Of a stretch of 64,000 nt of DNA, positions 1 through 64,000 are shown in pieces. How positions within the stretch are numbered: position 1 is the stretch's first letter; each line of letters starts with the position of its first letter. Below the pieces are notes generated by a model. It made no database searches. It was given only the letters and a program-made list of their open reading frames with translations, and was not told where the DNA came from. The stretch comes from an uncultured Prevotellaceae bacterium (lineage in GTDB: Bacteria > Bacteroidota > Bacteroidia > Bacteroidales > Muribaculaceae). The stretch is from the NCBI GenBank assembly GCA_900318335.1, contig ONKF01000008.1:62001-126000 (forward strand), read 5' to 3'. Position numbers and translations under genes: made by a program.

Positions 1-621
1 GTAAGTCCCATCCTTGAGGCGAACGGCCCAACGCACCAGCATCGGCGCCGTGTGGCGCCCCTCGGCAAGGGCATCGGCCCTCAGTGCCGACCAGGCCGTG
101 TTGAGCATGCGTGCCAGCGCGATGGTATCGGCAGCCGCCAGCGGAGCGCGCCACTGGCTATAGGGCTCAGCAAAGGTATAGGCCTCGATATCGGCGCTCG
201 ATGTGGCACAGGTGGCGGTAAAACTCAACTGTGGGATGGCATCGGCTGGATCAAGCACGACCCAACCACTCCCTGACGGGAACAGATAGGTGAAACCGTT
301 ACTGGTGACGACGACAATCACGCTGCCGATGGAATGGGCATTCAGGATGGTACCCTCGACAGTGGCTACCACCCTGCCGTCAATCTTGACCTCATGCCCA
401 CGGCACGTCACATCATGTCCGCCAGTGATGAGCAGCAGACGCTCCCCAGCCCCAATCCGCCTCACCGCCATGGGATTGCCTGTCACTTGCAGGGAGTCTT
501 CCTGCTCCCGCACATTGATAGCGACGGCAGCTTCGCCCGTCACCGTCGCTTCGCGGTTGACGCGAGGGACACTGCCCCTGGGCACTACAACCGTCTGTTT
601 CATTGCTTGTTGTTTCTTCAT
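1..621 (-). CDS. conserved hypothetical protein, C-terminus beyond window edge
   Basis: An open frame of 207 codons runs on the minus strand from an ATG at 621 (protein begins MKKQQAMKQTVVVPRG) to the window edge with no stop, so the C-terminus is missing. It follows a good Bacteroidetes promoter (-7 TACCTTTG at 662-669). There is no clear signal peptide. The visible part is soluble-looking and mixed alpha/beta, with beta-rich stretches (VVATVEGTILNAHSIGSVIVVV) and an alternation that could be a beta-propeller or structural repeat. I do not recognise the family and propose no function. Codon use is like its neighbours, and the opposite-strand frames are shadows. Confidence 0.75.
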   Translation of the reverse strand, partial: MKKQQAMKQTVVVPRGSVPRVNREATVTGEAAVAINVREQEDSLQVTGNPMAVRRIGAGERLLLITGGHDVTCRGHEVKIDGRVVATVEGTILNAHSIGSVIVVVTSNGFTYLFPSGSGWVVLDPADAIPQLSFTATCATSSADIEAYTFAEPYSQWRAPLAAADTIALARMLNTAWSALRADALAEGRHTAPMLVRWAVRLKDGTY

Positions 622-661
622 GGTAATCTGGTGTTATTATATTATATAATGTATAGCGGTA

Positions 662-693
662 CAAAGGTAGCCACCCCACCCCATGCGCCACAA
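662..693 (-). promoter_or_regulatory. promoter of the truncated gene at 1-621
   Basis: The minus strand reads TTG (691-693), 21 bp, then TACCTTTG (662-669), matching the Bacteroidetes -33/-7 consensus. It lies about 40 bp before the start codon and abuts the terminator of the upstream gene. Confidence 0.6.
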
Positions 694-698
694 GCACA

Positions 699-733
699 AA
701 AAGCAGGAGCCCCATCATTGGGACTCCTGCTTT
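699..733 (-). terminator. rho-independent terminator of the dockerin gene at 762-2036
   Basis: The stem AAAGCAGGAG/CTCCTGCTTT has a short loop and, read on the minus strand, ends in a T run. It sits just below the stop codon at 762. Confidence 0.8.
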
Positions 734-761
734 TTATAGGTTTCTTATTCTGCAGTTCTTA

Positions 762-2036
762 TCAGTCGGGCCAAACGCCGGTCAGCAAGTAGTCAATCAG
801 AATGGTCACGTCAGTGATCGTGACAGCGCCGTCACGGTTGCAGTCAGAATTTGCAAAATTGATGGTATCCAATTCGCCAGACAGCAAAGGATCGATCAGT
901 GCCGTTACGTCAGCAATGTTCACCTTGCCATTTTCGTCCACATCACCGAGTAGACCCGAACCAGGAAGGGCAAACGTTTTGCCGTCGGTGAAATACAGCT
1001 TGTTGTTACGCCAACCAGAGGCTACAGCACCAGAATTGTCATTGGGTACTGTCAGACCCCAAGAGATGAGGTCGGGGGTTGCCGTTGCCTGGTTGCCCAT
1101 AGTGCTGCCATTGGTGTTGTACCAAACGCCGTCACCATTGGGATAGTCCACATCAGCCACATCGCGGATAGGTTGGCCGGGAATTTCGGCAACTCCGTCG
1201 TTGTACAGCTCGATCTTGTTCTCACCCCAACCAAAACCGTAAAGGTTCATCACAAAGACCGTATCACCGGCCTGATACATGTACACGTCCACGATACTGG
1301 TCCTGCCGGTCTGGGCATCGGTGAACTCGTGCTTGCCATTGGGAACCATCAGTCGGGTGTTACGGTAGATCATCGATACCGAGCGCATCGTGTCGGTATT
1401 CACGCGGCTCTGTCCATTATGGGTGATGGTAGTCGTTACCACGGTCTCGATGTAGTAGGCAAAGCCATCCACAATCTCAATCGAGCCATCGGAGTAGATA
1501 CGGCCGATCACATCGGCAAGATCGCCCTGATTGAGCACCCAAGCCTCGTTGACGATGTAATAATTTACAACGCTGTCGACGGTAGTCGTATAGGCGCCTA
1601 AAGTAGTCGTCTGGGTGCTGGTAGTGGTGGCAAACGGCTCATTGTTGGCCTCGAGCGTCACCCTGTTGATGTTATATTCCACCTTGACAGGCATGGACAC
1701 GTTATTCATAATCATGCCTCCCTCGATGTTCAAGTATCCTTCTTCTTCATCATTGACAAGGTTTACTGTCCAACCACCGATGTTGAACGGATCGTAGGGC
1801 TGGGCCTGTTTGGTGCCATTTGCCCCTTCCACCACCTCATAAGGGTGCAGGAAGCAAATCCTACTGCCAGACATCTGACCGAGGCTGATGCCAAAGGTCG
1901 ACTTCGGAGACACAGCATTAGACATCATGCGGTCCACGCTGGGTTGAATTGTGGGGAACGCTTGATTTACCCGAGGCACACCAGCCATGGCGGTCAGGCA
2001 TGCGCAAACACACATCAGAGCAACTATCTTCTTCAT
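762..2036 (-). CDS. secreted dockerin-type protein, Muribaculaceae-type family
   Basis: This is a 424-residue protein if started at the ATG at 2036, which gives a typical signal peptide (MKKIVALMCVCACLTAMAG); the longer open frame upstream adds only AT-rich leader. The mature part starts with PRVN and contains a beta-rich core. Motifs PNGKHEF and VFVMNLYGFGWG are shared with the proteins at 2334, 33765, 36279 and 45323. Residues 364-424 form two dockerin-like Ca-binding repeats (GDVDENGKVNIADVTALID and DCNRDGAVTITDVTILIDYL). The role is unknown. Dockerins elsewhere bind cohesins, but none is visible here. It lies next to the paralogue at 2334-4037 with its own promoter and terminator. Confidence 0.85.
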   Translation of the reverse strand: MKKIVALMCVCACLTAMAGVPRVNQAFPTIQPSVDRMMSNAVSPKSTFGISLGQMSGSRICFLHPYEVVEGANGTKQAQPYDPFNIGGWTVNLVNDEEEGYLNIEGGMIMNNVSMPVKVEYNINRVTLEANNEPFATTTSTQTTTLGAYTTTVDSVVNYYIVNEAWVLNQGDLADVIGRIYSDGSIEIVDGFAYYIETVVTTTITHNGQSRVNTDTMRSVSMIYRNTRLMVPNGKHEFTDAQTGRTSIVDVYMYQAGDTVFVMNLYGFGWGENKIELYNDGVAEIPGQPIRDVADVDYPNGDGVWYNTNGSTMGNQATATPDLISWGLTVPNDNSGAVASGWRNNKLYFTDGKTFALPGSGLLGDVDENGKVNIADVTALIDPLLSGELDTINFANSDCNRDGAVTITDVTILIDYLLTGVWPD

Positions 2037-2120
2037 ATTCTTAATGATATAATTATGTTTTATTTTTCTCAATAAAGCGGGCACGAGGCTGGCTGAATCC
2101 ATCAACTCGTTACCAACTTG

Positions 2121-2153
2121 CAAATTTACAAAAAAATAACCCACGAAAAACAA
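2121..2153 (-). promoter_or_regulatory. candidate promoter of the gene at 762-2036
   Basis: On the minus strand TTG (2151-2153) lies 22 bp before TAAATTTG (2121-2128), about 85 bp upstream of the chosen ATG. This also supports the shorter start, because the longer frame would begin upstream of the transcript. Confidence 0.45.
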
Positions 2154-2266
2154 AATTACCCATAAAATCATCTATTTACGCATACTAAATGGTTCATCCT
2201 ATCATTTTCAGTCTTGAGAAACAGGATTTCCATGCCACTATTTAAGTTTTCCCCACATCAACAAAA

Positions 2267-2292
2267 CGGGCCCCATCGCTTGATGGAGCCCG
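2267..2292 (-). terminator. terminator of the dockerin gene at 2334-4037
   Basis: The stem CGGGCTCCATC/GATGGGGCCCG with a short AAGC loop is followed on the minus strand by TTTTGTT. Confidence 0.8.
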
Positions 2293-2333
2293 CAGTTATT
2301 GTTGATCTATGAATGATATCAACTCTTTCAGAA

Positions 2334-4037
2334 TCAGTTGCCGTTAAGCAGCCAGTCAATCAGATCGGTTACGTCAACGATGTCGAGGGTGTCGTCACCA
2401 TTGAAGTTAGCGTTCTCATAGCTGAAAGTCTCGGTATCATCCAGATTGTTGCTCAGGAGAGCATCAATCAGTGCGGGCACGTCAGAGATGGAAACCTGAC
2501 CGTCCCTGTTAACATCACCGCGCAGGATAGTAGCCTTAGCAGGAATCTCAATCTCGAGGCGAGTGGTGCTCAGGTTCTTCTCATAGGGTACAAATGCACC
2601 TGCGAGAGCAACTACGGTATAAGCAGTGTCACGACGCTCTACAGTGTAGGGATTCTCAACGCTTGCACCGTCAACCATGAACAGGACTACAGCATTCTCT
2701 TCGCTGCTCGAAGCCTTGATGGTCACGTCATTGGTATTAACGGTATAATCGATAACGGGAGCGGCAGCCATTGCCACATTGAACTTATCGGCAGAGTTCT
2801 TATAGGTCAACTTGTTGTCACCAAAGGCAATGCCAAATACCCAGTGGCCATTATAGGGAATGGTCATGTCCCAATTAATTTCATTCTCGTTGATGGTTCC
2901 TACATTACCCCAAGCACTCAGGCCAGAGACGGCACCATTCTCCCAGGTACCGGTCGTGTTGTAGATGACGCCATCGCCCTGCATTACACCATTGGAATCA
3001 TAGCACTGGCTATCAGGGATATCATAGATGGCCTGATCAGGGAATTCCATTACGCCACCCTCGTCAACATACATCGAGCAGTCAGGCATACCGAAGCCCC
3101 ACAGGTTCCATACGCTAACGGTACCCATAGCGTCCTGGAACATATAAACATTGTTGTTGTCGGCTACGCCATTAGGATAACTTGAGCTGTAGAACTTGTA
3201 GTCATGAGTACCATTGGCAACAAGGAACTGGTTACCACGATAGATCTCGATGGTTTCGGTGCTGTCCTCTTCGGACAACTGCCAGTCACTGCTACCCACC
3301 TTGGTGTACTTCTGCAACTTCACAGAGCACCAGTAGGCATAGCCAATCGAGTCGTTGAATGCGATTGAACCGTCCTCATAGAGCGTACCGGTTACAGGGT
3401 CGTTGGTGGTAGCGCCATAGAAGTACTGCTCGTTGACAAGCACGCCAAACATGACAGTATCAACACGCACCTTGGAGGTACCAACGCTCGAAACGTTACC
3501 AACCATGGTGGTATCGTCAACAATAATACCAGTGTTCAGCGAAACCTCATTGGTGGTGTAGTCCACATTCAGGGGCAACCACTCACCCTTGCCCATCAGG
3601 TTCCAGTAGAGACCGGCTGCATAAAGTTGACCATCTTCATTAGCGAAAAATACGCCCTGGCCACCAACGTAGTAGGGATCAGCCTGGGTCAGGTAACCGT
3701 CTTCACCAAAAGTGAGTACATAACGGAAATCAAGATACTCGGCATTGGCAATATCATCGGCAGTGACACGACGAGGAGCCCTCTTGAGCAAAGCATTGTC
3801 GCCAGGGGTCAAGTTGCGCGAGCTGAAGAACTGCTTGGGAGACATCTGACTCTTACCAGCCTGAACGTCCATCACACCAGCAGTAAGGCTCTTAGCCAAA
3901 GTGTTTGACTTCATTACCATGGAACCATTACCGGCCTTCTTGGTCAGGTCAGCAATGTTCACATTGTTTACACGCGGGGTAACAGCCATAGCCGTCAGAC
4001 CTGCGCATACAAAAGCAAGTGCTAAAAATTTTTTCAT
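2334..4037 (-). CDS. secreted dockerin-type protein, Muribaculaceae-type family
   Basis: A 567-residue protein with a signal peptide (MKKFLALAFVCAGLTAMA) and an early TPRVNN motif like the neighbouring paralogue. The core carries a VANGTHDY and a VWNLWGFG motif. It is followed by an Ig-like or chitobiase-C-like module (PVIDYTVNTNDVTIKASS through LEIEIPA) that also occurs in the proteins at 35193 and 36279. Residues 507-567 are two dockerin repeats (GDVNRDGQVSISDVPALID and NFNGDDTLDIVDVTDLIDWL). It is probably exported to the cell surface or periplasm; function is unknown. It has a separate promoter, a leader of roughly 130 nt and its own terminator. Confidence 0.85.
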   Translation of the reverse strand: MKKFLALAFVCAGLTAMAVTPRVNNVNIADLTKKAGNGSMVMKSNTLAKSLTAGVMDVQAGKSQMSPKQFFSSRNLTPGDNALLKRAPRRVTADDIANAEYLDFRYVLTFGEDGYLTQADPYYVGGQGVFFANEDGQLYAAGLYWNLMGKGEWLPLNVDYTTNEVSLNTGIIVDDTTMVGNVSSVGTSKVRVDTVMFGVLVNEQYFYGATTNDPVTGTLYEDGSIAFNDSIGYAYWCSVKLQKYTKVGSSDWQLSEEDSTETIEIYRGNQFLVANGTHDYKFYSSSYPNGVADNNNVYMFQDAMGTVSVWNLWGFGMPDCSMYVDEGGVMEFPDQAIYDIPDSQCYDSNGVMQGDGVIYNTTGTWENGAVSGLSAWGNVGTINENEINWDMTIPYNGHWVFGIAFGDNKLTYKNSADKFNVAMAAAPVIDYTVNTNDVTIKASSSEENAVVLFMVDGASVENPYTVERRDTAYTVVALAGAFVPYEKNLSTTRLEIEIPAKATILRGDVNRDGQVSISDVPALIDALLSNNLDDTETFSYENANFNGDDTLDIVDVTDLIDWLLNGN

Positions 4038-4418
4038 AAATCTAAGATTTAGGAATTTAATAAAATGATTAATAAAAATAGTTAGTTAATGTAAAGTTTA
4101 TAGTTTACAATTATAAAAATGGTTTTTCTTCAGTCAGGATGATTATTTAATTTAGCCCAATCAAAAGATGCCGCAAATATACATTATAATTTTGAATTCT
4201 GCAAGCAAAACTACAGAAAATCATCAAAAATCCACAAAAACTCAACTATTGCTATCTATTTGTCAACCAACAAAAACCCGCGCCAACACTGGATTCTACG
4301 TGAGATAAAGTGTTGGCGCGGGAGAAAAGCTGGTTGTCTATAAAAATGCAAAATATAATTAAGGAACTCTTAGAATTCTATTGAAAAGGCTCCATAAATT
4401 TTGCGTTTGGGAGGGGAA
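4038..4418. other. intergenic region: promoter of the dockerin gene plus terminator of the DJ-1 gene
   Basis: An AT-rich stretch without a coding frame. It contains the minus-strand promoter TTG (4202-4204), 20 bp, TATATTTG (4174-4181) for the gene ending at 2334, then a long hairpin at 4277-4322. Confidence 0.6.
4277..4322 (-). terminator. hairpin terminator after the DJ-1/PfpI gene
   Basis: A perfect 14-bp stem (CCCGCGCCAACACT with its complement) has an 18-nt loop. On the minus strand it is followed by TTTTTG, about 95 bp below the stop at 4419. Confidence 0.7.
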
Positions 4419-4973
4419 TCAATAGGTAAGAAGCATGCCGTTAGCGACTTCTACAGCCTTGTCACGGCCCAGGCTCTGCTCCACTAATGTCAAGGCGAAT
4501 GGCGCTGCCGCAGCAGGACCGTTTCCCGTTACCACATTACCATCGACCGCCACTGGTACCTTGTCCCACTTGATGCCTTCGATCATCGCCTCCATGCCTG
4601 GATAGCACACGGCACGACGGTCCTGTAACAAGCCCAACGGAGCAAACACCACCGATGGCGAGGCACAGATGGCAGCGATCTTGCCGCCACGATCGTCCTG
4701 GGCAACGAGTGCGTCACACAACGCCTCATGAGCCGCCAGATTGGGAGCGCCGGGAACACCACCAGGCAGCACCAGCCACTCGGCATCACTGTAATCGTTG
4801 TCATCAAACAGGCTGTCGGCCATCACAGTCACCCCATGGGCACCGGTCACCTCAAGGCCAGGATTAATCGACACCGTCGTCACGGGCATGCCCGCACGAC
4901 GCATCACGTCCACACTCGTCAGCGCCTCGACTTCCTCAAAGCCGTCGGCAAGGAAAATGTAACTCGTTTTCAT
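4419..4973 (-). CDS. DJ-1/PfpI family protein (YajL-like deglycase/chaperone)
   Basis: A 184-residue single-domain protein of the DJ-1/ThiJ/PfpI superfamily. The N-terminus shows GFEEVEAL with the conserved glutamate (Glu14), and the nucleophile elbow AICASP places the reactive cysteine at Cys103, followed later by GNGPAAAAPFAL. Family members act in the cytoplasm on glycated or oxidised proteins and nucleotides; the exact substrate cannot be read from sequence. There is no signal peptide. It stands alone between a dockerin gene and the tRNA cluster, with its own terminator. Length is normal for the YajL/DJ-1 branch. Confidence 0.9.
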   Translation of the reverse strand: MKTSYIFLADGFEEVEALTSVDVMRRAGMPVTTVSINPGLEVTGAHGVTVMADSLFDDNDYSDAEWLVLPGGVPGAPNLAAHEALCDALVAQDDRGGKIAAICASPSVVFAPLGLLQDRRAVCYPGMEAMIEGIKWDKVPVAVDGNVVTGNGPAAAAPFALTLVEQSLGRDKAVEVANGMLLTY

Positions 4974-5119
4974 CTCTTCTTCTATATATAATATTATAAG
5001 GTTAAAGTCTATATCTGGTTTCTACGCCACTAAATTACCGATTTTTCGCCAAAAAACGCCTCGGAAACGGCACTTTTTGAAAAAAAACGACATTTTTTAG
5101 AAAAAAATCCGATTTTTAT

Positions 5120-5149
5120 TTGGTGGTTCAGAAAAAAGCAGTACCTTTG
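5120..5149 (+). promoter_or_regulatory. promoter of tRNA-Val copy 1
   Basis: TTG (5120-5122), 19 bp, TACCTTTG (5142-5149) is a textbook Bacteroidetes promoter ending about 20 bp before the tRNA. Confidence 0.8.
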
Positions 5150-5169
5150 CATCGCTTTCGACGAAACAT

Positions 5170-5247
5170 GGGCAGTTAGCGCAGTTGGTTCAGAGCATCT
5201 GCCTTACAAGCAGAGGGTCGGGGGTTCGAATCCCTCACTGCCCACCA
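5170..5247 (+). tRNA. tRNA-Val (anticodon UAC), copy 1
   Basis: The 78-nt cloverleaf includes an encoded CCA. The acceptor GGGCAGT pairs with ACTGCCC and the anticodon arm TCTGC-CTTACAA-GCAGA gives UAC, which reads valine codons. The T arm contains GGTTCGAATCC. The D stem has one G-A mismatch. It is identical to copy 2. Confidence 0.95.
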
Positions 5248-5252
5248 ACAAG

Positions 5253-5283
5253 AGTCTTGCACATCGCGTGCAGGACTTTTTTG
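5253..5283 (+). terminator. terminator after tRNA-Val copy 1
   Basis: The stem AGTCTTGCAC/GTGCAGGACT (5253-5262, 5268-5277) is followed by TTTTTTG. Confidence 0.85.
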
Positions 5284-5313
5284 TTTGTTTCCTAAAAAAA
5301 TCCATGAAAAATT

Positions 5314-5343
5314 TTGGTAGTTCAAGAAATTGCTGTACCTTTG
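5314..5343 (+). promoter_or_regulatory. promoter of tRNA-Val copy 2
   Basis: TTG (5314-5316), 19 bp, TACCTTTG (5336-5343) has the same spacing as the promoter of copy 1. The short leader downstream also resembles that of copy 1. Confidence 0.8.
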
Positions 5344-5364
5344 CACCGCTTTTGACAAAAACAT

Positions 5365-5442
5365 GGGCAGTTAGCGCAGTTGGTTCAGAGCATCTGCCTT
5401 ACAAGCAGAGGGTCGGGGGTTCGAATCCCTCACTGCCCACCA
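5365..5442 (+). tRNA. tRNA-Val (anticodon UAC), copy 2
   Basis: Identical in all 78 positions, including CCA, to the copy starting 195 bp upstream. Promoter and leader are similar but not identical, which points to a tandem duplication of the whole transcription unit followed by drift outside the tRNA. Confidence 0.95.
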
Positions 5443-5450
5443 ACAGAAAA

Positions 5451-5474
5451 ATCCCGCACATCGCTGTGCGGGAT
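5451..5474. terminator. terminator after tRNA-Val copy 2, possibly bidirectional
   Basis: A perfect 10-bp stem ATCCCGCACA/TGTGCGGGAT with a TCGC loop. It has a T run on the plus strand, and the A run on its left gives a T run for minus-strand transcripts coming from the SRP RNA side. Confidence 0.85.
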
Positions 5475-5555
5475 TTTTGTTTATATACTTTTATCACCAG
5501 TGCTACCCTGCCTGGTGCCCACCAAGAGGATACACGACAGGTGAGGTATGGGCAC

Positions 5556-5659
5556 AAAAAAAGGGCAAGTGAGCTACAGCGCGCCGCTACAACCTCGTTA
5601 CCCTTGCTCCGGTCAAGGCCTGGGGGATTGGGAGGGAGCTAGCCGTGTAGGACTTACCC
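5556..5659 (-). ncRNA. ffs: signal recognition particle RNA, small bacterial (4.5S) type
   Basis: On the minus strand a roughly 100-nt RNA starts GGGTAAGT and ends ACTTGCCC followed by seven T. The two ends pair, so the closing stem and the terminator coincide. The apical part has the SRP domain IV signature: CAGG opposite AGCA form the symmetric loop, closed by CC/GG around a TTGACC hexaloop, followed by AAGGGTAACGAGG. It would bind Ffh (not in this window) for co-translational targeting. A promoter precedes it. Confidence 0.85.
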
Positions 5660-5664
5660 GGCTG

Positions 5665-5694
5665 CAAAGGTACTGCTTTTTCCCGAACTGGCAA
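5665..5694 (-). promoter_or_regulatory. promoter of the SRP RNA
   Basis: Minus strand TTG (5692-5694), 19 bp, TACCTTTG (5665-5672), ending about 5 bp before the inferred RNA start. Confidence 0.8.
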
Positions 5695-5731
5695 GGTTTT
5701 TTCAATAAATATTTCTCTTTACAGGCGGGCT

Positions 5732-5805
5732 ACAAGAGGGACAAGAAATACAATGTTTTTATTATCAATAGATTAAACGCAATCTGTATTTCTTGTCCTT
5801 CTTGT
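5732..5805. repeat. long inverted repeat (21-bp arms) below the symporter gene
   Basis: Arms 5732-5752 and 5785-5805 pair over 21 positions with one G-U, separated by an AT-rich 32-nt loop. It lies between the symporter stop codon and the SRP promoter. It may act as a terminator for the symporter transcript, though no T run follows the stem. A small mobile remnant is also possible. Confidence 0.6.
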
Positions 5806-5838
5806 ATTCTAACTATCGTTGATGAACCTTATAGTCCC

Positions 5839-7209
5839 TCACTCCTTGTCATCGGTGGGTGCATGGTGGTCCAGGCGGTCCTCATAGAGGTAGTGGCGCG
5901 TCTCACGCGCAATGACACCGCTCAACAGCAGCAGGGCCACAAGGTTGGGGATTGCCATGAGCGCATTCATGCAGTCGGCCGCGTTCCACACGATGTCAAG
6001 GCTGATAATGCTGCCCACAAACACCATGGCCACAAACAAGATGCGGTAGCCCAGCATCCAGCGCTTGCCCTTGAGGTACTCGACAGCCCGCTCGCCATAG
6101 TAGCACCACCCCAGAATGGTGGTAAAAGCAAAGGTCAGCAGGCCGAAGGTCAATAACGGCGTGCCCACGTAGGGGATCTTGGAGAAAGCCGCCTTGGTCA
6201 GTGCGGCGCCATCGGTGCTGCTGATGTCAGGATAAGCGAGAATAGAGCTAACGATAACCAGGCCCGTGAAGGCGCAGATGACCACTGTGTCCCAGAATGT
6301 ACCGGTCGAGGAAACCAATGCCTGCCGAACAGGGTTGCGGGTCTGGGCAGCTGCCGCCACAATGGGCGCTGAACCAAGACCCGACTCGTTGCTGAACAGA
6401 CCTCGCGCGATACCCATGCGAGCCGCGAGAATCACAGTCGAGCCCACAAAACCGCCTCCCGCAGCCTGAGGCGTGAAAGCCGACTCACAGATGAGCTTGA
6501 TGGCGGGCCAAACATACTGCCCGTTGACAATCAGGATATAGATGCACCCCAGCACATAGAAGAACGCCATGAAGGGCACCAATGCGCCGCAAACGCGGGC
6601 GATGCTCTTGATGCCGCCCAGCAGCACCAAGGCCGTCAGCAGGCACACTCCGCCACCCGTGAGCCACGCGGGAATGCCATAGGACTCATGGGCGATGGTC
6701 GAGATAGCGTTGGCCTGCACAGTGTTGCCAATACCAAACGACGCCAAGGCGGTGAACAGGGCAAAGAGCACGGCAAGCCACTTCCACCCCAACCCACGCT
6801 CCAGGGCATACATGGGACCTCCCAGCATGCGACCGTCATCGGCCTTTACACGGTACTTGATGGCCAGCAGACCCTCGCTGTACTTGGTGGCCATACCGAA
6901 CACACCCGACAGCCAGCACCACAACACAGCGCCAGGACCGCCCAATGCGACGGCAGTTGCCACACCCACGATGTTACCCGTGCCGATAGTCGCAGCCAGC
7001 GCTGTGGCGAGCGCCCCAAACTGAGACACATCGCCCGTCGAGCCCTTATCACGGCTGACAGACAAGCGGATGGCGGTCAACAGCTTGCGCTGCGGCACAC
7101 CCAAGCGGAAAGTGAGAAAAACGTGTGTTCCTAACAGTAAGATAATCATGGGCCATCCCCACAGGTAGCCGCTAAGGGTAGCAAAAAAGTCATTTAGGGT
7201 CTCCATCAT
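5839..7209 (-). CDS. alanine/glycine:cation symporter (AGCS family)
   Basis: A 456-residue polytopic membrane protein of the Na+/alanine (glycine) symporter family. It should import small neutral amino acids with Na+ or H+ across the inner membrane. The AGCS signature GTGNIVGVATAVALGGPGAVLW is at about residues 76-97, and FSNESGLGSAPI follows in the second half. Hydrophobic helices fill the protein. Length matches the family (450-500 residues). A second Met follows directly after the first, so the start may be one codon later. It is monocistronic, with no regulatory motif seen beyond its AT-rich leader. Confidence 0.93.
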   Translation of the reverse strand: MMETLNDFFATLSGYLWGWPMIILLLGTHVFLTFRLGVPQRKLLTAIRLSVSRDKGSTGDVSQFGALATALAATIGTGNIVGVATAVALGGPGAVLWCWLSGVFGMATKYSEGLLAIKYRVKADDGRMLGGPMYALERGLGWKWLAVLFALFTALASFGIGNTVQANAISTIAHESYGIPAWLTGGGVCLLTALVLLGGIKSIARVCGALVPFMAFFYVLGCIYILIVNGQYVWPAIKLICESAFTPQAAGGGFVGSTVILAARMGIARGLFSNESGLGSAPIVAAAAQTRNPVRQALVSSTGTFWDTVVICAFTGLVIVSSILAYPDISSTDGAALTKAAFSKIPYVGTPLLTFGLLTFAFTTILGWCYYGERAVEYLKGKRWMLGYRILFVAMVFVGSIISLDIVWNAADCMNALMAIPNLVALLLLSGVIARETRHYLYEDRLDHHAPTDDKE

Positions 7210-7291
7210 AGCGTGAGTAGTATTAAGGTTGAAAGTGCAAAGATAATGAAAAGTTTTGACTTCTTAGTTTCAGATTTTCAGTTTTTTGCTT

Positions 7292-7299
7292 TATATTTG
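7292..7299 (+). promoter_or_regulatory. -7 element of the gene at 7352
   Basis: TATATTTG matches TAnnTTTG and lies 52 bp before the ATG at 7352. No clear -33 TTG is at the expected spacing. Confidence 0.45.
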
Positions 7300-7351
7300 T
7301 GGCGTTAAGTGCAAATTCAAATCACATTTATTAACTATAAAACGTAACCTT

Positions 7352-8575
7352 ATGAAGAAATTATCATTACTTCTCATCTGTGCTGCCGTGGCTGTGTGCG
7401 CCTCGGCAGGTGTGAAATTCACGGGCAACAGCTATCGCGCGCTGGATAAAACCACCCTCAACTGCAAGGCTCCCGCCCATGTTGACATGATCACCGAGCA
7501 GCCCGAGGGCGAGCTGGTGAGCTACACCCGCAGCGGCGAGTTCATGCTGGCCAGCTTCTACGGCTACGAGACCAACCAGCAGGTGGGCCGCGTCAAGGTC
7601 GTGTATGCCCCCGACGGCAAGACGGTTTATATCCAGGATCCCCTGTGCTATGCCGAGGGCGTTGGCACCTGGGTAGTAGGCGAGCTCAGTGAAGACGGCC
7701 GCTATATTTCGGTTCCCCTGGGACAATATGTGTCCTATAACGCAGATTATAACTACGGGCTCGTGCTGGCTTGGGGTTCGACAGATGTCATCGACCTGGG
7801 TGACGACTTCTATATGGTCGAATTCACTCCCGACACCAGCATGGACGCAGCCATCTATGCTATCGACCCCGAGACCGGAACCATCACCCTCGAGGGCAGC
7901 GAGGGCAGCATTGACAATCCCTTCCCCGCCAACTGCATAGCCACTGGCCTGGCTGGCGTGTGGAGTGACGACGGCACCATCGCCACCATCGAGTGGAAGT
8001 CCACCTGGACCGTTCGCGGCGAGGCTGTTCCCGCTGTTCCCGCTAACCCCGAAGCTCTCGAGTTCTTTGACTGTGGCACCGAGGAAGGCTACACCCGCTT
8101 TGACTTCAACATCAACCTGTTTGACATTGACGGCAACCCACTCGACGCCGACTGCTTGACCTACAGCATCTTCACCGATGACGATCAGCTGTTCACCTTC
8201 GACTACGCCACCTACGGCCCGAACAACGGCTTTGACACCGACATGACCGAGATTCCCTATGGCTACAGTGGCTACGACTTCTACCTGCGCCGCGTTTACT
8301 TCTACCGCACCAATATGGGCGACAATCCCATGTTCACCTGGCGCATCGGTATCCAGCTCAACTACACCGTTGACGGTATCACCAACAAGTCGGATATCGT
8401 TTACCTCAATGTCTATCCCCACTCCTCAGTCAATGAGTTGAGTACAGGCAAGACTGTCACTGGCGTTCGCTACTACAACGCTGCAGGTCAGCAGATGGCC
8501 CAGCCCAGCGGCTTGACCATCCAGGTGACCACCTACAGCGACGGCACCACCGAAACGACTAAGGTGATCAAGTAA
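7352..8575 (+). CDS. secreted protein of unknown function with C-terminal sorting-like tail
   Basis: A 407-residue protein from the ATG at 7352, which starts a clean signal peptide (MKKLSLLLICAAVAVCASAG); the 22 upstream codons of the open frame overlap the promoter and are not used. The body is beta-rich and acidic, with many aromatic residues. The last 40 residues (GVRYYNAAGQQMAQPSGLTI ... KVIK) resemble C-terminal tails of secreted Bacteroidales proteins, where a short beta-sandwich ends in a basic residue and may serve sorting or anchoring. No catalytic motif is recognised. It is monocistronic with a strong terminator. Confidence 0.85.
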   Translation: MKKLSLLLICAAVAVCASAGVKFTGNSYRALDKTTLNCKAPAHVDMITEQPEGELVSYTRSGEFMLASFYGYETNQQVGRVKVVYAPDGKTVYIQDPLCYAEGVGTWVVGELSEDGRYISVPLGQYVSYNADYNYGLVLAWGSTDVIDLGDDFYMVEFTPDTSMDAAIYAIDPETGTITLEGSEGSIDNPFPANCIATGLAGVWSDDGTIATIEWKSTWTVRGEAVPAVPANPEALEFFDCGTEEGYTRFDFNINLFDIDGNPLDADCLTYSIFTDDDQLFTFDYATYGPNNGFDTDMTEIPYGYSGYDFYLRRVYFYRTNMGDNPMFTWRIGIQLNYTVDGITNKSDIVYLNVYPHSSVNELSTGKTVTGVRYYNAAGQQMAQPSGLTIQVTTYSDGTTETTKVIK

Positions 8576-8602
8576 CACCCACCTTTCTCCCCTATCATTC
8601 CC

Positions 8603-8636
8603 ATGATGGGCGGCCACCGCAATGGCCGCCCATCAT
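8603..8636 (+). terminator. terminator after the secreted protein gene
   Basis: A perfect 14-bp stem ATGATGGGCGGCCA and complement with a CCGCAA loop, 28 bp after the stop codon. No T run follows, so efficiency is uncertain. Confidence 0.7.
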
Positions 8637-8658
8637 GTTGTATAGAGCCCCGTAATCC

Positions 8659-8825
8659 ATTGGTGTCCGGTAACACGTTTCAATCTCTGGTTGATGCACT
8701 GCCATAAGCCACCATCAGGTGGCTGCGTCGGGGACGGTTCGTCTGTCATGAAAACCCGCAGAGTTTTTGTGACTGAGGGACCGTCCCCTATTGCTGGTTT
8801 TACTTACGTTTTACAGGACACCAAT
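8659..8825. mobile_element. MITE-like element with about 20-bp terminal inverted repeats
   Basis: A 167-bp non-coding segment is bounded by inverted repeats matching at 18 of 20 positions: left 8659-8678 begins ATTGGTGTCCGGTAA, and right 8806-8825 reads inward ATTGGTGTCCTGTAA. Inside, 8730-8788 forms a second imperfect hairpin whose arms begin GGGGACGGT and end ACCGTCCCC. There is no transposase. The structure suggests a non-autonomous element mobilised in trans. Target duplication is not evident. Confidence 0.65.
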
Positions 8826-8831
8826 ATAAAA

Positions 8832-8867
8832 AATCCCGCCTGGCCCAATCGCGGGTGAGGCGGGATT
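8832..8867 (-). terminator. terminator at the end of the glp operon
   Basis: Stem AATCCCGCCT/AGGCGGGATT, followed on the minus strand by TTTTTT. It lies about 100 bp below the porin stop codon. Confidence 0.8.
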
Positions 8868-8967
8868 ACAGTGATTGATAGGAAAAATTGATTCTATTGA
8901 AAAACCTATGATGGTAATTAGATTTAAATTTTAGATTTTTTCAAACGATCACGTTGGCTGAACCCTA

Positions 8968-10308
8968 TTAGAAGGTGAACTGTACACGGGCCTGAGCCAT
9001 GTGTACGCTCTTGTCATAGGGGAGCCAATCCTTCTGCAGGCGGTGGTAGGTGTAATCCACCATGCAGAGGACGTAACGGTTGAAGCTGTAGTTCAGACCG
9101 ATGGTGTAGCTGTTGACCTTACCACCACCCACGCTCGATGAAGCGTAGGGCCAGTCTTCCATGTAACCGTTGGGATAGTACTGATTACGGCCGACGGCGT
9201 AGTACTCACCCTTGTTGACATCGTTCAGGCTGGTGTAGTTGTAGCGGGCAACAAGCTCGAGAGCCTTGCCGTCAAGGCCACCCAGAATACCTTCCTGCAT
9301 GTTGTAATGATAGGGGTTACCCAAGAGGAGGAAACCGGCCTCTACATAACCACCGTGGAAGTTGTCGCTACGCAGGGGGTTGGCAGCCAACCACCAGTCA
9401 TAGGAACCCCAGGTATCGATGTTGTTGTTGCTGGCCTCCCACAGGGTGTTGCTGTCGCGCTTCTTGGTGGTGTGCTTGTACATGTACTCACCACGTACGA
9501 ACAGGCGGTCGTTGTGATACAGCAACTCGGCACCGGCATCAAACACGTTGTTGATCCAGGGCAGCTCACATGACATGAACTCATCCTCCTCGTCAACGTA
9601 GGTCTCAAGGGGCTGACCCAGGTAGAGGGTCTTCTTGAGGACGTTGTTGGTCACCTCACCGCCACCGATGTGGGCAAAGCGAACGTTAGCACCCACGTGC
9701 AGGGTCTGGTTGTCATCGACGATGGGACGGAACAAGTAACGGCCAGAAACGGTCACACCGTTGAAACCAGCGTCAATCTTGTTATACTGGTTCTCGGTGA
9801 ACACACCCTGATAGGCCATGAAACGATTGCTGTTGAACTTGTAGCTGATACCCAGCTCACGGCCTTCACCCAGTGCGTTGCTCGAACCGGGACGGCTGAT
9901 GAAGTGGTAGCTACCCAACGAGGTGTTGCGGGCCATCGAACCAGCGGGGTCGTTATAGTAACCCACCTTGATGGCATGGGTGTTGTCGTCCTTGTCGAGG
10001 TGGCTGTACTGCAGGAAGATGTTCTTCTGAGCAAACTTACCATTGCCAAAACCGAAGTCGGCATAGAAATACCAGTTCTTATAGGTCATCGAGGTGCGGA
10101 TGCGGGCATCGGTAATCGAGGCACCACTCTGCATGGGGGTGAAGTCGGTATGATAGTAGGCAGCGTCGGCCATCATGCGGGCACCCACGGTGAACTTCAC
10201 TTGCTTCTCGGTGTTCTCGAGCTCCAGGGTGGGATCGGTATCGAAGTCCTGGGCTGCGGCTGTCAAGGCGAACAGAGCCAAAACAGGCATCAAAATATAT
10301 TTCTTCAT
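8968..10308 (-). CDS. OprO/OprP-like phosphate-selective porin
   Basis: A 446-residue outer-membrane beta-barrel with signal peptide (MKKYILMPVLALFALTAAAQ). The start of the mature protein, including VKFTVGARMMADAAYY, and the pattern of alternating amphipathic strands with aromatic girdle residues match the phosphate/polyphosphate-selective porin family. The C-terminus ends in an aromatic strand (MAQARVQFTF), the usual barrel-insertion signal. It is the last gene of the glp operon, directly after the secreted phosphodiesterase. It may admit phosphate, glycerophosphate or phosphodiesters; this specificity is inferred from position, not from residues. Confidence 0.85.
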   Translation of the reverse strand: MKKYILMPVLALFALTAAAQDFDTDPTLELENTEKQVKFTVGARMMADAAYYHTDFTPMQSGASITDARIRTSMTYKNWYFYADFGFGNGKFAQKNIFLQYSHLDKDDNTHAIKVGYYNDPAGSMARNTSLGSYHFISRPGSSNALGEGRELGISYKFNSNRFMAYQGVFTENQYNKIDAGFNGVTVSGRYLFRPIVDDNQTLHVGANVRFAHIGGGEVTNNVLKKTLYLGQPLETYVDEEDEFMSCELPWINNVFDAGAELLYHNDRLFVRGEYMYKHTTKKRDSNTLWEASNNNIDTWGSYDWWLAANPLRSDNFHGGYVEAGFLLLGNPYHYNMQEGILGGLDGKALELVARYNYTSLNDVNKGEYYAVGRNQYYPNGYMEDWPYASSSVGGGKVNSYTIGLNYSFNRYVLCMVDYTYHRLQKDWLPYDKSVHMAQARVQFTF

Positions 10309-10360
10309 ATTAAATTGTGTCGATTTAATGTTGATAATGTTAGATAAACTTGGCTATGCA

Positions 10361-12043
10361 TTAGTAACCCAGTCGTGAGAGGGTAGCCTTAGCATCGGGA
10401 ACGATGCAGGGAGCCTGTGAGTTGTCGTACTTCTGACCGGCGTGGAACGGATTGGGCAGCGCAGGGTTGCAACGGAAACCGTTCTCAATCATGTACTGCA
10501 ACGAAATCTCGCTGCGGTTGGTGAAGTAACCGTCCAGATATACGGGAACACTGTTAGAACCGGTGAAGTTGGTGAAGGGGGTTGCGGGGATGGTGAGACG
10601 CAGCACGTCGTCAAACATCGTGGTGTTACCCTGACCATAGTAATCAACATAGTAGCCCATGTACTTGGCCATCTGTGCCCAGCTGTCGAAGCTGTAGGGA
10701 TGGTTGAGCATGCCGGCCTTGCGGATCATGTAGGCCTGCCAGGGCTGGTTCATTTCGGGATAGTTGTTAGGAGCGCCAGAGATAGCCGGACCGATGATGT
10801 GGGCACCATACTCCTGAGCGTAGCGGATAAAGTCGGCATAGCCAGTGGGGGTGTCATAAGCGATATCGGTAGCATAGGGGGGCTCACTGATCCACAGCAG
10901 GAAGCACATGGGAATCTGGCCCTTGAATACGTCATAGGCGCGGTGCAAAGCGTCAAACGAGAAGGTTTGCAGGATGACCTTACCGTTGGTGTTACCAACG
11001 TTAACCTTGCCATTCTGATAGAAGGTGGTGCTGGTGCTGGGTTTGGTGACGATATTCCAGCCACACTCGGCGAGCACGTTGTAAACGCGAACCTCCATAT
11101 CCTTGGGGTTCAACCAGCTCTCCTTGAACTCGATATAGATACCGGGACGGTTGCCGGTGTCCTGCTCGTCGGCTACATAGGCGTTGGCGAAGTCATACTC
11201 CACAAAGTCCATGTACTTGGCGGCATAGGTGTACTTCACGTTAGCGTCGTCACACTTAACGGTCTCCTTGGTTGAGTTGTAGATCTGCTCCAAGGTCATA
11301 TCTTTGTACTTGTCCTTGATTCTGTAAGTCAAGACACGCTCGCCATTCTCGTCGCGGCGCAGCTTCTTACCCTCGGCAAATGCGATCTGGTCCTGCAGGG
11401 CCGATACGTACTGGCCGTCGCTGTAACGGATCTTGCCATCCTGGAAGTAACCGTTGTGGCTTGCAGCGAAGCCGGGACGGGCATTCTCCATAGAGGTCTG
11501 GTTGAACCAGCTACCGGCGTCGAGCATCAGCAGCTCGGCATAGTAGTAAGACAGGGTGTAGAACGTACGGAAGTCGTTCACGTCACGCTTGTACTGAGCT
11601 TCGATGTCAGCCTCACTGAAGTGCTGGCTGCCGTCGGCATTGCGGAAGCTGCGGTAGAAAGCCTTGCGGGTCGAGGGTACATAGTCACTGAACACGTACT
11701 GGATGTTGGTGGTACGCTTCAGGTTCTCATCGTGGTTGGCAAGCACGATACCGTCCTTGGTAGCCTGCATATCGCTCTCCAGATAGTCAGCACCCATTTC
11801 ACGGGCCCAACGCCAAGATGCCTCGGTCTCCTCGGGAGTCCAGAAGATAGAGCCACGGTGGGCTGCTACGGCATACAAGGGCACATAATCACGCACCTTT
11901 GCCAGATTCTCGGGCAGGACAGAAACCTCGATCCTGCGGGCATCGGTGTTCTCATTGGTGAACTGCTGTTCATCCTCACATGAGGTGAAGGTTGCAAGCA
12001 CAACTGCGCTCAACAGACCTACTCTAACGAGATGTTTAAACAT
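10361..12043 (-). CDS. glycerophosphodiester phosphodiesterase lipoprotein
   Basis: A 560-residue enzyme of the GDPD family, which hydrolyses glycerophosphodiesters (deacylated phospholipids) to glycerol-3-phosphate and an alcohol. The N-terminus has a lipobox (VVLATFTSC), so it is probably a periplasmic or surface lipoprotein. Catalytic motifs are visible: AHRG, then ESDMQATKDG (metal-binding Glu and Asp) and ANHDENLKRTTN. It is longer than E. coli GlpQ (about 360 residues), with an insertion after the NHD motif. It sits between the G3P transporter gene and the porin gene, so it likely feeds G3P to the transporter. Confidence 0.92.
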   Translation of the reverse strand: MFKHLVRVGLLSAVVLATFTSCEDEQQFTNENTDARRIEVSVLPENLAKVRDYVPLYAVAAHRGSIFWTPEETEASWRWAREMGADYLESDMQATKDGIVLANHDENLKRTTNIQYVFSDYVPSTRKAFYRSFRNADGSQHFSEADIEAQYKRDVNDFRTFYTLSYYYAELLMLDAGSWFNQTSMENARPGFAASHNGYFQDGKIRYSDGQYVSALQDQIAFAEGKKLRRDENGERVLTYRIKDKYKDMTLEQIYNSTKETVKCDDANVKYTYAAKYMDFVEYDFANAYVADEQDTGNRPGIYIEFKESWLNPKDMEVRVYNVLAECGWNIVTKPSTSTTFYQNGKVNVGNTNGKVILQTFSFDALHRAYDVFKGQIPMCFLLWISEPPYATDIAYDTPTGYADFIRYAQEYGAHIIGPAISGAPNNYPEMNQPWQAYMIRKAGMLNHPYSFDSWAQMAKYMGYYVDYYGQGNTTMFDDVLRLTIPATPFTNFTGSNSVPVYLDGYFTNRSEISLQYMIENGFRCNPALPNPFHAGQKYDNSQAPCIVPDAKATLSRLGY

Positions 12044-12088
12044 AAGTTAAGTAATTTTTAAATGAATAATTATTTGTACTATAGTTGA

Positions 12089-13516
12089 TTATTTCTTTTC
12101 TTCGATCTTCTCGCCCTTACGGTCGGCAACAAGATACTGCTCCTCCTTGTAGGTCAGCGCCATAAAGAAGATAGCACCCAAGCAACCCACAATGAGCAGG
12201 ATGAACGGCATATCCCAACCGCCAGTGCTCTCGGCCACATAACCGAGAACGCTATTAGCCAGAATAGCGGTACCCAGCACGTAACCCATGAAACCGGTCA
12301 GACCAGCGGCAGTGCCGGCGGCATTCTTCGGTGCCAGGTCAAGGGCCTGCACGCCAATGAGCATCACGGGACCATAGATGAGGAAGCCGATGGCGATCAA
12401 GCAGCCGATAACCACGCTCAAGTTAGTCATATTCTGCCAGTAGACGACGATGGCCACAATAATCAGCGCCATGAAAATCATCGTGGGCAGCGCGCGGCGG
12501 CCATTAAACACCTTGTCGCTCAACCAGCCACAGAAGATGGTGCCGGGGATGGCAGCGATCTCATAGGCAAAGTAAGCCCAACCGGCGTTCTTGATGTCCA
12601 CGCCCTGCTCGCTCAGGATGGTGGGAGCCCAGTCCAGACAACCGTAGCGCACCATGTAAATAAAGGAGTTGGCCAGCGCAATGTACCACAAGAACTTGTT
12701 GCTGAGGACGGTCTTGAAGATTTCCTTCACGCTCAGCGACTGCTCGCTCTTCTTCTCGTCGTAGTTCTTGGAAGCGCTACCGCTCCACTTCTCAATCGAG
12801 GGCAGGCCACAGGATTGGGGCGTGTCACGGATGAGGACATAAGCGATAATCGCAATCAGGATAGCCACTGCGGCGGGGAAAGCGTAGGTACCGATCAGGA
12901 AGTACATCTTGGTGTCGGCGCCATAGAACCACGAGCCGAACCACATGGCGCCATAGGCGGCCATGGGACCAACGAGGGCACCACCCACGTTGTGCGCACA
13001 GTTCCACACGCTCATCCAGGTGCCACGCTCCTTGATGGAGAACCAGCGGGTCATCACACGTCCACACGGAGGCCAGCCCATTCCCTGGAACCAACCCACG
13101 AGGAAGTTGAACGCACCCATCAGGAAGACCGCGAGGCCGCGGCGCTCGGGATGATTGATCGGGTCAAGCATCGTGATGGGCACCATCATGAACAGCATGG
13201 CGATGGCCGACAGGATCAAGCCCAGAGGCAGGAAACGGCGCGCATTGCTGCGGTCGCTGATGCTGGCCATGACAAACTTAGAGAAGCCATAGGCCACAGC
13301 ATTCATCGCCAGGGCAGTACCCAGCATACCCTTGGTGAAACCGAAGGGCTCGAGCATGGGAATCGCCATGGAGAAATTCTTTCTCACCAGGTAGAAACCG
13401 GCATAGCCGATGAAGATGCCGATAAAGACTTGCCAGCGCAGTCTCTTGTATTTGGCATCGGCTTCGGGGCCGGTCTGTTCCGGCTTATAGGCCGGGGGAG
13501 CTAAAAAACTTGCCAT
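12089..13516 (-). CDS. glpT: glycerol-3-phosphate transporter, MFS
   Basis: A 475-residue major facilitator of the organophosphate:phosphate antiporter group. It exchanges external G3P for internal phosphate at the inner membrane. The start RWQVFIGIFIGYAGFYLVRKNFSMAIPML matches the GlpT/UhpT signature with its key arginine, and MGWPPCGRVMTRWFSIKERG follows in the first half. Two sets of six hydrophobic helices flank a charged middle loop (about residues 230-260). Context between the G3P dehydrogenase and GDPD genes supports G3P rather than hexose phosphate. The charged tail and roughly 45-bp spacing to the next gene fit a single operon. Confidence 0.93.
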   Translation of the reverse strand: MASFLAPPAYKPEQTGPEADAKYKRLRWQVFIGIFIGYAGFYLVRKNFSMAIPMLEPFGFTKGMLGTALAMNAVAYGFSKFVMASISDRSNARRFLPLGLILSAIAMLFMMVPITMLDPINHPERRGLAVFLMGAFNFLVGWFQGMGWPPCGRVMTRWFSIKERGTWMSVWNCAHNVGGALVGPMAAYGAMWFGSWFYGADTKMYFLIGTYAFPAAVAILIAIIAYVLIRDTPQSCGLPSIEKWSGSASKNYDEKKSEQSLSVKEIFKTVLSNKFLWYIALANSFIYMVRYGCLDWAPTILSEQGVDIKNAGWAYFAYEIAAIPGTIFCGWLSDKVFNGRRALPTMIFMALIIVAIVVYWQNMTNLSVVIGCLIAIGFLIYGPVMLIGVQALDLAPKNAAGTAAGLTGFMGYVLGTAILANSVLGYVAESTGGWDMPFILLIVGCLGAIFFMALTYKEEQYLVADRKGEKIEEKK

Positions 13517-13580
13517 AATTTTTTAAAGTTTTTAGTTTTAAGTTGATTGTTTTTATAATAGATGTATTGTTCGTATGCCA

Positions 13581-14840
13581 TTATAGTCCGTTGGCACGGC
13601 GGGTGGCTTCGACGTCGAGCGCATCGGCAAGGATGCTGATGGGGTTCTCGACGGGACGGGAGGTGGACATCTCAATCTGCCACTTGCAGGTTTCACAGTC
13701 GGTGGCAACGGCATCGACCTGAGCCTGCTCAATCGACTTGAACAGGGTCGAGCCGATGGCCTGGGAGCGCTCGTAGTTCTCCTTCTTGAAGCCATAGGTG
13801 CCCGAGATGCCGCAGCACTCCTGGTCGAGTACCACGAGCTCGAGACCCGGTATCATGCGCAACATTTCTATACTATAGAGCTGCCAACCCATGCGCTGCA
13901 TGTGGCAAGCGGTGTGATAGGCGATGCGACGCTTATAGTCCTGCTTAAAGACGAGTTTCACTTTCTCCTCATCCACAAGACGATAGATAAATCTCGTGGC
14001 GAGCATGATGTCATTGCGCACATCACCCGTGTCGACGCCCAGCATCGAGGGATACTCGTCGCGCAGGTTGAAGGTACAGCTCGAACTTGTGGTGAGCACC
14101 GTGCGGTGGTCCATGTTAACGGCCTGGCGGATGCTTGCCGCATTGACGCGGGCCTGGCGCTTAGCCTGCTTGTACAATCCATTGGCTATCAGAGCCACAC
14201 CACAGCACTGCTCCTTGCCCAGCAAGTGCACGCCATATCCCATGGCGTTCATCAGCTTGACAAGGTCTTGGCCCAACTTGGGGAAGTTGTAGTTCACATA
14301 GCAGCCGTGGAAGTAGCTCACATGGTGGGGATAAGCCTCCTGGTCCTGGGCGGCATGGCGCTTGTACCAGGTCTCAAATTTGGTGCGGCTGTAGGCGGGA
14401 AATGTGCGGTGCTTGTCGATGGCCATCACGCTGTGCATGACCATCTTGGTGGGCTTGAGGCCCAGTGTGGCATTGGCCACGGGCGCCACCAGATTGGCTA
14501 CCGTACCCAGCAAGTCGGTGTTGGCAAGCATGGTGTCACGCAGGCTGGCGCGCTTGCCCTCCCCTGCCGTCATGCGGGCATGCTGGATGATGTCGGCGAT
14601 ATGGACACCGCTGGGACATGCCACTTCACAGCGCTTGCAGTTCAAGCATAGCTTGAGCATCTTGTCATAGTAAGCGGGATCCTTCAAGCGGTAGCGCTCA
14701 CCATCGGGACCGGCCTGTTTGGGACCGGGATAGTCGGTAGTCACAGCGGCAACTGGGCAGACGGTCGTGCAGATGGAGCACTTGGTGCACTGCTCAAAGT
14801 TGTTCTCGCTGATGTTGCACTTTTGCATATTATCAGCCAT
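13581..14840 (-). CDS. glpC: anaerobic glycerol-3-phosphate dehydrogenase subunit C
   Basis: A 419-residue iron-sulfur subunit that anchors GlpAB to the membrane and passes electrons to menaquinone. Two 4Fe-4S ferredoxin motifs are clear: Cys18, 21, 24, 28 and Cys65, 68, 71, 75. Two CCG domains follow (EQCCGVALIANG and QECCGISGTYGF), as in GlpC and heterodisulfide reductase-type subunits. Length is close to E. coli GlpC (396). It lies about 110 bp after glpB in the same operon. The shorter upstream reading frames on the other strand are shadows. Confidence 0.95.
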   Translation of the reverse strand: MADNMQKCNISENNFEQCTKCSICTTVCPVAAVTTDYPGPKQAGPDGERYRLKDPAYYDKMLKLCLNCKRCEVACPSGVHIADIIQHARMTAGEGKRASLRDTMLANTDLLGTVANLVAPVANATLGLKPTKMVMHSVMAIDKHRTFPAYSRTKFETWYKRHAAQDQEAYPHHVSYFHGCYVNYNFPKLGQDLVKLMNAMGYGVHLLGKEQCCGVALIANGLYKQAKRQARVNAASIRQAVNMDHRTVLTTSSSCTFNLRDEYPSMLGVDTGDVRNDIMLATRFIYRLVDEEKVKLVFKQDYKRRIAYHTACHMQRMGWQLYSIEMLRMIPGLELVVLDQECCGISGTYGFKKENYERSQAIGSTLFKSIEQAQVDAVATDCETCKWQIEMSTSRPVENPISILADALDVEATRRANGL

Positions 14841-14950
14841 AATATCCCTTTAAAAAATCATCAATCAAATCGTTATCTATCTAATCTATCTTCTATTGAA
14901 GCCTCATCGCTGTGCGGCTTCGACCGCTATATGATAGTTAATGCGGTATT

Positions 14951-16192
14951 TCATTTGGTGGCCAGGATGGACTGGGCCACTGCGAGTGCCGTCAGCAGCG
15001 ACACGCCTGTGCCGTCACACATCTTGATGGCGTCGTGTCCACTCAGGACCGAGCCGATGGCTCGCAGGTTCTGGATTGTCTTGCCCTGTTTCATGCATCG
15101 CAACTCGCTATCGGTCTTGACGCCATAGCGCGTATAGGCCTGCGGCTCCAGTATGCCGAAACGGGTCCACTGCTCGCGGTCGGCATCGGCGTCCACATCG
15201 AGGTCCATGATGGGCTCATACACCCGTTCATAGTCGGCAATCAAGCCACGGCTGATAAACGAGCCCGTAGCGAGCACAAACTGATCGGCCTTGAGCGGCA
15301 TGTCACCCAATTTGGCTGTGGTGACGCTGGTCAGGCGGTCGCCGTCGAGCGTGGCGCTCACGGCTGAATCCCCCATGAGGTAGGTGCCGCCCAGCATTTG
15401 GAAGTAGTGGCGCAGCAATGCCTGCATGCGGTTACCTGACACCGAGGGCGGCAAGGTGGCCACCAGCCGCAGCGGCTTGTTCACCATCGATTGCAGGGTG
15501 TCGATGCTATCCTCGTCGCTCAACACGCTCGGCATGAGCACCATGTCGGCATTCACGGCAAGAGCGTTAATCTGATTGGCCACGCGCTGAAGCGAAGTGT
15601 TGCTCACCAAATGCTTAGCCAGACTGCTGGCGCGCATCTCGCTGGGACTGCGGCGCAGGGCCGTGATGTCGTCGGTGGTGAACTCTATCGTCTCGACCTC
15701 AAATCCAAGTTCGCGCAATCCATTGGCCAGCATGCCGTTGGGTTCATCAAAGAAACCCCTGACACACATCAGGGCGAGACGCTTGCAGGGCAATTTGTCC
15801 AAGTCATCAATGCGCACGTGACTCTTCAGCGTCAGCCAAGCGGGCTTGGCGACGCCCATCGGAGTGATGCGCCAGTGGTTAGCGGCAGGGGTGCCTTCTA
15901 CCCTGATGCCGGCGTCGGCCAGCAGGCTCTGGGCCTGGTCGGCCAGCGTGGCAATGCGGTCAGCGCCGATTTTGCGGTAAGGATGACCCTCAGGCAAGGT
16001 GGCGATGGCATCGAGCGGTGCGGTGACGGTCTTGCCGTCGATCTGCCCCAGCAGTTCCATCGAACCGCCGTTAAAGAGCAGTGTGCTTTGTCCAGAGGCG
16101 ACGATAGCCACACGCTGGCCGCGCTTGGCAAGTGCGATACCACACACGAGGCCACTCAGTCCTCCACCCATGATCACAGTGTCCATTCTCAT
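14951..16192 (-). CDS. glpB: anaerobic glycerol-3-phosphate dehydrogenase subunit B
   Basis: A 413-residue flavoprotein subunit with the N-terminal dinucleotide-binding motif DTVIMGGGLSGLVCGIALAKRG, followed by STLLFNGGSMELLG, typical of GlpB. It forms the catalytic dimer with GlpA (G3P to dihydroxyacetone phosphate under anaerobic conditions). The start codon overlaps the glpA stop by 4 bp (ATGA at 16189-16192), which indicates translational coupling and supports this start. Confidence 0.95.
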   Translation of the reverse strand: MRMDTVIMGGGLSGLVCGIALAKRGQRVAIVASGQSTLLFNGGSMELLGQIDGKTVTAPLDAIATLPEGHPYRKIGADRIATLADQAQSLLADAGIRVEGTPAANHWRITPMGVAKPAWLTLKSHVRIDDLDKLPCKRLALMCVRGFFDEPNGMLANGLRELGFEVETIEFTTDDITALRRSPSEMRASSLAKHLVSNTSLQRVANQINALAVNADMVLMPSVLSDEDSIDTLQSMVNKPLRLVATLPPSVSGNRMQALLRHYFQMLGGTYLMGDSAVSATLDGDRLTSVTTAKLGDMPLKADQFVLATGSFISRGLIADYERVYEPIMDLDVDADADREQWTRFGILEPQAYTRYGVKTDSELRCMKQGKTIQNLRAIGSVLSGHDAIKMCDGTGVSLLTALAVAQSILATK

Positions 16193-17832
16193 TGCACGTC
16201 CTCCTTTCCTGTCCTGTCAACAGCCATATCAAGTCCACACAAACCCTCGTAGATGGCAGCGGTCAACTGCGCCTCGCGCAGGGTATCACCCCAAGCCACG
16301 GGCCTCATGCCTTTCCAGCGCTCGTCGAGGAAGGCGGCAAGGTCTTCCTGAGCACCCTTCACGTCATGGCTGAATTCGCCCATCAGCGATGCGGCACGGC
16401 AGGAGCAGAGCTTACCCTGGCAGGTGCCCATGCCCACACGCGTGCGGCGGCGCAGGTTCACCAGATTGTGCACATGCAACTGGTGGACAGCATATTTGAT
16501 TTCGCCCACGGTGACGCCTTCACACTCACACACCAGGGCGTTATCGATATCGTTATCTTTCTCGATGCGGGCCGCAAGAGAGCCGTGACGGCCGATAGCG
16601 GCACGCTGGCCGAAGCTGTAGCGCTTGGTCATGTCGCGCTGGTCGGGCGCGCCTTCCTCTGAGCCGGGCAGAGGCTGGGTGGCGGTGACACAGGGTGCCG
16701 TATTACCCAACTTGGCGCACACGGCATTGGTAGCTATCTCGCCCATCAGGCGATAAGTCATCATCTTGCCGCCCGTGATGGTGATAAAGCCCTCCAGGCC
16801 ATCGCGCTGGGCGTGATCCAGACACACGATGCCGCGGCTGATGCTGCGACCGCTCGGGTCATCATCACTGGCAACCAGGGGACGAACACCGGCATAGGCA
16901 CGGATAATCCTTGTCGTGGCCAGCGACGGGGCGATCTTCACGCCCTCCTTGAGCAGCACGTCAACCTCCTCGCGCGTCACGCGCATGTCATCGACTGTCT
17001 CGATGGGGATGCGGTCACTGGTAGTACCGATGACGCACACGGTGTCGTCAGGCACGAGGATGTCGGCATTGGCGGGCTTACGGCAGCGGTTGATGACCAT
17101 GTTGTTCACACGGTGGCCAAAGATGAGCAACGCTCCCCTGGCAGGGAACATTGATATATTGACGCCCGCCATCGCGGCGATGCGCTGGCCCCAGATGCCA
17201 CAGGCGTTAACCACCACGCGGCCCCTCACCTCGACGTGCTCGCCATTGCGCTTGTTGAGCAGTTTGACTCCCTCAACGCGGTTCTGGTTCACAATCATGC
17301 CCTCCACCTCGTGGTAGTTGAGTGTCTCGGCACCATGCAAGCGGGCGTCGAGCAGGTTGGCAACGGTCAGGCGGAAGGGGTCGATCGACGCGTCAGGGAT
17401 GCGAACGGCACCAATCAGGTCGGGATTCACGGCGGGCTCGATGAGGCGAGCCTCATCGGGATCGATGACATCGGCACGGATACCCGCACGCTGGCAAGCG
17501 TCAACAAAGGTGCGCTGGTAACCCAGGTCATCCTCGGGCAACGTGATGAACAAGCCATCGGTCTCCTCGACACAGTGACGCGCGATGCGACGCAGTATCA
17601 TGTTCTCGCTGATGCACTCACTGGCGCTCTCGCCGTCGGTCACGGCATAGCGCGCACCGCTATGCATCAGGCCGTGGTTGCGGCCCGTGGCGCCAGTGCT
17701 GTAGTCGTTACGCTCGACGAGCAGCACTTTCAGACCACGCAGGGCGCAATCACGCGCGGTGCCGGCGCCCGTAGCTCCGCCACCGATGATGATCACGTCA
17801 TATTCGTTTTTATAAACTTCGTTTGTTACCAT
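16189..17832 (-). CDS. glpA: anaerobic glycerol-3-phosphate dehydrogenase subunit A
   Basis: A 547-residue FAD enzyme oxidising G3P. The start at 17832 (MVTNEVYKNEYDVIIIGGGATGAG) is chosen because the FAD motif follows at the usual distance; an 11-codon longer frame exists. Further motifs are GRNHGLMHSGARYAV and the C-terminal BFD-like 2Fe-2S domain, with cysteines in VCECEGVT and GTCQGKLCSC. It is the first gene of the six-gene operon and stands divergent from the DeoR-type regulator across a 440-bp region full of TTTCG motifs. Confidence 0.95.
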   Translation of the reverse strand: MVTNEVYKNEYDVIIIGGGATGAGTARDCALRGLKVLLVERNDYSTGATGRNHGLMHSGARYAVTDGESASECISENMILRRIARHCVEETDGLFITLPEDDLGYQRTFVDACQRAGIRADVIDPDEARLIEPAVNPDLIGAVRIPDASIDPFRLTVANLLDARLHGAETLNYHEVEGMIVNQNRVEGVKLLNKRNGEHVEVRGRVVVNACGIWGQRIAAMAGVNISMFPARGALLIFGHRVNNMVINRCRKPANADILVPDDTVCVIGTTSDRIPIETVDDMRVTREEVDVLLKEGVKIAPSLATTRIIRAYAGVRPLVASDDDPSGRSISRGIVCLDHAQRDGLEGFITITGGKMMTYRLMGEIATNAVCAKLGNTAPCVTATQPLPGSEEGAPDQRDMTKRYSFGQRAAIGRHGSLAARIEKDNDIDNALVCECEGVTVGEIKYAVHQLHVHNLVNLRRRTRVGMGTCQGKLCSCRAASLMGEFSHDVKGAQEDLAAFLDERWKGMRPVAWGDTLREAQLTAAIYEGLCGLDMAVDRTGKEDVQ

Positions 17833-17951
17833 AAATGAACATTTTAAGGTAGCAAAACTAATCATTTTTGGTCACATTGCACTTCGGTTTCACCACATTT
17901 CTCAATCGGGTCACCCGAGACGATACATTGTGTCATTAATTAGTTTCGTTG

Positions 17952-17981
17952 CAAAGGTATAAACTGTAATTGAATTGACAA
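17952..17981 (-). promoter_or_regulatory. promoter of the glpABCT operon
   Basis: Minus strand TTG (17979-17981), 19 bp, TACCTTTG (17952-17959). The leader to the glpA ATG is about 110 nt. A TTTCGTT half-site (17944-17950) touches the -7 element, where a repressor could act. Confidence 0.7.
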
Positions 17982-18084
17982 AATAATTTCGATATTATTT
18001 TGCGTTTTCTTGCAAAAAAGTTTCTCAAGTCACTAAAATATAAAGGAATAGAACAACCAAAAACCACAGAATCAAGAGAAAAGT

Positions 18085-18187
18085 ATATTTCGTTTTTAGG
18101 TTAAAAATATTTCGTTTTACAAAAGAAACGAGAGGATAATTTTCCAAAATAGGCAAGATTTTGGTTTCATTTCGAAAATTTTCGAAA
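18085..18187. promoter_or_regulatory. candidate GlpR operator cluster
   Basis: Two direct repeats ATATTTCGTTTT (18085-18096 and 18107-18118) are 22 bp apart. The second faces an inverted AAACG (18126-18130). A perfect 18-bp palindrome, TTTCGAAAATTTTCGAAA, occupies 18170-18187. A further TTTCGTTTCG lies at the glpR start. DeoR-family sugar-phosphate repressors are known to bind TTCG-containing repeats, so these are plausible sites for the divergently encoded regulator. Confidence 0.55.
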
Positions 18188-18204
18188 CTTTTCCGCATTT
18201 TTTC

Positions 18205-18235
18205 TTGGTCGGTTTGATAGTTTCACTTATTTTTG
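18205..18235 (+). promoter_or_regulatory. promoter of the DeoR-family regulator gene
   Basis: TTG (18205-18207), 20 bp, TATTTTTG (18228-18235), 37 bp before the ATG at 18272. It supports that start over the longer frame from 18233. Confidence 0.7.
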
Positions 18236-18271
18236 CGGCATCAATCAGTAACACCCTATTTTCGTTTCGAT

Positions 18272-19036
18272 ATGACCAAGGAACAACGACATGAGATGAT
18301 AATCGAGGAGCTCATCAAGCATGGTTCAGTATTGGTGTCCGACCTGGTGACCATGCTCGACGTGTCGGCCGTGACGGTGCGCAAGGACCTCACCGAGCTC
18401 GAGAAAGGCGACAAGCTTTACCGCAGCCATGGCAAGGCGGTGCTCATCAATCCCTACATCAACAACCGTTCGGTCAATGTCAAAGAGAAACTCGCCACCG
18501 ACGAGAAACACGCCATCGGCCGTGAGGCGGCCCGCCTCATCACGCGCGATGACAGCATCGTCATCGCATCGGGAACGACGGTTCATGCCCTGGCCCGCAA
18601 CATCCAGCCGATTCATCGCCTGACCGTCGTGTCGGCCTCACTGGCAGTTAGCAATATCCTGTCCCAGCACGAGAACATCGACATCATGCAGTTGGGCGGC
18701 ATGTTGAGGCACAGCAGCCTGTCGGTGGTCGGCGAGTATGCCTCGCTCATCCTGGAGCGGTGCTCATTCAGCAAGCTCTACCTGGGCGTGGACGGCATCG
18801 ACTTTGAGTTTGGCATCACGACAACCGATATGCGCGAGGCGGCTCTCAACCAGAAGATGATGGCGGCAGCCCAGAAGACCATCGTCCTTGCCGACAGCAG
18901 CAAGTTCGGACGGCGGGGCTTCGCCAAGATTGCTGACATCGATGCGGTGGACATCATCGTCACCGATGCCGGTATCTCACCTAAACTCGTTAAGAAAGTC
19001 GAGGATCTGGGTATCGAACTCATTATCGCCCAATAA
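18272..19036 (+). CDS. glpR: DeoR-family transcriptional regulator, probable GlpR
   Basis: A 254-residue repressor. Residues 1-55 form the DeoR winged HTH (RHEMIIEELIKHGSVLVSDLVTMLDVSAVTVRKDLTELE). The rest is the sugar-phosphate-sensing domain with IASGTTVHALARN and MQLGGMLRHSSLSVVG, ending near ADSSKFGRRGFAKIADIDAVDIIVTD. In this family phosphorylated sugars or G3P release the repressor. Divergence from glpA makes it the likely glp repressor. Start 18272 is chosen because the promoter -7 box overlaps the longer frame. Confidence 0.88.
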   Translation: MTKEQRHEMIIEELIKHGSVLVSDLVTMLDVSAVTVRKDLTELEKGDKLYRSHGKAVLINPYINNRSVNVKEKLATDEKHAIGREAARLITRDDSIVIASGTTVHALARNIQPIHRLTVVSASLAVSNILSQHENIDIMQLGGMLRHSSLSVVGEYASLILERCSFSKLYLGVDGIDFEFGITTTDMREAALNQKMMAAAQKTIVLADSSKFGRRGFAKIADIDAVDIIVTDAGISPKLVKKVEDLGIELIIAQ

Positions 19037-19092
19037 CCATCCCACCCTAATAAGAAGTACAACAGACACAAAGGCATCCGCTCCTTATAAAA

Positions 19093-19158
19093 TAAAGACC
19101 ACCGCAACAACCCGAAACAACTCATTATTTGTTGTTCAAGTTGTTGTGGTGGTCTTTA
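19093..19158 (+). terminator. terminator after glpR, CAACA-rich hairpin
   Basis: The stem TAAAGACCACCGCAACAA pairs with its complement over 18 positions (one G-U), with a second AACAAC/GTTGTT stem inside. The CAACA-rich arms resemble those at 48239-48319. Confidence 0.75.
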
Positions 19159-19305
19159 ATTGCTGATGCATGCTGGAAGACGTTTGGAAAAAGCCGTTTG
19201 GAAAAGGGAAAACTAATATTTTTAGTTTTATTAACTAAAATAATTTGTTTTATAACTAAATGATTTAGTTAATTTGCGTCGTAAAACTCAAAAAAGGCTT
19301 GAAAA

Positions 19306-19674
19306 ATGAAACAGTTAACTCAAAAAGAAGAGGAAATCATGGAGCGGATGTGGGATCATGGCCCCATGCTCGTGCGCGAGTTGCAAGCCTGCTATGACGA
19401 GCCCCGCCCCCATGTGAATACCCTTGCTACATTGATGAAGATACTGGAGGAAAAGGGTTTCCTGAGTCACAAGGCCATTACTGCCCGCTGTTTCCAGTAT
19501 TATGCCAGCATCAGCCGCGAAGATTACCGCGGCGGCTCGTTGGAGGGCGTGGTGAACAAGTTCTTCGGCAAATCCTACCTGAGTGCCGTCTCGGCACTTG
19601 TCAAGAGTGAAAAGGTCAGCATCGAGGACCTGAAGGAACTCATCCGTGAAGTGGAAGAAAACAACCAACAGTAA
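19306..19674 (+). CDS. BlaI/MecI/CopY family transcriptional repressor
   Basis: A 122-residue winged-helix repressor. MKQLTQKEEEIMERMWDHGPMLVRELQACY and HVNTLATLMKILEEKGFLSHK match the Penicillinase_R HTH, and the C-terminal helices serve dimerisation. Such repressors are inactivated by the partner membrane protease encoded just downstream (15-bp gap). In Bacteroidetes these pairs are common and usually not linked to beta-lactamase; the target genes here are unknown. The preceding AT-rich stretch contains repeated TTTAGTT/AACTAAA segments that could be its operator. Confidence 0.9.
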   Translation: MKQLTQKEEEIMERMWDHGPMLVRELQACYDEPRPHVNTLATLMKILEEKGFLSHKAITARCFQYYASISREDYRGGSLEGVVNKFFGKSYLSAVSALVKSEKVSIEDLKELIREVEENNQQ

Positions 19675-19689
19675 AAACCCTCAACCGCC

Positions 19690-21078
19690 ATGTTATTCAT
19701 CTATCAAATCAAAGTGGGCCTCTGCCTCATCGCCTTCTACCTGTTGTGGAAGCTGCTGCTCAGCCGTGAGACTTTCCACCGGTTCAACCGCGTGGCGTTG
19801 CTTGTGGTCATGGTTCTCGCACTGGTGCTGCCGTGGATTCGCCTCTCGCTGGATGCCACCGTTCAGGTGGCCAAACCGATGGTGGTGCTTGAGGACCTGC
19901 TTGTGACGCCTGGTGGTGCAGCTGCAGCCCAGCAGACATCCTTGTCGTGGAGTGTTATGGATTTCGCCACACTGGCCTATTTCATTGGGGTAGCTATGGC
20001 GTTAGCGTGGTTCTTGCATAGCCATTGGAGCCTGCACCGGCTGTTGAAACAGGGTCGCCGCGAGTCGCTGCCTGGTGGCATCACGCTGCATGTTGTTCCT
20101 GGCGACCAGTCGCCGTTCAGCTACTTCAAGCACATTGTCATCAGCGAGCAGGACTATCGTGACAACCCGAACGAAATCCTTACCCATGAGCAGGCCCACA
20201 TCGGCCTGCGGCATTCCTGGGATGTATTGTTCATGAGTGTGGTGACGCTGTTCCAGTGGTGGAATCCTGCCGCCTGGCTCCTGGGCCGTGAGTTGCGGTT
20301 AGTGCATGAGTATGAGGCCGATGAGGCCGTTCTTAACCAAGGCATTAATGCCAAGCAGTACCAGTTGCTGCTGATTAGAAAGTCCGTCGGGGACAAGCTA
20401 TTCTCGATGGCGAATAACTTCAATTATCAATCTCTCAAAAAACGTATCCGTATGATGTCGATGAACAAAAGCAGCCGATGGAATAGGTTGCGTGCGCTGG
20501 CTGTGGTGCCCGTGATCGCATTGGCGCTGTTGGCCTTTGCCAACAACAAGAGTGTAGCAGCAGTAGTGACGGCGAGTGTTCAGCAGGATCGCGCTGTCCA
20601 GTCCGAAATGCAGTCGCCCGAGCCCGTCCAGGTCGAGGCCGCTACCCAGCCTGTTGAGGCTGAGGCCGCTCCCCAGGCTGATGATGTGAAAACTGAGGTG
20701 AAGGCACCCCAAGAGACTGATCCCCAGCCTAAAAAGATTTATAGATCTGTCGAGCAGATGCCCATGTTCCCTGGTGGCGAGTACGCACTGATGAAACACC
20801 TGCAAGCAAACATCAAATATCCGCCCGAGGCCGCAAAGAACAATATTGAAGGCCGTGTAATTGTTCAGTTTGTTATTGACGAGACAGGTCAAGTGGGAGA
20901 AGTCAAGATTGTACGACCAGTTAGTGAGGAACTTGATGCCGAGGCCGTTCGTGTGGTTAAGGCCTTGCCTAAGTTTGAACCTGGTCGCCAGGACGGTGAA
21001 GCCGTATCAGTGTGGTACACCTTGCCCGTCATGTTCAAAGTCCAAGGTGACCCGAAACCCGTACCCGTCACTGAGTAA
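19690..21078 (+). CDS. M56-family (BlaR1/MecR1-like) membrane protease fused to TonB C-terminal domain
   Basis: A 462-residue protein with N-terminal membrane helices (about 5-25, 35-55, 90-110). The zinc-protease motif HEQAH is at His166-Glu167-His170, as in BlaR1/MecR1 sensors. After another helix near residue 275 comes a Pro/Glu/Ala-rich linker. The last 90 residues form a TonB_C domain (MFPGGEYALMKHLQANIKYPP ... VWYTLPVMFKV). It probably degrades or activates the BlaI-type repressor upstream on an envelope signal. The TonB-like end may touch outer-membrane receptors or the cell wall; this part is inference. Confidence 0.9.
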   Translation: MLFIYQIKVGLCLIAFYLLWKLLLSRETFHRFNRVALLVVMVLALVLPWIRLSLDATVQVAKPMVVLEDLLVTPGGAAAAQQTSLSWSVMDFATLAYFIGVAMALAWFLHSHWSLHRLLKQGRRESLPGGITLHVVPGDQSPFSYFKHIVISEQDYRDNPNEILTHEQAHIGLRHSWDVLFMSVVTLFQWWNPAAWLLGRELRLVHEYEADEAVLNQGINAKQYQLLLIRKSVGDKLFSMANNFNYQSLKKRIRMMSMNKSSRWNRLRALAVVPVIALALLAFANNKSVAAVVTASVQQDRAVQSEMQSPEPVQVEAATQPVEAEAAPQADDVKTEVKAPQETDPQPKKIYRSVEQMPMFPGGEYALMKHLQANIKYPPEAAKNNIEGRVIVQFVIDETGQVGEVKIVRPVSEELDAEAVRVVKALPKFEPGRQDGEAVSVWYTLPVMFKVQGDPKPVPVTE

Positions 21079-21100
21079 CGCAAATTTCAATACTTAGGTA

Positions 21101-21155
21101 CATAAAGAGGCGTGAGTTTGATGAAATCCAATCATCAAACTCACGCCTCTTTATG
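21101..21155. terminator. bidirectional terminator between convergent genes
   Basis: A perfect 24-bp stem (21101-21124 with 21132-21155) has a 7-nt loop. Its core is AGAGGCGTGAG/CTCACGCCTCT. It separates the M56 gene from apbE. Confidence 0.85.
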
Positions 21156-21163
21156 ATTCTCGT

Positions 21164-22168
21164 CTATTGGATTTTATCGGCAAAGGCCTTGTTACTCCAG
21201 ACGATGAGGTTGCCACTGATCGTGTCGGCCGTAATGGTCATCACGCCCAAGTCCCGGCGCGGCTGCATCATCGCGCGGGTGGCGCTGTCACCCATCACCA
21301 TGCAGGCTGTGGCCCACGCGTCGGCACTCATGCAGTCGGGGGCGACGACCGTAACACTCAACAGGGTCCCTACCCTGCTGTCACCCGTGTGAGGGTCAAC
21401 AATGTGTGAAATTTTGCTGCCACCCTGTTCCCGCCACTTGCGGTAATTGCCACTGGTCGCCACAGCGCCGCTATCGAGTGCGAGCGTCAATGCGCTATCG
21501 TGGATCACCTCGTCGGTCTCGCTCGTGGGCATATCGACCGACACCTGCCATGCCGTGCCGCGCTTGTTCATGCCGCTGGCCACGACTTCACCACCTATCT
21601 CTACCAACCAGTTGCGGGCGCCGTTGCGGGTGAGCATGCGCCCGATTTCGTCACAGGCCATCCCCTTGGCAATAGAACTGAAGTCAAGCATCACCCTGGG
21701 GTCTTGCTTGACGAGCGTGTCGCCACGGAGGGCGATCTTGCCCATACCGACAAACGCGAGAATGCTGTCCAGCTGCACTCGGGTCGGCATTGTCCCGCTC
21801 TTGTAGCCAAATCCCCAGGCGTTGACAAGCGGCATCACCGTGGGGTCGAACGCGCCTCCGCTCTCGCGGTTCACAACCAGGGAGGCCTCAATCAGCCGCT
21901 TGATGTAAGCGTCAACACGGGTCGAGGTGTTCTCGTTGAGCGACGAGATGAGCGACGCCTTGTTATAGGGCGACACACTCATGTCAATGTTATTGAAAAG
22001 GAACTGGATGCTATCGTTCAAATCATGGTCGGCCTGGTAAGTGATATGATACTCGGTCGTCCATACCACACCCTCGTTGGTATAAAAACGCTGACGGCCG
22101 CGGGCAACAAACATCATTACCACCGCGACCGCAAGAGCCACCAGCACAAAGGCATACCGCTTGGTCAT
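21164..22168 (-). CDS. apbE: FAD:protein FMN transferase (ApbE family)
   Basis: A 334-residue protein from the ATG at 22168, with one N-terminal membrane helix (MTKRYAFVLVALAVAVVMMFV) that anchors it facing the periplasm. It covalently attaches FMN to threonines of Na+-pumping NQR and RNF subunits. Motifs: VNRESGGAFDPTVMPLVNAWGFG, LDFSSIAKGMACDEIG, GARNWLVEIGGEVVASG and SHIVDPHTGD. An earlier start would add 26 residues that overlap the end of the beta-barrel gene upstream. It is the last gene of a three-gene minus-strand group. Substrate genes are not in this window. Confidence 0.93.
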   Translation of the reverse strand: MTKRYAFVLVALAVAVVMMFVARGRQRFYTNEGVVWTTEYHITYQADHDLNDSIQFLFNNIDMSVSPYNKASLISSLNENTSTRVDAYIKRLIEASLVVNRESGGAFDPTVMPLVNAWGFGYKSGTMPTRVQLDSILAFVGMGKIALRGDTLVKQDPRVMLDFSSIAKGMACDEIGRMLTRNGARNWLVEIGGEVVASGMNKRGTAWQVSVDMPTSETDEVIHDSALTLALDSGAVATSGNYRKWREQGGSKISHIVDPHTGDSRVGTLLSVTVVAPDCMSADAWATACMVMGDSATRAMMQPRRDLGVMTITADTISGNLIVWSNKAFADKIQ

Positions 22169-22209
22169 ACTTTTCACTGAAAGGAGTAAGTTCTGAACAG
22201 AATTGGGTT

Positions 22210-22836
22210 CTATCGCTTCAGGAACCAGGTGACGCTGAAATACCAAGTGCGGTTCTTAGCGACATTGTCGTCAAGAATCTTGGTATGGAACGACTGACCA
22301 ATGCTGAAGTTGTAACCTCCCCTGATCTGAACACGTTCCATCAGCTCGATACCCGCACCCATGTCCAGATAGACGTTGACGGGAGGATAGCTGTTAAGCG
22401 ACTTGTGGTTGCCATAAGCCAGGAAAGAGAATTGAGGACCCACATAAATCATGGGCATGATGGTATTCTCCAAGCCCTCCAGGCGACGCCACTTGAGTTT
22501 GAGGTGAAGGGGCACATCGATGTAGTGCATCGACACGGTCTCGTTGCCGTAACCCAAAGAACTCCAAGCGGTACGGTCACCGTAATTGACCTTGCCCTGC
22601 TTGAGTGAGTAGAGCACCGAGCCGTCAACACCGAAGCCGACGCCACTAAAGTTCATCTCGCCTGTCACACCCACTTGCGGACCCCACATGGTCTTGCTGG
22701 GCATGATGTCATGCTGCTTGAAGTGTACATTGTTGATGTTGGCACCCGCAGTGATACCCCAGCGGGAGGACGTCTGGGCCATTGTGGCCGCTGCAGTGAG
22801 CACGAGGGCTGCAATCAGTAAGGATATTCTCTTCAT
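22210..22836 (-). CDS. outer-membrane beta-barrel protein (PorT-like)
   Basis: A 208-residue protein with signal peptide (MKRISLLIAALVLTAAATMAQ). The mature part begins RWGITAGANINNVHF and shows eight or so amphipathic strands typical of the outer-membrane beta-barrel (OMP_b-brl) family. It ends RTWYFSVTWFLKR. Function is unknown; relatives are small barrels or T9SS-type accessory proteins. It sits directly before apbE (42 bp) and after a second small barrel, so the three may be co-transcribed. The longer frame from 22872 would place 12 odd residues before the signal peptide and is rejected. Confidence 0.85.
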   Translation of the reverse strand: MKRISLLIAALVLTAAATMAQTSSRWGITAGANINNVHFKQHDIMPSKTMWGPQVGVTGEMNFSGVGFGVDGSVLYSLKQGKVNYGDRTAWSSLGYGNETVSMHYIDVPLHLKLKWRRLEGLENTIMPMIYVGPQFSFLAYGNHKSLNSYPPVNVYLDMGAGIELMERVQIRGGYNFSIGQSFHTKILDDNVAKNRTWYFSVTWFLKR

Positions 22837-22912
22837 TATATTATTATTGTCTTTTTTAGAATAATGCCGCAAAATTACAAATAATTCCTAACATGAGCCT
22901 GATTCATCGGCA

Positions 22913-23512
22913 CTAAAACAGTAATGCGGCACTCAATGTCCAGTAGCGGTCCTTGCCGTTCACCTGCTCGCCGTTATAGTCCTGTCCGATTACCTTCATG
23001 GCCTTGGACATGCCGATGCCATAGGTCGCCGTCACTCGCAGCCGGTTGAACAGGTCCACACCGCCGCCCACGTCCCACGACATGTAGGTCTTGCGGTTCT
23101 TGTAGTATTCGTTACCGTTGTCACTGAACAAGAACGAGAAGCAGGGTCCCGTAAACACCAGTGGAGCCACCACCCTGTCTATCGAGGGCAATGACAAGCG
23201 GTAGCGGGCATAAACGGGAACATCGATATAATCACGCTTGTAGATGCGTTCATTATCAGTCAAGCGGTTGTTGCGGTGGGTGTACATTGCCGACACCTCA
23301 AATCCAAGTCCCGCAACAGGTATGTTCACGTCGAGCAGCAAGCCAGCAGTCCACCCTATACGGTTATCACTGTCAATCACCTCGCGCTCAAACTTGAGTT
23401 TACCCAGGGAAAGACCGCCACGCACGCCCAGTCTCACCTGAGCTGCCATGGGCTGTGACGCCACCATCACCATGATAGCGGCAAGCATCGAATACAGAAC
23501 TGTTCTTCTCAT
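22913..23512 (-). CDS. outer-membrane beta-barrel protein (PorT-like)
   Basis: A 199-residue protein with a signal peptide (MRRTVLYSMLAAIMVMVASQPMAAQ), followed by VRLGVRGGLSLGKLKF and repeated amphipathic strands. It ends KDRYWTLSAALLF with the terminal phenylalanine favoured for barrel insertion. It is a distant relative of the downstream barrel gene, from which it is 76 bp away, probably an old tandem duplication. No specific function can be read. Confidence 0.83.
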   Translation of the reverse strand: MRRTVLYSMLAAIMVMVASQPMAAQVRLGVRGGLSLGKLKFEREVIDSDNRIGWTAGLLLDVNIPVAGLGFEVSAMYTHRNNRLTDNERIYKRDYIDVPVYARYRLSLPSIDRVVAPLVFTGPCFSFLFSDNGNEYYKNRKTYMSWDVGGGVDLFNRLRVTATYGIGMSKAMKVIGQDYNGEQVNGKDRYWTLSAALLF

Positions 23513-23598
23513 AACATTCCTCTTGATTATAATTGATTAGCCGTCAAAACTACATATAATTTTTCAATTCCCCGCTACAATTAAGAGTTTTTTAGAAA

Positions 23599-25074
23599 CT
23601 AAAACTGGGAATACAGGAAAGGCTGCACAGTGGCGCTGGCAAACTGCAGCACCAGCTGGATAAGCACCACAAAGATGATGAGTTTCACAACCCACGGTGC
23701 GGCAACAAACCGGTCACGCAGCTTATCCCAAATCCTCCGGGGCACAAAATGCAGGCCGAAGATAATGGCCAGCATGAGGCACCAGGTGAAGCGGCGCTCC
23801 AGGAATACGGGCAGATAGGCCCACTCAAAGTCGGTAAAGATGCGACTGATCACCTGGCCGGCCGCCTGGAACGTGTTGGCACGGAAAAACACCCATAACA
23901 ACGCCACGAGGCCAAAGGTCATCAGCCACGAGACAAAACGCGTGAACGGCGTGCTCGAGATACGGTCAAGCCAGGGTTTGCACAGCTTGTGGACACACAG
24001 GGCGATGCCATGGCCCGCGCCCCACACGACAAACGTCCATGCGGCACCGTGCCACAGGCCTCCCAGCAACATGGTCACCATCAGGTTGAAATAACGGCGC
24101 ACCTCGCCCTTGCGGTTACCACCCAAGGGGATGTACACATAGTCGCGCAGCCACAGGGACAGCGTGATGTGCCAGCGGCGCCAGAACTCTGTCACGTTCA
24201 ACGAGCGGTAGGGGTAATCGAAGTTGATGCCCAAGTCAAACCCCATGATGCTGCCCAAGCCTATCGCCATGTCGCTGTAACCCGAGAAGTCACAGTAGAT
24301 CTGCATCGTGTAGCCCAGCACCGCCATCAACAACTCAAAGCCAGTATAACCCGTCGGGTTGCCAAAGGCGATGTTGTTATATTGAGCGATATAGTCGGCA
24401 AAGACGGCCTTCTTCAAGATTCCCAGCATCACGAGCCACAGGCCGCCATAAATCATCTCGCGCGTCGCGGGCTTGTTTTCCTGCACCTGGGGCATGAAGT
24501 CCTTGGCACGCACGATGGGACCCGCCACCAGGCAGGGGAAATAGGACAAGAAGAAGAGGTAGTCAATATAGTCATCCACGGGCTGTATCTTGCCCTTATA
24601 CACATCCACGACATAACTGATGGTGCGGAATGTGTAGAACGAGATACCCACTGGCAATATCAGGTCCAACGGCTGGAAATTGCCGCCGATGAGGGCTTCG
24701 AGATTGGACATCACGAAGTTGCTGTACTTGAAGAACAACAGAACGCTCAACGACAGCACGAGCGACACGGTGAGAGCGATGCGCCGCTCGGTACGGTTCT
24801 TGCTTGACTCAATGAATTGTGCCACCCACCAGTCGATAAACGAGGTCGCCACCAGCAACAGGAAGAACAGGCCGCTCGACTTGTAGAAGAAGAACAGGCT
24901 GAAGGCGATGACAAACACCATCATCTTTGTCCGCTTGGACTTGATGAGGGCATAGATGGGCAGGAACACGAGGAACAATACCCAGAACAGGCCGCTGGTG
25001 AACAACATGGGCTCATCGCGGTTGAATGTCAACAGCGACAGTGCCTGGTCGATATCTATCAGGTTCAGAATCAT
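23599..25074 (-). CDS. MBOAT-family O-acyltransferase (AlgI/DltB-like)
   Basis: A 491-residue polytopic membrane protein. The MBOAT signature is clear: FWRRWHITLSLWLRDYVYIP with LGGNRKG, then MLLGGLWHGAAWTFVVWGAGHG containing the invariant histidine (LWHGAAW). These proteins bring acyl groups across the inner membrane to O-acylate polymers outside the cytoplasm. It starts 4 bp after the stop of the SGNH-hydrolase gene, so the two are co-translated; such MBOAT/SGNH pairs act together in alginate, peptidoglycan and polysaccharide O-acetylation. The polymer here is unknown. Confidence 0.92.
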   Translation of the reverse strand: MILNLIDIDQALSLLTFNRDEPMLFTSGLFWVLFLVFLPIYALIKSKRTKMMVFVIAFSLFFFYKSSGLFFLLLVATSFIDWWVAQFIESSKNRTERRIALTVSLVLSLSVLLFFKYSNFVMSNLEALIGGNFQPLDLILPVGISFYTFRTISYVVDVYKGKIQPVDDYIDYLFFLSYFPCLVAGPIVRAKDFMPQVQENKPATREMIYGGLWLVMLGILKKAVFADYIAQYNNIAFGNPTGYTGFELLMAVLGYTMQIYCDFSGYSDMAIGLGSIMGFDLGINFDYPYRSLNVTEFWRRWHITLSLWLRDYVYIPLGGNRKGEVRRYFNLMVTMLLGGLWHGAAWTFVVWGAGHGIALCVHKLCKPWLDRISSTPFTRFVSWLMTFGLVALLWVFFRANTFQAAGQVISRIFTDFEWAYLPVFLERRFTWCLMLAIIFGLHFVPRRIWDKLRDRFVAAPWVVKLIIFVVLIQLVLQFASATVQPFLYSQF

Positions 25075-25078
25075 GGCA

Positions 25079-25882
25079 TCAGACTGGAGGTTGATAGACT
25101 ACAATGCGGTCAGCACGGCTGATGTTCTCGCCAGGATAGTCGAGACGGATGGGATAGGCGCCATTGGTACCCATCCACTTAATCACACGGTCCATCCACA
25201 AGTGGGCCGACGCACGCGTGGGATGCGCACCGTCACGGCTGCGGGTAAACTTGTCGTTGGCGCTATAGTAGAAACACCCTTCATCAAGCTCTTGCTTCAA
25301 CAGGTCGTTGATGCCCGTGTCCTCGTCCCAGTTGGGCGGCCCAATCCACAGATAGGGGATGTCACCGATCTCGGCAAGCATCTTCTTGAGGTGGGGACGG
25401 CGGGCTGTCTTGATATTGGGGACATATAGCTCGTTAGCGCCCAAGCACACCATGATGTAGTTGGGGTGATATTCGTTGATGAGTTTGGTCAGGCGGGCCG
25501 TCTCTCCCCAGCACAGGGTTGAGCTGCTGTACCAGATGACCTCGATGAGCTTGTGGCCATTCTTTTTGCTATAGGCGGCAAGGCGTTCGCCCAGACCCTC
25601 CAGCATCGAGTCACCGATGAACAAGATGGTCTTAGCGGTCGTGTCCATCGGGGCACGCCACCCCTCGGGATGATGGCCATTGGGCAAACGGCCGTCAGCG
25701 CCAACGCTATCGGTCTTCACTGGTTTCTTGTCAGCATCCGAGCCACTTATCACGCGGCCAAACGGGGAAGTCTTCAATTCCATTCCACCCAAACGAATGC
25801 CGTCGGGCCAAAACGACAGGACGGCAAAAATCGCAAATGCGGTGGCTAACAGGGCCCATAAGCCCCAATAAGGATTCTTCAT
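25079..25882 (-). CDS. SGNH/GDSL-family periplasmic O-acyl transferase or esterase
   Basis: A 267-residue protein with an N-terminal membrane helix (about residues 5-25) and an extracytoplasmic SGNH domain. Block I is LFIGDSMLEGLGERL with the nucleophile serine. MVCLGANELY supplies the Gly/Asn of blocks II/III, and SRDGAHPTRASAHLW holds the catalytic Asp and His. It precedes the MBOAT gene by 4 bp and probably transfers the acyl group exported by that protein to a wall or surface polysaccharide, as AlgJ/AlgX or PatB do. The target polymer is not identified. Confidence 0.87.
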   Translation of the reverse strand: MKNPYWGLWALLATAFAIFAVLSFWPDGIRLGGMELKTSPFGRVISGSDADKKPVKTDSVGADGRLPNGHHPEGWRAPMDTTAKTILFIGDSMLEGLGERLAAYSKKNGHKLIEVIWYSSSTLCWGETARLTKLINEYHPNYIMVCLGANELYVPNIKTARRPHLKKMLAEIGDIPYLWIGPPNWDEDTGINDLLKQELDEGCFYYSANDKFTRSRDGAHPTRASAHLWMDRVIKWMGTNGAYPIRLDYPGENISRADRIVVYQPPV

Positions 25883-25925
25883 TCAGTGTTTCTTAATCGT
25901 AGTGTGCTATTAATGAGAAGAGGAT

Positions 25926-25973
25926 GTGCCATAATTGGCTTTGAGTGGCTATACTTGAGACAAATTATGGCAC
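25926..25973. repeat. inverted repeat between the epimerase and SGNH genes
   Basis: Arms GTGCCATAATT (25926-25936) and AATTATGGCAC (25963-25973) pair perfectly over 11 bp around a 26-nt loop. No T run follows. It may attenuate transcription leaving the murein-peptide genes. Confidence 0.45.
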
Positions 25974-25996
25974 TCCCTCTGGGTCAGTAATTCAGA

Positions 25997-27163
25997 TTAC
26001 TTGAGCAGTTCGATGCCCAGGCCGGGACGGTCGTGCAGGGTGATCTTGCCGTTCTCGACAGTCATGCCCGTGAAGCGGTCGTTGGCGATGAGCAGGTTAC
26101 CGTCCAGGTCGGCGTAATCGACCACGGGCGACAGGTTGGCGGCAGCGGTCACGGCACATGAGGTCTCGGTCATGCAACCGATCATCACCTTCATGTCGAG
26201 GGCACGTGCCAGGGTCACCATCTTGTGGGCCTCGTACAGGCCAGTGCTCTTCATCAGCTTGATGTTGATGCCGTCATACACACCCTTGAACCTGACGATG
26301 TCGGGTAGACGCTGGAAAGCCTCGTCGGCGATGATGGGCAGCGGTGAGCGCTCGCGCAGCCATGCGGTCTCGTCAATCCACGTCTTGTCAAACGGCTGCT
26401 CGACGAAGATGCAGTTGTGCTCCTTGAGCCAGTGGCACATCTCCAGGGCATATTCCTTGTTGTTCCAGCCCTGGTTGCAATCCACGCAGATGGGCACGTC
26501 GGGCATCATCTCGTTGATGATGTTGATAGTCGCCTGGTCCTGGTCCAGACCCATCTTTGCCTTGATGAGCTTGTAGGGACGGGCCTCTTCCACTTTCTGG
26601 CGCACCACCTCGGGGGTGTCGATACCAATGGTAAAGCTGGTGACGGGCGTCTTCTCGGGGTTGTAACCCCAGATTTTATACCAGGGCTGTCCCATGATCT
26701 TGCCCAGCAGGTCATGCAGGGCGATGTCGATACTGGCCTTGGCGGCACGGTTGTTCTCGTCAACCTTGTCCACGTAGTCCAGAATATCCTCGATGCAGAA
26801 GGGGTCCTTGAACTGCTCCAAGTCGAGTTTGTTGAGGAACGTGGTCACGCTCTCGACGCTCTCGCCCAGATAAGGCGGCATTGATGCCTCGCCATAGCCC
26901 GTGATGCCCTCATACTCAAGTTTCACCTGCACGTCGGGGGTAGTGGTGCGGCTGTAACGCGCCAGATTGAACGCGTGGCGCAACTTGAGCTCATAGGGGA
27001 AGAACGACAGCTTGAGTTTGCCGGTCTTGGGCACTTGGTTCACACGGGGAACCGCACGGCGGCGGCCCTTCTTGGTTACACGCTCCACAGCGTCGATCGA
27101 CACAGGCGATGCCGCAGCAATCGCCGTCAGTCCCATTCCTGCAATAAATTTTCTTCGATCCAT
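25997..27163 (-). CDS. L-Ala-D/L-Glu-type dipeptide epimerase (enolase superfamily), exported
   Basis: A 388-residue enzyme of the muconate-lactonising subgroup. Catalytic lysines lie in the KAKMGLD motif on the second strand and near NIKLMKSTG. Metal ligands are visible in CVDCNQGW, FVEQPFD and IIADEAFQ. It should epimerise L-Ala-D-Glu from murein to L-Ala-L-Glu. The N-terminus DRRKFIAGMGLTAIAAASPVS looks like a signal of the twin-arginine type (RRKF), so it probably works outside the cytoplasm, unusual compared with cytoplasmic YcjG of E. coli. It ends the operon with the NlpC/P60 and transglutaminase genes, as in other Bacteroidales murein-peptide loci. Confidence 0.9.
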   Translation of the reverse strand: MDRRKFIAGMGLTAIAAASPVSIDAVERVTKKGRRRAVPRVNQVPKTGKLKLSFFPYELKLRHAFNLARYSRTTTPDVQVKLEYEGITGYGEASMPPYLGESVESVTTFLNKLDLEQFKDPFCIEDILDYVDKVDENNRAAKASIDIALHDLLGKIMGQPWYKIWGYNPEKTPVTSFTIGIDTPEVVRQKVEEARPYKLIKAKMGLDQDQATINIINEMMPDVPICVDCNQGWNNKEYALEMCHWLKEHNCIFVEQPFDKTWIDETAWLRERSPLPIIADEAFQRLPDIVRFKGVYDGINIKLMKSTGLYEAHKMVTLARALDMKVMIGCMTETSCAVTAAANLSPVVDYADLDGNLLIANDRFTGMTVENGKITLHDRPGLGIELLK

Positions 27164-27232
27164 ATATTCTTGATTTTTTAGTTTCCAGGCCCTATTTCCT
27201 AGTTCCTAGATGTTGAATTCCTAATTTCTAAT

Positions 27233-28390
27233 TCAAAAGTACCACGGATGGTTCTTGAGTGCGACAATACCCTTAGTACCTACCATGCCCTTGATGCGGC
27301 TGGCGCTCAAGGGGGAGTACAGGTAGGGATAGTCGCTGGCCGTGGGATCCAGGCTGTTGATCTTGACCTGGCCCGAGCAGTGGATGTACTTGCCGTCACG
27401 CAGGTACAGGCCCACATGGGTCACGCGGCCCGTTTTCTCGTTGCCGAAGAACAACAGGTCACCCGTTTCATACTGGTGCCAGTCGGTACCCTTCTTCATG
27501 ATTTTGCCTGTCAAAGCCTGCTGCGAGGCGTCGCGTTGCAGGATGATGCCGTTGCTCAGGTAGCTCACCTTGGTCAAGCCCGAGCAGTCGGTGACCTTGG
27601 TCGTGGTACCGCCCCACAAGTAGCCGGAGCCCATCATGCGGCGTGCGGTTTTCTCAATCTGGGCGGCACTGAAGCCTTGCTGGCTCCACTGTGACAGCTC
27701 GGCAATATCGGCGCCATCCACCCAGCCCACGCGTCCATCAGGAGTAGCGAGCTTGTACCAGCCGCCCTGCGAAGCCTTCAGTTCCAGGATATTACCCATC
27801 ACCAGGTCACTCACGGTCTCGTCACCATGGGGCTCGCTGACAAGGCGGGAGTCATAGGTGGTGACGATGTAGCGATTGGACTTGCGCCATGCCTTCATCT
27901 GCGCTTCGGTCTTGAACGCGAGTGAACTCTCGGGGACATAAGCGATATAATCATCGGCCATCTGTACCCGGTACCACTCGCCATCCTTTTGGAGCACCTT
28001 GACGGGAGCGCCCATGATGCCCTGGGTGGCGACTTCGGCACTATGCTTGGGCTCGGTGCGCAGAGTGGCGATGCTCAACTTGACGAGCGCCCACTTGCGT
28101 GCTGCGGGAATGCTTTCCTCCAGGACAGTAATCTTATCAGTGTAGCCGCTATAGCCGTTCTTGATCATTGCGGCGAGAATAGCCTGTTTCTGGGCCTTGG
28201 TGCCCACAGTTCCCGACAATACCCATTTGCCGGCTTGTTGTTTTGCGGTGACGTCCCAGATGGCAGTGCGCTTGTCCGGGGCTATGCGTTGCTTGAGGTT
28301 GGCCAGAGCCTCGTCAGGTGTAATCGCCAGAGCAGCAAGACTGCTCACAGCCATCACCAGCGCAATAATCAACGATTTCATCTTCATCAT
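27233..28390 (-). CDS. NlpC/P60 cell-wall peptidase with SH3-like domains
   Basis: A 385-residue exported protein (signal peptide MMKMKSLIIALVMAVSSLAALA). An N-terminal module of about 90 residues precedes two bacterial SH3-like domains (around residues 100-230). The NlpC/P60 domain follows, with the catalytic cysteine in KVTDCSGLTKVSY and histidine in GRVTHVGLYLRDGKYIHCSG. It likely cleaves gamma-D-Glu-diamino acid bonds of murein peptides, giving L-Ala-D-Glu for the epimerase encoded 70 bp downstream. A start three codons later is equally possible. Confidence 0.92.
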   Translation of the reverse strand: MMKMKSLIIALVMAVSSLAALAITPDEALANLKQRIAPDKRTAIWDVTAKQQAGKWVLSGTVGTKAQKQAILAAMIKNGYSGYTDKITVLEESIPAARKWALVKLSIATLRTEPKHSAEVATQGIMGAPVKVLQKDGEWYRVQMADDYIAYVPESSLAFKTEAQMKAWRKSNRYIVTTYDSRLVSEPHGDETVSDLVMGNILELKASQGGWYKLATPDGRVGWVDGADIAELSQWSQQGFSAAQIEKTARRMMGSGYLWGGTTTKVTDCSGLTKVSYLSNGIILQRDASQQALTGKIMKKGTDWHQYETGDLLFFGNEKTGRVTHVGLYLRDGKYIHCSGQVKINSLDPTASDYPYLYSPLSASRIKGMVGTKGIVALKNHPWYF

Positions 28391-28444
28391 ATCTTTTTTA
28401 ATCTATTTTTGCAGTCTAAAAACCTAAAAACCAAGGACTAACAT

Positions 28445-29863
28445 CTAAAGCTTCTTAATGGAATTCACTTTCAGATGGCTGTCCCACTTGTCATAGAACA
28501 GGTTGCCCTTGCGCCACTCGACCTCGCCAGGCTGGAAATCGACCGTCTCGCTGCGGATGTAGGTCTTGGCGGGGCTGAGCTTGTCGCCCACACCCTCGTT
28601 GCTGGCCATGCGGTAGACATCGATTCCAGTTGCATAGTAGTCGTTGAGCGGGGTACCCACGGCACTGCGGCCGAACGACGGGTCGGTGGGAATCCAGCCG
28701 ATGCCCTCAAAGTAGGTCTCGCACCAGTCATGCCAATTGATTTCGTCAGGATGCAGCATCCAGCCACTCTCCCAGCGTGCAGGAATACCCAGCGAGCGCA
28801 CCAGCGTGATGTAGAGCAGTCCGACCTGGCCACAGTCGCCATGATGGTTCTCGATGACATACTGCGGGATGTTGGCCAGCGTGCTGTATTCACGGGCGCC
28901 AGCCCACGGCAGGTTGTAGCCTATCCACTCATAGACCTTGGCGGCCTGCAGAACGGGATTGGTCTCGTTGCCCACAATCTTGCGGGCCAGAGCGCGTATC
29001 TCGTCGGTGATGATGACATGGCGCGGCTCGTCGCCCGTATAGCGCTTGTATTCCTCGCTATCGGTGTTATAAGGCTCCAGCATGGCGATAAGGTCCTGCT
29101 GGCTATAATGGCGCTCGCCCACGTCATAGGAGAAGGTGTATTCAAAGTGAGTCGGCTTGCCTTTCTCGGCAACTGCCTCCATGTAGACCGTGTGGTGCAG
29201 GCTTCCCTCGCTGAAGGTCACAGGGCGGTTGCTGCTCTCGAGGCGGATGTTCTTCTGACGCAGGTTCTCGTAGGGGAACGGCATCCACACGCGCAGGGTC
29301 TCGCCAGCGGGTACAGCATCGGCATTCACATCGAGGGTGAAAGTGATGTTGACACGGCGCCAGTCACGCACGTTGTTCTTGTCGGCAGGAGTCTGCATCG
29401 CCTCCAGGTAGTACTTGCGGCGGGTGAGGAAACTCTCGTGGTTGTCGGCGGCATTCTGGGCGGCAAATTCCTTGCCCAGGAGCCACAGGTTGCCCACGCT
29501 CTTGCGGAACCACATCTCCTTGCCGTCGATGTTCATCACCTCGAGGGCTCGAGTATCCTTCCAGTGCTGGATTTGGGCATCGGTGGCCTCGGGCATCTTT
29601 TCGCGTATCATTTTCACACCCTCCTCGGGGGTGATGCGGAAATCGGTGCGGATGCGCTGCATGATGGTGCGCAACGAGTCGATGCGCACGGCATCGGCCA
29701 CACGGACCTTCTTGGGCAATGATTTCATCACCTTCTCGGCACGGGCGAACTCCCCTTGAGCAATCAGTTCATCGACCTGGGCCTGCCAATCGGGCGTCAC
29801 GGCCATGCCACTTAGTGCCAAGGCACTCAGTGCCAGTGCCAAAAATCGTCTCTTGACCTTCAT
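28445..29863 (-). CDS. transglutaminase-like exported protein
   Basis: A 472-residue protein with a signal peptide (MKVKRRFLALALSALALSGMA). The C-terminal half is a transglutaminase core: Cys in HHGDCGQVGLLYITLVRSLG, His in INWHDWCETYFEG and Asp in WIPTDPSFG. The N-terminal half is a helical and then beta-sandwich region specific to this family. In Bacteroidales loci with NlpC/P60 and dipeptide epimerase genes it is thought to take part in murein-peptide processing. It is first in this minus-strand operon (54 bp before the NlpC gene). Confidence 0.9.
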   Translation of the reverse strand: MKVKRRFLALALSALALSGMAVTPDWQAQVDELIAQGEFARAEKVMKSLPKKVRVADAVRIDSLRTIMQRIRTDFRITPEEGVKMIREKMPEATDAQIQHWKDTRALEVMNIDGKEMWFRKSVGNLWLLGKEFAAQNAADNHESFLTRRKYYLEAMQTPADKNNVRDWRRVNITFTLDVNADAVPAGETLRVWMPFPYENLRQKNIRLESSNRPVTFSEGSLHHTVYMEAVAEKGKPTHFEYTFSYDVGERHYSQQDLIAMLEPYNTDSEEYKRYTGDEPRHVIITDEIRALARKIVGNETNPVLQAAKVYEWIGYNLPWAGAREYSTLANIPQYVIENHHGDCGQVGLLYITLVRSLGIPARWESGWMLHPDEINWHDWCETYFEGIGWIPTDPSFGRSAVGTPLNDYYATGIDVYRMASNEGVGDKLSPAKTYIRSETVDFQPGEVEWRKGNLFYDKWDSHLKVNSIKKL

Positions 29864-29963
29864 TTTACCTTAGATTTTGATTTAACGAGCAAATTTACAG
29901 CAATTATTTGTAAACCTCTACATACAGTTCTAAATAGTTATTAACAAGGCGCAGATTTACCCA

Positions 29964-30839
29964 TCAGCGGGGGAACTCGAGCAGGAAGGTGGTGTGGAAG
30001 CCGTCACGGGGATTGTCGAGAAGCGACATCATGCCTCCCTGGATGGTGAGCAGGCGGCGGCTCAGCGACAGGCCGATGCCGTTGCCCTTGCGCTTGGTGG
30101 TGAAGAAGGGGATGAAAATCGACGAACGGGCGTCGGCAGGAATCAAGTCACCATCGTTGCTGTAATAGAGCTTTACCCTACCCTCCAGACCTTGACCGGG
30201 CAAGACGGTAATACCGATATTGCGGGCATTGGCCTCAATGGCGTTCTTGGCGAGATTGATAAGTATCTGGCGCAACAGGTTGGGGTCGGTCTTGATAATC
30301 ACGTTTTCAACGAGATTGTTATGCCATGTCACATTTTGGAACAGCTGCTCCACATCATTGATGACCGACGCGAGGTCCACATCCTGAGGCACAGGTTTCT
30401 GCAGTTCCGAGTACTTGCGGTAACCGTCAACAAATGAGTTGAGGTGCTGCACCGTGTTGTGGATGGCCTGGATGCCCTCTTCCATATCAGACCCTTTCAC
30501 TGCGGGGCTATTGAGCATCGACTGGCTGATGCTGGCGATAGGTGCCGTGGCATTCATAATCTCGTGGGTGAGCACGCGGGTGAGTTTCTCCCACGATTCC
30601 ACCTCACCCAGGTTGACCTGTTCACGGACGTGTTCACCGAGCTGGTTGAGCGCCTCTTGCAGAGCGCGCTCACCGCTGAACATGTGCCGTGTGGGCAGGC
30701 GGAAGGTGAAGTCCCTGTTGTGGATGGCATCCTGCATCAGGTGAGCCCGATTGGCGAGCATGCGCTGATGACGCCAGAACCACAACACCAGTATCACCAC
30801 AACGATCCCGAGGATCCACCATGCCGTCATGTCGTTCAT
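29964..30839 (-). CDS. sensor histidine kinase, NtrB/AtoS-like, single membrane helix
   Basis: A 291-residue kinase with one N-terminal membrane helix (about 7-24) and almost no periplasmic part. The H box LTHEIMNATAPI holds His92. The N box is NLAKNAIEAN and the G boxes end in FFTTKRKGNGIGLSLSRRLL. There is no PAS or HAMP domain, so the signal probably comes through the membrane or a partner protein. Its start overlaps the response-regulator stop by 4 bp (ATGA), so both are co-translated from the 31.4-kb promoter region. Confidence 0.93.
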   Translation of the reverse strand: MNDMTAWWILGIVVVILVLWFWRHQRMLANRAHLMQDAIHNRDFTFRLPTRHMFSGERALQEALNQLGEHVREQVNLGEVESWEKLTRVLTHEIMNATAPIASISQSMLNSPAVKGSDMEEGIQAIHNTVQHLNSFVDGYRKYSELQKPVPQDVDLASVINDVEQLFQNVTWHNNLVENVIIKTDPNLLRQILINLAKNAIEANARNIGITVLPGQGLEGRVKLYYSNDGDLIPADARSSIFIPFFTTKRKGNGIGLSLSRRLLTIQGGMMSLLDNPRDGFHTTFLLEFPR

Positions 30840-31363
30840 TGCAATTTCTTCATCTTGTTATACAAGGTCTGGCGTGTGATGCCAAGGACCTCGGCAGCCT
30901 TTGAAAGATTACCGTGGAAACGGTCGATAGCGCGGCGGATGTGCTCGGCTTCAACCTCATCGAGCGTGGCGACCTCGTCGGCGGCATCAAGCACATCCTT
31001 CAACTTGCGCACCAGCTCGTCGTTGTCCCAGGGCTTGGTGATAAAGTCGGCAGCACCGCGCTTCAGGCCGCGAACGGCCAGGGAAACGTCGGCATAGGCC
31101 GTAATCAGCACCACAGGAATCTCGGGATGATGCTTGCGGATGGCCTGAAGCCACAACAAGCCGTCCTGACCGCTGTTCACCCCCAGGGTGAAGTTCATGT
31201 CCAGCAGGATAATGTCCACCTCTTCCTGTCCCAAGAGCGACAGGACCGAATCGGGCGACGAGAGTGTCATCACCCGCTCAAACGTACCTCCAAGGCAATA
31301 CTTTAACGCAGTGAGTATCGCCTCGTTATCATCAATAACAAGTATAGTTCCGTAATTCTGCAT
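30836..31363 (-). CDS. response regulator, receiver plus Fis-type HTH without AAA+ domain
   Basis: A 175-residue regulator. The receiver spans about 1-125 with acidic pocket IDDNEA, phospho-acceptor Asp55 in IILLDMNF, threonine in LITAY and lysine in ITKPW. A short linker leads to a Fis-type HTH (about 138-175: HIRRAIDRFHGNLSKAAEVLGITRQTLYNKMKKL), like that of NtrC. The sigma-54 AAA+ ATPase domain normally between them is absent and there is no frameshift to hide it, as in ActR/RegA-type regulators. It probably binds palindromes as a dimer; tandem TGT-N11-ACA boxes lie 100 bp upstream of its own start. Confidence 0.93.
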   Translation of the reverse strand: MQNYGTILVIDDNEAILTALKYCLGGTFERVMTLSSPDSVLSLLGQEEVDIILLDMNFTLGVNSGQDGLLWLQAIRKHHPEIPVVLITAYADVSLAVRGLKRGAADFITKPWDNDELVRKLKDVLDAADEVATLDEVEAEHIRRAIDRFHGNLSKAAEVLGITRQTLYNKMKKLQ

Positions 31364-31463
31364 AACGGCAGCGAAGTTACATATTTTTATTGGAATGGGG
31401 CCATGTTCATTCCACTTTTTTTGAATCGTTTTTATTTCTTTTTGTTCAGGTATTGGCGGTAAT

Positions 31464-31503
31464 TGTAAAATTATTAGACAATACTGTGTATAAAATTTTT
31501 ACA
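31464..31503 (+). promoter_or_regulatory. regulatory site A: tandem TGT-N11-ACA boxes
   Basis: Box 1 is 31464-31480 (TGT, AAAATTATTAG, ACA) and box 2 is 31487-31503 (TGT, ATAAAATTTTT, ACA); the start-to-start distance is 23 bp. Exactly 49 bp separate box 2 from TAAATTTG at 31553-31560. The site lies 100 bp upstream of the response-regulator/kinase operon, which reads the other way. Confidence 0.7.
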
Positions 31504-31552
31504 TTCTGCATTTTTTGAAGAAAAATATTTGACAGCAATCTGCAGATGATTC

Positions 31553-31560
31553 TAAATTTG
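31553..31560 (+). promoter_or_regulatory. -7 element downstream of regulatory site A
   Basis: TAAATTTG fits TAnnTTTG, with TTG at 31529-31531 at 21-bp spacing. It would drive transcription toward the LRR-dockerin gene at 32099. Confidence 0.6.
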
Positions 31561-32098
31561 TGCCAGGGAAAGAAATCCCGACATGTTGATAAAAACGTAA
31601 TTAGACTTTCAGCTCCTTGAGCTGGCCATGGCGACAGGTCACACCGCCACGGTAGGACAAAGCCAGGAACCGGGGCTTCATTTCATGACAGTTACAGGAT
31701 GAATGCTCAACAATAAGGTAATGGTAGTTATTAAGGTAATATGGGACGATTAAAATGCAAAGAGAGTCAATGAACAACAAGCGCCACGGTTCCTGGCAAT
31801 GTCCATTCTAAAACTGAAATGAAAAGTTTCATATCACATAATGAATTGGTTAATAAAAATATTGAAGTTTACGTGTCTATTACTTATCTCTAAAAACACA
31901 TGACGAGCCGCGACTAAACGGAAACACACATCGACGAAGCTGCCTTGCAAAAGGAAACCTACTGAAGCAAAGCCGGGAAAGAAGTTCTGACATATTTGAT
32001 AAAACATTTGTTCATCAGTCAGAGACCTTTCTCGGCTATGCACATTCAATTGGCACAAGTTGAAAAGATTATATTGAACATTATAAAATATTATGATT

Positions 32099-33652
32099 AT
32101 GAAGAAATTACAATTACTATTCACCTTGTTGTTGCCCTTGCTTATTACGGGCAACGCTAACGCCATGAGCCACTTCGATGTCGGGCTCTATTACCTCGAT
32201 AGTTACATGTGGGGGAAAGTGGTGCCAGTAACCGTATCAGCCCACTTTGATGCCCGCGTGCAGTCGTGGCAACTGGACGTCAGTTTACCCGAGGGTTTAA
32301 CCATCGTGGATTATTCCGCGGGAAGTGACATGTATGTGCACTACACCGACCAATGGGGCGATTTTGATCGTGATTGCCTTGCATCTCTCGAGAGGCAGGG
32401 AGACACCTTTATCGGCACTTGTCCTGAAGTGGAAGGCTACTGGATTCCCGAGAACAGCAGGAGCAACTATTATGACTACGAGAGCTACGGCAACATCAAG
32501 TGGGAAGCAGGGGACTACTCTGAAATGATGACGCTCAGAATTGCTGTCAGCGAGGATTTTCATGGAGGAATGATGGAGATTACCACAACGACATGGGCCA
32601 CTGAGGACGCTCGAGGTGGCACAGTCATTGAAAACGGAGAACACGGACAACCTTACGTAGAGAATAAGGAAATCCCGTTTGCATACCTGGAAGCCCTTCC
32701 ACCCATCATCGAAACCGAACAAACAGCAAGTGGCGACTTACTCGTCACTGTCACTGCATCCGAAGGTTTATCACTCCATGTTTTTGCCTACAATGGTGAC
32801 GGATTGATCCATGAAAACAATACTATAGGGATGGACCAATTCGTGATCTATCGCACAATGAGCGATCAAGAAATCACTATTCACGCAGAGGCCAGCGACC
32901 AATTCCTGATGCCAAGTGCAACCGAATTCACCTATTGGTTGGATGGTTTCGATGGGGATCCCAGTTTTGAGAAAGATGGCATTTACTACAAGTACACATC
33001 ACCAGGCGAGGTGAAAGTCACTTGGGCTGGTGAAAGCCGGAACCATTACACTGGGCAGGTGGATATTCCCTCGACAGTCACCCACGACGGTCAGAACTAT
33101 CGTGTAACCGCAATCGGGGTGTTTGCTTTCAACGAATGTGATGAACTGACAGGCGTCACCATCCCTGAGTCTGTTACGACTATCGAGACGCTTGCATTTG
33201 TCGGCTGTTTCAATTTGACTCACATCACTCTGCCCGCGTCTCTCACGGCCATCCACAGGGAAGCATTCGATGCTTGCTATAATTTAAAAAGCGTAACTAC
33301 ACTTGCTTTGACAGCACCAACCATCCATAAGTCTTCCTTTAACTGTCCATGGGCCGACGATGAAACGAGGGACGATGCCATTCACAGGTTTGCCACCCTC
33401 TATGTGCCTCGCCAGTCACTGGAAGGCTATAGTGCCGACCCCGAGTGGCGCAAGTTTGAGCACATCCAGGCCATTGATAAATCCGGGGATGTGGATGGAG
33501 ACGGCAAGGTGAGCATCACCGACTCCACTTCGCTCATCGACATTTTGCTGGGCGGTGAACAGCTACCAGAATATGCCGACGTAAACGGTGACGGCAGAAT
33601 CACCATCATCGACATCACTACACTCATCGACCTCCTCTTGAGTAACGATTAA
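32099..33652 (+). CDS. secreted BspA-type leucine-rich-repeat protein with dockerin repeats
   Basis: A 517-residue protein with signal peptide (MKKLQLLFTLLLPLLITGNANA); a start two codons earlier (32093) is possible. The N-terminal region resembles a cohesin-like or beta-sandwich fold (VVPVTVSAHFDARVQSWQLDVSLPEGLTIV). This is followed by a chitobiase-like Ig module. About three BspA-type LRRs (IGVFAFNECDELTGVTIPESV, IETLAFVGCFNLTHITLPAS) come before the end. Residues 463-517 are two dockerin repeats (GDVDGDGKVSITDSTSLIDIL and DVNGDGRITIIDITTLIDLL). BspA LRRs often mediate surface binding. It lies downstream of site A. Confidence 0.87.
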   Translation: MKKLQLLFTLLLPLLITGNANAMSHFDVGLYYLDSYMWGKVVPVTVSAHFDARVQSWQLDVSLPEGLTIVDYSAGSDMYVHYTDQWGDFDRDCLASLERQGDTFIGTCPEVEGYWIPENSRSNYYDYESYGNIKWEAGDYSEMMTLRIAVSEDFHGGMMEITTTTWATEDARGGTVIENGEHGQPYVENKEIPFAYLEALPPIIETEQTASGDLLVTVTASEGLSLHVFAYNGDGLIHENNTIGMDQFVIYRTMSDQEITIHAEASDQFLMPSATEFTYWLDGFDGDPSFEKDGIYYKYTSPGEVKVTWAGESRNHYTGQVDIPSTVTHDGQNYRVTAIGVFAFNECDELTGVTIPESVTTIETLAFVGCFNLTHITLPASLTAIHREAFDACYNLKSVTTLALTAPTIHKSSFNCPWADDETRDDAIHRFATLYVPRQSLEGYSADPEWRKFEHIQAIDKSGDVDGDGKVSITDSTSLIDILLGGEQLPEYADVNGDGRITIIDITTLIDLLLSND

Positions 33653-33684
33653 ACGCCGTATTTCAAGAATATAGTTCGTGAGCA

Positions 33685-33714
33685 ATGGGCTGCACCTGTA
33701 CAGGCGCAGCCCAT
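33685..33714. terminator. terminator between convergent dockerin genes
   Basis: Stem ATGGGCTGC/GCAGCCCAT extended by CCTGT/ACAGG, with an A-C mismatch, followed by TATTGT. It lies between the stop at 33652 and the stop at 33765 of the convergent gene. Confidence 0.7.
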
Positions 33715-33764
33715 TATTGTCGATAGCAGTATTATTTTGATTGCACTAAGAGGAAAGGATGCCC

Positions 33765-35174
33765 TCAAGCGCCCGCTCCTGCGAGCAGCATGTCGATCAA
33801 GGCAGTAATGTCGGCAATATTGACCGCACCATCGTGGTTGACATCGGCGATTGCGGGGTCAATCTGGTCAATTGTCCCATTCAACAGATAATCAATCATC
33901 GCGGTGATGTCGGTGATGGTGACTTTGCCATCGCCGTCCAGGTCGCCCTGCACGACGGGGGCTTCACTATGAATGACGAACTGGGTGCCATCGGTGTAAT
34001 ATAGCTGGCTGTTGTCATAATAGACATCGGCCATCTTGTTGACCGAGCAAGGAATCGTCGTCCCCCATGAGATGACATCGGGGGTGATGGTCCCCACGTT
34101 ACCCGGAACCAATACCTGGTCTTCTTCCACCGAGCAGTTGAAGTAGAACACATCTATCGGACTATCATACATGAACTTGTGGGACGTGCTATCGATAAAC
34201 ATGGCCTGGACAGGAATCTCGATAGCGTTGCCGGGTTTCTGTGAGATGTGATTGGCTACCAGACTGCGGCCATAGAGGTTAAATACGCTGATGGTGCCAT
34301 CCTCTCCTTGCTCGATATACACTGGCACGGTGTCGTTGGTCACCGTTGAGCGACCGGCTCCCTTGACGGGAGAACGGTGCAGTCCAGAAAGCAGGGATGC
34401 GTCACTACCTCCTGCCGACTTCAAGGCCGACCGGATTGTGCTCGCCTCAACGGGCCACTGGGTGAAAGGCATGTTAAGCGTCCCGCCAGTGCCCAACGGA
34501 TACTGGACATCACTCAGGTCAGGCAGGGGTGATGACTCGGCAAAGGGGGCATCGCTCGTGGCTTTGGTCTGGAACACATGCTGACCATTGGGGTTGGCCA
34601 TGCGGACGTTTCTGAACAATGGCGTGAAACGCCAGGTCGAATCCTTCTTCACCAGTTCATCGTCAACATATTCATTGACCGTCTCACAAACGCCGATACA
34701 GAAATCATCATAGAACACCAACGTCCCGTGCCCATCCGATTCGGCCCAAATGGCATCCCATTAGGGTCTCTCACCATTCTTCAGCCAACGCTCGCTGACC
34801 ACAATAGCCGACCGGATTGTGTCGACACGGATATTCCCTGTGGTCAACGAGAACACTTCATAATCCATGATATATTGTGTATCAAAGTAGAACATGTACC
34901 ATGGGTCAATGAACATTGGCATTTCAAAACGCTCAAATATATTCATCACGCCGCCATTCACTTCGACCTGCCAGCCCATCATGGTGGCCTCATCACTGAT
35001 AATCACGGTATCATCCTCCCAAACAAAGTCGTGGGCTTCAAAGATGCCAATCCTGGTTCCAAGCACATCGGGTATCTTCCTTGACTCAGGAACCTGATTG
35101 GGTGCCGCATTCACGACAGAATGGGCCGCAAGGCCCATTCCTATAAGTAGTAAAAACATCAATACATTTTTCAT
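33765..35174 (-). pseudogene. dockerin-family gene interrupted by one in-frame TAA
   Basis: One frame of 470 codons is cut by a single TAA at 34761-34763. The upstream part (137 codons, signal peptide MKNVLMFLLLIGMGLAAHS) ends SERWLKNGERP. The frame continues after the stop as WDAIWAESDGHGTLVFYDDF and on to the end without a shift. The second part has the family motifs ANPNGQHVF and VFNLYGRSL and two full dockerin repeats near the C-terminus. The total length equals its paralogues, so this is a recent nonsense mutation, an assembly error, or a read-through gene. It follows the gene at 35193 by 18 bp and is probably co-transcribed. Confidence 0.85.
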
Positions 35175-35192
35175 ATTATTTCATTTCATAGT

Positions 35193-36011
35193 TTATTCAG
35201 CCTTACTTGTCAGCTGGTTCATCAGGGCCGTCACGTCTTCGATATCCACCTTGCCATCATGGTTCACATCACCCTCTTGATAGTTCTGTGCGGGGATGAC
35301 CACCTCAAACGTTACCCAATCGCTCAACTGCTTGCCATCCTGCTGGGCTGCAGCATGAACGGTCATCGTCTGATCCTTGATACCGCGTTGCACGGTGAAC
35401 GGATAGCCAAGCAACTGGCCACTGTCATCGAGAAACATCACCTCATCATCGGTCGTGCCCGTCGTGACTGTAACAGCAAGGTCACTCACCCGAATGACGA
35501 CCACAGGGGGCGCGCTCTTCTCATCGATGACTTCGGACGAGCCAGTCACCTGACCCGAACTGCCGGTCATAGCGGTTTGAGGGCTGAACTTGGGTGTTAA
35601 CGGACCGTCATTATCGTCTACATCAACATCATCCCTGCCCGGCTTAATAGGTCGCGGGTCTTTTGGAGGGCGAATTGCACCGCCGTGGCCTGTGGGCTCA
35701 TAGGTTTTACCCCCTTCAACCGTCGGGTTCACTCTGCCTCCATTCCCCTGCAACTGATGATTCAGGGAAACATATTGTGTTCCATTATCGTCATTTGTGT
35801 TCGATACAGTGGCGTTAATGTCATTCTCACCAGCCTCTTTGTTAACTGTCTGATCAATACCTCCCACCATAACAGTCCTCTTAACATTGTTATCGTCTTG
35901 AGACGAGCTGTAGGAGTCCGCGGTGGACAACGACTCGGGCGGCAGCACTCCTGCCATGGCAGACAGCGCCACGCTTCCGCCCAGGAGAATCAATAATACA
36001 ATCTTTTTCAT
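35193..36011 (-). CDS. secreted protein with Ig-like module and a single dockerin repeat
   Basis: A 272-residue protein with signal peptide (MKKIVLLILLGGSVALSAMAG). A low-complexity Asn/Asp/Gly-rich region leads to the linker GHGGAIRPPKDPRPIKPG, which also occurs in the paralogues at 36279 and 45323. An Ig/chitobiase-like module follows (VVVIRVSDLAVTVTTG to WVTFEVVIPA). It ends in only one dockerin repeat (GDVNHDGKVDIEDVTALMNQL). The large PNG/NLFG core of the family is absent, so it looks like a shortened member or a partner subunit. It is first of a two-gene minus-strand unit below site B. Confidence 0.8.
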   Translation of the reverse strand: MKKIVLLILLGGSVALSAMAGVLPPESLSTADSYSSSQDDNNVKRTVMVGGIDQTVNKEAGENDINATVSNTNDDNGTQYVSLNHQLQGNGGRVNPTVEGGKTYEPTGHGGAIRPPKDPRPIKPGRDDVDVDDNDGPLTPKFSPQTAMTGSSGQVTGSSEVIDEKSAPPVVVIRVSDLAVTVTTGTTDDEVMFLDDSGQLLGYPFTVQRGIKDQTMTVHAAAQQDGKQLSDWVTFEVVIPAQNYQEGDVNHDGKVDIEDVTALMNQLTSKAE

Positions 36012-36081
36012 AATACTGCTGCGTTTTAGTTAATAAAAATATATAATACTCTAAATCTGGAACGATCGATTTTCCAGGTTA

Positions 36082-36112
36082 CAAATCTACAAATACCCAA
36101 ACCATTTTCCAA
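36082..36112 (-). promoter_or_regulatory. promoter of the dockerin genes at 36011-33765
   Basis: Minus strand TTG (36110-36112), 20 bp, TAGATTTG (36082-36089), about 70 bp before the ATG at 36011. The -7 element is exactly 70 bp from box B. Confidence 0.65.
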
Positions 36113-36151
36113 GAATTTCGACCACTTTTATCAACTTTTTATTACTTTTTT

Positions 36152-36184
36152 CCAAAAAGTGTAAAAATTTTAGACACTTTTGCT
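36152..36184 (-). promoter_or_regulatory. regulatory site B: extended TGT-N11-ACA palindrome
   Basis: A 27-bp palindrome AAAAGTGT-N11-ACACTTTT has its TGT at 36160-36162 and ACA at 36174-36176. It matches box 1 of site C at nearly every position. There is no second box at 23 bp. It is 70 bp upstream of the -7 element at 36082-36089. Confidence 0.65.
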
Positions 36185-36196
36185 TCTTTTTGTGAT

Positions 36197-36237
36197 ATCG
36201 GGTGGGCTGCACCCGACACAGGAACAGCCCACCCGAT
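36197..36237 (-). terminator. hairpin after the dockerin gene at 36279
   Basis: A 13-bp stem ATCGGGTGGGCTG/CAGCCCACCCGAT below the stop codon at 36279. The U run is poor, so efficiency is uncertain. Confidence 0.6.
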
Positions 36238-36278
36238 GTTAATTTCATTCTCAATTTCCAAGCAATGACAGTTCAGCA

Positions 36279-37958
36279 TCAATCGGCCTCACCATCGAGC
36301 AGCATGTCGAGCAAGGTCGTCACATCCTTGATGGTGACCTTACCGTCGAGGTTGACGTCACCCACCTTGAACTGGCGGGCGGGGACAAGCACCTCGAGCG
36401 TCACCCAGTCACTGGGCAACATGCCCTCTTGCTGGGCCGATGCCATCACTACTACAATCTGGTCCAGGGGTCCACGCTCCACCATGTAGGGGTTATCGAC
36501 CTCCTGGCCATCGTCGGTCATGATAATAATCGCATTCTGGTCGGCCGCTGCTGTAATTATGACAGCATCGTCGGTCACCTCGGCTGTAATAACGGGAGGA
36601 TCACATTTTTCAAACATGAACGCACTTCCATCATTGTAATACAATCTATTGTTACTGTAAAGCGTATGAGACCCAGCATTAGAGCCACTCTCATAAGTAG
36701 TGGTAGCTTCCCACACTATTGTATCCATCGTGATAGTGCCAATATTTCCTGGTTCTAATTGGCCATCGACCAGCGTGCAATTATAAGTTACCGATTCCAC
36801 AGAGCTGCCATGATCAATTACTTGGCATGGGAAAACCATTGTACCATCAGGATAAATGTTCATGTAATTCTCGGTCATGCTTCGACCGAACAGGTTATAG
36901 ACAGCCACGGTCGAATCATTCAACTGATACATGTAAACTGGCGAATTTAACGTATCAGGCTCCCCATGGTTCTCCCAAGATTTTGACTGACCCAGCCAGG
37001 GGGCGGTTCCATTTGGAATCCGCTTGGGTTTAACGGTTCCTGGCTTTATCGGCCGGGGATCTACCGGCCTGCCGATAACCCCTCCCAAACCCAAAATTGT
37101 TGACCAACTGCCAGAGCAGTTCCAACCCTGGTATATAGCAGTAGATGAGATTATAAAATCATCAAGAGATACAGAAGAGTCTATTATATGTCTCTCAAAC
37201 TCATGAGTGCCATTAGGAACCAACATCAACATATCATGAATGACAGGCGAAACAATAAAGGCGGTGTCACTTGAAATGAGATGGCGGCTTAAGGCATCAT
37301 ATTCAGATATCACTTCAGAAATGATATATACAAAACTTCCTTGAAACTCCACAGAGCCGTCATTATAGACAGTGCCCACATTGGTATCAACCACTTCACC
37401 GCCAAGGAATTCGTTCCAATCCATGACGCAGGCGATGGTCAAAGTGTCAAACTGGAAAGTGCCTATCTGCTTGCTCACTTCATTCTGATAAAAGGTACCA
37501 TAATACATTGTGGCTTCCTGACTCTCGAGATCAACATCAATGGGCATATCAAAATGGCAATATGCATTCTCGAGCCACAGGTACCCACCTTCAGGATCCT
37601 CTGTTTCAACCATGTTTGATTCCCAACCCACATAGTACGGGTCTCCAACCAACAAAAATTCCTGATCAAAATCCCTACACTTCAGTGACGTGATCCTGAT
37701 ACCAGCCATCTCATCCATCGACAGGCGTTGTGGCGCCTTCTTGGCCAACGGGTTATCACCTGGTGTGAGGCCACGTTCGCGCATCAGCCGTTGCAGCGAC
37801 GAGGACGACTTGACGGTATTGGCTGGCAGCTGGCTCATCACCGCATGCCCCTTGTGCGACCAGCCAGTATGCTGCACACGGCTTGCTGCCGATGAGCCAG
37901 CGGCCATCGTCAGCGCCATACCAGCACACAGAAACATCAAAAACAACAATTTCTTCAT
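36279..37958 (-). CDS. secreted dockerin-type protein, Muribaculaceae-type family
   Basis: A 559-residue protein with signal peptide (MKKLLFLMFLCAGMALTMAAG). The core has the family motifs VPNGTHEF and VAVYNLFGRSM. Between them lies the proline-rich segment GVIGRPVDPRPIKPG shared with two paralogues. It ends in an Ig/chitobiase-like module (PPVITAEVTDDAVIITAAADQN) and a single dockerin repeat (GDVNLDGKVTIKDVTTLLDML), not a pair. GC and codon use are lower than in neighbouring housekeeping genes. Its promoter lies beneath site C, which it shares with the divergent ABC-transporter side. Confidence 0.85.
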   Translation of the reverse strand: MKKLLFLMFLCAGMALTMAAGSSAASRVQHTGWSHKGHAVMSQLPANTVKSSSSLQRLMRERGLTPGDNPLAKKAPQRLSMDEMAGIRITSLKCRDFDQEFLLVGDPYYVGWESNMVETEDPEGGYLWLENAYCHFDMPIDVDLESQEATMYYGTFYQNEVSKQIGTFQFDTLTIACVMDWNEFLGGEVVDTNVGTVYNDGSVEFQGSFVYIISEVISEYDALSRHLISSDTAFIVSPVIHDMLMLVPNGTHEFERHIIDSSVSLDDFIISSTAIYQGWNCSGSWSTILGLGGVIGRPVDPRPIKPGTVKPKRIPNGTAPWLGQSKSWENHGEPDTLNSPVYMYQLNDSTVAVYNLFGRSMTENYMNIYPDGTMVFPCQVIDHGSSVESVTYNCTLVDGQLEPGNIGTITMDTIVWEATTTYESGSNAGSHTLYSNNRLYYNDGSAFMFEKCDPPVITAEVTDDAVIITAAADQNAIIIMTDDGQEVDNPYMVERGPLDQIVVVMASAQQEGMLPSDWVTLEVLVPARQFKVGDVNLDGKVTIKDVTTLLDMLLDGEAD

Positions 37959-37987
37959 CGTTTACAGTTTATGGTTTTTATTGAACA

Positions 37988-38019
37988 CAAAAATACGACA
38001 GTTTATTCTAACTCGGCAA
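37988..38019 (-). promoter_or_regulatory. promoter of the dockerin gene at 37958
   Basis: Minus strand TTG (38017-38019), 21 bp, TATTTTTG (37988-37995). The -7 box is exactly 70 bp from box 1 of site C. Confidence 0.65.
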
Positions 38020-38065
38020 TAATCTGAACCTCATTTCCACTTTTTCGCCTCACATAACCAAAAAG

Positions 38066-38105
38066 TGTAAAAAAATTAGACACTTTTGTGTGTAAAATTT
38101 TTACA
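38066..38105. promoter_or_regulatory. regulatory site C: tandem TGT-N11-ACA boxes between divergent units
   Basis: Box 1 is 38066-38082 (extended AAAAGTGT-N11-ACACTTTT) and box 2 is 38089-38105 (TGT, GTAAAATTTTT, ACA), 23 bp apart. On the plus side box 2 ends 49 bp before TATCTTTG (38155-38162). On the minus side box 1 is 70 bp from TATTTTTG (37988-37995). It can control both directions. Confidence 0.72.
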
Positions 38106-38154
38106 TTCTCGACTTTTATGGCCCAAGATGGGCACATGACTATCCTTGACTCAT

Positions 38155-38162
38155 TATCTTTG
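38155..38162 (+). promoter_or_regulatory. -7 element downstream of regulatory site C
   Basis: TATCTTTG fits TAnnTTTG and lies 64 bp before the small ORF at 38226. No clear -33 TTG is seen, which is common at activator-dependent promoters. Confidence 0.6.
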
Positions 38163-38225
38163 CAGTGATGGGATTGCTCCCGTTAACCGAATAAAACTAA
38201 TAACAACCAATAAAAGTATAAGATT

Positions 38226-38315
38226 ATGAAACAGCAAGCTTTTCTCTTTTCGTTGACAGTCATCGCCATCATCGTCTTTACGTGTCTGTGTTCTATGCTG
38301 AGCTTCGGTTTCTGA
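38226..38315 (+). CDS. 29-residue hydrophobic small protein (putative)
   Basis: A short ORF (MKQQAFLFSLTVIAIIVFTC then LCSMLSFGF) that starts with two polar/basic residues and continues as one membrane helix with two cysteines. It sits 64 bp downstream of the -7 element of site C and 370 bp before the ABC-transporter permease gene. It has an AT-rich leader (AATAAAAGTATAAGATT) as usual for this phylum. It may be a small membrane peptide, a transporter partner or a leader peptide. No homologue is recognised, and expression is inferred only from position. Confidence 0.5.
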   Translation: MKQQAFLFSLTVIAIIVFTCLCSMLSFGF

Positions 38316-38687
38316 GTTTGCACTCATGCCTGTAGACGGAACGAGCGAGAGAATGTGTCTTAACTCTCGTCTATTATTATATCCGTGCTGCGCTCGGAGA
38401 ACCTTTAGCTCGGCGAAGCCAAATTAAGCAAAAATTCGTATAAAAATTAAACATAATAAACTTTTATTTTAATTTTATTTATAATTTTGCTTAACTTCTC
38501 GGCCACCAAGCCGGTTAAAAATCCAGAGGCATATTTTGACTCACAATCCGACCAAGCATTCACCATGGATTGAATGGTGGTCCAACCGTCTTTTCCTCCT
38601 CCCCATAGCGGCAATGATGCAATATAGTCGCGTCATTTCACGTTAATAATTATTAAGAAAAAGCATTACCCGACACGTATCCCAATC
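38316..38687. other. intergenic region upstream of the ABC permease gene
   Basis: An AT-rich stretch with no coding frame. It has a -7-like TAATTTTG at 38482-38489 without a clear -33 box, and a weak inverted repeat around GAGCGAGAG/CTCTCG near 38343-38370. I see nothing else. Confidence 0.4.
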
Positions 38688-41084
38688 ATGAGCGAGATAC
38701 TCAACAATATCGTCAGCATGGCGCGGCGCTTCAAGACAGCGACGGCACTCAATTTGATAGGTCTGGTTCTGGCATTTGTCACCTTTTACATGATTATGAC
38801 CCAGATTATCTACCAGAGTACATTCAACCATGCAATCCACGATTACCAGCGCATCTATCGTCTGGAATGCAGCTATCTCATACCCGAATTGGGATTCAGT
38901 GACCACTTGTGCCGGCCATTTGCCGAAGCGCTGGACAGTCTGCCGCAAGTGGAGTCCTACTCGTTGATCAGCAACTACACAAACGCCTACATGTTCAAGA
39001 AAGGTGACATTCTCATGCCGTTTGATGTCACTTATGGTAATGACCAGGCAATCAGCGCCATATCGGGAGAGCCACTCAGCGGCAGCATCGAGTGGACTCC
39101 CGAAGACAAAGATGGTTACATTATCCCTGCCGGAATAGCCATGGCCTACTTTGGCACCACTCAAGCGGCAGGCGACTCCATTATCCTGGTTTACGCTGGT
39201 GAGGATTATCCGGTCCTGGTTCGCGGCGTATATCAGGATTTTCCAGACAATAGCGAGTTTGGTAACTACATTTACATGAATAATGGTAACCAGGATAAAA
39301 GTGAACTGAATTTCATTTATCAGTGCTATATCAAGTTCAAGACTCCACTTGAAGATCCTGATGCCTATTGCGCAACAATCAAGGATGCCGTTGTCAAGAC
39401 AATCAATCAGGACACAACCTTAGCCCATAAAAACAATGAGCATGACCTGAGGATTATAAAACAATGTGTTCAAGAAACCAATTTCAAGCTTACTCCCTTG
39501 AAGAAGAGTTTCTTTGAGGAATCAAGTTTTTCCTCAACTCCCAAGGGTTTCTCATGGATGCTCTACTTCCTCATCCTTGCCAGTATCCTGGTTATTGTCA
39601 TCGGCACCATCAATTTCCTGAATTGCGCACTGGTCGAGAGTCCCATGAGGGTGAGAAGCATCAACACCCGGTTGGTACTGGGAGCGGCAAGATCACAGCT
39701 GCGCCTGCAACTGATCGGCGAATCGGTCATCACATCGGTTGCCTCGTGTCTTGTGGCACTGGTGCTCTGCCAGTTAATAACGCGACTGCCATCAATACAC
39801 AATCTGCTCAATGGCTCCATCTCATTGAGCGATCACAAGGTGCTCACGGCTGCCATGATTGCCATATCGATCGTGTTGGGCCTCATAGCCGGATGGTACC
39901 CGGCCAAATTCGCGACCTCATTCCAGCCCGCTATCGCGCTCAAGACATCGTTTGGGCTCACGCGACAGGGCATCAAGTTGCGCAACATTCTGCTCTTCTT
40001 CCAACTCCTGGTGTCCATGATTATGGTCATGTACATCAGCATCCTGTTCACTCAGAGCCGATATATTTTCAACTCCGATTACGGCTTCGACAAGGATCAG
40101 ATTATCATGGCCGAATTGCCTGCCGATTTGGATACGCGCAACAAGAAACAGATTTATCAGGAATTGGTCAACTTGCCCCAGGTCGAGGGTGTCTCATTCT
40201 CCAACAGCGGCATGGCTCTGGACGACATACAAGATCTTGTGAGGACCGACATCAATGGTGAACCTTTCATGTTTCGCAAATTGCACGTCGATTCCAGTTA
40301 CCTGCGGGTGATGGGCATCGAGATGGTTGAGGGCCGCTCTTCCAACCAGTCCGGTTCCACTGCCATGATTGTGAATGAGAATGCCCGCGACAAGATGAAA
40401 ATAGGCACTAAATTCTCGATTGATATCGGTGCTCAATTAGGGGACAGTATATCGGTGATCGGCTATTGCAACAATTTCAGATACGGCACCATGCGCACAA
40501 AACAGGATTCGCCGTTTGCCATCGTAGTCGACAACAATTCTGCTTTAAACTATTTGAACATACGCATAGCAGCCGACGCCAATCGCAGCGAGCTCTTGAA
40601 GCAAATCAGTGAGATCATAATCAAGCACACCGATTCAGATACTTCAAATCTGACACCCTTTGACGAATCCTTGTACGAGACCTATCAATATGAGATGCTC
40701 TACTTCAGGCAATCCTATACGACCTCATTTGTTTGCATTCTGCTCACCCTGTTCGGACTTTTCTGCTTGACGATGTTTGAGACCGAATACAGGCGCAAGG
40801 AAATCGGCATCCGCAAGGTGGCTGGTGCCACAACAGGAGAAATCATCAAGATGCTGAACAAGCACTATGCTGTGCTTATCCTCATCAGTTTTGCCATCGC
40901 ATTGCCCATCGCATGGATGCTTGGCAGGACCACTCTTAACCATTTTGCCGAGCACGCGACCATCAGCTGGTGGATTTATCCGTTAGGCCTGCTGTTGGGA
41001 GGTGGTGTCACGCTGGCTACGGTAATGCTGCAGAGCTGGCGCGCAGCCCGGGAGAATCCCGTCAACAGCATCAAGACCGAATAA
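38688..41084 (+). CDS. ABC transporter permease, FtsX/MacB-type
   Basis: A 798-residue inner-membrane protein with the layout of Bacteroidetes FtsX-like permeases. It has a first helix (about 20-42), a periplasmic MacB-PCD-type domain (about 45-285), three helices (about 290-400), then a second half-unit with helix near 435, a second periplasmic domain and three C-terminal helices (about 680-790). The sequence RRKEIGIRKVAGATTGEIIKML is the typical cytoplasmic loop. Such permeases couple ATPase motion to extrusion of peptides, lipoproteins or antibiotics. No MFP (HlyD-like) or TolC gene is next to it. It is followed 23 bp later by its ATPase gene. Confidence 0.93.
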   Translation: MSEILNNIVSMARRFKTATALNLIGLVLAFVTFYMIMTQIIYQSTFNHAIHDYQRIYRLECSYLIPELGFSDHLCRPFAEALDSLPQVESYSLISNYTNAYMFKKGDILMPFDVTYGNDQAISAISGEPLSGSIEWTPEDKDGYIIPAGIAMAYFGTTQAAGDSIILVYAGEDYPVLVRGVYQDFPDNSEFGNYIYMNNGNQDKSELNFIYQCYIKFKTPLEDPDAYCATIKDAVVKTINQDTTLAHKNNEHDLRIIKQCVQETNFKLTPLKKSFFEESSFSSTPKGFSWMLYFLILASILVIVIGTINFLNCALVESPMRVRSINTRLVLGAARSQLRLQLIGESVITSVASCLVALVLCQLITRLPSIHNLLNGSISLSDHKVLTAAMIAISIVLGLIAGWYPAKFATSFQPAIALKTSFGLTRQGIKLRNILLFFQLLVSMIMVMYISILFTQSRYIFNSDYGFDKDQIIMAELPADLDTRNKKQIYQELVNLPQVEGVSFSNSGMALDDIQDLVRTDINGEPFMFRKLHVDSSYLRVMGIEMVEGRSSNQSGSTAMIVNENARDKMKIGTKFSIDIGAQLGDSISVIGYCNNFRYGTMRTKQDSPFAIVVDNNSALNYLNIRIAADANRSELLKQISEIIIKHTDSDTSNLTPFDESLYETYQYEMLYFRQSYTTSFVCILLTLFGLFCLTMFETEYRRKEIGIRKVAGATTGEIIKMLNKHYAVLILISFAIALPIAWMLGRTTLNHFAEHATISWWIYPLGLLLGGGVTLATVMLQSWRAARENPVNSIKTE

Positions 41085-41107
41085 AAACCGACTAAAAACA
41101 AGAGACT

Positions 41108-41782
41108 ATGATACAGGTCAGAGACTTAAAGAAAGTATTCCGTTTCAAGGAGGGTTATACAGTTGCCCTGGGTGGCATCAACCTGGATGTCGAGCAGGGG
41201 GAATTTGTCGCTATCATGGGACCCTCGGGCTGTGGCAAGACCACATTGCTCAACATCCTGGGCCTGCTCGACAATCCCAGCGAGGGCAATTACCTGCTGG
41301 CAGGGATGGAGGTGGCCCACCTCAAGGAGAGCCAGCGCACCGCCCTGCGCAAGGGACGCATCGGCTTCATCTTCCAGAGCTTTAACCTCATCGACGAGCT
41401 CACGGTCGAGCAGAATGTGGAACTGCCGCTCAAGTACCTGGGATACTCGGCAAGCGAGCGGGCCAAGGAGGTGGCCAACGCCCTGCGGCGCATGAACATC
41501 TCTCACCGCGCCAAGCACTACCCTAACCAGCTGTCGGGCGGACAGCAGCAGCGCGTAGCCATCGCCCGCGCTGTCGTGTGCAAGCCCGAACTCATCCTCG
41601 CCGATGAGCCCACGGGCAATCTCGACTCCAAGAACGGCAAAGAAGTGATGGAACTGCTTGCCGGCCTCAACGACGATGGCACGACGATTATCATGGTCAC
41701 ACACAGCCAGCGCGATGCATCCTACGCCCACCGCATCGTCAACATGCTCGACGGCTTCCTCGTCGAGAGAACCCAACTCTGA
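41108..41782 (+). CDS. ABC transporter ATP-binding protein, LolD/MacB-type
   Basis: A 224-residue ATPase that powers the FtsX-type permease encoded just upstream. Walker A is GPSGCGKT (38-45), the signature [14 protein letters not shown] is near residue 140, and Walker B is [14 protein letters not shown] content is markedly higher than in the flanking genes. The pair resembles mechanotransmission exporters (LolCDE, MacB). The substrate is unknown. A terminator follows at once, so the unit ends here. Confidence 0.95.
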
Positions 41783-41812
41783 CCCCCCTTTATCAGCATA
41801 TCATCAATACAC

Positions 41813-41840
41813 AAGCATTGCAATCTTGCAATGCTTTTTT
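41813..41840 (+). terminator. terminator of the ABC-transporter unit
   Basis: A perfect 11-bp stem AAGCATTGCAA/TTGCAATGCTT with a 2-nt turn, followed by TTTTTT. Confidence 0.85.
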
Positions 41841-41856
41841 CGCACATTGAGGATGT

Positions 41857-41896
41857 TGTAAAAAAAATAGACAGAACAGTGTAAAATATTTTTACA
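41857..41896 (+). promoter_or_regulatory. regulatory site D: tandem TGT-N11-ACA boxes
   Basis: Box 1 is 41857-41873 (TGT, AAAAAAAATAG, ACA) and box 2 is 41880-41896 (TGT, AAAATATTTTT, ACA), 23 bp apart. Box 2 ends exactly 49 bp before TAACTTCG (41946-41953), a -7-like element with one mismatch. It lies upstream of the subtilase gene. Confidence 0.7.
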
Positions 41897-41945
41897 CAGT
41901 TGAAAAAAGACGCAAAATATTGATGCACACATTATTTATCGAGCC

Positions 41946-41953
41946 TAACTTCG
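41946..41953 (+). promoter_or_regulatory. -7-like element of the subtilase gene
   Basis: TAACTTCG differs from TAnnTTTG by one base. The same variant occurs on the minus strand at 31372-31379 before the response-regulator gene. It is 31-43 bp before the possible ATGs. Confidence 0.5.
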
Positions 41954-41984
41954 CATCAAACAATAATTAATAATTAACCATTAA

Positions 41985-44900
41985 ATGAGTCACATTATGA
42001 AAAAAGTAATTGTCTTTGGCTTGATAGCTGTGCTATTTAGCATCAGCGCTATTGCAAATGTTAATCAGAAACTATCTGGTACAACACAACTGTTTATTGC
42101 CGAAAGGGATGGCCGCATTTCTCTCGATATGAAAATTGATGGCCCCACTTTACCAACACGTGCGCCATTACGACGCGCTCATCAGGTGGAGCGCGTGATA
42201 GCCCCGGCCCGAGTCGTTAATGGCGTCAAGATGGTGTCAGCCTTTATACACGTCGATCCCAATGAAACTGCTCAAATTGAAAATATGGGTGTTATCATTC
42301 AAGAGCGTTTCAAGAAATTTGTGGTTGCTATGATTCCTGTTGACAAGATCGAGAGCGTTGCCCAGATTGCGGCAGTTAATCAAGTGAACGTAGCCCGCAA
42401 GGCGAGTGTACACACCGATATGTCCCGTTTCTACACCAAAACGCTTCAAGTTTTGGATGAAAGCAATGCCATTGCCTCTGGGCTACCCTGTGCATTCACC
42501 GGTAAGGGAATCGTGGTTGGCGTGATTGACACAGGCATTGATTTTCAACATGCGATGTTCATGGACGCCGACGGCAACTCACGCATCAAGCAAGCATATA
42601 TTGCTGATGATTATGGTTTATTTGAATCCTATACAAGCGAGATGATACCTTCGCTGACAACAGATTACGCTGAGAACTCACATGGCACACACACGGCTAC
42701 GATCGCTGCTGGATCTAATCTCACTTTTAATGGCATCACCTATGGTGGTATGGCACCCGATGCAGATATCGTACTTGTTGGTTTAGGCGAAGAATTATAT
42801 ACTACAAATATCGCTATGGGCATCAAATATGTTTTTGAATATGCCGACAGTCATGATATGCCTGCTGTATGTAGCATTAGCTTGGGTGGTATGTGGGGAC
42901 CACATGATGGTACCGGTGAGATGAATGAGGTGTTCGCCGAATATGCAGGCGATAACCCTAACCACATTTTGGTGATGTCGGCAGGCAATTACGCAAGTTA
43001 CTCACCTGGTGTGGGATATGTGTATGTCGAGGGGGAGGCATCGCCAGAATCTCCTTTCTGTACCGTAATTAATGGTACATACAATGCTACAACTGCTCTA
43101 GACATCAATAATTATTATGTGGGATACGAGTGTTTCTATAACCGCACACCTGGGCAACAAATGGCTTGCAAGCTGCATGTCGTGAACACCCGAGCTAATC
43201 AGATACTCTGGACTTCTGATGAAATCACTGAGTTCACCATCGATGATTTCTCGGGCATCAACGAATATTTCACTGGCCTTCCCGAAGTATATGTCTATGA
43301 AGATGATTTCAGCGGCAAGTATAATGTAATAGTCTATACTGAGGGCATGGCAAAGAAGAGTGGTTACACAAACCCAAAATATGCGCTTGCTATAAGCATC
43401 TATCCTGTCGAGGGAGGCCCTTGCATGATCGACGGATGGGAAGGATATGGTTACAATCTGTTTGCAAACTATAATGGCACAATCGATGATTATGTGTTTA
43501 TTTCCGGGTCTGACGATTGCTGTATTAATGATCATGTAGCCGACGATGATGTGATTTCTGTTGGGGCTTATGTTTCCAAAAACATATATACAGATGTTGA
43601 TGGCAACACTCTAAATTACAGCTCTTATTTTACCGTCAATGATATCGCATATTTCTCCTCCTATCAAACCTTTGGCCATGGCCCGACAGGCAAAGCAAAG
43701 CCCGACATCTGCGCACCTGGCGCTATCGTCGTTGCTGGTATTAACCGATATGATGCTGAATGGTTTATGGATGCTGATTATAGATATGCTTTAATTTGCG
43801 AAGATACAGACCAACCGTTAGGCTGCATGCAGGGCACATCGATGTCAGCGCCTTGTGTGGCAGGCATTGTCGCGCTGTATTTGCAAGCGGCACAGAGTGT
43901 TGATAAGACGCTAAAAACCGATGACATTCGTGACATTTTTGCTCACTCTGCTATCACCGATCAATATACGGATCAAAGTAACTTTGGAGCCTATGGCAAA
44001 ATTAATGCCTTGGCTGGAATTAAGTACATCTTGGGCTCGGCTGAACCTGTCATCACAACTGATCTGAGTTCCATCACTATTGAACCAACCTATACCGGCT
44101 ATGAGGGTTCTCAAATTATACAAGTCCAAGCAACTAACTTGCAGAGCGATTTACAATTAAGCCTGTCACCTGGGAATAACGGATTTGTTCTATCTAAATC
44201 TACGATTAAACCTGAGCAAGCTGCCGCTGGCGTTCCAGTGACCGTTTACTTCTATCCTACCACTGGGGGAACAAGACAAACTACACTTAAAATCAGGAGT
44301 GATGGAGCCGAAACCGTCAGCATACCCGTAAAAGGGACTGGAATCAAGTCTGATGGTTACATTACTGGCGGGCCCACAAATCTGTCATTTGAGACCCAGG
44401 TTGGCACCACAGTGACCCAAACGTTCAATGTTAAGTATTCATATCCTGATGGCTCTATCATGATCAATAGTGTCGGGGGTGATGGAGAAACAACTCCCAA
44501 TGAAGATGGCGCTATGCTGATGCTCAGTAATGCTACGGATGAGTTTAGCTGGACAAAACCCATCTTCATCCAAGACAGTACTCTCAATGATAATTGTCGC
44601 CGTAAAGATTTCACACCCCCTATTATTCCTTTCTTGGTAAAAAGCCTTGATATGAAGTTGACGGGAGATAACTGTTTTGATGTATCGCCTTCAAGAATCT
44701 TATTGCAGAGCATTCCGTGCAGCAAAACTGTTACTGTTACATATCGTCCTGATTGTGTAGGGGATCATGAAGCAGTATTAACAATCTATCTCATCGGAGG
44801 CAAGGCCAGACCACTCACTATTAAATTACATGGAACAGCCACAGGCCAGCTCAATGCCGTAAACAACAATGACACCCAAAGCCTCATGAACACACCGTCT

Positions 44901-45134
44901 GGAGCAAACGGAACCACCGACGTGAATGAATTGGCGATGGATTCAAAGGTCTATGCCAATGGATTGAACATCATCATTGAGAGTCCAATAGAGCAAAGCG
45001 CTATTATCAGTGATATCTCTGGACATGCACAACGGGTGAATCTCCAGGCAGGTCGCAACGAGATTCCTGTCAATGCAAGTGGTATCTATATCGTGGGAAT
45101 CAGAGAAAAGACCACCAAACTGCTGCTCAAATAA
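41985..45134 (+). CDS. secreted subtilisin-like (S8) serine protease with C-terminal sorting-type domain
   Basis: A 1049-residue protease. The start at 41997 (MKKVIVFGLIAVLFSISAIA) gives a cleaner signal peptide; numbering here is from 41985. After a propeptide-like region the S8 triad is Asp182 (GVIDTGIDFQHA), His233 (NSHGTHTATIAAGS) and Ser619 (GTSMSAPCVAGI). A long insertion lies between His and Ser. Two Ig/Abnormal-spindle-like domains follow (about 680-950). The last 60 residues (ANGLNIIIESPIEQSAIISD to GIYIVGIREKTTKLLLK) look like a type-A sorting domain of T9SS cargo. It is more AT-rich than neighbouring genes. Site D precedes it. Confidence 0.92.
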   Translation: MSHIMKKVIVFGLIAVLFSISAIANVNQKLSGTTQLFIAERDGRISLDMKIDGPTLPTRAPLRRAHQVERVIAPARVVNGVKMVSAFIHVDPNETAQIENMGVIIQERFKKFVVAMIPVDKIESVAQIAAVNQVNVARKASVHTDMSRFYTKTLQVLDESNAIASGLPCAFTGKGIVVGVIDTGIDFQHAMFMDADGNSRIKQAYIADDYGLFESYTSEMIPSLTTDYAENSHGTHTATIAAGSNLTFNGITYGGMAPDADIVLVGLGEELYTTNIAMGIKYVFEYADSHDMPAVCSISLGGMWGPHDGTGEMNEVFAEYAGDNPNHILVMSAGNYASYSPGVGYVYVEGEASPESPFCTVINGTYNATTALDINNYYVGYECFYNRTPGQQMACKLHVVNTRANQILWTSDEITEFTIDDFSGINEYFTGLPEVYVYEDDFSGKYNVIVYTEGMAKKSGYTNPKYALAISIYPVEGGPCMIDGWEGYGYNLFANYNGTIDDYVFISGSDDCCINDHVADDDVISVGAYVSKNIYTDVDGNTLNYSSYFTVNDIAYFSSYQTFGHGPTGKAKPDICAPGAIVVAGINRYDAEWFMDADYRYALICEDTDQPLGCMQGTSMSAPCVAGIVALYLQAAQSVDKTLKTDDIRDIFAHSAITDQYTDQSNFGAYGKINALAGIKYILGSAEPVITTDLSSITIEPTYTGYEGSQIIQVQATNLQSDLQLSLSPGNNGFVLSKSTIKPEQAAAGVPVTVYFYPTTGGTRQTTLKIRSDGAETVSIPVKGTGIKSDGYITGGPTNLSFETQVGTTVTQTFNVKYSYPDGSIMINSVGGDGETTPNEDGAMLMLSNATDEFSWTKPIFIQDSTLNDNCRRKDFTPPIIPFLVKSLDMKLTGDNCFDVSPSRILLQSIPCSKTVTVTYRPDCVGDHEAVLTIYLIGGKARPLTIKLHGTATGQLNAVNNNDTQSLMNTPSGANGTTDVNELAMDSKVYANGLNIIIESPIEQSAIISDISGHAQRVNLQAGRNEIPVNASGIYIVGIREKTTKLLLK

Positions 45135-45159
45135 CAATAGGTTCTTATATTAATCATTG

Positions 45160-45197
45160 AAGTGAGGGTAAGCTTGGCATCAAGCTTACCCTCACTT
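45160..45197. terminator. terminator after the subtilase gene
   Basis: A perfect 17-bp stem AAGTGAGGGTAAGCTTG and complement with a GCAT loop, followed by TTGCTTT. Confidence 0.85.
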
Positions 45198-45322
45198 TGC
45201 TTTATACAGTTGATTTTCGTACGCAGACGATTAAGTAGGTGTGTAATAACCTCAAAATAAATAATTGCTCATGTGAAATTCTCTTATCACCTGCTACACC
45301 CTTATATGAGAGAAAATGGATT

Positions 45323-46774
45323 TTACCAAGCGCCAGTCAGGAGATAATCTATCATAGCGGTAATATCGGTGATACTAATGGCATCGTCCTGATTGCAGTC
45401 GAATGCTTCTTTGCCAAGGACGACTTGATTCTCACTATAATCACCCAGAAGATGGTCAATCAGCGCTGTCAAATCTATGATGGTGACCTCGCCATCCCTG
45501 TTCACATCACCCCGGATTGCGCTTCCGGGAATGAAGAACTTGTTCCCATTAATAAAACGGAGATTTATGCTATCATAGTAGTAGTCAAACAAACCATAAT
45601 AATTCACAGGTAAAGTCAAGCCCCAGGAAATATTTTCTGGCTCAACTGTTCCAGCGATATCAAAGATGGAAGAGTTATCAGAAAAGCAATAAACCGAATG
45701 TTCGGTTGACTGATCATAGGGCTGTACTGGACACGTGATGGTGCTGTCCCTGTGCAGGTAAATCACATTGACTTCTGAGATACTACCGAATAGATTGTAA
45801 ACATAAACCGTAGTATCATTGATTTGACTCAGATATACGGAGATAGTTTCTGTTTCAAAACTATCGCCCTCATTCAATAGAAATCTCTCGTTATTTGTCT
45901 CTTTTCTGTCCGACCCAAGAAGATTGTTTGGCACAACATTATGTATTCTAGATTTAATGGGACGTGGATCGACTGGGCGCGAAACTGCCCCTCCGTGGCC
46001 AAGCCCTTGATCTAACATTTCCTGTGTGTTCACATAATCACGCATATCAGAAGACCAAACTGGTCCCGCAGGATAACGATCATTGTAACGCTCACACTCT
46101 TGAACCCCATTAGGATTAAAGAATCTGATATTATGATAAACCGGAGATAAAGTGTACGAGTGGTTTTTTATTTGTTCTTGTCCTGTATTGGTGTTGATTT
46201 CAATTATTTGCGTCTCAATAAAGAAGGCAACACCACCCTCAAAAGTTAACACACATTCGCTATTAAATGTGCCAGCAATTTTACAAGTTACTGTATCGTC
46301 CCTATCGTATAACCAGTTTTCTGGCACAGAATACAGTGTCTTGGTAACTATTTGAATTTTGTTTGCATCAATATAAGCGCTCGACTCCTCTGAGGCTAAC
46401 AGTGCACCGGCTGTAAACCAAAACCTTTCTTCATTGTCTCTTTCAGACTCTGGCTTGAGAAGAACATCAAAGTCATCATAGAGTCTTATGACATAATCTG
46501 CATTATTATTTAAAGAAATGCTCGACTCCCATCCGATACTACGTGGTACTGTGTCAACAATATACCATCCATCATAATCAGTAGACGTAAGAAAAGGAGA
46601 AAAAGTATTACTCCAGTGAACGCTGTAACCATCAGCCACTGCAATCTTCTTTCCGAGAACACCATGTGCTTCAAAGTTTGGCATTGCATGATTCACATCT
46701 GGATTTGACTGTTCATTAGCAGATGCGATCAGACTCACACAAGCACATAGCATGGCAAATAGATAAGCTTTCAT
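45323..46774 (-). CDS. secreted dockerin-type protein, Muribaculaceae-type family
   Basis: A 483-residue protein with signal peptide (MKAYLFAMLCACVSLIASA). Family motifs are present: NPNGVQECERY, the proline-rich GHGGAVSRPVDPRPIK segment and VYVYNLFGSIS. Residues 422-483 form two dockerin repeats (GDVNRDGEVTIIDLTALIDHL and FDCNQDDAISITDITAMIDYL). AT content is high. It begins only 30 bp after the rlmD stop codon on the same strand and has no obvious own promoter, so it may be transcribed from the rlmD promoter, unlike its paralogues. Confidence 0.85.
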   Translation of the reverse strand: MKAYLFAMLCACVSLIASANEQSNPDVNHAMPNFEAHGVLGKKIAVADGYSVHWSNTFSPFLTSTDYDGWYIVDTVPRSIGWESSISLNNNADYVIRLYDDFDVLLKPESERDNEERFWFTAGALLASEESSAYIDANKIQIVTKTLYSVPENWLYDRDDTVTCKIAGTFNSECVLTFEGGVAFFIETQIIEINTNTGQEQIKNHSYTLSPVYHNIRFFNPNGVQECERYNDRYPAGPVWSSDMRDYVNTQEMLDQGLGHGGAVSRPVDPRPIKSRIHNVVPNNLLGSDRKETNNERFLLNEGDSFETETISVYLSQINDTTVYVYNLFGSISEVNVIYLHRDSTITCPVQPYDQSTEHSVYCFSDNSSIFDIAGTVEPENISWGLTLPVNYYGLFDYYYDSINLRFINGNKFFIPGSAIRGDVNRDGEVTIIDLTALIDHLLGDYSENQVVLGKEAFDCNQDDAISITDITAMIDYLLTGAW

Positions 46775-46804
46775 GACATAAATATGCTTATTGTTTATGA
46801 TTAT

Positions 46805-48211
46805 TTACTTTTTCTCGAGCAGAGTGACGTTCTCGACATGATGGGTGTGGGGGAACATATCCACGGGCTGGATTTCCACGACACGGTATTTCTCGTCGAG
46901 CATGGCGATGTCACGAGCCTGGGTTGCGGGATTGCAGCTCACATAGACCAGGCGCTGCGGCTCGGCATTAAGGATGACCTTGACGACATCCTCGTGCATA
47001 CCGGCACGTGGCGGGTCGATAATCATGACCTCGGGACGGCCGTGTTCGGCAATGAAACCGTCGGTGAGCACGTCCTTCATGTCACCGGCATAAAACAGTG
47101 TGTTCTCGATGCCGTTGACGCGGGAATTCAACTTGGCATCCTCGATGGCCTCAGGCACATACTCGATGCCGATGACCTGGCGGGCCTGGCGGGCGACGAA
47201 GTTGGCGATAGTGCCCGTTCCGGTATAGAGGTCATAGACCAGTTCGTTGCCCGTGAGAGCGGCCATGCGGCGCGCCACCTTGTATAGTTCATAGGCCTGA
47301 CGGGAATTGGTCTGATAGAACGACTTGGGACCCACGCGGAACTTTAAGCCTTCCATCTCTTCCTCGATGTAGTCACGGCCACTGTAGGTGATAAACTCCT
47401 GATCGGCCAGCGAGTCGTTGACCTTGAGGTTGACAACATAGAGCAGCGAGGTGATCTGCGGGAAACGGTCACGCACGGAGCTCATCACGTCCTCGATGGC
47501 AGCACGGTCGTCCTGACCGAAGACAATGACCTCCATCACCTCGCCGGTGCTGGCGGTGCGCGTCATGGTCATGCGGATAAATCCCTGCTGGCCGCGTATG
47601 TCATAGAAGGAGTAACCCTTCTCGACACAAAGCCCACGGATGAACAGACGCAACTCATTGCTGATATCGTCCTGCAACCAGCAGCGCTTGATGTCGAGCA
47701 CCTTGTCAAAGGCACCGGGAATATGGAAACCAGCGGCATTACGGTCGGGAAACTCTTCCCCGCTATCCAGTTGCTCACGGGTGAGCCAGCACTTATTGGA
47801 GAAGGTAAATTCCAGTTTGTTACGGTAATGGGTCGTTTCCGCAGAGCCCAAGATGGGGTTAATGGCTGGAATGGGCACCTTGGCGATGCGCTCCATCGCG
47901 TCCACCACCTGCTGTTGCTTGCACTGCAGCTGGTACTCATAGGGCAGATGCTGCCACTTGCAGCCGCCGCACAGGCCGAAGTGCTCGCACATCGGCTCCA
48001 CACGCAGCTCGCTGGGCTTGACCATGCGGTCGATATGCCCCTCGGCAAAACTGTGCTTCTTGCGGTCGATCTTCAAGTCAATCACATCACCAGGAGCGCC
48101 AAACGGCACAAACACCACGAGGTCGTTCCAGCGGCCCAGGCTCTTGCCCTCGGCTGCCACACCCGTAATCTCAAAATTCTCAATAACCGGAATATCTTTC
48201 TTCTTTCTCAT
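46805..48211 (-). CDS. rlmD: 23S rRNA (uracil-1939-C5)-methyltransferase RlmD
   Basis: A 468-residue SAM-dependent RNA methyltransferase. The start at 48211 (MRKKKDIPVIENFEITG) begins directly with the TRAM domain; the longer frame contains only leader. The 4Fe-4S motif CEHFGLCGGCKWQHL follows the TRAM domain. The catalytic domain shows LVYDLYTGTGTIANFVA, MIIDPPRAGMHEDVV and VYVSCNPATQARDIAML with the nucleophile cysteine. It methylates U1939 of 23S rRNA. Some Bacteroidetes paralogues have other U54/U747 specificities, so the exact position is inferred. Confidence 0.9.
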   Translation of the reverse strand: MRKKKDIPVIENFEITGVAAEGKSLGRWNDLVVFVPFGAPGDVIDLKIDRKKHSFAEGHIDRMVKPSELRVEPMCEHFGLCGGCKWQHLPYEYQLQCKQQQVVDAMERIAKVPIPAINPILGSAETTHYRNKLEFTFSNKCWLTREQLDSGEEFPDRNAAGFHIPGAFDKVLDIKRCWLQDDISNELRLFIRGLCVEKGYSFYDIRGQQGFIRMTMTRTASTGEVMEVIVFGQDDRAAIEDVMSSVRDRFPQITSLLYVVNLKVNDSLADQEFITYSGRDYIEEEMEGLKFRVGPKSFYQTNSRQAYELYKVARRMAALTGNELVYDLYTGTGTIANFVARQARQVIGIEYVPEAIEDAKLNSRVNGIENTLFYAGDMKDVLTDGFIAEHGRPEVMIIDPPRAGMHEDVVKVILNAEPQRLVYVSCNPATQARDIAMLDEKYRVVEIQPVDMFPHTHHVENVTLLEKK

Positions 48212-48219
48212 CTTGCCTG

Positions 48220-48227
48220 CAAAGTTA
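48220..48227 (-). promoter_or_regulatory. -7 element of rlmD
   Basis: TAACTTTG on the minus strand, 8 bp before the ATG at 48211, which would give a very short leader. Upstream TTG-containing CAACAAC repeats offer a -33 match at 18 bp. Confidence 0.45.
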
Positions 48228-48238
48228 CAAAGATTTCT

Positions 48239-48319
48239 CAAACAACAACGACAACACACCAACAACAATCACAACTTTCATGTTGTATCTGTTGTCTGAA
48301 ATGTTGTTCCTGTTGTTTG
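48239..48319 (-). terminator. CAACA-repeat hairpin between the TPR gene and rlmD
   Basis: An imperfect long stem is made of CAACA-type repeats on one arm and TGTTG-type repeats on the other, with the ends CAAACAACA/TGTTGTTTG pairing perfectly. It lies directly after the TPR stop codon. Confidence 0.55.
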
Positions 48320-48323
48320 GAAA

Positions 48324-49250
48324 TCACTCGTTGAGGGTTTGGTTGATGTAGTCGCGGCTAAGGCCCAGGGAGACGGCGGTGTCGATGTCGCGGTCCATGT
48401 CTTCGCGCTGGAAGCGGAGCTTGTTCAGTTTGGCACGCAACACATATAAATAGGGGTCGTCGGGAGACATCTCGAGGGCGGTGCGGATGTCCTCCTCGGC
48501 ATCGTTCAGGCGCTTGAGAATCAGATAGCAGTCGGCCCGGTTGCCCAGCAGTTGGGCATTGGGCTGCACCTTAATGACCTGGGTAAAAAGCTCGGCGGCG
48601 CGGGAGTAGTTGCCGTTGCGCTTGTGCAACAGGCCCATGCCCTCGTGATACAGGCCGGAATTGGGATTGATGCGCTTGATTTCGGTGAAAAGGTCCTCGG
48701 CACGTTTGGTGTCGCCGCTCTCCATCGCCAGCACGCCCAGCGAGTAGCGTGCCTCGGTGTTATACATATCAAGCTCACACACACGCTCGTAATCGTCCAC
48801 CGCACGACCGACGCTGTCCATCTCGACATAGAGAGCCGCACGATTGAGCAGCAGGGTCACCGCATGAGGTGTCATGTCCAGGGCAAGCGAGTAATTCTTC
48901 ACCGCATCGGCCAGACGGCCCTGATAACGTTGCAGTGTCGCTATATTACTCAACAACAGCGAGTTGTTGGGATTGTCAGGTTCCTGTTGGATGGCCCGCA
49001 TCAGCCATTGCTCGGCCACGGGCCAGTCGTGGCTGTAGATATAGTTTTGGGCCGAGTCAACATATTGGAAATAAGGCGTTTCGGTATCCAAGTCTGCGAT
49101 ATAGGGGCTTTGGGCTTTCTTCTCCTGTGGCTTGAGGCCCTGCTCCACTTTCATGTTCTCCTCCCCGATGGAGTTCACAACCTGTGCCCCACCCTGTTGC
49201 CATGCCATCGCCATGGCAACAACAGTTAATCTCAATAATAGCTTCTTCAT
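48324..49250 (-). CDS. exported tetratricopeptide-repeat protein
   Basis: A 308-residue protein with a signal peptide (MKKLLLRLTVVAMAMAWQQGGAQ). From about residue 55 to 290 it consists of about six TPRs of 34 residues, e.g. AEQWLMRAIQQEPDNPNNSLLLSNIATLQRY, ADAVKNYSLALDMTPHAVTLLLNRAALYVE and YSRAAELFTQVIKVQPNAQLLGNRADCYLI. TPR arrays are protein-interaction scaffolds; the periplasmic partner is unknown. It lies 29 bp after the mechanosensitive-channel gene, so the two are probably co-transcribed. Confidence 0.88.
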   Translation of the reverse strand: MKKLLLRLTVVAMAMAWQQGGAQVVNSIGEENMKVEQGLKPQEKKAQSPYIADLDTETPYFQYVDSAQNYIYSHDWPVAEQWLMRAIQQEPDNPNNSLLLSNIATLQRYQGRLADAVKNYSLALDMTPHAVTLLLNRAALYVEMDSVGRAVDDYERVCELDMYNTEARYSLGVLAMESGDTKRAEDLFTEIKRINPNSGLYHEGMGLLHKRNGNYSRAAELFTQVIKVQPNAQLLGNRADCYLILKRLNDAEEDIRTALEMSPDDPYLYVLRAKLNKLRFQREDMDRDIDTAVSLGLSRDYINQTLNE

Positions 49251-49278
49251 TTCAACTGATGATGATACTCCCTAATCC

Positions 49279-50436
49279 TTAATTCATAACATGTACATCC
49301 ATCTGCGGGAACGGGAAGTTAACTCCATGTTGCGGCAACTGCTTGTAAATCTGCTCATTCACATCGTATAGCACATTCCAATAATTGGCGATTTCGGTCC
49401 AAGCCCTCACGATAAGCGTCACCTGGCTCTCGTCCAGGCTCTCGACGTTGACACTGGGTGTATAGTTGGGTTTGGGCAGCAGGGCGGCAAGTTTAGCCTC
49501 ATGCTCCTCACGCAGTTCCTCGGCACGACGGCGGTGCCAGTGGAACACGCGTTTCCACCACGATTCGTGCTTCTCCTCCTCTTGGGGTTTTTCATCAACG
49601 GGTTCATCAGCAGTCTCCTTGACATCGGCATCGTTATGAACAATGCGGCCGTCGGCGGCGATGATATCGAGAATCACCTTGCGGGCGGTGTCCACATTGT
49701 TGCCGTAACTGATGCCCACACGCCACTCCACACGGTGATAGGGCTCGGCGCTGAAGTTCTTCAGCGAACTCGTGGCAAGGCCGCCATTGGGGATGACGAT
49801 GCGGTCATTGTTATAGGTATTGATGACGGTGTGGAAAATCTGGATTTCCTTAACAGTGCCCTTCAATTCGCCAAACTCGATATAGTCGCCCACCTTGTAA
49901 GGTTTCAACAGCAGAATGAGCACACCGCCGGCAAAATTCTGCAACGTGCCGCTCAGCGCCATGCCGATGGCTACACCCGCACTGGCAAAGATGGCGATAA
50001 ACGAGCTGGTCTCGATACCCAGCACCCCGATGACCGTGATGATGAGCAGGAACAGTAGCGTGATCTTGATGAAGCTGAGCACAAACGACGTCAACGAGCG
50101 GTCAAGCCCCTTGGCCACCATGATGGCACGCACCACGCTGTAGATCTTGTTGATGATAAACTTGCCGATGTAGAAGATGAGGATGGCAGCAAGGATGCGC
50201 AGTCCCAACGAAATCAACTGGTTAGACAACGATGTAGCCAAGCTCCCCAAGTCCAGATACTTGAAATGGTCAACCAGTTTGTCAGGCGTCATCGCCGCGA
50301 TCGAGTCGGCGTTGAGTTTGTTGGCCAGCGAGTCCACGTGGGATGTCACCGCCTTGGTCGCCTCCTGTATCTTATTGGCCGCCACGGTGTCGTGCGCCGC
50401 CACTGGTATCTGCAATAATATCTTGTCCAATAACAT
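49279..50436 (-). CDS. small-conductance mechanosensitive channel (MscS family)
   Basis: A 385-residue inner-membrane channel with three or so N-terminal helices (about 70-160). The pore helix and start of the beta domain are clear: FASAGVAIGMALSGTLQNFAGGVLILLLKPYKVGDYIEFGELKGTVKEI, followed by NDRIVIPNGGLATSSLKNFS. It releases solutes on hypo-osmotic shock. An unusual acidic then basic insertion (ADEPVDEKPQEEEKHESWWK to REEHEAKLAA, about residues 268-310) breaks the C-terminal alpha/beta domain and may form a coiled segment. It is probably co-transcribed with the TPR gene. Confidence 0.93.
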   Translation of the reverse strand: MLLDKILLQIPVAAHDTVAANKIQEATKAVTSHVDSLANKLNADSIAAMTPDKLVDHFKYLDLGSLATSLSNQLISLGLRILAAILIFYIGKFIINKIYSVVRAIMVAKGLDRSLTSFVLSFIKITLLFLLIITVIGVLGIETSSFIAIFASAGVAIGMALSGTLQNFAGGVLILLLKPYKVGDYIEFGELKGTVKEIQIFHTVINTYNNDRIVIPNGGLATSSLKNFSAEPYHRVEWRVGISYGNNVDTARKVILDIIAADGRIVHNDADVKETADEPVDEKPQEEEKHESWWKRVFHWHRRRAEELREEHEAKLAALLPKPNYTPSVNVESLDESQVTLIVRAWTEIANYWNVLYDVNEQIYKQLPQHGVNFPFPQMDVHVMN

Positions 50437-50639
50437 ATTTCACATTTTTATATCAATTCACAGCCGCAAAGTTAGCATGATTCCTTCTTAAAAAAATTAA
50501 AAACGCCACTAAATAACGTCAACGCCCCTTCAAAAAACATGCACGCCCTGAACAATCATCCCCGCTCAAATCCAATCAGATATCCTCAAAGTCAATAAGA
50601 TTTCATTTCCACTTGTGTGTCAGCAATGCAAATTTGTAT

Positions 50640-50647
50640 TACCTTTG
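50640..50647 (+). promoter_or_regulatory. -7 element of the phosphatase gene
   Basis: TACCTTTG, 45 bp before the ATG at 50692. The nearest TTG is 24 bp upstream, which is long. Confidence 0.5.
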
Positions 50648-50691
50648 CAGCCCGAATAGAACATAATCAATTTTGTAATTATCCGATATTT

Positions 50692-51543
50692 ATGAAAAAG
50701 TATTTTGTAATTGCGATGGTTGCCTTGATGGCATCCTTCAGCACGAATGCGCAGGATCAGGTGCAGCCTTATTTAACTGTAGATCAACTTCCTGACTTGA
50801 TCAAATGTCTGCCCGCTCCTCCCGCTTTTGACAGTCCTGAGTTTGCTAACGACATGATGCGTTTTGCCTGGGGTAAACAGCAGCGCCTCAACGAAGAGCG
50901 TGCCGAAATCGCCAAGCGCGATGCCGTATGGTCCTACGAGGCCCTGCTGGCCGAGTTTGACGTGCCCTTTGGCCTGCACATCAGCCCCGAGAACACACCC
51001 GAAATCTGGAAACTGATGGTAACCAGCATGACCACTACCGACGCCATGCGCGTGGCCCCTAAGGCCTTCTATCACCGTCAGCGCCCCTTTGAGCGCTACC
51101 AGGACAAGATGCTCACCGACGAAGAGGCTGAACTTGCTGGCGAGGGCTCCTATCCCTCGGGCCACACCATGCGTGGCTGGACTGCAGCCCTGCTGCTGGC
51201 CGAAGTGAATCCCGCCGCTGCCGACACTATCTTTGCCCGTGGCTGGATGTACGGTGAGAGCCGCGTGATTGTCGGTGCCCACTGGCAGAGTGACGTTGAT
51301 GCCAGCCGTGTTGCTGCCAGCATCGGTGTCTGCGCCCTGCACGGCAGCCCCGAATTTCGCGAGCAGATGGCCAAAGCCCAGGAAGAATACCTCGAGAAGA
51401 CAGGCCAACTGTCAAGCTTCAACAATGTGATTGACAACGCTCCAGCGGCCGTCGACCAGGCCTATCGCATTGATGGCATCAAGGCCACCGACGAGACTCG
51501 TGGCATCATCATTCAGGACGGCAAGAAAATCCTCCGTAACTGA
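50692..51543 (+). CDS. exported class A-type PAP2 acid phosphatase
   Basis: A 283-residue protein from the ATG at 50692, with signal peptide (MKKYFVIAMVALMASFSTNAQ); the 25 codons before it lie in the leader after the -7 box. The PAP2 phosphatase motifs are all present: KAFYHRQRPFER, GSYPSGHTMRGW and GESRVIVGAHWQSDVDASR, with catalytic histidines in PSGH and GAHWQSD. It resembles PhoN-type non-specific acid phosphatases. It probably frees phosphate from organic monophosphates in the periplasm. It is monocistronic with a terminator. Confidence 0.92.
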   Translation: MKKYFVIAMVALMASFSTNAQDQVQPYLTVDQLPDLIKCLPAPPAFDSPEFANDMMRFAWGKQQRLNEERAEIAKRDAVWSYEALLAEFDVPFGLHISPENTPEIWKLMVTSMTTTDAMRVAPKAFYHRQRPFERYQDKMLTDEEAELAGEGSYPSGHTMRGWTAALLLAEVNPAAADTIFARGWMYGESRVIVGAHWQSDVDASRVAASIGVCALHGSPEFREQMAKAQEEYLEKTGQLSSFNNVIDNAPAAVDQAYRIDGIKATDETRGIIIQDGKKILRN

Positions 51544-51571
51544 TCGACATTCCCCTTATATCAAACGACAA

Positions 51572-51608
51572 CAACGCCGGACAACACTATTTTTGTTGTC
51601 CGGCGTTG
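51572..51608 (+). terminator. terminator after the phosphatase gene
   Basis: The 15-bp stem CAACGCCGGACAACA with complement, short AT loop, 28 bp after the stop codon. CAACA-rich like the hairpins at 19093 and 48239. Confidence 0.8.
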
Positions 51609-51692
51609 CCGTTTAAGCGCAAAATAAAGATAAAAAACGAACACTCCAGCGAGCATTTTATTAACAATGTTTTCCAATCCAATTAATTTCAC

Positions 51693-51700
51693 TACCTTTG
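51693..51700 (+). promoter_or_regulatory. -7 element of ileS
   Basis: TACCTTTG, 31 bp before the ATG at 51732. No good -33 TTG is seen. Confidence 0.5.
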
Positions 51701-51731
51701 CAGCCAAATTTGTAATGTACATTATTTTAAA

Positions 51732-54700
51732 ATGAAGAAATTCAACGAGTATAACGGGTTCAACCTGTCGGATATCAACAAGGAAGTCCTGCAACAGTGG
51801 GATAAGGAAGGTGTGTTTGGCCGCAGCATCAGCGAACGCGAGGGTGCTCCGGTATATGTGTTCTATGAGGGTCCTCCCAGTGCTAACGGTATGCCTGGCA
51901 TCCACCATGTGATGGCCCGCTCAATCAAGGACATCTTCTGCCGCTACAAGACCATGCAGGGATTCCAGGTGCTGCGCAAAGCCGGTTGGGACACCCACGG
52001 CCTGCCCGTAGAACTTGGCGTGGAGAAGGCTCTGGGTATCACCAAGGAGGATATCGGCAAGAAGATCTCGGTCGACGAGTACAATGCCACCTGCCGCAAG
52101 GAGGTGATGAAATACACCCGCGAGTGGGAAGACCTGACCCACCGCATGGGCTACTGGGTGGACATGAAGCACCCTTACATCACTTACAAGAACAGTTACA
52201 TCGAGAGCCTGTGGTGGCTCTTGAAGCAGCTCTATAACAAGGGCCTGCTCTATAAGGGTTACACCATCCAGCCCTACTCGCCCGCCGCTGGTACCGGCTT
52301 GAGTTCCCATGAGCTCAACCTGCCTGGCTGCTATCGCGATGTCAAGGACCAGACGGTGACGGCCCAGTTCAGCGTGCTGAGCGGTGACGAGCACCCTGTC
52401 ATCAAGAAGATTCACGAGGTGGCTGATGATGGCTTCAACGAGGCGTTCGTCCTGGCATGGACGACCACCCCTTGGACCCTGCCCAGCAACACGGCACTGT
52501 GTGTCGGCAACAAGATTGACTATGTCGCTGTCGAGAGTTTCAACCCCTATACGGGCAAGCCCGCCATCTATCTGCTGGCCGAGGCCCGCGTCGATGCCTA
52601 TTTCAAGGCCGACGGCAAGGACAAGCCGCTGGAATTCAAGGCTGGTGACAAGTTGGTGCCCTGGAAGGTCATCGCTTCGTTTAAGGGTCAGGACCTGCTC
52701 GAGATGCGTTATGCCCAGCTTTTCCCCTGGGTAAAGCCTGTGGACAAGGTTGACGGCAAGGTTGTGGGCAACGACAACGGTTTCCGTGTCATCCCCGGTG
52801 ACTATGTTACCACCGAGGACGGTACCGGTATCGTACACATCGCTCCCACATTCGGTGCCGACGATGCCCGCGTGGCCAAGGCTGCCGGTATCCCTGCCCT
52901 GTACATGATCAACAAGAAGATGGAGACCCGCCCCATGGTGGACCTCACGGGTAAATATTATGCCATCGAGGACCTCGACGAGGAATTCGTTAAGGACTTC
53001 GTGAACGTAGAACTCTACAGCGAGTACGCTGGCCGTTGGGTAAAGAACGCTTACGATCCTCAATACACCGTTGGCGGAAAGTTTGACGAGGATGCCGCCA
53101 ACAAGGCCGAGGACCTCAACATTTACATCTGCATCCGCATGAAGCAGGAAGGCACCGCCTTCAAGATGGAGAAGCATACCCACAACTATCCCCACTGCTG
53201 GCGCACCGACAAGCCCGTGCTCTACTACCCGCTGGACAGCTGGTTCATCCGCGACACCGCGTGCCGCGACCGCATGATTGAGCTCAACCACACCATCAAC
53301 TGGAAGCCCGAGCACACGGGTTCAGGTCGCTTTGGCAAGTGGCTGGAGAACCTCAACGACTGGAACCTGAGCCGTAGCCGCTACTGGGGCACCCCGCTGC
53401 CCATCTGGCGCAACGATGACGGTGAAGAGAAGTGCATCGGCAGCATCGAGGAACTCTACAACGAGATCGAGAAGGCTGTTGCCGCTGGCGTGATGACCTC
53501 CAATCCTTATAAGGACAAGGGCTTCGTTCCTGGCGACTACAGCGAGGAGAATTATGATAAGATCGACATCCACCGCCCCTATGTGGACGACATCATCCTG
53601 GTGAGCGACAGTGGCAAGCCCATGAAGCGCGAACTGGACCTCATCGACGTGTGGTTCGACAGCGGTGCCATGCCTTATGCCCAGCTGCACTACCCCTTCG
53701 AGAACAAGGAGGCCGTGGACAACAACGGTTTCTTCCCTGCCGACTTCATTGCTGAGGGCGTGGACCAGACCCGTGGTTGGTTCTTCACCCTGCATGCCAT
53801 CGCCACCATGGTGTTTGACAGTGTGGCCTACAAGAATGTTATTTCCAATGGTTTGGTGCTCGACAAGTTTGGTGTCAAGATGAGTAAGCGACTGGGCAAC
53901 GCCGTTGACCCGTTCATGGCCATTGAAAAATACGGCAGTGACCCCTTGCGCTGGTACATGATCAGCAACTCGTCACCCTGGGACAACCTCAAGTTTGACC
54001 ACGAGGGAGTTATCGAGGTGTCGCGCAAATTCTTCGGCACGTTGTACAACACCTATTCATTCTTTGCACTCTACGCCAACGTGGACGGTTTCGACCCCGA
54101 AGCCGCACAGGTGCCTCTGGCTGAGCGTCCCGAGATTGACCGCTGGATCATCTCGCTGCTCAACTCACTCATCGCCACCGTTCAGGCCGACCTGGAGGAC
54201 TACGAGCCCACCAAGGCCGCCCGCGCCATCAGCACCTTTGTCGGTGACCACTTGAGCAACTGGTACGTGCGTCTGAACCGCAAGCGTTTCTGGGGCGGCG
54301 AAATGACCCAGGACAAGCTCGCTGCTTATCAGACCCTGCACCAGTGCCTCACCACCGTTGCCCTGCTTATGGCTCCCGTAGCGCCCTTCTACAGCGACCG
54401 TCTGTATCGCGACCTGACCCATAGTGAGAATTCGGTACACCTCGCCCGCTTCCCCAAGTGCGACGAGAACGTCATCGACAAGCAGCTCGAGCAGCGCATG
54501 CAGGCTGCCCAGGACATCACCTCGATGGTGCTGTCGCTGCGCCGCAAGCAGAACCTCAAGGTACGCCAGCCGCTGCAGGCCATCATGGTTCCCGTGCTCG
54601 ACGACAAGCAGCGCGCCTCGGTCGAGGCTGTTGCCGACCTGATCAAGAACGAGGTCAATGTCAAGGACATCAAGCTCGTGGGCAACGATGCCGGCATTCT

Positions 54701-55226
54701 CGTCAAGCGCGTGAAACCCGACTTCAAGAAACTTGGCCCGAAGTATGGCAAGGTAATGAAGGCCCTGGCTGCCCGCATCACCGGCATGTCGCAGGCCGAA
54801 ATTGCCCAGTTTGAGAAAGAGGGCACGTTCACGGTCGACTTAGACGGTCAGCAGGCTGTTGTCGAACTCCCCGACGTGGAAATCATCAGCGAGGACATCC
54901 CCGGCTGGCTCGTCGCCAACGAGGGCAACCTCACCGTGGCACTCGACATCACCGTAACTGACGAACTGCGCAGCGAGGGTATCGCCCGCGAACTGGTGAA
55001 CCGAATCCAGAATGTGCGCAAGAGCAAGAACTTTGACATCACCGACAAGATCAACGTCACTATTTCTCCCGACGAGCGCACCGACGATGCTGTAAAGGCC
55101 TACGGCGACTATATCGCCCACCAAGTGCTCGCTAACAGCATCACAGTGGCTCCGGTCGATCCCGCTACCGCTGTCGAACTCGACATGGATGGCTGGACAC
55201 TGCCGATTAATGTTGAAAAGATTTAA
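51732..55226 (+). CDS. ileS: isoleucyl-tRNA synthetase
   Basis: A 1164-residue class Ia synthetase charging tRNA-Ile. The HIGH-like motif is in ANGMPGIHHVMARS (residues 52-65) and the KMSKS loop is KMSKR at 716-720 (FGVKMSKRLGN). The editing domain includes AWTTTPWTLPSN and the anticodon-binding region spans the C-terminal third. The long form with this C-terminal domain is the eukaryote-like type found in many Bacteroidetes. Its start is fixed by MKKFNEYNGFNLSDIN directly after the -7 element. A terminator follows. Confidence 0.97.
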   Translation: MKKFNEYNGFNLSDINKEVLQQWDKEGVFGRSISEREGAPVYVFYEGPPSANGMPGIHHVMARSIKDIFCRYKTMQGFQVLRKAGWDTHGLPVELGVEKALGITKEDIGKKISVDEYNATCRKEVMKYTREWEDLTHRMGYWVDMKHPYITYKNSYIESLWWLLKQLYNKGLLYKGYTIQPYSPAAGTGLSSHELNLPGCYRDVKDQTVTAQFSVLSGDEHPVIKKIHEVADDGFNEAFVLAWTTTPWTLPSNTALCVGNKIDYVAVESFNPYTGKPAIYLLAEARVDAYFKADGKDKPLEFKAGDKLVPWKVIASFKGQDLLEMRYAQLFPWVKPVDKVDGKVVGNDNGFRVIPGDYVTTEDGTGIVHIAPTFGADDARVAKAAGIPALYMINKKMETRPMVDLTGKYYAIEDLDEEFVKDFVNVELYSEYAGRWVKNAYDPQYTVGGKFDEDAANKAEDLNIYICIRMKQEGTAFKMEKHTHNYPHCWRTDKPVLYYPLDSWFIRDTACRDRMIELNHTINWKPEHTGSGRFGKWLENLNDWNLSRSRYWGTPLPIWRNDDGEEKCIGSIEELYNEIEKAVAAGVMTSNPYKDKGFVPGDYSEENYDKIDIHRPYVDDIILVSDSGKPMKRELDLIDVWFDSGAMPYAQLHYPFENKEAVDNNGFFPADFIAEGVDQTRGWFFTLHAIATMVFDSVAYKNVISNGLVLDKFGVKMSKRLGNAVDPFMAIEKYGSDPLRWYMISNSSPWDNLKFDHEGVIEVSRKFFGTLYNTYSFFALYANVDGFDPEAAQVPLAERPEIDRWIISLLNSLIATVQADLEDYEPTKAARAISTFVGDHLSNWYVRLNRKRFWGGEMTQDKLAAYQTLHQCLTTVALLMAPVAPFYSDRLYRDLTHSENSVHLARFPKCDENVIDKQLEQRMQAAQDITSMVLSLRRKQNLKVRQPLQAIMVPVLDDKQRASVEAVADLIKNEVNVKDIKLVGNDAGILVKRVKPDFKKLGPKYGKVMKALAARITGMSQAEIAQFEKEGTFTVDLDGQQAVVELPDVEIISEDIPGWLVANEGNLTVALDITVTDELRSEGIARELVNRIQNVRKSKNFDITDKINVTISPDERTDDAVKAYGDYIAHQVLANSITVAPVDPATAVELDMDGWTLPINVEKI

Positions 55227-55241
55227 TCATTAAACCATCAT

Positions 55242-55277
55242 AGAGTTTAGAGGCGACAATTGGGGCCTCTAAACTCT
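55242..55277 (+). terminator. terminator or attenuating hairpin after ileS
   Basis: A perfect 13-bp stem AGAGTTTAGAGGC/GCCTCTAAACTCT with a 10-nt loop between ileS and the DksA-like gene. Confidence 0.7.
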
Positions 55278-55298
55278 TGATTTAAACTCTATACTATA

Positions 55299-55685
55299 AT
55301 GGCTACCAAGCAAGAAAAGACCAGATACAGCGACGAGGAATTGCAGGAGTTCAAGGAACTCATTCTGGCCAAGATTGAGCAAGCACAGGAGAACTACAAG
55401 CGCCTGAAGGACACCATCATGTTTGATGAGTCCAATCCCACATTCAAGATGATGGAAGAGGGTGCTTCGACCCTGCAGAAAGAGGTTTCCAGCCAACAGG
55501 CCGAGCGCCAGCTGGACTTCATCCGCAAACTGCAGGCCGCCCTGGTGCGCATCGAGAACAAGACCTATGGCGTGTGCCGCATCACTGGCAAGCTCATTCC
55601 CAAGGAGCGCCTTCAGGCCGTACCTCACGCCACCCTCTCAATCGAGGGTAAGGAAATCGAGGCCCGCAACAAGAAGAAATCCTGA
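55299..55685 (+). CDS. TraR/DksA-family protein
   Basis: A 128-residue protein: an N-terminal coiled coil (about 8-85) and a degenerate zinc-finger end (YGVCRITGKLIPKERLQAVPHATLSIEGK) with only one cysteine of the usual four. It matches the short Bacteroidetes TraR/DksA proteins that may enter the RNA-polymerase secondary channel and modulate initiation. Loss of the zinc ligands is common in this branch. It lies 15 bp before lspA and probably heads that operon. Confidence 0.9.
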   Translation: MATKQEKTRYSDEELQEFKELILAKIEQAQENYKRLKDTIMFDESNPTFKMMEEGASTLQKEVSSQQAERQLDFIRKLQAALVRIENKTYGVCRITGKLIPKERLQAVPHATLSIEGKEIEARNKKKS

Positions 55686-55700
55686 CGTTAGAGTTAGCTG

Positions 55701-56375
55701 ATGAAAATATCCAACGGTAAACTGGCAGCGCTCATCATCGCGCTGGTTATCGTCATCGACCAAGCTGTTAAGATTTGGGTCAAGACCCACTTCTACTATG
55801 GTGAGGAATTGGAGATAACCTCGTGGTTCAAGATTCTGTTTATCGAGAACAATGGCATGGCGTTCGGTATGGAGTTAGGCAGCAAGCTGTTGCTCACTCT
55901 ATTCCGCATCGTCGCATCCTGTGCGTTCATCTACTACCTGTGGCGGTTGCGCAACCGTTCTGACGTGCCCCGCGGCTACGTGGTTTGCATCGCACTGATT
56001 ACGGCAGGTGCCCTGGGCAACGTCATCGACTGCATTGCCTATGGCCTCATCTTCAACAATCCCATACCGCCACAAGTGGCACAACTCTTCCCGCCCGATG
56101 GCGGCTACGGCACCCTGTTCAATGGCAGGGTTGTGGACATGCTCTACTTCCCGCTGTGTGAGTGGAACTGGCCCGGCTGGATGCCCATGATAGGCGGTGA
56201 ACACTTTGTTTTCTTCCAGCCCATCTTCAATATTGCCGACGCGTCGCTCAGCGTGAGTGTGTTTGTGCTCATCCTGTTCTACGCCCGCTATCTGGCCAAT
56301 CCCGCCATCAAGCAGGAAGAACAGCCTGACGACGATAGCGACAACGATTCCATCCATCCCGAAGCGAATGCGTAA
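55701..56375 (+). CDS. lspA: lipoprotein signal peptidase II
   Basis: A 224-residue inner-membrane aspartyl peptidase that cleaves prolipoprotein signal peptides. Motifs: VIDQAVKIWVKTHF near residue 18, ENNGMAFGMELGSK, GNVIDCIAYG with the first catalytic Asp and VDMLYFPL then FNIADASLSVSVFVLIL with the second. It is longer than E. coli LspA (164) because of a periplasmic insertion between the motifs and a charged tail, as is usual in Bacteroidetes. The DUF4296 lipoprotein gene overlaps its stop codon by 8 bp. Confidence 0.94.
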   Translation: MKISNGKLAALIIALVIVIDQAVKIWVKTHFYYGEELEITSWFKILFIENNGMAFGMELGSKLLLTLFRIVASCAFIYYLWRLRNRSDVPRGYVVCIALITAGALGNVIDCIAYGLIFNNPIPPQVAQLFPPDGGYGTLFNGRVVDMLYFPLCEWNWPGWMPMIGGEHFVFFQPIFNIADASLSVSVFVLILFYARYLANPAIKQEEQPDDDSDNDSIHPEANA

Positions 56376-57240
56376 CCTACTGGTTGACATATCTCTGACG
56401 ATTGCATTCTTCATGCTGCTTGCTGCCTGCGGCAGGCAGCCCAGCGGTGTCATGAGTGTCAACGAGATGGCCGACCTCATCGTCGACCTCAAGCTCGCCG
56501 AGGCCTATATCGACAACCACGCCATCGAATTCAACAACGATTCGAGCAAGATGGTCCTCAAGCAATCCATCTTCAAGAAGCACGGCATCACCCAGCAGGA
56601 CTACGACTCGTCGCTCGTGTGGTATGCCCACAACATGGAGGACTACAACAAGGCCCTTGATAAAGCCGTGGGCAAACTCAAGCGCCGTTATGACAAAATC
56701 AACAAGAATTCTCGCGGTAACGCTGAAGAGCAAACGCTGGCCGAGGGTGGCGCCATTCAGGGCGCTCCCACCCACGAGGCCAGGCCCAAGCCGTTCGGCA
56801 AGCGGCCTTCAACCCTCAAGGGCGACACGACCGATCTTTGGGTCGGGCAACGCAGCTACACCCTCACCCAGGGTTCACGACGTGGCTTCATCACCTTTGA
56901 CCTGGTTCCTGGCAACGACAGCCAGCGTGGCGACCGCTACCAGTTGGCCTACCTGCTGAACCGCAGCAGCAACGAGTTTAAGGTGTGCCTCAGCATCGAT
57001 TACACCGATGGGGCAACATCGCAGATCACACGCGGCACCAACAGCGACGGCTGGGTGACCATCGACCTGCAGAGCGACACCGCCCGCCAGGTGCGGCGCA
57101 TCTACGGTTACGTGAGCTACGACATCAAGCGCGGTCACACCGCCTATGTCGACAGCCTGTCGCTCGTCCGCTCCCGCATGGACAAGAACAACTACGGCTA
57201 CATCCATGCCCAGCGCCTGTTTGAGCGCAACAAACCCTAA
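56368..57240 (+). CDS. DUF4296-domain lipoprotein
   Basis: A 290-residue putative lipoprotein from the ATG at 56368 ([21 protein letters not shown]), with lipobox LLAAC. The DUF4296 domain (about 28-105, [21 protein letters not shown] to [19 protein letters not shown]) is a helical Bacteroidetes-specific domain of unknown function. The C-terminal half is beta-rich. A longer frame from 56257 would lie inside lspA and is rejected. The gene overlaps lspA by 8 bp and so is translationally coupled to the peptidase that would mature it. Confidence 0.87.
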
Positions 57241-57246
57241 CCCTCC

Positions 57247-57342
57247 CCATCCACCCATCCACCCATCCACCTATCCACCCATCCACCCATCCACCTATCC
57301 ACCCATCCACCCATACACCTATCCACCCATACACCCATCCAC
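57247..57342. repeat. 12-copy 8-bp tandem repeat, consensus CCATCCAC
   Basis: Twelve units of 8 bp run without interruption from 57247 to 57342. Variants CTATCCAC and CCATACAC recur at a 24-bp period in the first half. The array ends 1 bp before the ATG of the chromate-transporter gene and begins 7 bp after the preceding stop codon. It fills the whole space where a leader or ribosome-binding site would be. Unit changes would alter the distance from upstream signals to the start codon. Confidence 0.92.
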
Positions 57343-57343
57343 C

Positions 57344-57922
57344 ATGTACCTGCAACTCTTCCTGACTTTCTGCAAGATCGGCGCGTTCACCTTTGGCGGT
57401 GGATGGGCAATGATCAGCATCATACAACGCGAGGTGGTCGAGAAGCACAAGTGGATTGGGCTGGAAGATTTCCTTGACCTGCTGGCAGTGGCTCAGTCAA
57501 TGCCAGGCATCCTTGCAGTCAACATCAGCGTGGTTATCGGCGACCGCCTCAGGGGCATAAAAGGCAGCATCTGTGCCGCCATCGGCACTATTTTGCCGTC
57601 ATTCCTCATGATTCTTGCCATCGCCATTTTTCTCACGCCCGAGACCATCAAGAACAACGCTATAGTGAGCCGTATCTTCAAGGGCATACGTCCCGCCGTG
57701 GTCGCCCTGATCATCGCCCCAGTGCTCACCACAGCCCGCAGCGCCGGCATCAACTGGAAAACCGTCATCATCCCCATTGCTGTGGCACTACTCATCTACA
57801 GCAAGCTGCCCTACATCTCCAACCCCATCATTTATATCGTGTTAGGGGCCATTGGAGGATACATTTATTACATGCACACCCTGATAAAAGGCAATAAGGG
57901 AAAGGAGGCCGACCATGCTTAA
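57344..57922 (+). CDS. chromate transporter, N-terminal-half type subunit
   Basis: A 192-residue membrane protein (CHR family). Starting at 57344, [39 protein letters not shown] carries the family FGGG-x-AM motif. The open frame continues upstream through the tandem repeat but only as repeat translation. Families with two short CHR proteins exist as paired half-transporters. Substrates besides chromate are likely in anaerobes. The gene overlaps the second half-gene by 8 bp. Confidence 0.9.
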
Positions 57923-58457
57923 CGATTACCTGAAACTCATCTGGGCCTACCTGAAAATCGGCCTGTTCGGTTTTGGTGGCGGCTATGCCATGCTCTCGCT
58001 CATCCAGCGCGAGGTGGTGGATTCTGGTTGGATCACCAGTCAGATGTTTACCGATATCGTCGCCATTTCCCAGATGACCCCAGGACCCATCGGCATCAAC
58101 AGCGCCACCTATATCGGCTACGTCGTCACTGGTAGTGTGCTCGGTTCTCTGGTCACTACCATCACCGTTGTCATCCCGCCGTTCATTCTCACCCTCATTG
58201 CCGCCCACTACATCGAGCGTCACCGCCAGAGTGCATTTATCAAGGGGGCGTTCATGGGACTGCGACCCGTTGTGGTGGGGCTCATCGCTTCGGCAGCCCT
58301 ATTACTGATGAACAGCGAGAACTTCGGCTACATCGCGAGCGAGCGCGTAATCACCATCGCCATCTGTATCGCTTCGTTCTGCATCGTCTATTTCACCCGA
58401 CTCCATCCCATCCTTGTCATCATCCTTGCAGGAATCACTGGTCTGCTGGTATTCTGA
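57915..58457 (+). CDS. chromate transporter, second half-subunit
   Basis: A 180-residue membrane protein of the CHR family: LKLIWAYLKIGLFGFGGGYAMLSLIQREVVDSGWI then MTPGPIGINSATYIGY. With the preceding gene it forms a heteromeric transporter of the short-chain CHR type. Start overlaps the previous stop by 8 bp (ATGCTTAA), so they are co-translated. Confidence 0.92.
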   Translation: MLNDYLKLIWAYLKIGLFGFGGGYAMLSLIQREVVDSGWITSQMFTDIVAISQMTPGPIGINSATYIGYVVTGSVLGSLVTTITVVIPPFILTLIAAHYIERHRQSAFIKGAFMGLRPVVVGLIASAALLLMNSENFGYIASERVITIAICIASFCIVYFTRLHPILVIILAGITGLLVF

Positions 58458-58525
58458 CCATCCTGCACATTCCATAGCAATAAAACCTATCGACGGGCTG
58501 CACCCGTGGATGGATAACTAAAAAA

Positions 58526-58553
58526 TCCCCCTCTTTTTTATAAAAGAAGGGGA
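58526..58553. terminator. terminator between chromate transporter and dockerin genes
   Basis: Stem TCCCC-CTCTTTT/AAAAGAAGGGGA with a short loop between convergent genes. The T/A-rich arms give U runs in both directions. Confidence 0.75.
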
Positions 58554-58575
58554 CTTATTATATATAATCCTTTAT

Positions 58576-59868
58576 TTATCGTTCAGTGGTAAGGAGTTGG
58601 TCAATGAGGATTGAGAGGTCCTTGATATTCACATCACCATCGCGGTTCACGTCGGCACCAGTGAAATTCAAGACTCCCACAGTCTCATCCTTAGAGGGGA
58701 GGCCATTCAGCAGATAATCGATAAGGAATGATACATCCTTGATGGACACCACGCCATCGCCATCGGCATCACCCAGCATGATTACGGGTGCGGTAGCCTC
58801 GACGAGGTAGATTGCGGTCACATCCTTCATAGCCAGATTCTCGGTGCTGAGCCATGCGGTGTTGGCGTCCATATAGGTACCCTCGGCCTTGGTGAAAAAG
58901 CCCAAACGGCCCTCGGCATCAACACCTAATGCCAGATAGCAGTCGGTTGCGGCAGTGGCCTGCTCGGGCACATACTCAGCCATGATGCTGGCATCCTGGA
59001 GATTAGAGTGATTGATGTAGCTGCTGAAGTAGTTGCCCATCAGCAGGTCGTTCACGATGGGGAAAGTGCGGTTGTTGGCAATTTCACCAGTGGGAATCAG
59101 CTTGTTGCCCTCGGCAGTGGGGGCAGCGCACTTGAGCAGCACAGGAGTGGCGGCAGGAACCACCTCGCCCTGACCATAGACCTTGACAGCCATGGCACAA
59201 TAGGAGCCATTCTCGTCCTGAGTCACCTCACGAACGGTATAAGCGCCCTCCACACCGCCATCAGCGGGAATCAGGAAGGGGAAATCGCAGCACAGCGTGG
59301 TCCAGTACATGCCCTCGCTATCCTTAACGGTCTCGTCGGTGGGCTTCACACCATAGTAGGAGGTCTCCATCGACTCCTCATTGACGGGCTCAATCCACCA
59401 GCGTCCCTCTGTTCTGTCAAACGTACCGGCTGTCAGGCCCTTACCCTGATCGCGGAAGAGGCAGGTGAACAGTTTATCTTCACCGTTCATGGTAATCCAC
59501 ACCTGAGTCTTGGCCAAATAGGTGGGCAAACCGCCCTCGCGGGCCTTGGCGGTATCCACATCCATGTACAATTCGGTCAACGAGTAGGTATCCACGCCCT
59601 GGGCATAAAGACTCGTCTGCTCCAGATAAGGGATGTAAATCAACGAGGCGGGATCACTCACGTGAGTCTGCTCGGCTGCGGGTTGCATCTTGATACAGCC
59701 CCAGAAAGCATCAGGATTGGAGGTCCAGCTAAATGCAGTGCCCTTGATGCTGATGTAGGAATCAGAACCGGCATTGTGTACACGATAAAAACCTGGTCCG
59801 ACATACTCAGCATTTGCTGTGATAGCCAAAACCAGCAAGCTAATAAAAACGTAAAATTTCTTCATCAC
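58576..59868 (-). CDS. secreted protein with dockerin repeats, different N-terminal family
   Basis: A 430-residue protein with a signal peptide (MMKKFYVFISLLVLAITANA); the start may be one codon later. The core begins EYVGPGFYRVHNAGSDSYISIKG and lacks the PNG/NLFG motifs of the other dockerin proteins. It could be a lectin-like or Ricin-type fold, but this is uncertain. Residues 366-430 are two dockerin repeats (GDADGDGVVSIKDVSFLIDYL and ADVNRDGDVNIKDLSILIDQL). It has its own promoter and no obvious partner gene. The higher GC distinguishes it from the 36-46 kb paralogues. Confidence 0.85.
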   Translation of the reverse strand: MMKKFYVFISLLVLAITANAEYVGPGFYRVHNAGSDSYISIKGTAFSWTSNPDAFWGCIKMQPAAEQTHVSDPASLIYIPYLEQTSLYAQGVDTYSLTELYMDVDTAKAREGGLPTYLAKTQVWITMNGEDKLFTCLFRDQGKGLTAGTFDRTEGRWWIEPVNEESMETSYYGVKPTDETVKDSEGMYWTTLCCDFPFLIPADGGVEGAYTVREVTQDENGSYCAMAVKVYGQGEVVPAATPVLLKCAAPTAEGNKLIPTGEIANNRTFPIVNDLLMGNYFSSYINHSNLQDASIMAEYVPEQATAATDCYLALGVDAEGRLGFFTKAEGTYMDANTAWLSTENLAMKDVTAIYLVEATAPVIMLGDADGDGVVSIKDVSFLIDYLLNGLPSKDETVGVLNFTGADVNRDGDVNIKDLSILIDQLLTTER

Positions 59869-59929
59869 TGAATTGTTAGGTTAAAACATGATTTCATAAA
59901 AAAGGAGTCAATCACTTGAATCCGAACGG

Positions 59930-59960
59930 CAAAGGTAAATACAAAAAACCTACTGTGCAA
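59930..59960 (-). promoter_or_regulatory. promoter of the dockerin gene at 59868
   Basis: Minus strand TTG (59958-59960), 20 bp, TACCTTTG (59930-59937), 62 bp before the start codon. Confidence 0.75.
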
Positions 59961-60179
59961 CAATTTGTTAAAGAAACACAAAAAAAATGATTCGTGTCCG
60001 CCAAAAGCCGTAGTATTCACAAGGTGGATGAGCCGATAGCCGCTCAGCAGGCGGCACTCGGGGAACTGTTCTTCCATTCCATGAAGATAAATCTTGTCTG
60101 ATTCAGTTCATCCAACGGGTCAATCCTCAGTCAGTTATAGCAGATGGCACAGTTTTTAGCGCATACTCATCTAAAAATT

Positions 60180-60209
60180 TTGTCCTGCTCTCGTTTTTCA
60201 GTAACTTTG
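60180..60209 (+). promoter_or_regulatory. promoter of the GH9-CE4 gene
   Basis: TTG (60180-60182), 19 bp, TAACTTTG (60202-60209), 31 bp before the ATG at 60241. Confidence 0.7.
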
Positions 60210-60240
60210 CCGTTTAAGAAATAACTGATACGATAACGAC

Positions 60241-62769
60241 ATGACAGGCATAAGACGATTTACAATATTGGCAATCATGGCATTCGTCTGCACGATGGCT
60301 CAGGCGGGTGGTTGGATACGCATCAATCAACTGGGCTATCTGCCCAGTGCGACCAAGGTGGCTGTGCTCATGAGTCAGGAGCGGATGCTGGTGACCGAGT
60401 TTGAACTGGTGGATGCTTTTACCGGCAAGACGGTCTATCGCTCAACTGCCACTCGTGATATGGGGCCGTGGGGTCAGATGCAGGCAACCTGCAGGCTGGA
60501 CTTCAGCGATTTTCATGATGAGGGTGCTTACCGCATCGTGGCACGTGGCATTGAATCGCCCGTTTTCCCCATCAACAATCGTGTATGGGACGGAACAGCC
60601 GACTTTGTGCTCAACTACATGCGCCAGCAGCGGTGCGGCTTCAACCCGTTCCAGCGCGACAGCTGCCACGTCAAGGATGCCTACGTGCGCTATCACCCCG
60701 ACAAGGAGGGTCAGCGCATCGACGTGCGCGGTGGCTGGCATGACGCAGCCGACTTGCTGCAATACACCACCACGAGCGCCAACGCCATCTACCAGATGAT
60801 GCTGGCCTGGCAACAATGCCCTGGGGCCTTCGGTGACCATTTCCAGGCTAACGGCCTTGAGGGCGCCAACGGTATCCCCGACATCATCGACGAAATCTAT
60901 TGGGGCCTCATGTGGCTCGACAAAATGAACCCTAACAAGGGCGAACTGTATAATCAGATTGCCGATGACCGTGACCACATCGGCATGAAACTGCCCAAGG
61001 ACGATCCTGCCGACTACGGCTGGGGACCCAACAACGGCCGACCCGTCTATTACATCGATGGCAAGCCGCAACAGCGCGGCAAGTTCATGAACGCCACCAT
61101 GGGCGCGGCCAGCACAGCGGGCAAGTTTGCCAGCGATTTCGCCTTGGGTGCACAAGTGCTGAAACCCTATTACCCAGAGTTTGCCGCCAAGATTGCCGCC
61201 AAGGCCGCCGACGCCTTCCAGGTGGGCATCGATAAGCCGGGCAATGCTCAGACGGTGAGTGTCGTCTCGCCCTACATCTATGAGGAGGATAACTGGGTCG
61301 ATGACATGGAACTGGGTGCTGTCGAACTTTACCATGCGACAGGCGATGAAAAATATTTGATTCAAGCCGTGGAGTATGGGCGCCGTGAGCCCGTCACCCC
61401 GTGGATGGGCGCCGACAGCGCACGCCACTACCAGTGGTACCCCTTCATGAACATGGGCCACATCCGCATCGCTCAAGAATCAGATAGCAACAAGCGTCTG
61501 CAATCCGAGTTCATCCGCAACATCAAGGCGGGCATCGAGCGCGTGCAGGAACGTGCCAAGCAGACGGGCAACCCGTTCATGTGGGGTGTGCCGGGCATCT
61601 GGTGCAGTAACAATCTCACCACGGCTCTGCTCACCCAGTGCATCCTGTACCGCCAGCTGACGGGCGACCGCCAATTCGAGGAAATGGAGGGTGCGCTGCG
61701 CGACTGGCTGTTAGGCTGCAACCCATGGGGCACAAGTATGATAGTGGAACTGCCCCGTGGCGGCATCTATCCCCATGCGCCACACAGCAACTATGTGATG
61801 GAGCAAGTCGGGATGCCCACAGGCGGACTGGTTGACGGACCCGTTTACGCCACCATTTTCAACAGTCTGAAAGGTGTGAACCTGGCCGACGACATGCTCA
61901 ACATCGAGGGCAACACCTATGACCTGTTCCAGCCCGGCGATGTGGTCTTCCACGACAACACCCATGACTACAGCACCAACGAGCCAACCATGGATGGAAC
62001 GGCCTCGCTGACCTTCCCTTTCTCGTTCTACGAGACCGAGGGAAAGAGTGCGAGCGGCAACTTCACTTGGGACGAGGGCGCCATCGTGAGGGGCGACACG
62101 ACCAAGAAACAAATCTGTCTCGTCTTCACCGCCGATGACCGTGCCGATGGGGCCGACCGCATTATCTCGACCCTGAACAAACAGGGAATCAAGGGAGCGT
62201 TCTTCTTCACGGGCCGTTTCTTTGACCTCTACCCCGAAGTGGTGCAGCGGCTGGTCAATGGGGGCCACTACGTGGGCAGTCACAGCTATGGTCATCTGTT
62301 GTATTGCTCGTGGGAAAACCGTGACTCGCTGTTGGTGACCCGTGAGCAATTCCGCGACGACATCATCAAGAGTTACGAGGTGCTGGCCCGCTACGGCATC
62401 ACGCCACAGGATGCGCCCTACTTCATCCCGCCCTACGAGTGGCACAACGCTACCATCGCAGCGTGGGCCAGAGAGATGGGGCTGCAACTCATTAACTTCT
62501 CACCTGGCACCGCCAGCAGCATGGACTACACTTGGCCCGGCATCGAGCAGGAGGGCAGTAACCCCTACCGTGACAACAAGTGGCTGTGGAACCGCATCAT
62601 GTCATGTGAGCGCAGCCACACCCTCAACGGTCAACTCCTGATGATTCACTTGGGCACCGACCCGCGACGAGTGGAAAAGTTCTATGACCGCCTCCCTGCA
62701 TTAATTAAGACCCTTCGTGCCCGAGGCTACAACTTCGTGCCCCTGACCACGCTCGTCGCCGGAAAATAA
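60241..62769 (+). CDS. bifunctional GH9 glycoside hydrolase - CE4 polysaccharide deacetylase
   Basis: An 842-residue exported enzyme (signal peptide MTGIRRFTILAIMAFVCTMAQA). Residues 25-115 form the CelD-type Ig domain (IRINQLGYLPSATKVAVL). The GH9 (alpha/alpha)6 barrel follows, with base motif GGWHDAADLLQY (Asp168/Asp171) and the catalytic acid in YSTNEPTMDG (about Glu581). From about residue 625 comes a NodB-type CE4 domain: FTADDRADGA (motif 1), GSHSYGH (metal histidines) and FIPPYEWHN (motif 3). Linking an endo/exo-glycosidase to a deacetylase suggests an N-acetylated glycan such as chitosan or PNAG. It is followed 4 bp later by an acyltransferase gene. Confidence 0.93.
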   Translation: MTGIRRFTILAIMAFVCTMAQAGGWIRINQLGYLPSATKVAVLMSQERMLVTEFELVDAFTGKTVYRSTATRDMGPWGQMQATCRLDFSDFHDEGAYRIVARGIESPVFPINNRVWDGTADFVLNYMRQQRCGFNPFQRDSCHVKDAYVRYHPDKEGQRIDVRGGWHDAADLLQYTTTSANAIYQMMLAWQQCPGAFGDHFQANGLEGANGIPDIIDEIYWGLMWLDKMNPNKGELYNQIADDRDHIGMKLPKDDPADYGWGPNNGRPVYYIDGKPQQRGKFMNATMGAASTAGKFASDFALGAQVLKPYYPEFAAKIAAKAADAFQVGIDKPGNAQTVSVVSPYIYEEDNWVDDMELGAVELYHATGDEKYLIQAVEYGRREPVTPWMGADSARHYQWYPFMNMGHIRIAQESDSNKRLQSEFIRNIKAGIERVQERAKQTGNPFMWGVPGIWCSNNLTTALLTQCILYRQLTGDRQFEEMEGALRDWLLGCNPWGTSMIVELPRGGIYPHAPHSNYVMEQVGMPTGGLVDGPVYATIFNSLKGVNLADDMLNIEGNTYDLFQPGDVVFHDNTHDYSTNEPTMDGTASLTFPFSFYETEGKSASGNFTWDEGAIVRGDTTKKQICLVFTADDRADGADRIISTLNKQGIKGAFFFTGRFFDLYPEVVQRLVNGGHYVGSHSYGHLLYCSWENRDSLLVTREQFRDDIIKSYEVLARYGITPQDAPYFIPPYEWHNATIAAWAREMGLQLINFSPGTASSMDYTWPGIEQEGSNPYRDNKWLWNRIMSCERSHTLNGQLLMIHLGTDPRRVEKFYDRLPALIKTLRARGYNFVPLTTLVAGK

Positions 62770-62773
62770 CACC

Positions 62774-63892
62774 ATGATACCGATGAAACGCAGCAACACC
62801 ACACTTTCAATCTGCAAGGCGATTGCCATTATACTGATGTGTGCAGGTCATGCCGAGGGGCCCAACCTCATCGTGACCTTTATCTATCTGTTCCACATGC
62901 CGGTGTTCTTTATCGCGGCAGGTTACTTCTTTGACAAGAAGTACTTGGGCGACCCATGGACCTTCTGCAAGAAGCGCTTCAACGGCCTCTATGTGCCATT
63001 CGTCAAGTGGAGCCTGTTTTTTCTCGTCTTCCACAACCTGTTCTTCAAAATCGGGCTGATGAACGAGCAATACGGCAACTGGGCTGGCGGTGTCACCCAC
63101 CCCTACAACTGGTATCAGTTCTGCCAGCGCTTGGTGCACATCATCTTCTCCATGGGCGGCTACGACGAGTTCCTGGCGGGAGCCTTCTGGTTCTTCAGGG
63201 CATTGCTGCTGTCGAGCATCGTGTTTCTTGTCCTCTACCTGTTGCTGCACAACCGCCACAAGTGGCTCAACCACGACACCGTTCCTGTCGTGATTGCTGT
63301 GCTCGCTGTGGGGTTCGCGTGGTTTAAGGTCGCCAACCACTTGAGCATCGCCACTGTTGTGCAGGGCGGCATACGCGAGTGCTGGGGCGTGTTGTTCTTC
63401 AGCCTGGGCGTGATTTACCGCCGCCTTGAGCACCGCATTCCCGAGCATTGGGCATTGACGCTGCTCTACGCGGTGCTACTGGTGATTGGAGCCACTATGG
63501 GTTTCCAGGGCATGGCATTGAGTGTTGAACTGCGCACTGTCGCCACCCTCCCCGTCACCGGAGCCATCGGCTTCCTGATGGTCCACCACATCGCCTCATG
63601 GCTTGACCGCCACGACGGCGTGGTAAAGCGTTTTATGGTCTATTGCGGCAACAACACGCTCTACATCTACATTTTCCATATCATCTCCTTCAAACTCGTT
63701 TCGGCCCTCAAAATCTGGTATTACGGTCTTGACTGGGGCCAAATCGGTTGTCACATGGTCATCCACGAGAACAGCACCACCGACCTCTTTTGGGTGCTCT
63801 ACACCATCGTCGGCACCGCTGTTCCCCTGCTTGGCATCACCCTCTACCGCCGCGTGAAAGATCACGTGCTAAGCCATAAAGGGAACAACTGA
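62774..63892 (+). CDS. acyltransferase family 3 membrane protein
   Basis: A 372-residue polytopic protein of the acyltransferase-3 (OafA/NolL) family. The start region SICKAIAIILMCAGHAEGPN carries the catalytic-type histidine (GHAE), and LFHMPVFFIAAGYFFDKKYL the second conserved segment; about ten hydrophobic helices follow. It transfers acetyl or succinyl groups to exported saccharides. The 4-bp gap to the GH9-CE4 gene suggests co-translation and a common glycan substrate, with one enzyme removing and the other adding acyl groups. A start at 62783 is also possible. Confidence 0.9.
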   Translation: MIPMKRSNTTLSICKAIAIILMCAGHAEGPNLIVTFIYLFHMPVFFIAAGYFFDKKYLGDPWTFCKKRFNGLYVPFVKWSLFFLVFHNLFFKIGLMNEQYGNWAGGVTHPYNWYQFCQRLVHIIFSMGGYDEFLAGAFWFFRALLLSSIVFLVLYLLLHNRHKWLNHDTVPVVIAVLAVGFAWFKVANHLSIATVVQGGIRECWGVLFFSLGVIYRRLEHRIPEHWALTLLYAVLLVIGATMGFQGMALSVELRTVATLPVTGAIGFLMVHHIASWLDRHDGVVKRFMVYCGNNTLYIYIFHIISFKLVSALKIWYYGLDWGQIGCHMVIHENSTTDLFWVLYTIVGTAVPLLGITLYRRVKDHVLSHKGNN

Positions 63893-63951
63893 TGCAATAG
63901 CATCAGCACTTGAGCCATTGACATAAACGAAAAAAATGCTATAGAAAGGAT

Positions 63952-64000
63952 TCAAGCCCCGATGTTGCAGATGGCTTGCTTGACTTGTGCCATATTGCTG
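63952..64000 (-). CDS. C-terminal end of an unidentified minus-strand gene (partial)
   Basis: The minus strand is open from the window edge to a stop at 63952-63954, encoding at least SNMAQVKQAICNIGA. Only 15 residues are visible and the frame could be chance, so no family can be named. It is convergent with the acyltransferase gene. Confidence 0.3.
   Translation of the reverse strand, partial: SNMAQVKQAICNIGA

Follow-up and report, generated by a model that had tools for sequence, protein, structure and literature searches.

Closest Described Systems

To our knowledge, few transcription-factor codes are known in Prevotella-like genomes beyond those of nutrient regulators. Response regulators of the RegA/PrrA/ActR/RegR family combine a receiver with a C-terminal helix-turn-helix (HTH), have no AAA+ domain and work with a cognate kinase. 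RegA-type binding sequences are described in the available part of PMC5506826 as GC-rich and degenerate, with no clear motif in the organism studied there. NtrC proteins of Rhodobacter capsulatus and Caulobacter also act at sigma70 promoters, according to the accessible portion of PMC10274813. In Bacteroidia, sigma54 control has been predicted for FtsX-like/antimicrobial-peptide ABC permeases (excerpt of PMC12316311), and the primary-sigma promoter of Bacteroides is of the -33/-7 type with the sequence TANNTTTGY (excerpt of PMC12632263).

The locus considered here belongs to a window of 64,000 nucleotides (the whole stretch of DNA analysed) and comprises a kinase, a response regulator (RR) and three promoters preceded by tandem operators A, C, and D (Table 1). 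It is very likely that A, C, and D are the operators of one two-component regulon whose activator has no AAA+ motor and has switched to primary-sigma promoters; this view is based on geometry, conservation, co-occurrence, co-variation, domain make-up, and promoter-type matches, all read from sequence. The likeness to the RegA/PrrA/ActR/RegR family is one of architecture, i.e., a receiver (REC) plus HTH without AAA+ and a kinase partner, while the motif of the window is AT-rich, tandem and of fixed spacing, unlike the RegA/PrrA consensus given in the available part of PMC5506826 (compared by eye). Nor was a RegA/PrrA-type binding consensus found at the AAA-less sites. Because of the AT-rich sites, the RR is not classed with the RegA/PrrA orthologues, although it shares their architecture. 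The NtrC proteins of R. capsulatus and Caulobacter keep AAA+ and, in the portion of PMC10274813 at hand, miss only the GAFTGA loop, whereas here AAA+ is wholly absent. In the literature searched (mostly outside subscription papers), no description of the motif or regulon was found.

Table 1. Features of the locus in coordinates of the window.
Feature	Position	Strand	Remarks
Histidine kinase (HATPase_c)	29964..30839	-	Proposed partner of the response regulator
Response regulator, REC + Fis-type HTH_8, no AAA+	30836..31363	-	Proposed operator-binding activator
Site A, tandem operator (two TGT-N11-ACA boxes)	31464..31503	+	Box 1 31464-31480, box 2 31487-31503
Promoter A, -33 element TTTG	31528-31531	+	
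Promoter A, -7 element TAAATTTG	31553..31560	+	Direct reading and family-wide statistics
Leader RNA hairpin element	31651..31807	+	Stem GCCAGGAACC/GGTTCCTGGC and outer stem GGAC/GTCC
Possible second, diverged RNA copy	31960..32046	+	Weak match to model R1 (E=0.093), stem visible
LRR_5 + dockerin protein	32093..33652	+	Starts 532 nt past the -7 of promoter A, as its first long ORF
Site C, tandem operator	38066..38105	+	Box 1 38066-38082, box 2 38089-38105
Promoter C, -7 element TATCTTTG	38155..38162	+	
29-residue hydrophobic peptide	38226..38315	+	After promoter C; family recurs after regulon promoters
MacB_PCD/FtsX ABC permease	38688..41084	+	Domain match
ABC transporter ATPase	41108..41782	+	Domain match
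Site D, tandem operator	41857..41896	+	Box 1 41857-41873, box 2 41880-41896
Promoter D, -7 element TAACTTCG	41946..41953	+	One mismatch
Subtilase (Peptidase_S8)	41985..45134	+	31 nt after promoter D -7

Operators and Promoters

Direct reading confirms the identical geometry claimed for A, C, and D in an earlier note: in all three, box 2 begins 23 bp after the start of box 1, and there are 49 bases between its end and the -7 element. The same note had box 1 always ending in AGACA and box 2 always containing AAAA..TTTTT; both hold at A, C, and D, but prove to be trends rather than rules in the wider family. Thus, position 14 is G in 73/75 first boxes vs. 55/75 second boxes among the same-genus sites. 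The note further suggested that two dimers bind cooperatively on one face of the DNA; they may do so, but the pitch of 23 bp corresponds to about 2.2 helical turns, and the AAA+ relatives mostly have 21–22 bp.

The expected scarcity of the pattern elsewhere is borne out, since the 3.15-Mb genome contains four exact matches to the tandem pattern, of which the window has three; a looser AT-rich pattern with two mismatches allowed still yields only the same four matches, and the reversed pattern yields none. In a collection of 75 sites from 19 same-genus genomes, TAnnTTTG (at most one mismatch) is present 47–51 bp downstream of all 75 (66 exact) when each site is oriented by its better match, with the offset being exactly 49 at 55 of them, while the opposite orientation gives a match at 1/75. 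Seven of eight shifted offset windows contain 0–4 matches per 75 sites; the eighth (shift -30) contains 23, probably supplied by the -33 TTTG. For 1500 AT-matched random 40-mers, the frequency of a -7 match is 4.7% per orientation. On the reversed-pattern, opposite-side, shifted-offset, and AT-matched controls, chance or AT-richness is rejected as the origin of the geometry. The pitch varies little: box pairs with an exact -7 at 48–50 have a pitch of 23 in 65 cases and another in 3 at the genus loci, and 55 and 4, respectively, at the named loci L135–L205.

At the genus sites, T/G is enriched 24–21 bp before the -7 start, so that TAnnTTTG is accompanied by a T-rich/TTTG -33 element about 20 bp upstream, as in Bacteroidota primary-sigma promoters. 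The -7 element matches the Bacteroides consensus TANNTTTGY as given in the excerpt of PMC12632263; what sets the present promoters apart is a tandem operator located distally, at a fixed distance from that element. The one-mismatch -7 of site D recurs as TAATTTCG at locus L077, where the first ORF encodes 1051 aa, similar to the 1049-aa subtilase at site D, and it is also seen at one site of locus L130.

The Response Regulator and Its Proposed Kinase

The operator-binding regulator, which the note did not name, is most likely the RR encoded beside site A. Roughly 100 bp lie between this site and the RR gene start, and promoter A is divergent to that gene. The receiver matches Response_reg with 80.9 bits, and D11, D12, D55, T88, and K110, which we take to be the acidic pocket, phosphorylatable Asp, Thr/Ser, and Lys of the receiver, are invariant in 19 RR sequences. 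A C-terminal Fis-type HTH_8 (61.1 bits) occupies residues 133–174 of 175, and a search of the RR for the Sigma54_activat domain gave no match, so the AAA+/GAFTGA hallmark of NtrC-type enhancer-binding proteins was not found in it. Proteins of the main AAA-less clade comprise 172–186 aa, except for one 126-aa fragment at a contig end. In 18/18 other genus loci, kinase and RR are encoded next to each other on one strand, and in 73/76 named loci they are at most 200 bp apart.

The RR (receiver plus Fis-type HTH without AAA+) is present in 19 of 61 same-genus genomes, and sites are found in those same 19, site absence in the 42 RR-less genomes being judged by the exact pattern only. Four of the latter hold five exact matches, two of them in genome G046; the four matches checked (one per genome) have no -7 within one mismatch. 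Across the order, an AAA-less RR (E<1e-80) was detected in 3/295 genomes, all three with the operator–promoter pattern, and 2 of the other 292 genomes, G192 and G085, have one match each. G192 was rejected as a case of a site lacking its regulator: the match adjoins an AAA+ relative, and a sigma54-like site shares bases with its "-7". The match in G085 (12/18 core A/T, exact -7) is assumed to be due to chance. No operator–promoter match was found in G315, which encodes a divergent short RR (E=8e-44).

The pattern is conserved in relatives, at the genus sites and also at named Prevotella-like loci, which retain the 23-bp pitch and 49-bp spacing. Cultivable relatives with both the RR and an RR-adjacent site include Prevotella ruminicola KHT3 and Xylanibacter brevis. 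Among 78 distinct RR–site pairs, the -7 is located at 49 in 72, at 48 in 3, and at 50 in 3, in a search covering only the direction away from the RR; when RR-adjacent sites were searched in both directions, the best candidate still pointed away from the RR in 88/90. By the criteria used, no RR-adjacent site was found in 16/106 loci (duplicates included); six genus RRs are among them (L038, L040, L042, L044, L045, and L048), with sites elsewhere in their genomes. Half-sites co-vary with a residue of the RR recognition helix: with N after (T/S)RQTLY (63 pairs), there are on average 0.75 ATGA half-sites of 4, and with A/R/S/K (15 pairs), 3.0–3.5. As sites and regulators share ancestry, neither the 19/19 co-occurrence nor the helix co-variation represents independent events. 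The note's proposal of a single regulon using a common operator code is well supported by rarity, conservation in relatives, and co-occurrence with one regulator.

Several transcription-factor families use TGT..ACA palindromes, and the promoter next to the RR is directed away from it, so one may imagine that another factor encoded elsewhere (e.g., of the Crp/Fnr type) binds the boxes, with the two-component pair being a mere neighbour or target. This is improbable, since site presence tracks the RR, half-sites co-vary with its recognition helix, and AAA+ relatives hold like boxes beside their own genes. Since sequence alone reveals the operator, its spacing, the regulator, and many of the targets, regulon membership should be predictable across Prevotella-like genomes.

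Proposed Mechanism and Probable Change of Promoter Class

In the proposed mechanism, the histidine kinase would phosphorylate the RR. Each 17-bp TGT-N11-ACA palindrome would then be occupied by a dimer of the RR through its Fis-type HTH, so that two dimers would come to lie next to each other at the 23-bp pitch. If the -7 element is centred at -7 by convention, box 2 falls at about -69 and box 1 at about -92. Between box 2 and -33, there are T-rich and A-rich tracts, and in E. coli the C-terminal domains of the RNA polymerase alpha subunits sit at that position; hence, activation most likely takes place in class I style, with the regulator touching the primary-sigma polymerase directly from a fixed distance. 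Binding, phosphorylation, activation instead of repression, polymerase contact, and the order of evolutionary events are what we infer here.

That the regulator binds its sites but represses or merely modulates the promoters is likewise improbable. Both boxes lie upstream of -33, the usual place for activators, at nearly fixed spacing, and the boxes of the AAA+ relatives precede sigma54-like promoters, a type that depends on an activator.

These 29 longer relatives carry GAFTDA/GSFTDA-type motifs. Tandem boxes at a pitch of 21–23 bp (mostly 21–22) are present in 18 of their loci and were not found in the other 11. A sigma54-like site (at most 2 mismatches of 10) follows at 52–65 bp in 13 of the 18 tandem loci, compared with 1/18 on the opposite side and 8/3600 in shuffles. 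Five of the 18 also bear a TAnnTTTG-like string (at most one mismatch; one exact) at 47–51, where the two promoter readings therefore overlap. A sigma54 -24/-12 promoter, as expected of an enhancer-binding protein, was found downstream of the operators at 0/75 AAA-less genus sites. The AAA+ relatives fit the sigma54-linked FtsX-type ABC transporters of Bacteroidia, while promoters of the AAA-less branch are of the TAnnTTTG type (comparison with the excerpt of PMC12316311).

In a REC tree, 78 AAA-less RRs form one clade (support 100/99) among AAA+ proteins; the tree is midpoint-rooted, with weak basal forks and the AAA-less clade on a long branch (1.14). The probable ancestor of the family is an NtrC-type regulator with AAA+ that controlled a TolC/HlyD/ABC exporter and activated sigma54 promoters from like boxes, and loss of the AAA+ domain would have accompanied the change to TAnnTTTG promoters. 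It is fairly likely that this branch of NtrC-type exporter regulators lost the AAA+ motor, kept the tandem operators, and came to activate the primary-sigma polymerase directly, in a 23-bp/49-bp layout that hardly varies and in which the TTTG of the -7 may be taken over from the sigma54 -24 element, and that the genus regulon came to include secreted proteins, membrane peptides, and a structured RNA. There is no support for the idea that the switch was caused by loss of sigma54, as rpoN is retained in 59/61 genus genomes. The comparison opens the general question of how a sigma54 activator becomes a primary-sigma activator, which is testable because a single order still contains both states and their operators can be recognised.

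Three copies within 10.5 kb here, and six within 24 kb in G271, might suggest copies of a promoter-carrying mobile or repeated element, with geometry arising from copying and not selection, but this has a negligible chance of being right, as the sequence between conserved positions is free (at most 0.18 bits per position, -14 to -2) and the spacing is constant across genera.

Downstream Genes and Leader RNA

According to the activator model, the genus regulon would have spread to ABC transporters, proteases, secreted dockerin/LRR proteins, a structured leader RNA, and small membrane peptides. Of 11 RR-divergent genus promoters examined, 8 are followed by a dockerin gene in convergent orientation as the next long ORF, which counts against the regulon reading. 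A family of membrane peptides of about 29 residues is found downstream of regulon promoters; together with the hairpin RNA, it provides new handles on the role of the system.

The hairpin RNA downstream of regulon promoters covaries, as judged by pair counts. The leader copy of the window scores 79 bits with model R1, being one of its six training sequences; the diverged second copy was later included in alignment A5 and is thus not independent. In 8/9 whole-genome matches outside the training set, the RNA lies on the same strand, 12–253 nt after the predicted -7, a position that supports the direction of the predicted promoters. One weak match in G025 (E=0.009) was set aside because it precedes the site there. 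No Rfam family matches at gathering level in window positions 28000–46000, and short BLAST searches for other common leader motifs returned little beyond AATTTTTTCATAA-like stretches. The RNA may be a regulon-specific structured element acting as a small RNA or leader regulator. Model R2, applied to a chosen subset of 38/80 named loci, gave four matches at E<=0.1: strong ones at L133 and L154, a weak one at L134, and one on the opposite strand of L133. The RRs of L133 and L154 are 84–89% like that of the window.

Operator and promoter geometry

The three tandem operators of the window, each composed of two TGT-N11-ACA boxes at a pitch of 23 bp, lie exactly where the earlier note placed them, and a scan of the window returned no tandem sites beyond these. 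That note had also counted few matches outside the locus as support for its reading, and the exact pattern TGT-N11-ACA-N6-TGT-N11-ACA indeed occurs only four times in the 3.15-Mb genome, at A, C, D and a fourth place on another contig (C67:103210), while the reversed pattern, taken as a control, has no match in the whole genome. The same four sites are returned when two mismatches are allowed in a looser, AT-rich pattern. Among 101 genomes (the own genome, 60 of the same genus, and 40 of the order), 32 contain the exact pattern.

Conservation in relatives, which the note likewise counted as support, is evident from 75 sites obtained by rescanning the regions fetched around AT-rich sites in 19 same-genus genomes, including the own one. 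Selection of these sites relied on the boxes and on A/T content, the -7 element playing no part. All 75 bear TAnnTTTG (at most one mismatch) 47–51 bp past box 2 in one orientation, namely whichever gave the better -7 match, and 66 bear it exactly. The distance is 49 bp in 55 sites, 48 in 16, 50 in 3, and 47 in 1. On the opposite side of the same sites, a -7 element is found in 1/75, and windows at shifted offsets give 0–4/75, save for 23/75 at a shift of -30, where the match is probably supplied by the TTTG of the -33 element. In AT-matched random 40-mers, the rate per orientation is 0.7% for exact matches and 4.7% when one mismatch is tolerated. Alignment of the 75 sites on -7 reveals a T-rich stretch 41–38 bp and an A-rich stretch 30–28 bp before the -7 start, together with a T/G-rich -33 element; positions -14 to -2 carry at most 0.18 bits each. 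Elsewhere in the order, a distant genome has six tandem operator-promoter sites packed into 24 kb adjoining the regulator (G271:C38:25387-49066).

Features of the window and related loci
Feature	Position or loci	Strand
Tandem operator A	31464-31503	
Tandem operator C	38066-38105	
Tandem operator D	41857-41896	
Response regulator	30836-31363	-
Kinase	29964-30839	-
Structured RNA element, leader after site A	31651-31807 and, as a possible second copy, 31960-32046	
Small hydrophobic peptide, window copy	38226-38315	
ORFs with dockerin-like repeat ends, between or beyond the three promoters	33765-37958 and 45323-46774	-
Regulator-divergent promoters facing convergent dockerin genes	L071, L076, L079, L089, L098, L113, L118, L124	

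The adjoining regulator

A response regulator (RR) of 175 aa, comprising Response_reg and HTH_8 domains, is encoded beside site A. Its orthologue is present in 19/61 same-genus genomes, the very 19 that yielded the 75 sites. The RR-less genus genomes, searched with the exact pattern only, gave five matches in four genomes (G023, G033, G041, and two in G046); at the four that were fetched, one per genome, there is no -7 element within one mismatch in either orientation. In a sample of 295 genomes from across the order, three have an orthologue lacking the AAA+ domain (AAA-less) at E<1e-80, and the operator-plus-promoter pattern is found in these three and in two others. Of these two, the match in G192 neighbours an AAA+ relative of RR that has a sigma54-like site; in G085, where the 3-kb locus lacks any RR match, 12/18 core positions are A/T, and the match is presumed to be a chance occurrence. 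No pattern match occurs in G315, which encodes a short, divergent RR (E=8e-44). The kinase gene adjoins RR on the same strand in 18/18 other genus loci and lies within 200 bp of it in 73/76 named loci.

Scanning of named genomes yielded at least 80 loci, including Prevotella ruminicola, Xylanibacter brevis, and Paraprevotella. With named and genus loci combined, duplicates included, a tandem (at most two mismatches) occurs near RR in 90/106, and the best candidate is oriented away from RR in 88 of these 90. After duplicate removal and with the helix motif required, 78 RR-site pairs remained, in which the -7 distance is 49 bp in 72, 48 in 3, and 50 in 3. In 63 pairs, the (T/S)RQTLY motif is followed by N, and the half-sites are of the TGTCTAA/TGTAAAA types (mean 0.75 ATGA half-sites of 4); in the 15 pairs with A, R, S, or K at this position they are TGTATGA (means 3.0–3.5 of 4). 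This co-variation supports, but does not prove, contact of the helix region with the half-sites, since the half-site groups largely track clades.

AAA+ relatives and a possible origin of the -7 element

The closest proteins outside the AAA-less clade are AAA+ regulators of 410–466 aa (the shortest possibly cut by a contig end) with GAFTDA-like loops. Next to 18/29 of them, these boxes recur in tandem (no more than one mismatch, 21–23 bp pitch); 13/18 of the tandems are followed by a sigma54-like site (up to 2 mismatches in 10 positions), which starts 52–56 bp (7 loci) or 63–65 bp (6 loci) past box 2, so that the two classes differ by about one helical turn. Such a site appears on the opposite side of these tandems in 1/18, in 8/3600 shuffled sequences, and in 0/75 of the AAA-less sites. 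The split is not clean, however: 5/18 AAA+ tandem loci also have a TAnnTTTG-like string at 47–51 bp, one of them exact.

In L224, L227, and L229, the -24 element TTTGGCAY has its TTTG exactly where the AAA-less family has that of the -7 element; the two coincide in these 3 and are 1–2 nt apart in 3 more (7 loci of 15 inspected), which suggests that the same letters may have been re-used in the -7 element. The loci noted at or within 1–2 nt of that place are L212, L224, L227, L229, and L230. In a tree of receiver domains with a midpoint root and weak basal forks, the 78 AAA-less proteins form one clade (100/99) amid AAA+ ones; the short REC-HTH regulators of L208, L209, and L233 fall outside it and perhaps represent separate losses of the AAA+ domain.

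rpoN is present in 59/61 genus genomes, and among the matches listed for Sigma54_activat there is one strong protein in nearly every genus genome, the others being weak. FtsX-type ABC permeases of Bacteroidia have been predicted to be under sigma54 control (PMC12316311).

Geometry, conservation, co-occurrence, and domain content are read directly from the sequence. As to mechanism, dimers of the phosphorylated regulator would occupy both boxes and polymerase would be contacted between box 2 and -33, the presumed effect being activation. The near-fixed 49-bp spacing favours direct polymerase contact, and for the AAA+ relatives the existence of two spacing classes fits enhancer looping.

Predicted target genes

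Many ORFs after sites in named Prevotella-like loci resemble, as judged by eye, TolC, HlyD, ABC ATPases, and FtsX-type permeases. In the genus, 85 first or second ORFs after sites were reduced to 63 by removing by eye 22 that were antisense-looking, later operon genes, or near-duplicates. Pfam matches among the 63 are Dockerin_1 (26), LRR_5 (20), Peptidase_C10 (7), ABC_tran (6), Peptidase_M16_C (5), FtsX (4), MacB_PCD (4), and Peptidase_S8 (3). An exporter regulon thus seems to have been extended to secreted proteins in this genus; from the exporter targets, one might guess at envelope or peptide stress as the signal. Of the minus-strand ORFs with dockerin-like ends, 1/3 tested has a Pfam dockerin match.

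Leader RNA hairpin

A long hairpin is predicted in the leader after site A and is common to five other leaders. On these six, 94.8% of cells in the stem are paired and 4 pairs are changed on both sides, a result matched by 8/500 shuffles. The model built from them (R1), run with strict filters on 61 whole genus genomes, gives 15 distinct places at E<=0.01, six of them training sequences, in 10 genomes, all RR-positive. Of the nine non-training places, eight lie 12–253 nt past a predicted -7 on the same strand; the remaining one, which is the weakest (E=0.009), is upstream of its site. One training copy (G024:C3:185534) lies ~360 nt behind one promoter and ahead of a second. On 16 sequences, most found by the model and hence biased to its structure, 91.4% of cells are paired and 12/16 pairs are changed on both sides (0/500 shuffles match this), and slid versions of the stem pair at 31–48%. 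A second model, R2, returns 14 places, all among those already described, in 9/19 genomes with RR and in 0/20 RR-less genomes. Relatives of the element occur in 9–10 RR-carrying genomes. Some matches fall on both strands because the hairpin is nearly palindromic.

The first long ORF after promoter A encodes the LRR_5/dockerin protein. The RNA could be an mRNA leader or a free small RNA. At 8/11 genus promoters divergent from RR, a dockerin gene in convergent orientation, in place of a co-directional long ORF, comes next; a free small RNA is therefore a plausible, though unproven, product of promoter A. At one of these promoters (L079), the small peptide described below is present.

Small hydrophobic peptides

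At 11/75 promoters, a hydrophobic peptide of 27–30 residues, belonging to one family, is encoded 38–86 nt past -7; neither of the two tested has a Pfam match. Strong matches (E<=5e-11) occur in 15/61 genus genomes, all RR-positive, and in 0/42 RR-less ones, 11 of the 15 being training peptides. Upstream of the four others there is likewise a tandem with one mismatch and a -7 element, the latter mismatched in one case. Weaker relatives occur in eight RR-less genomes (G017, G020, G023, G033, G041, G048, G055, and G057); therefore, the family of ~29-aa peptides is wider than the regulon. In L068 and L119, a different small hydrophobic ORF follows the regulon promoters, upstream of 943-aa long ORFs that form one blast cluster.
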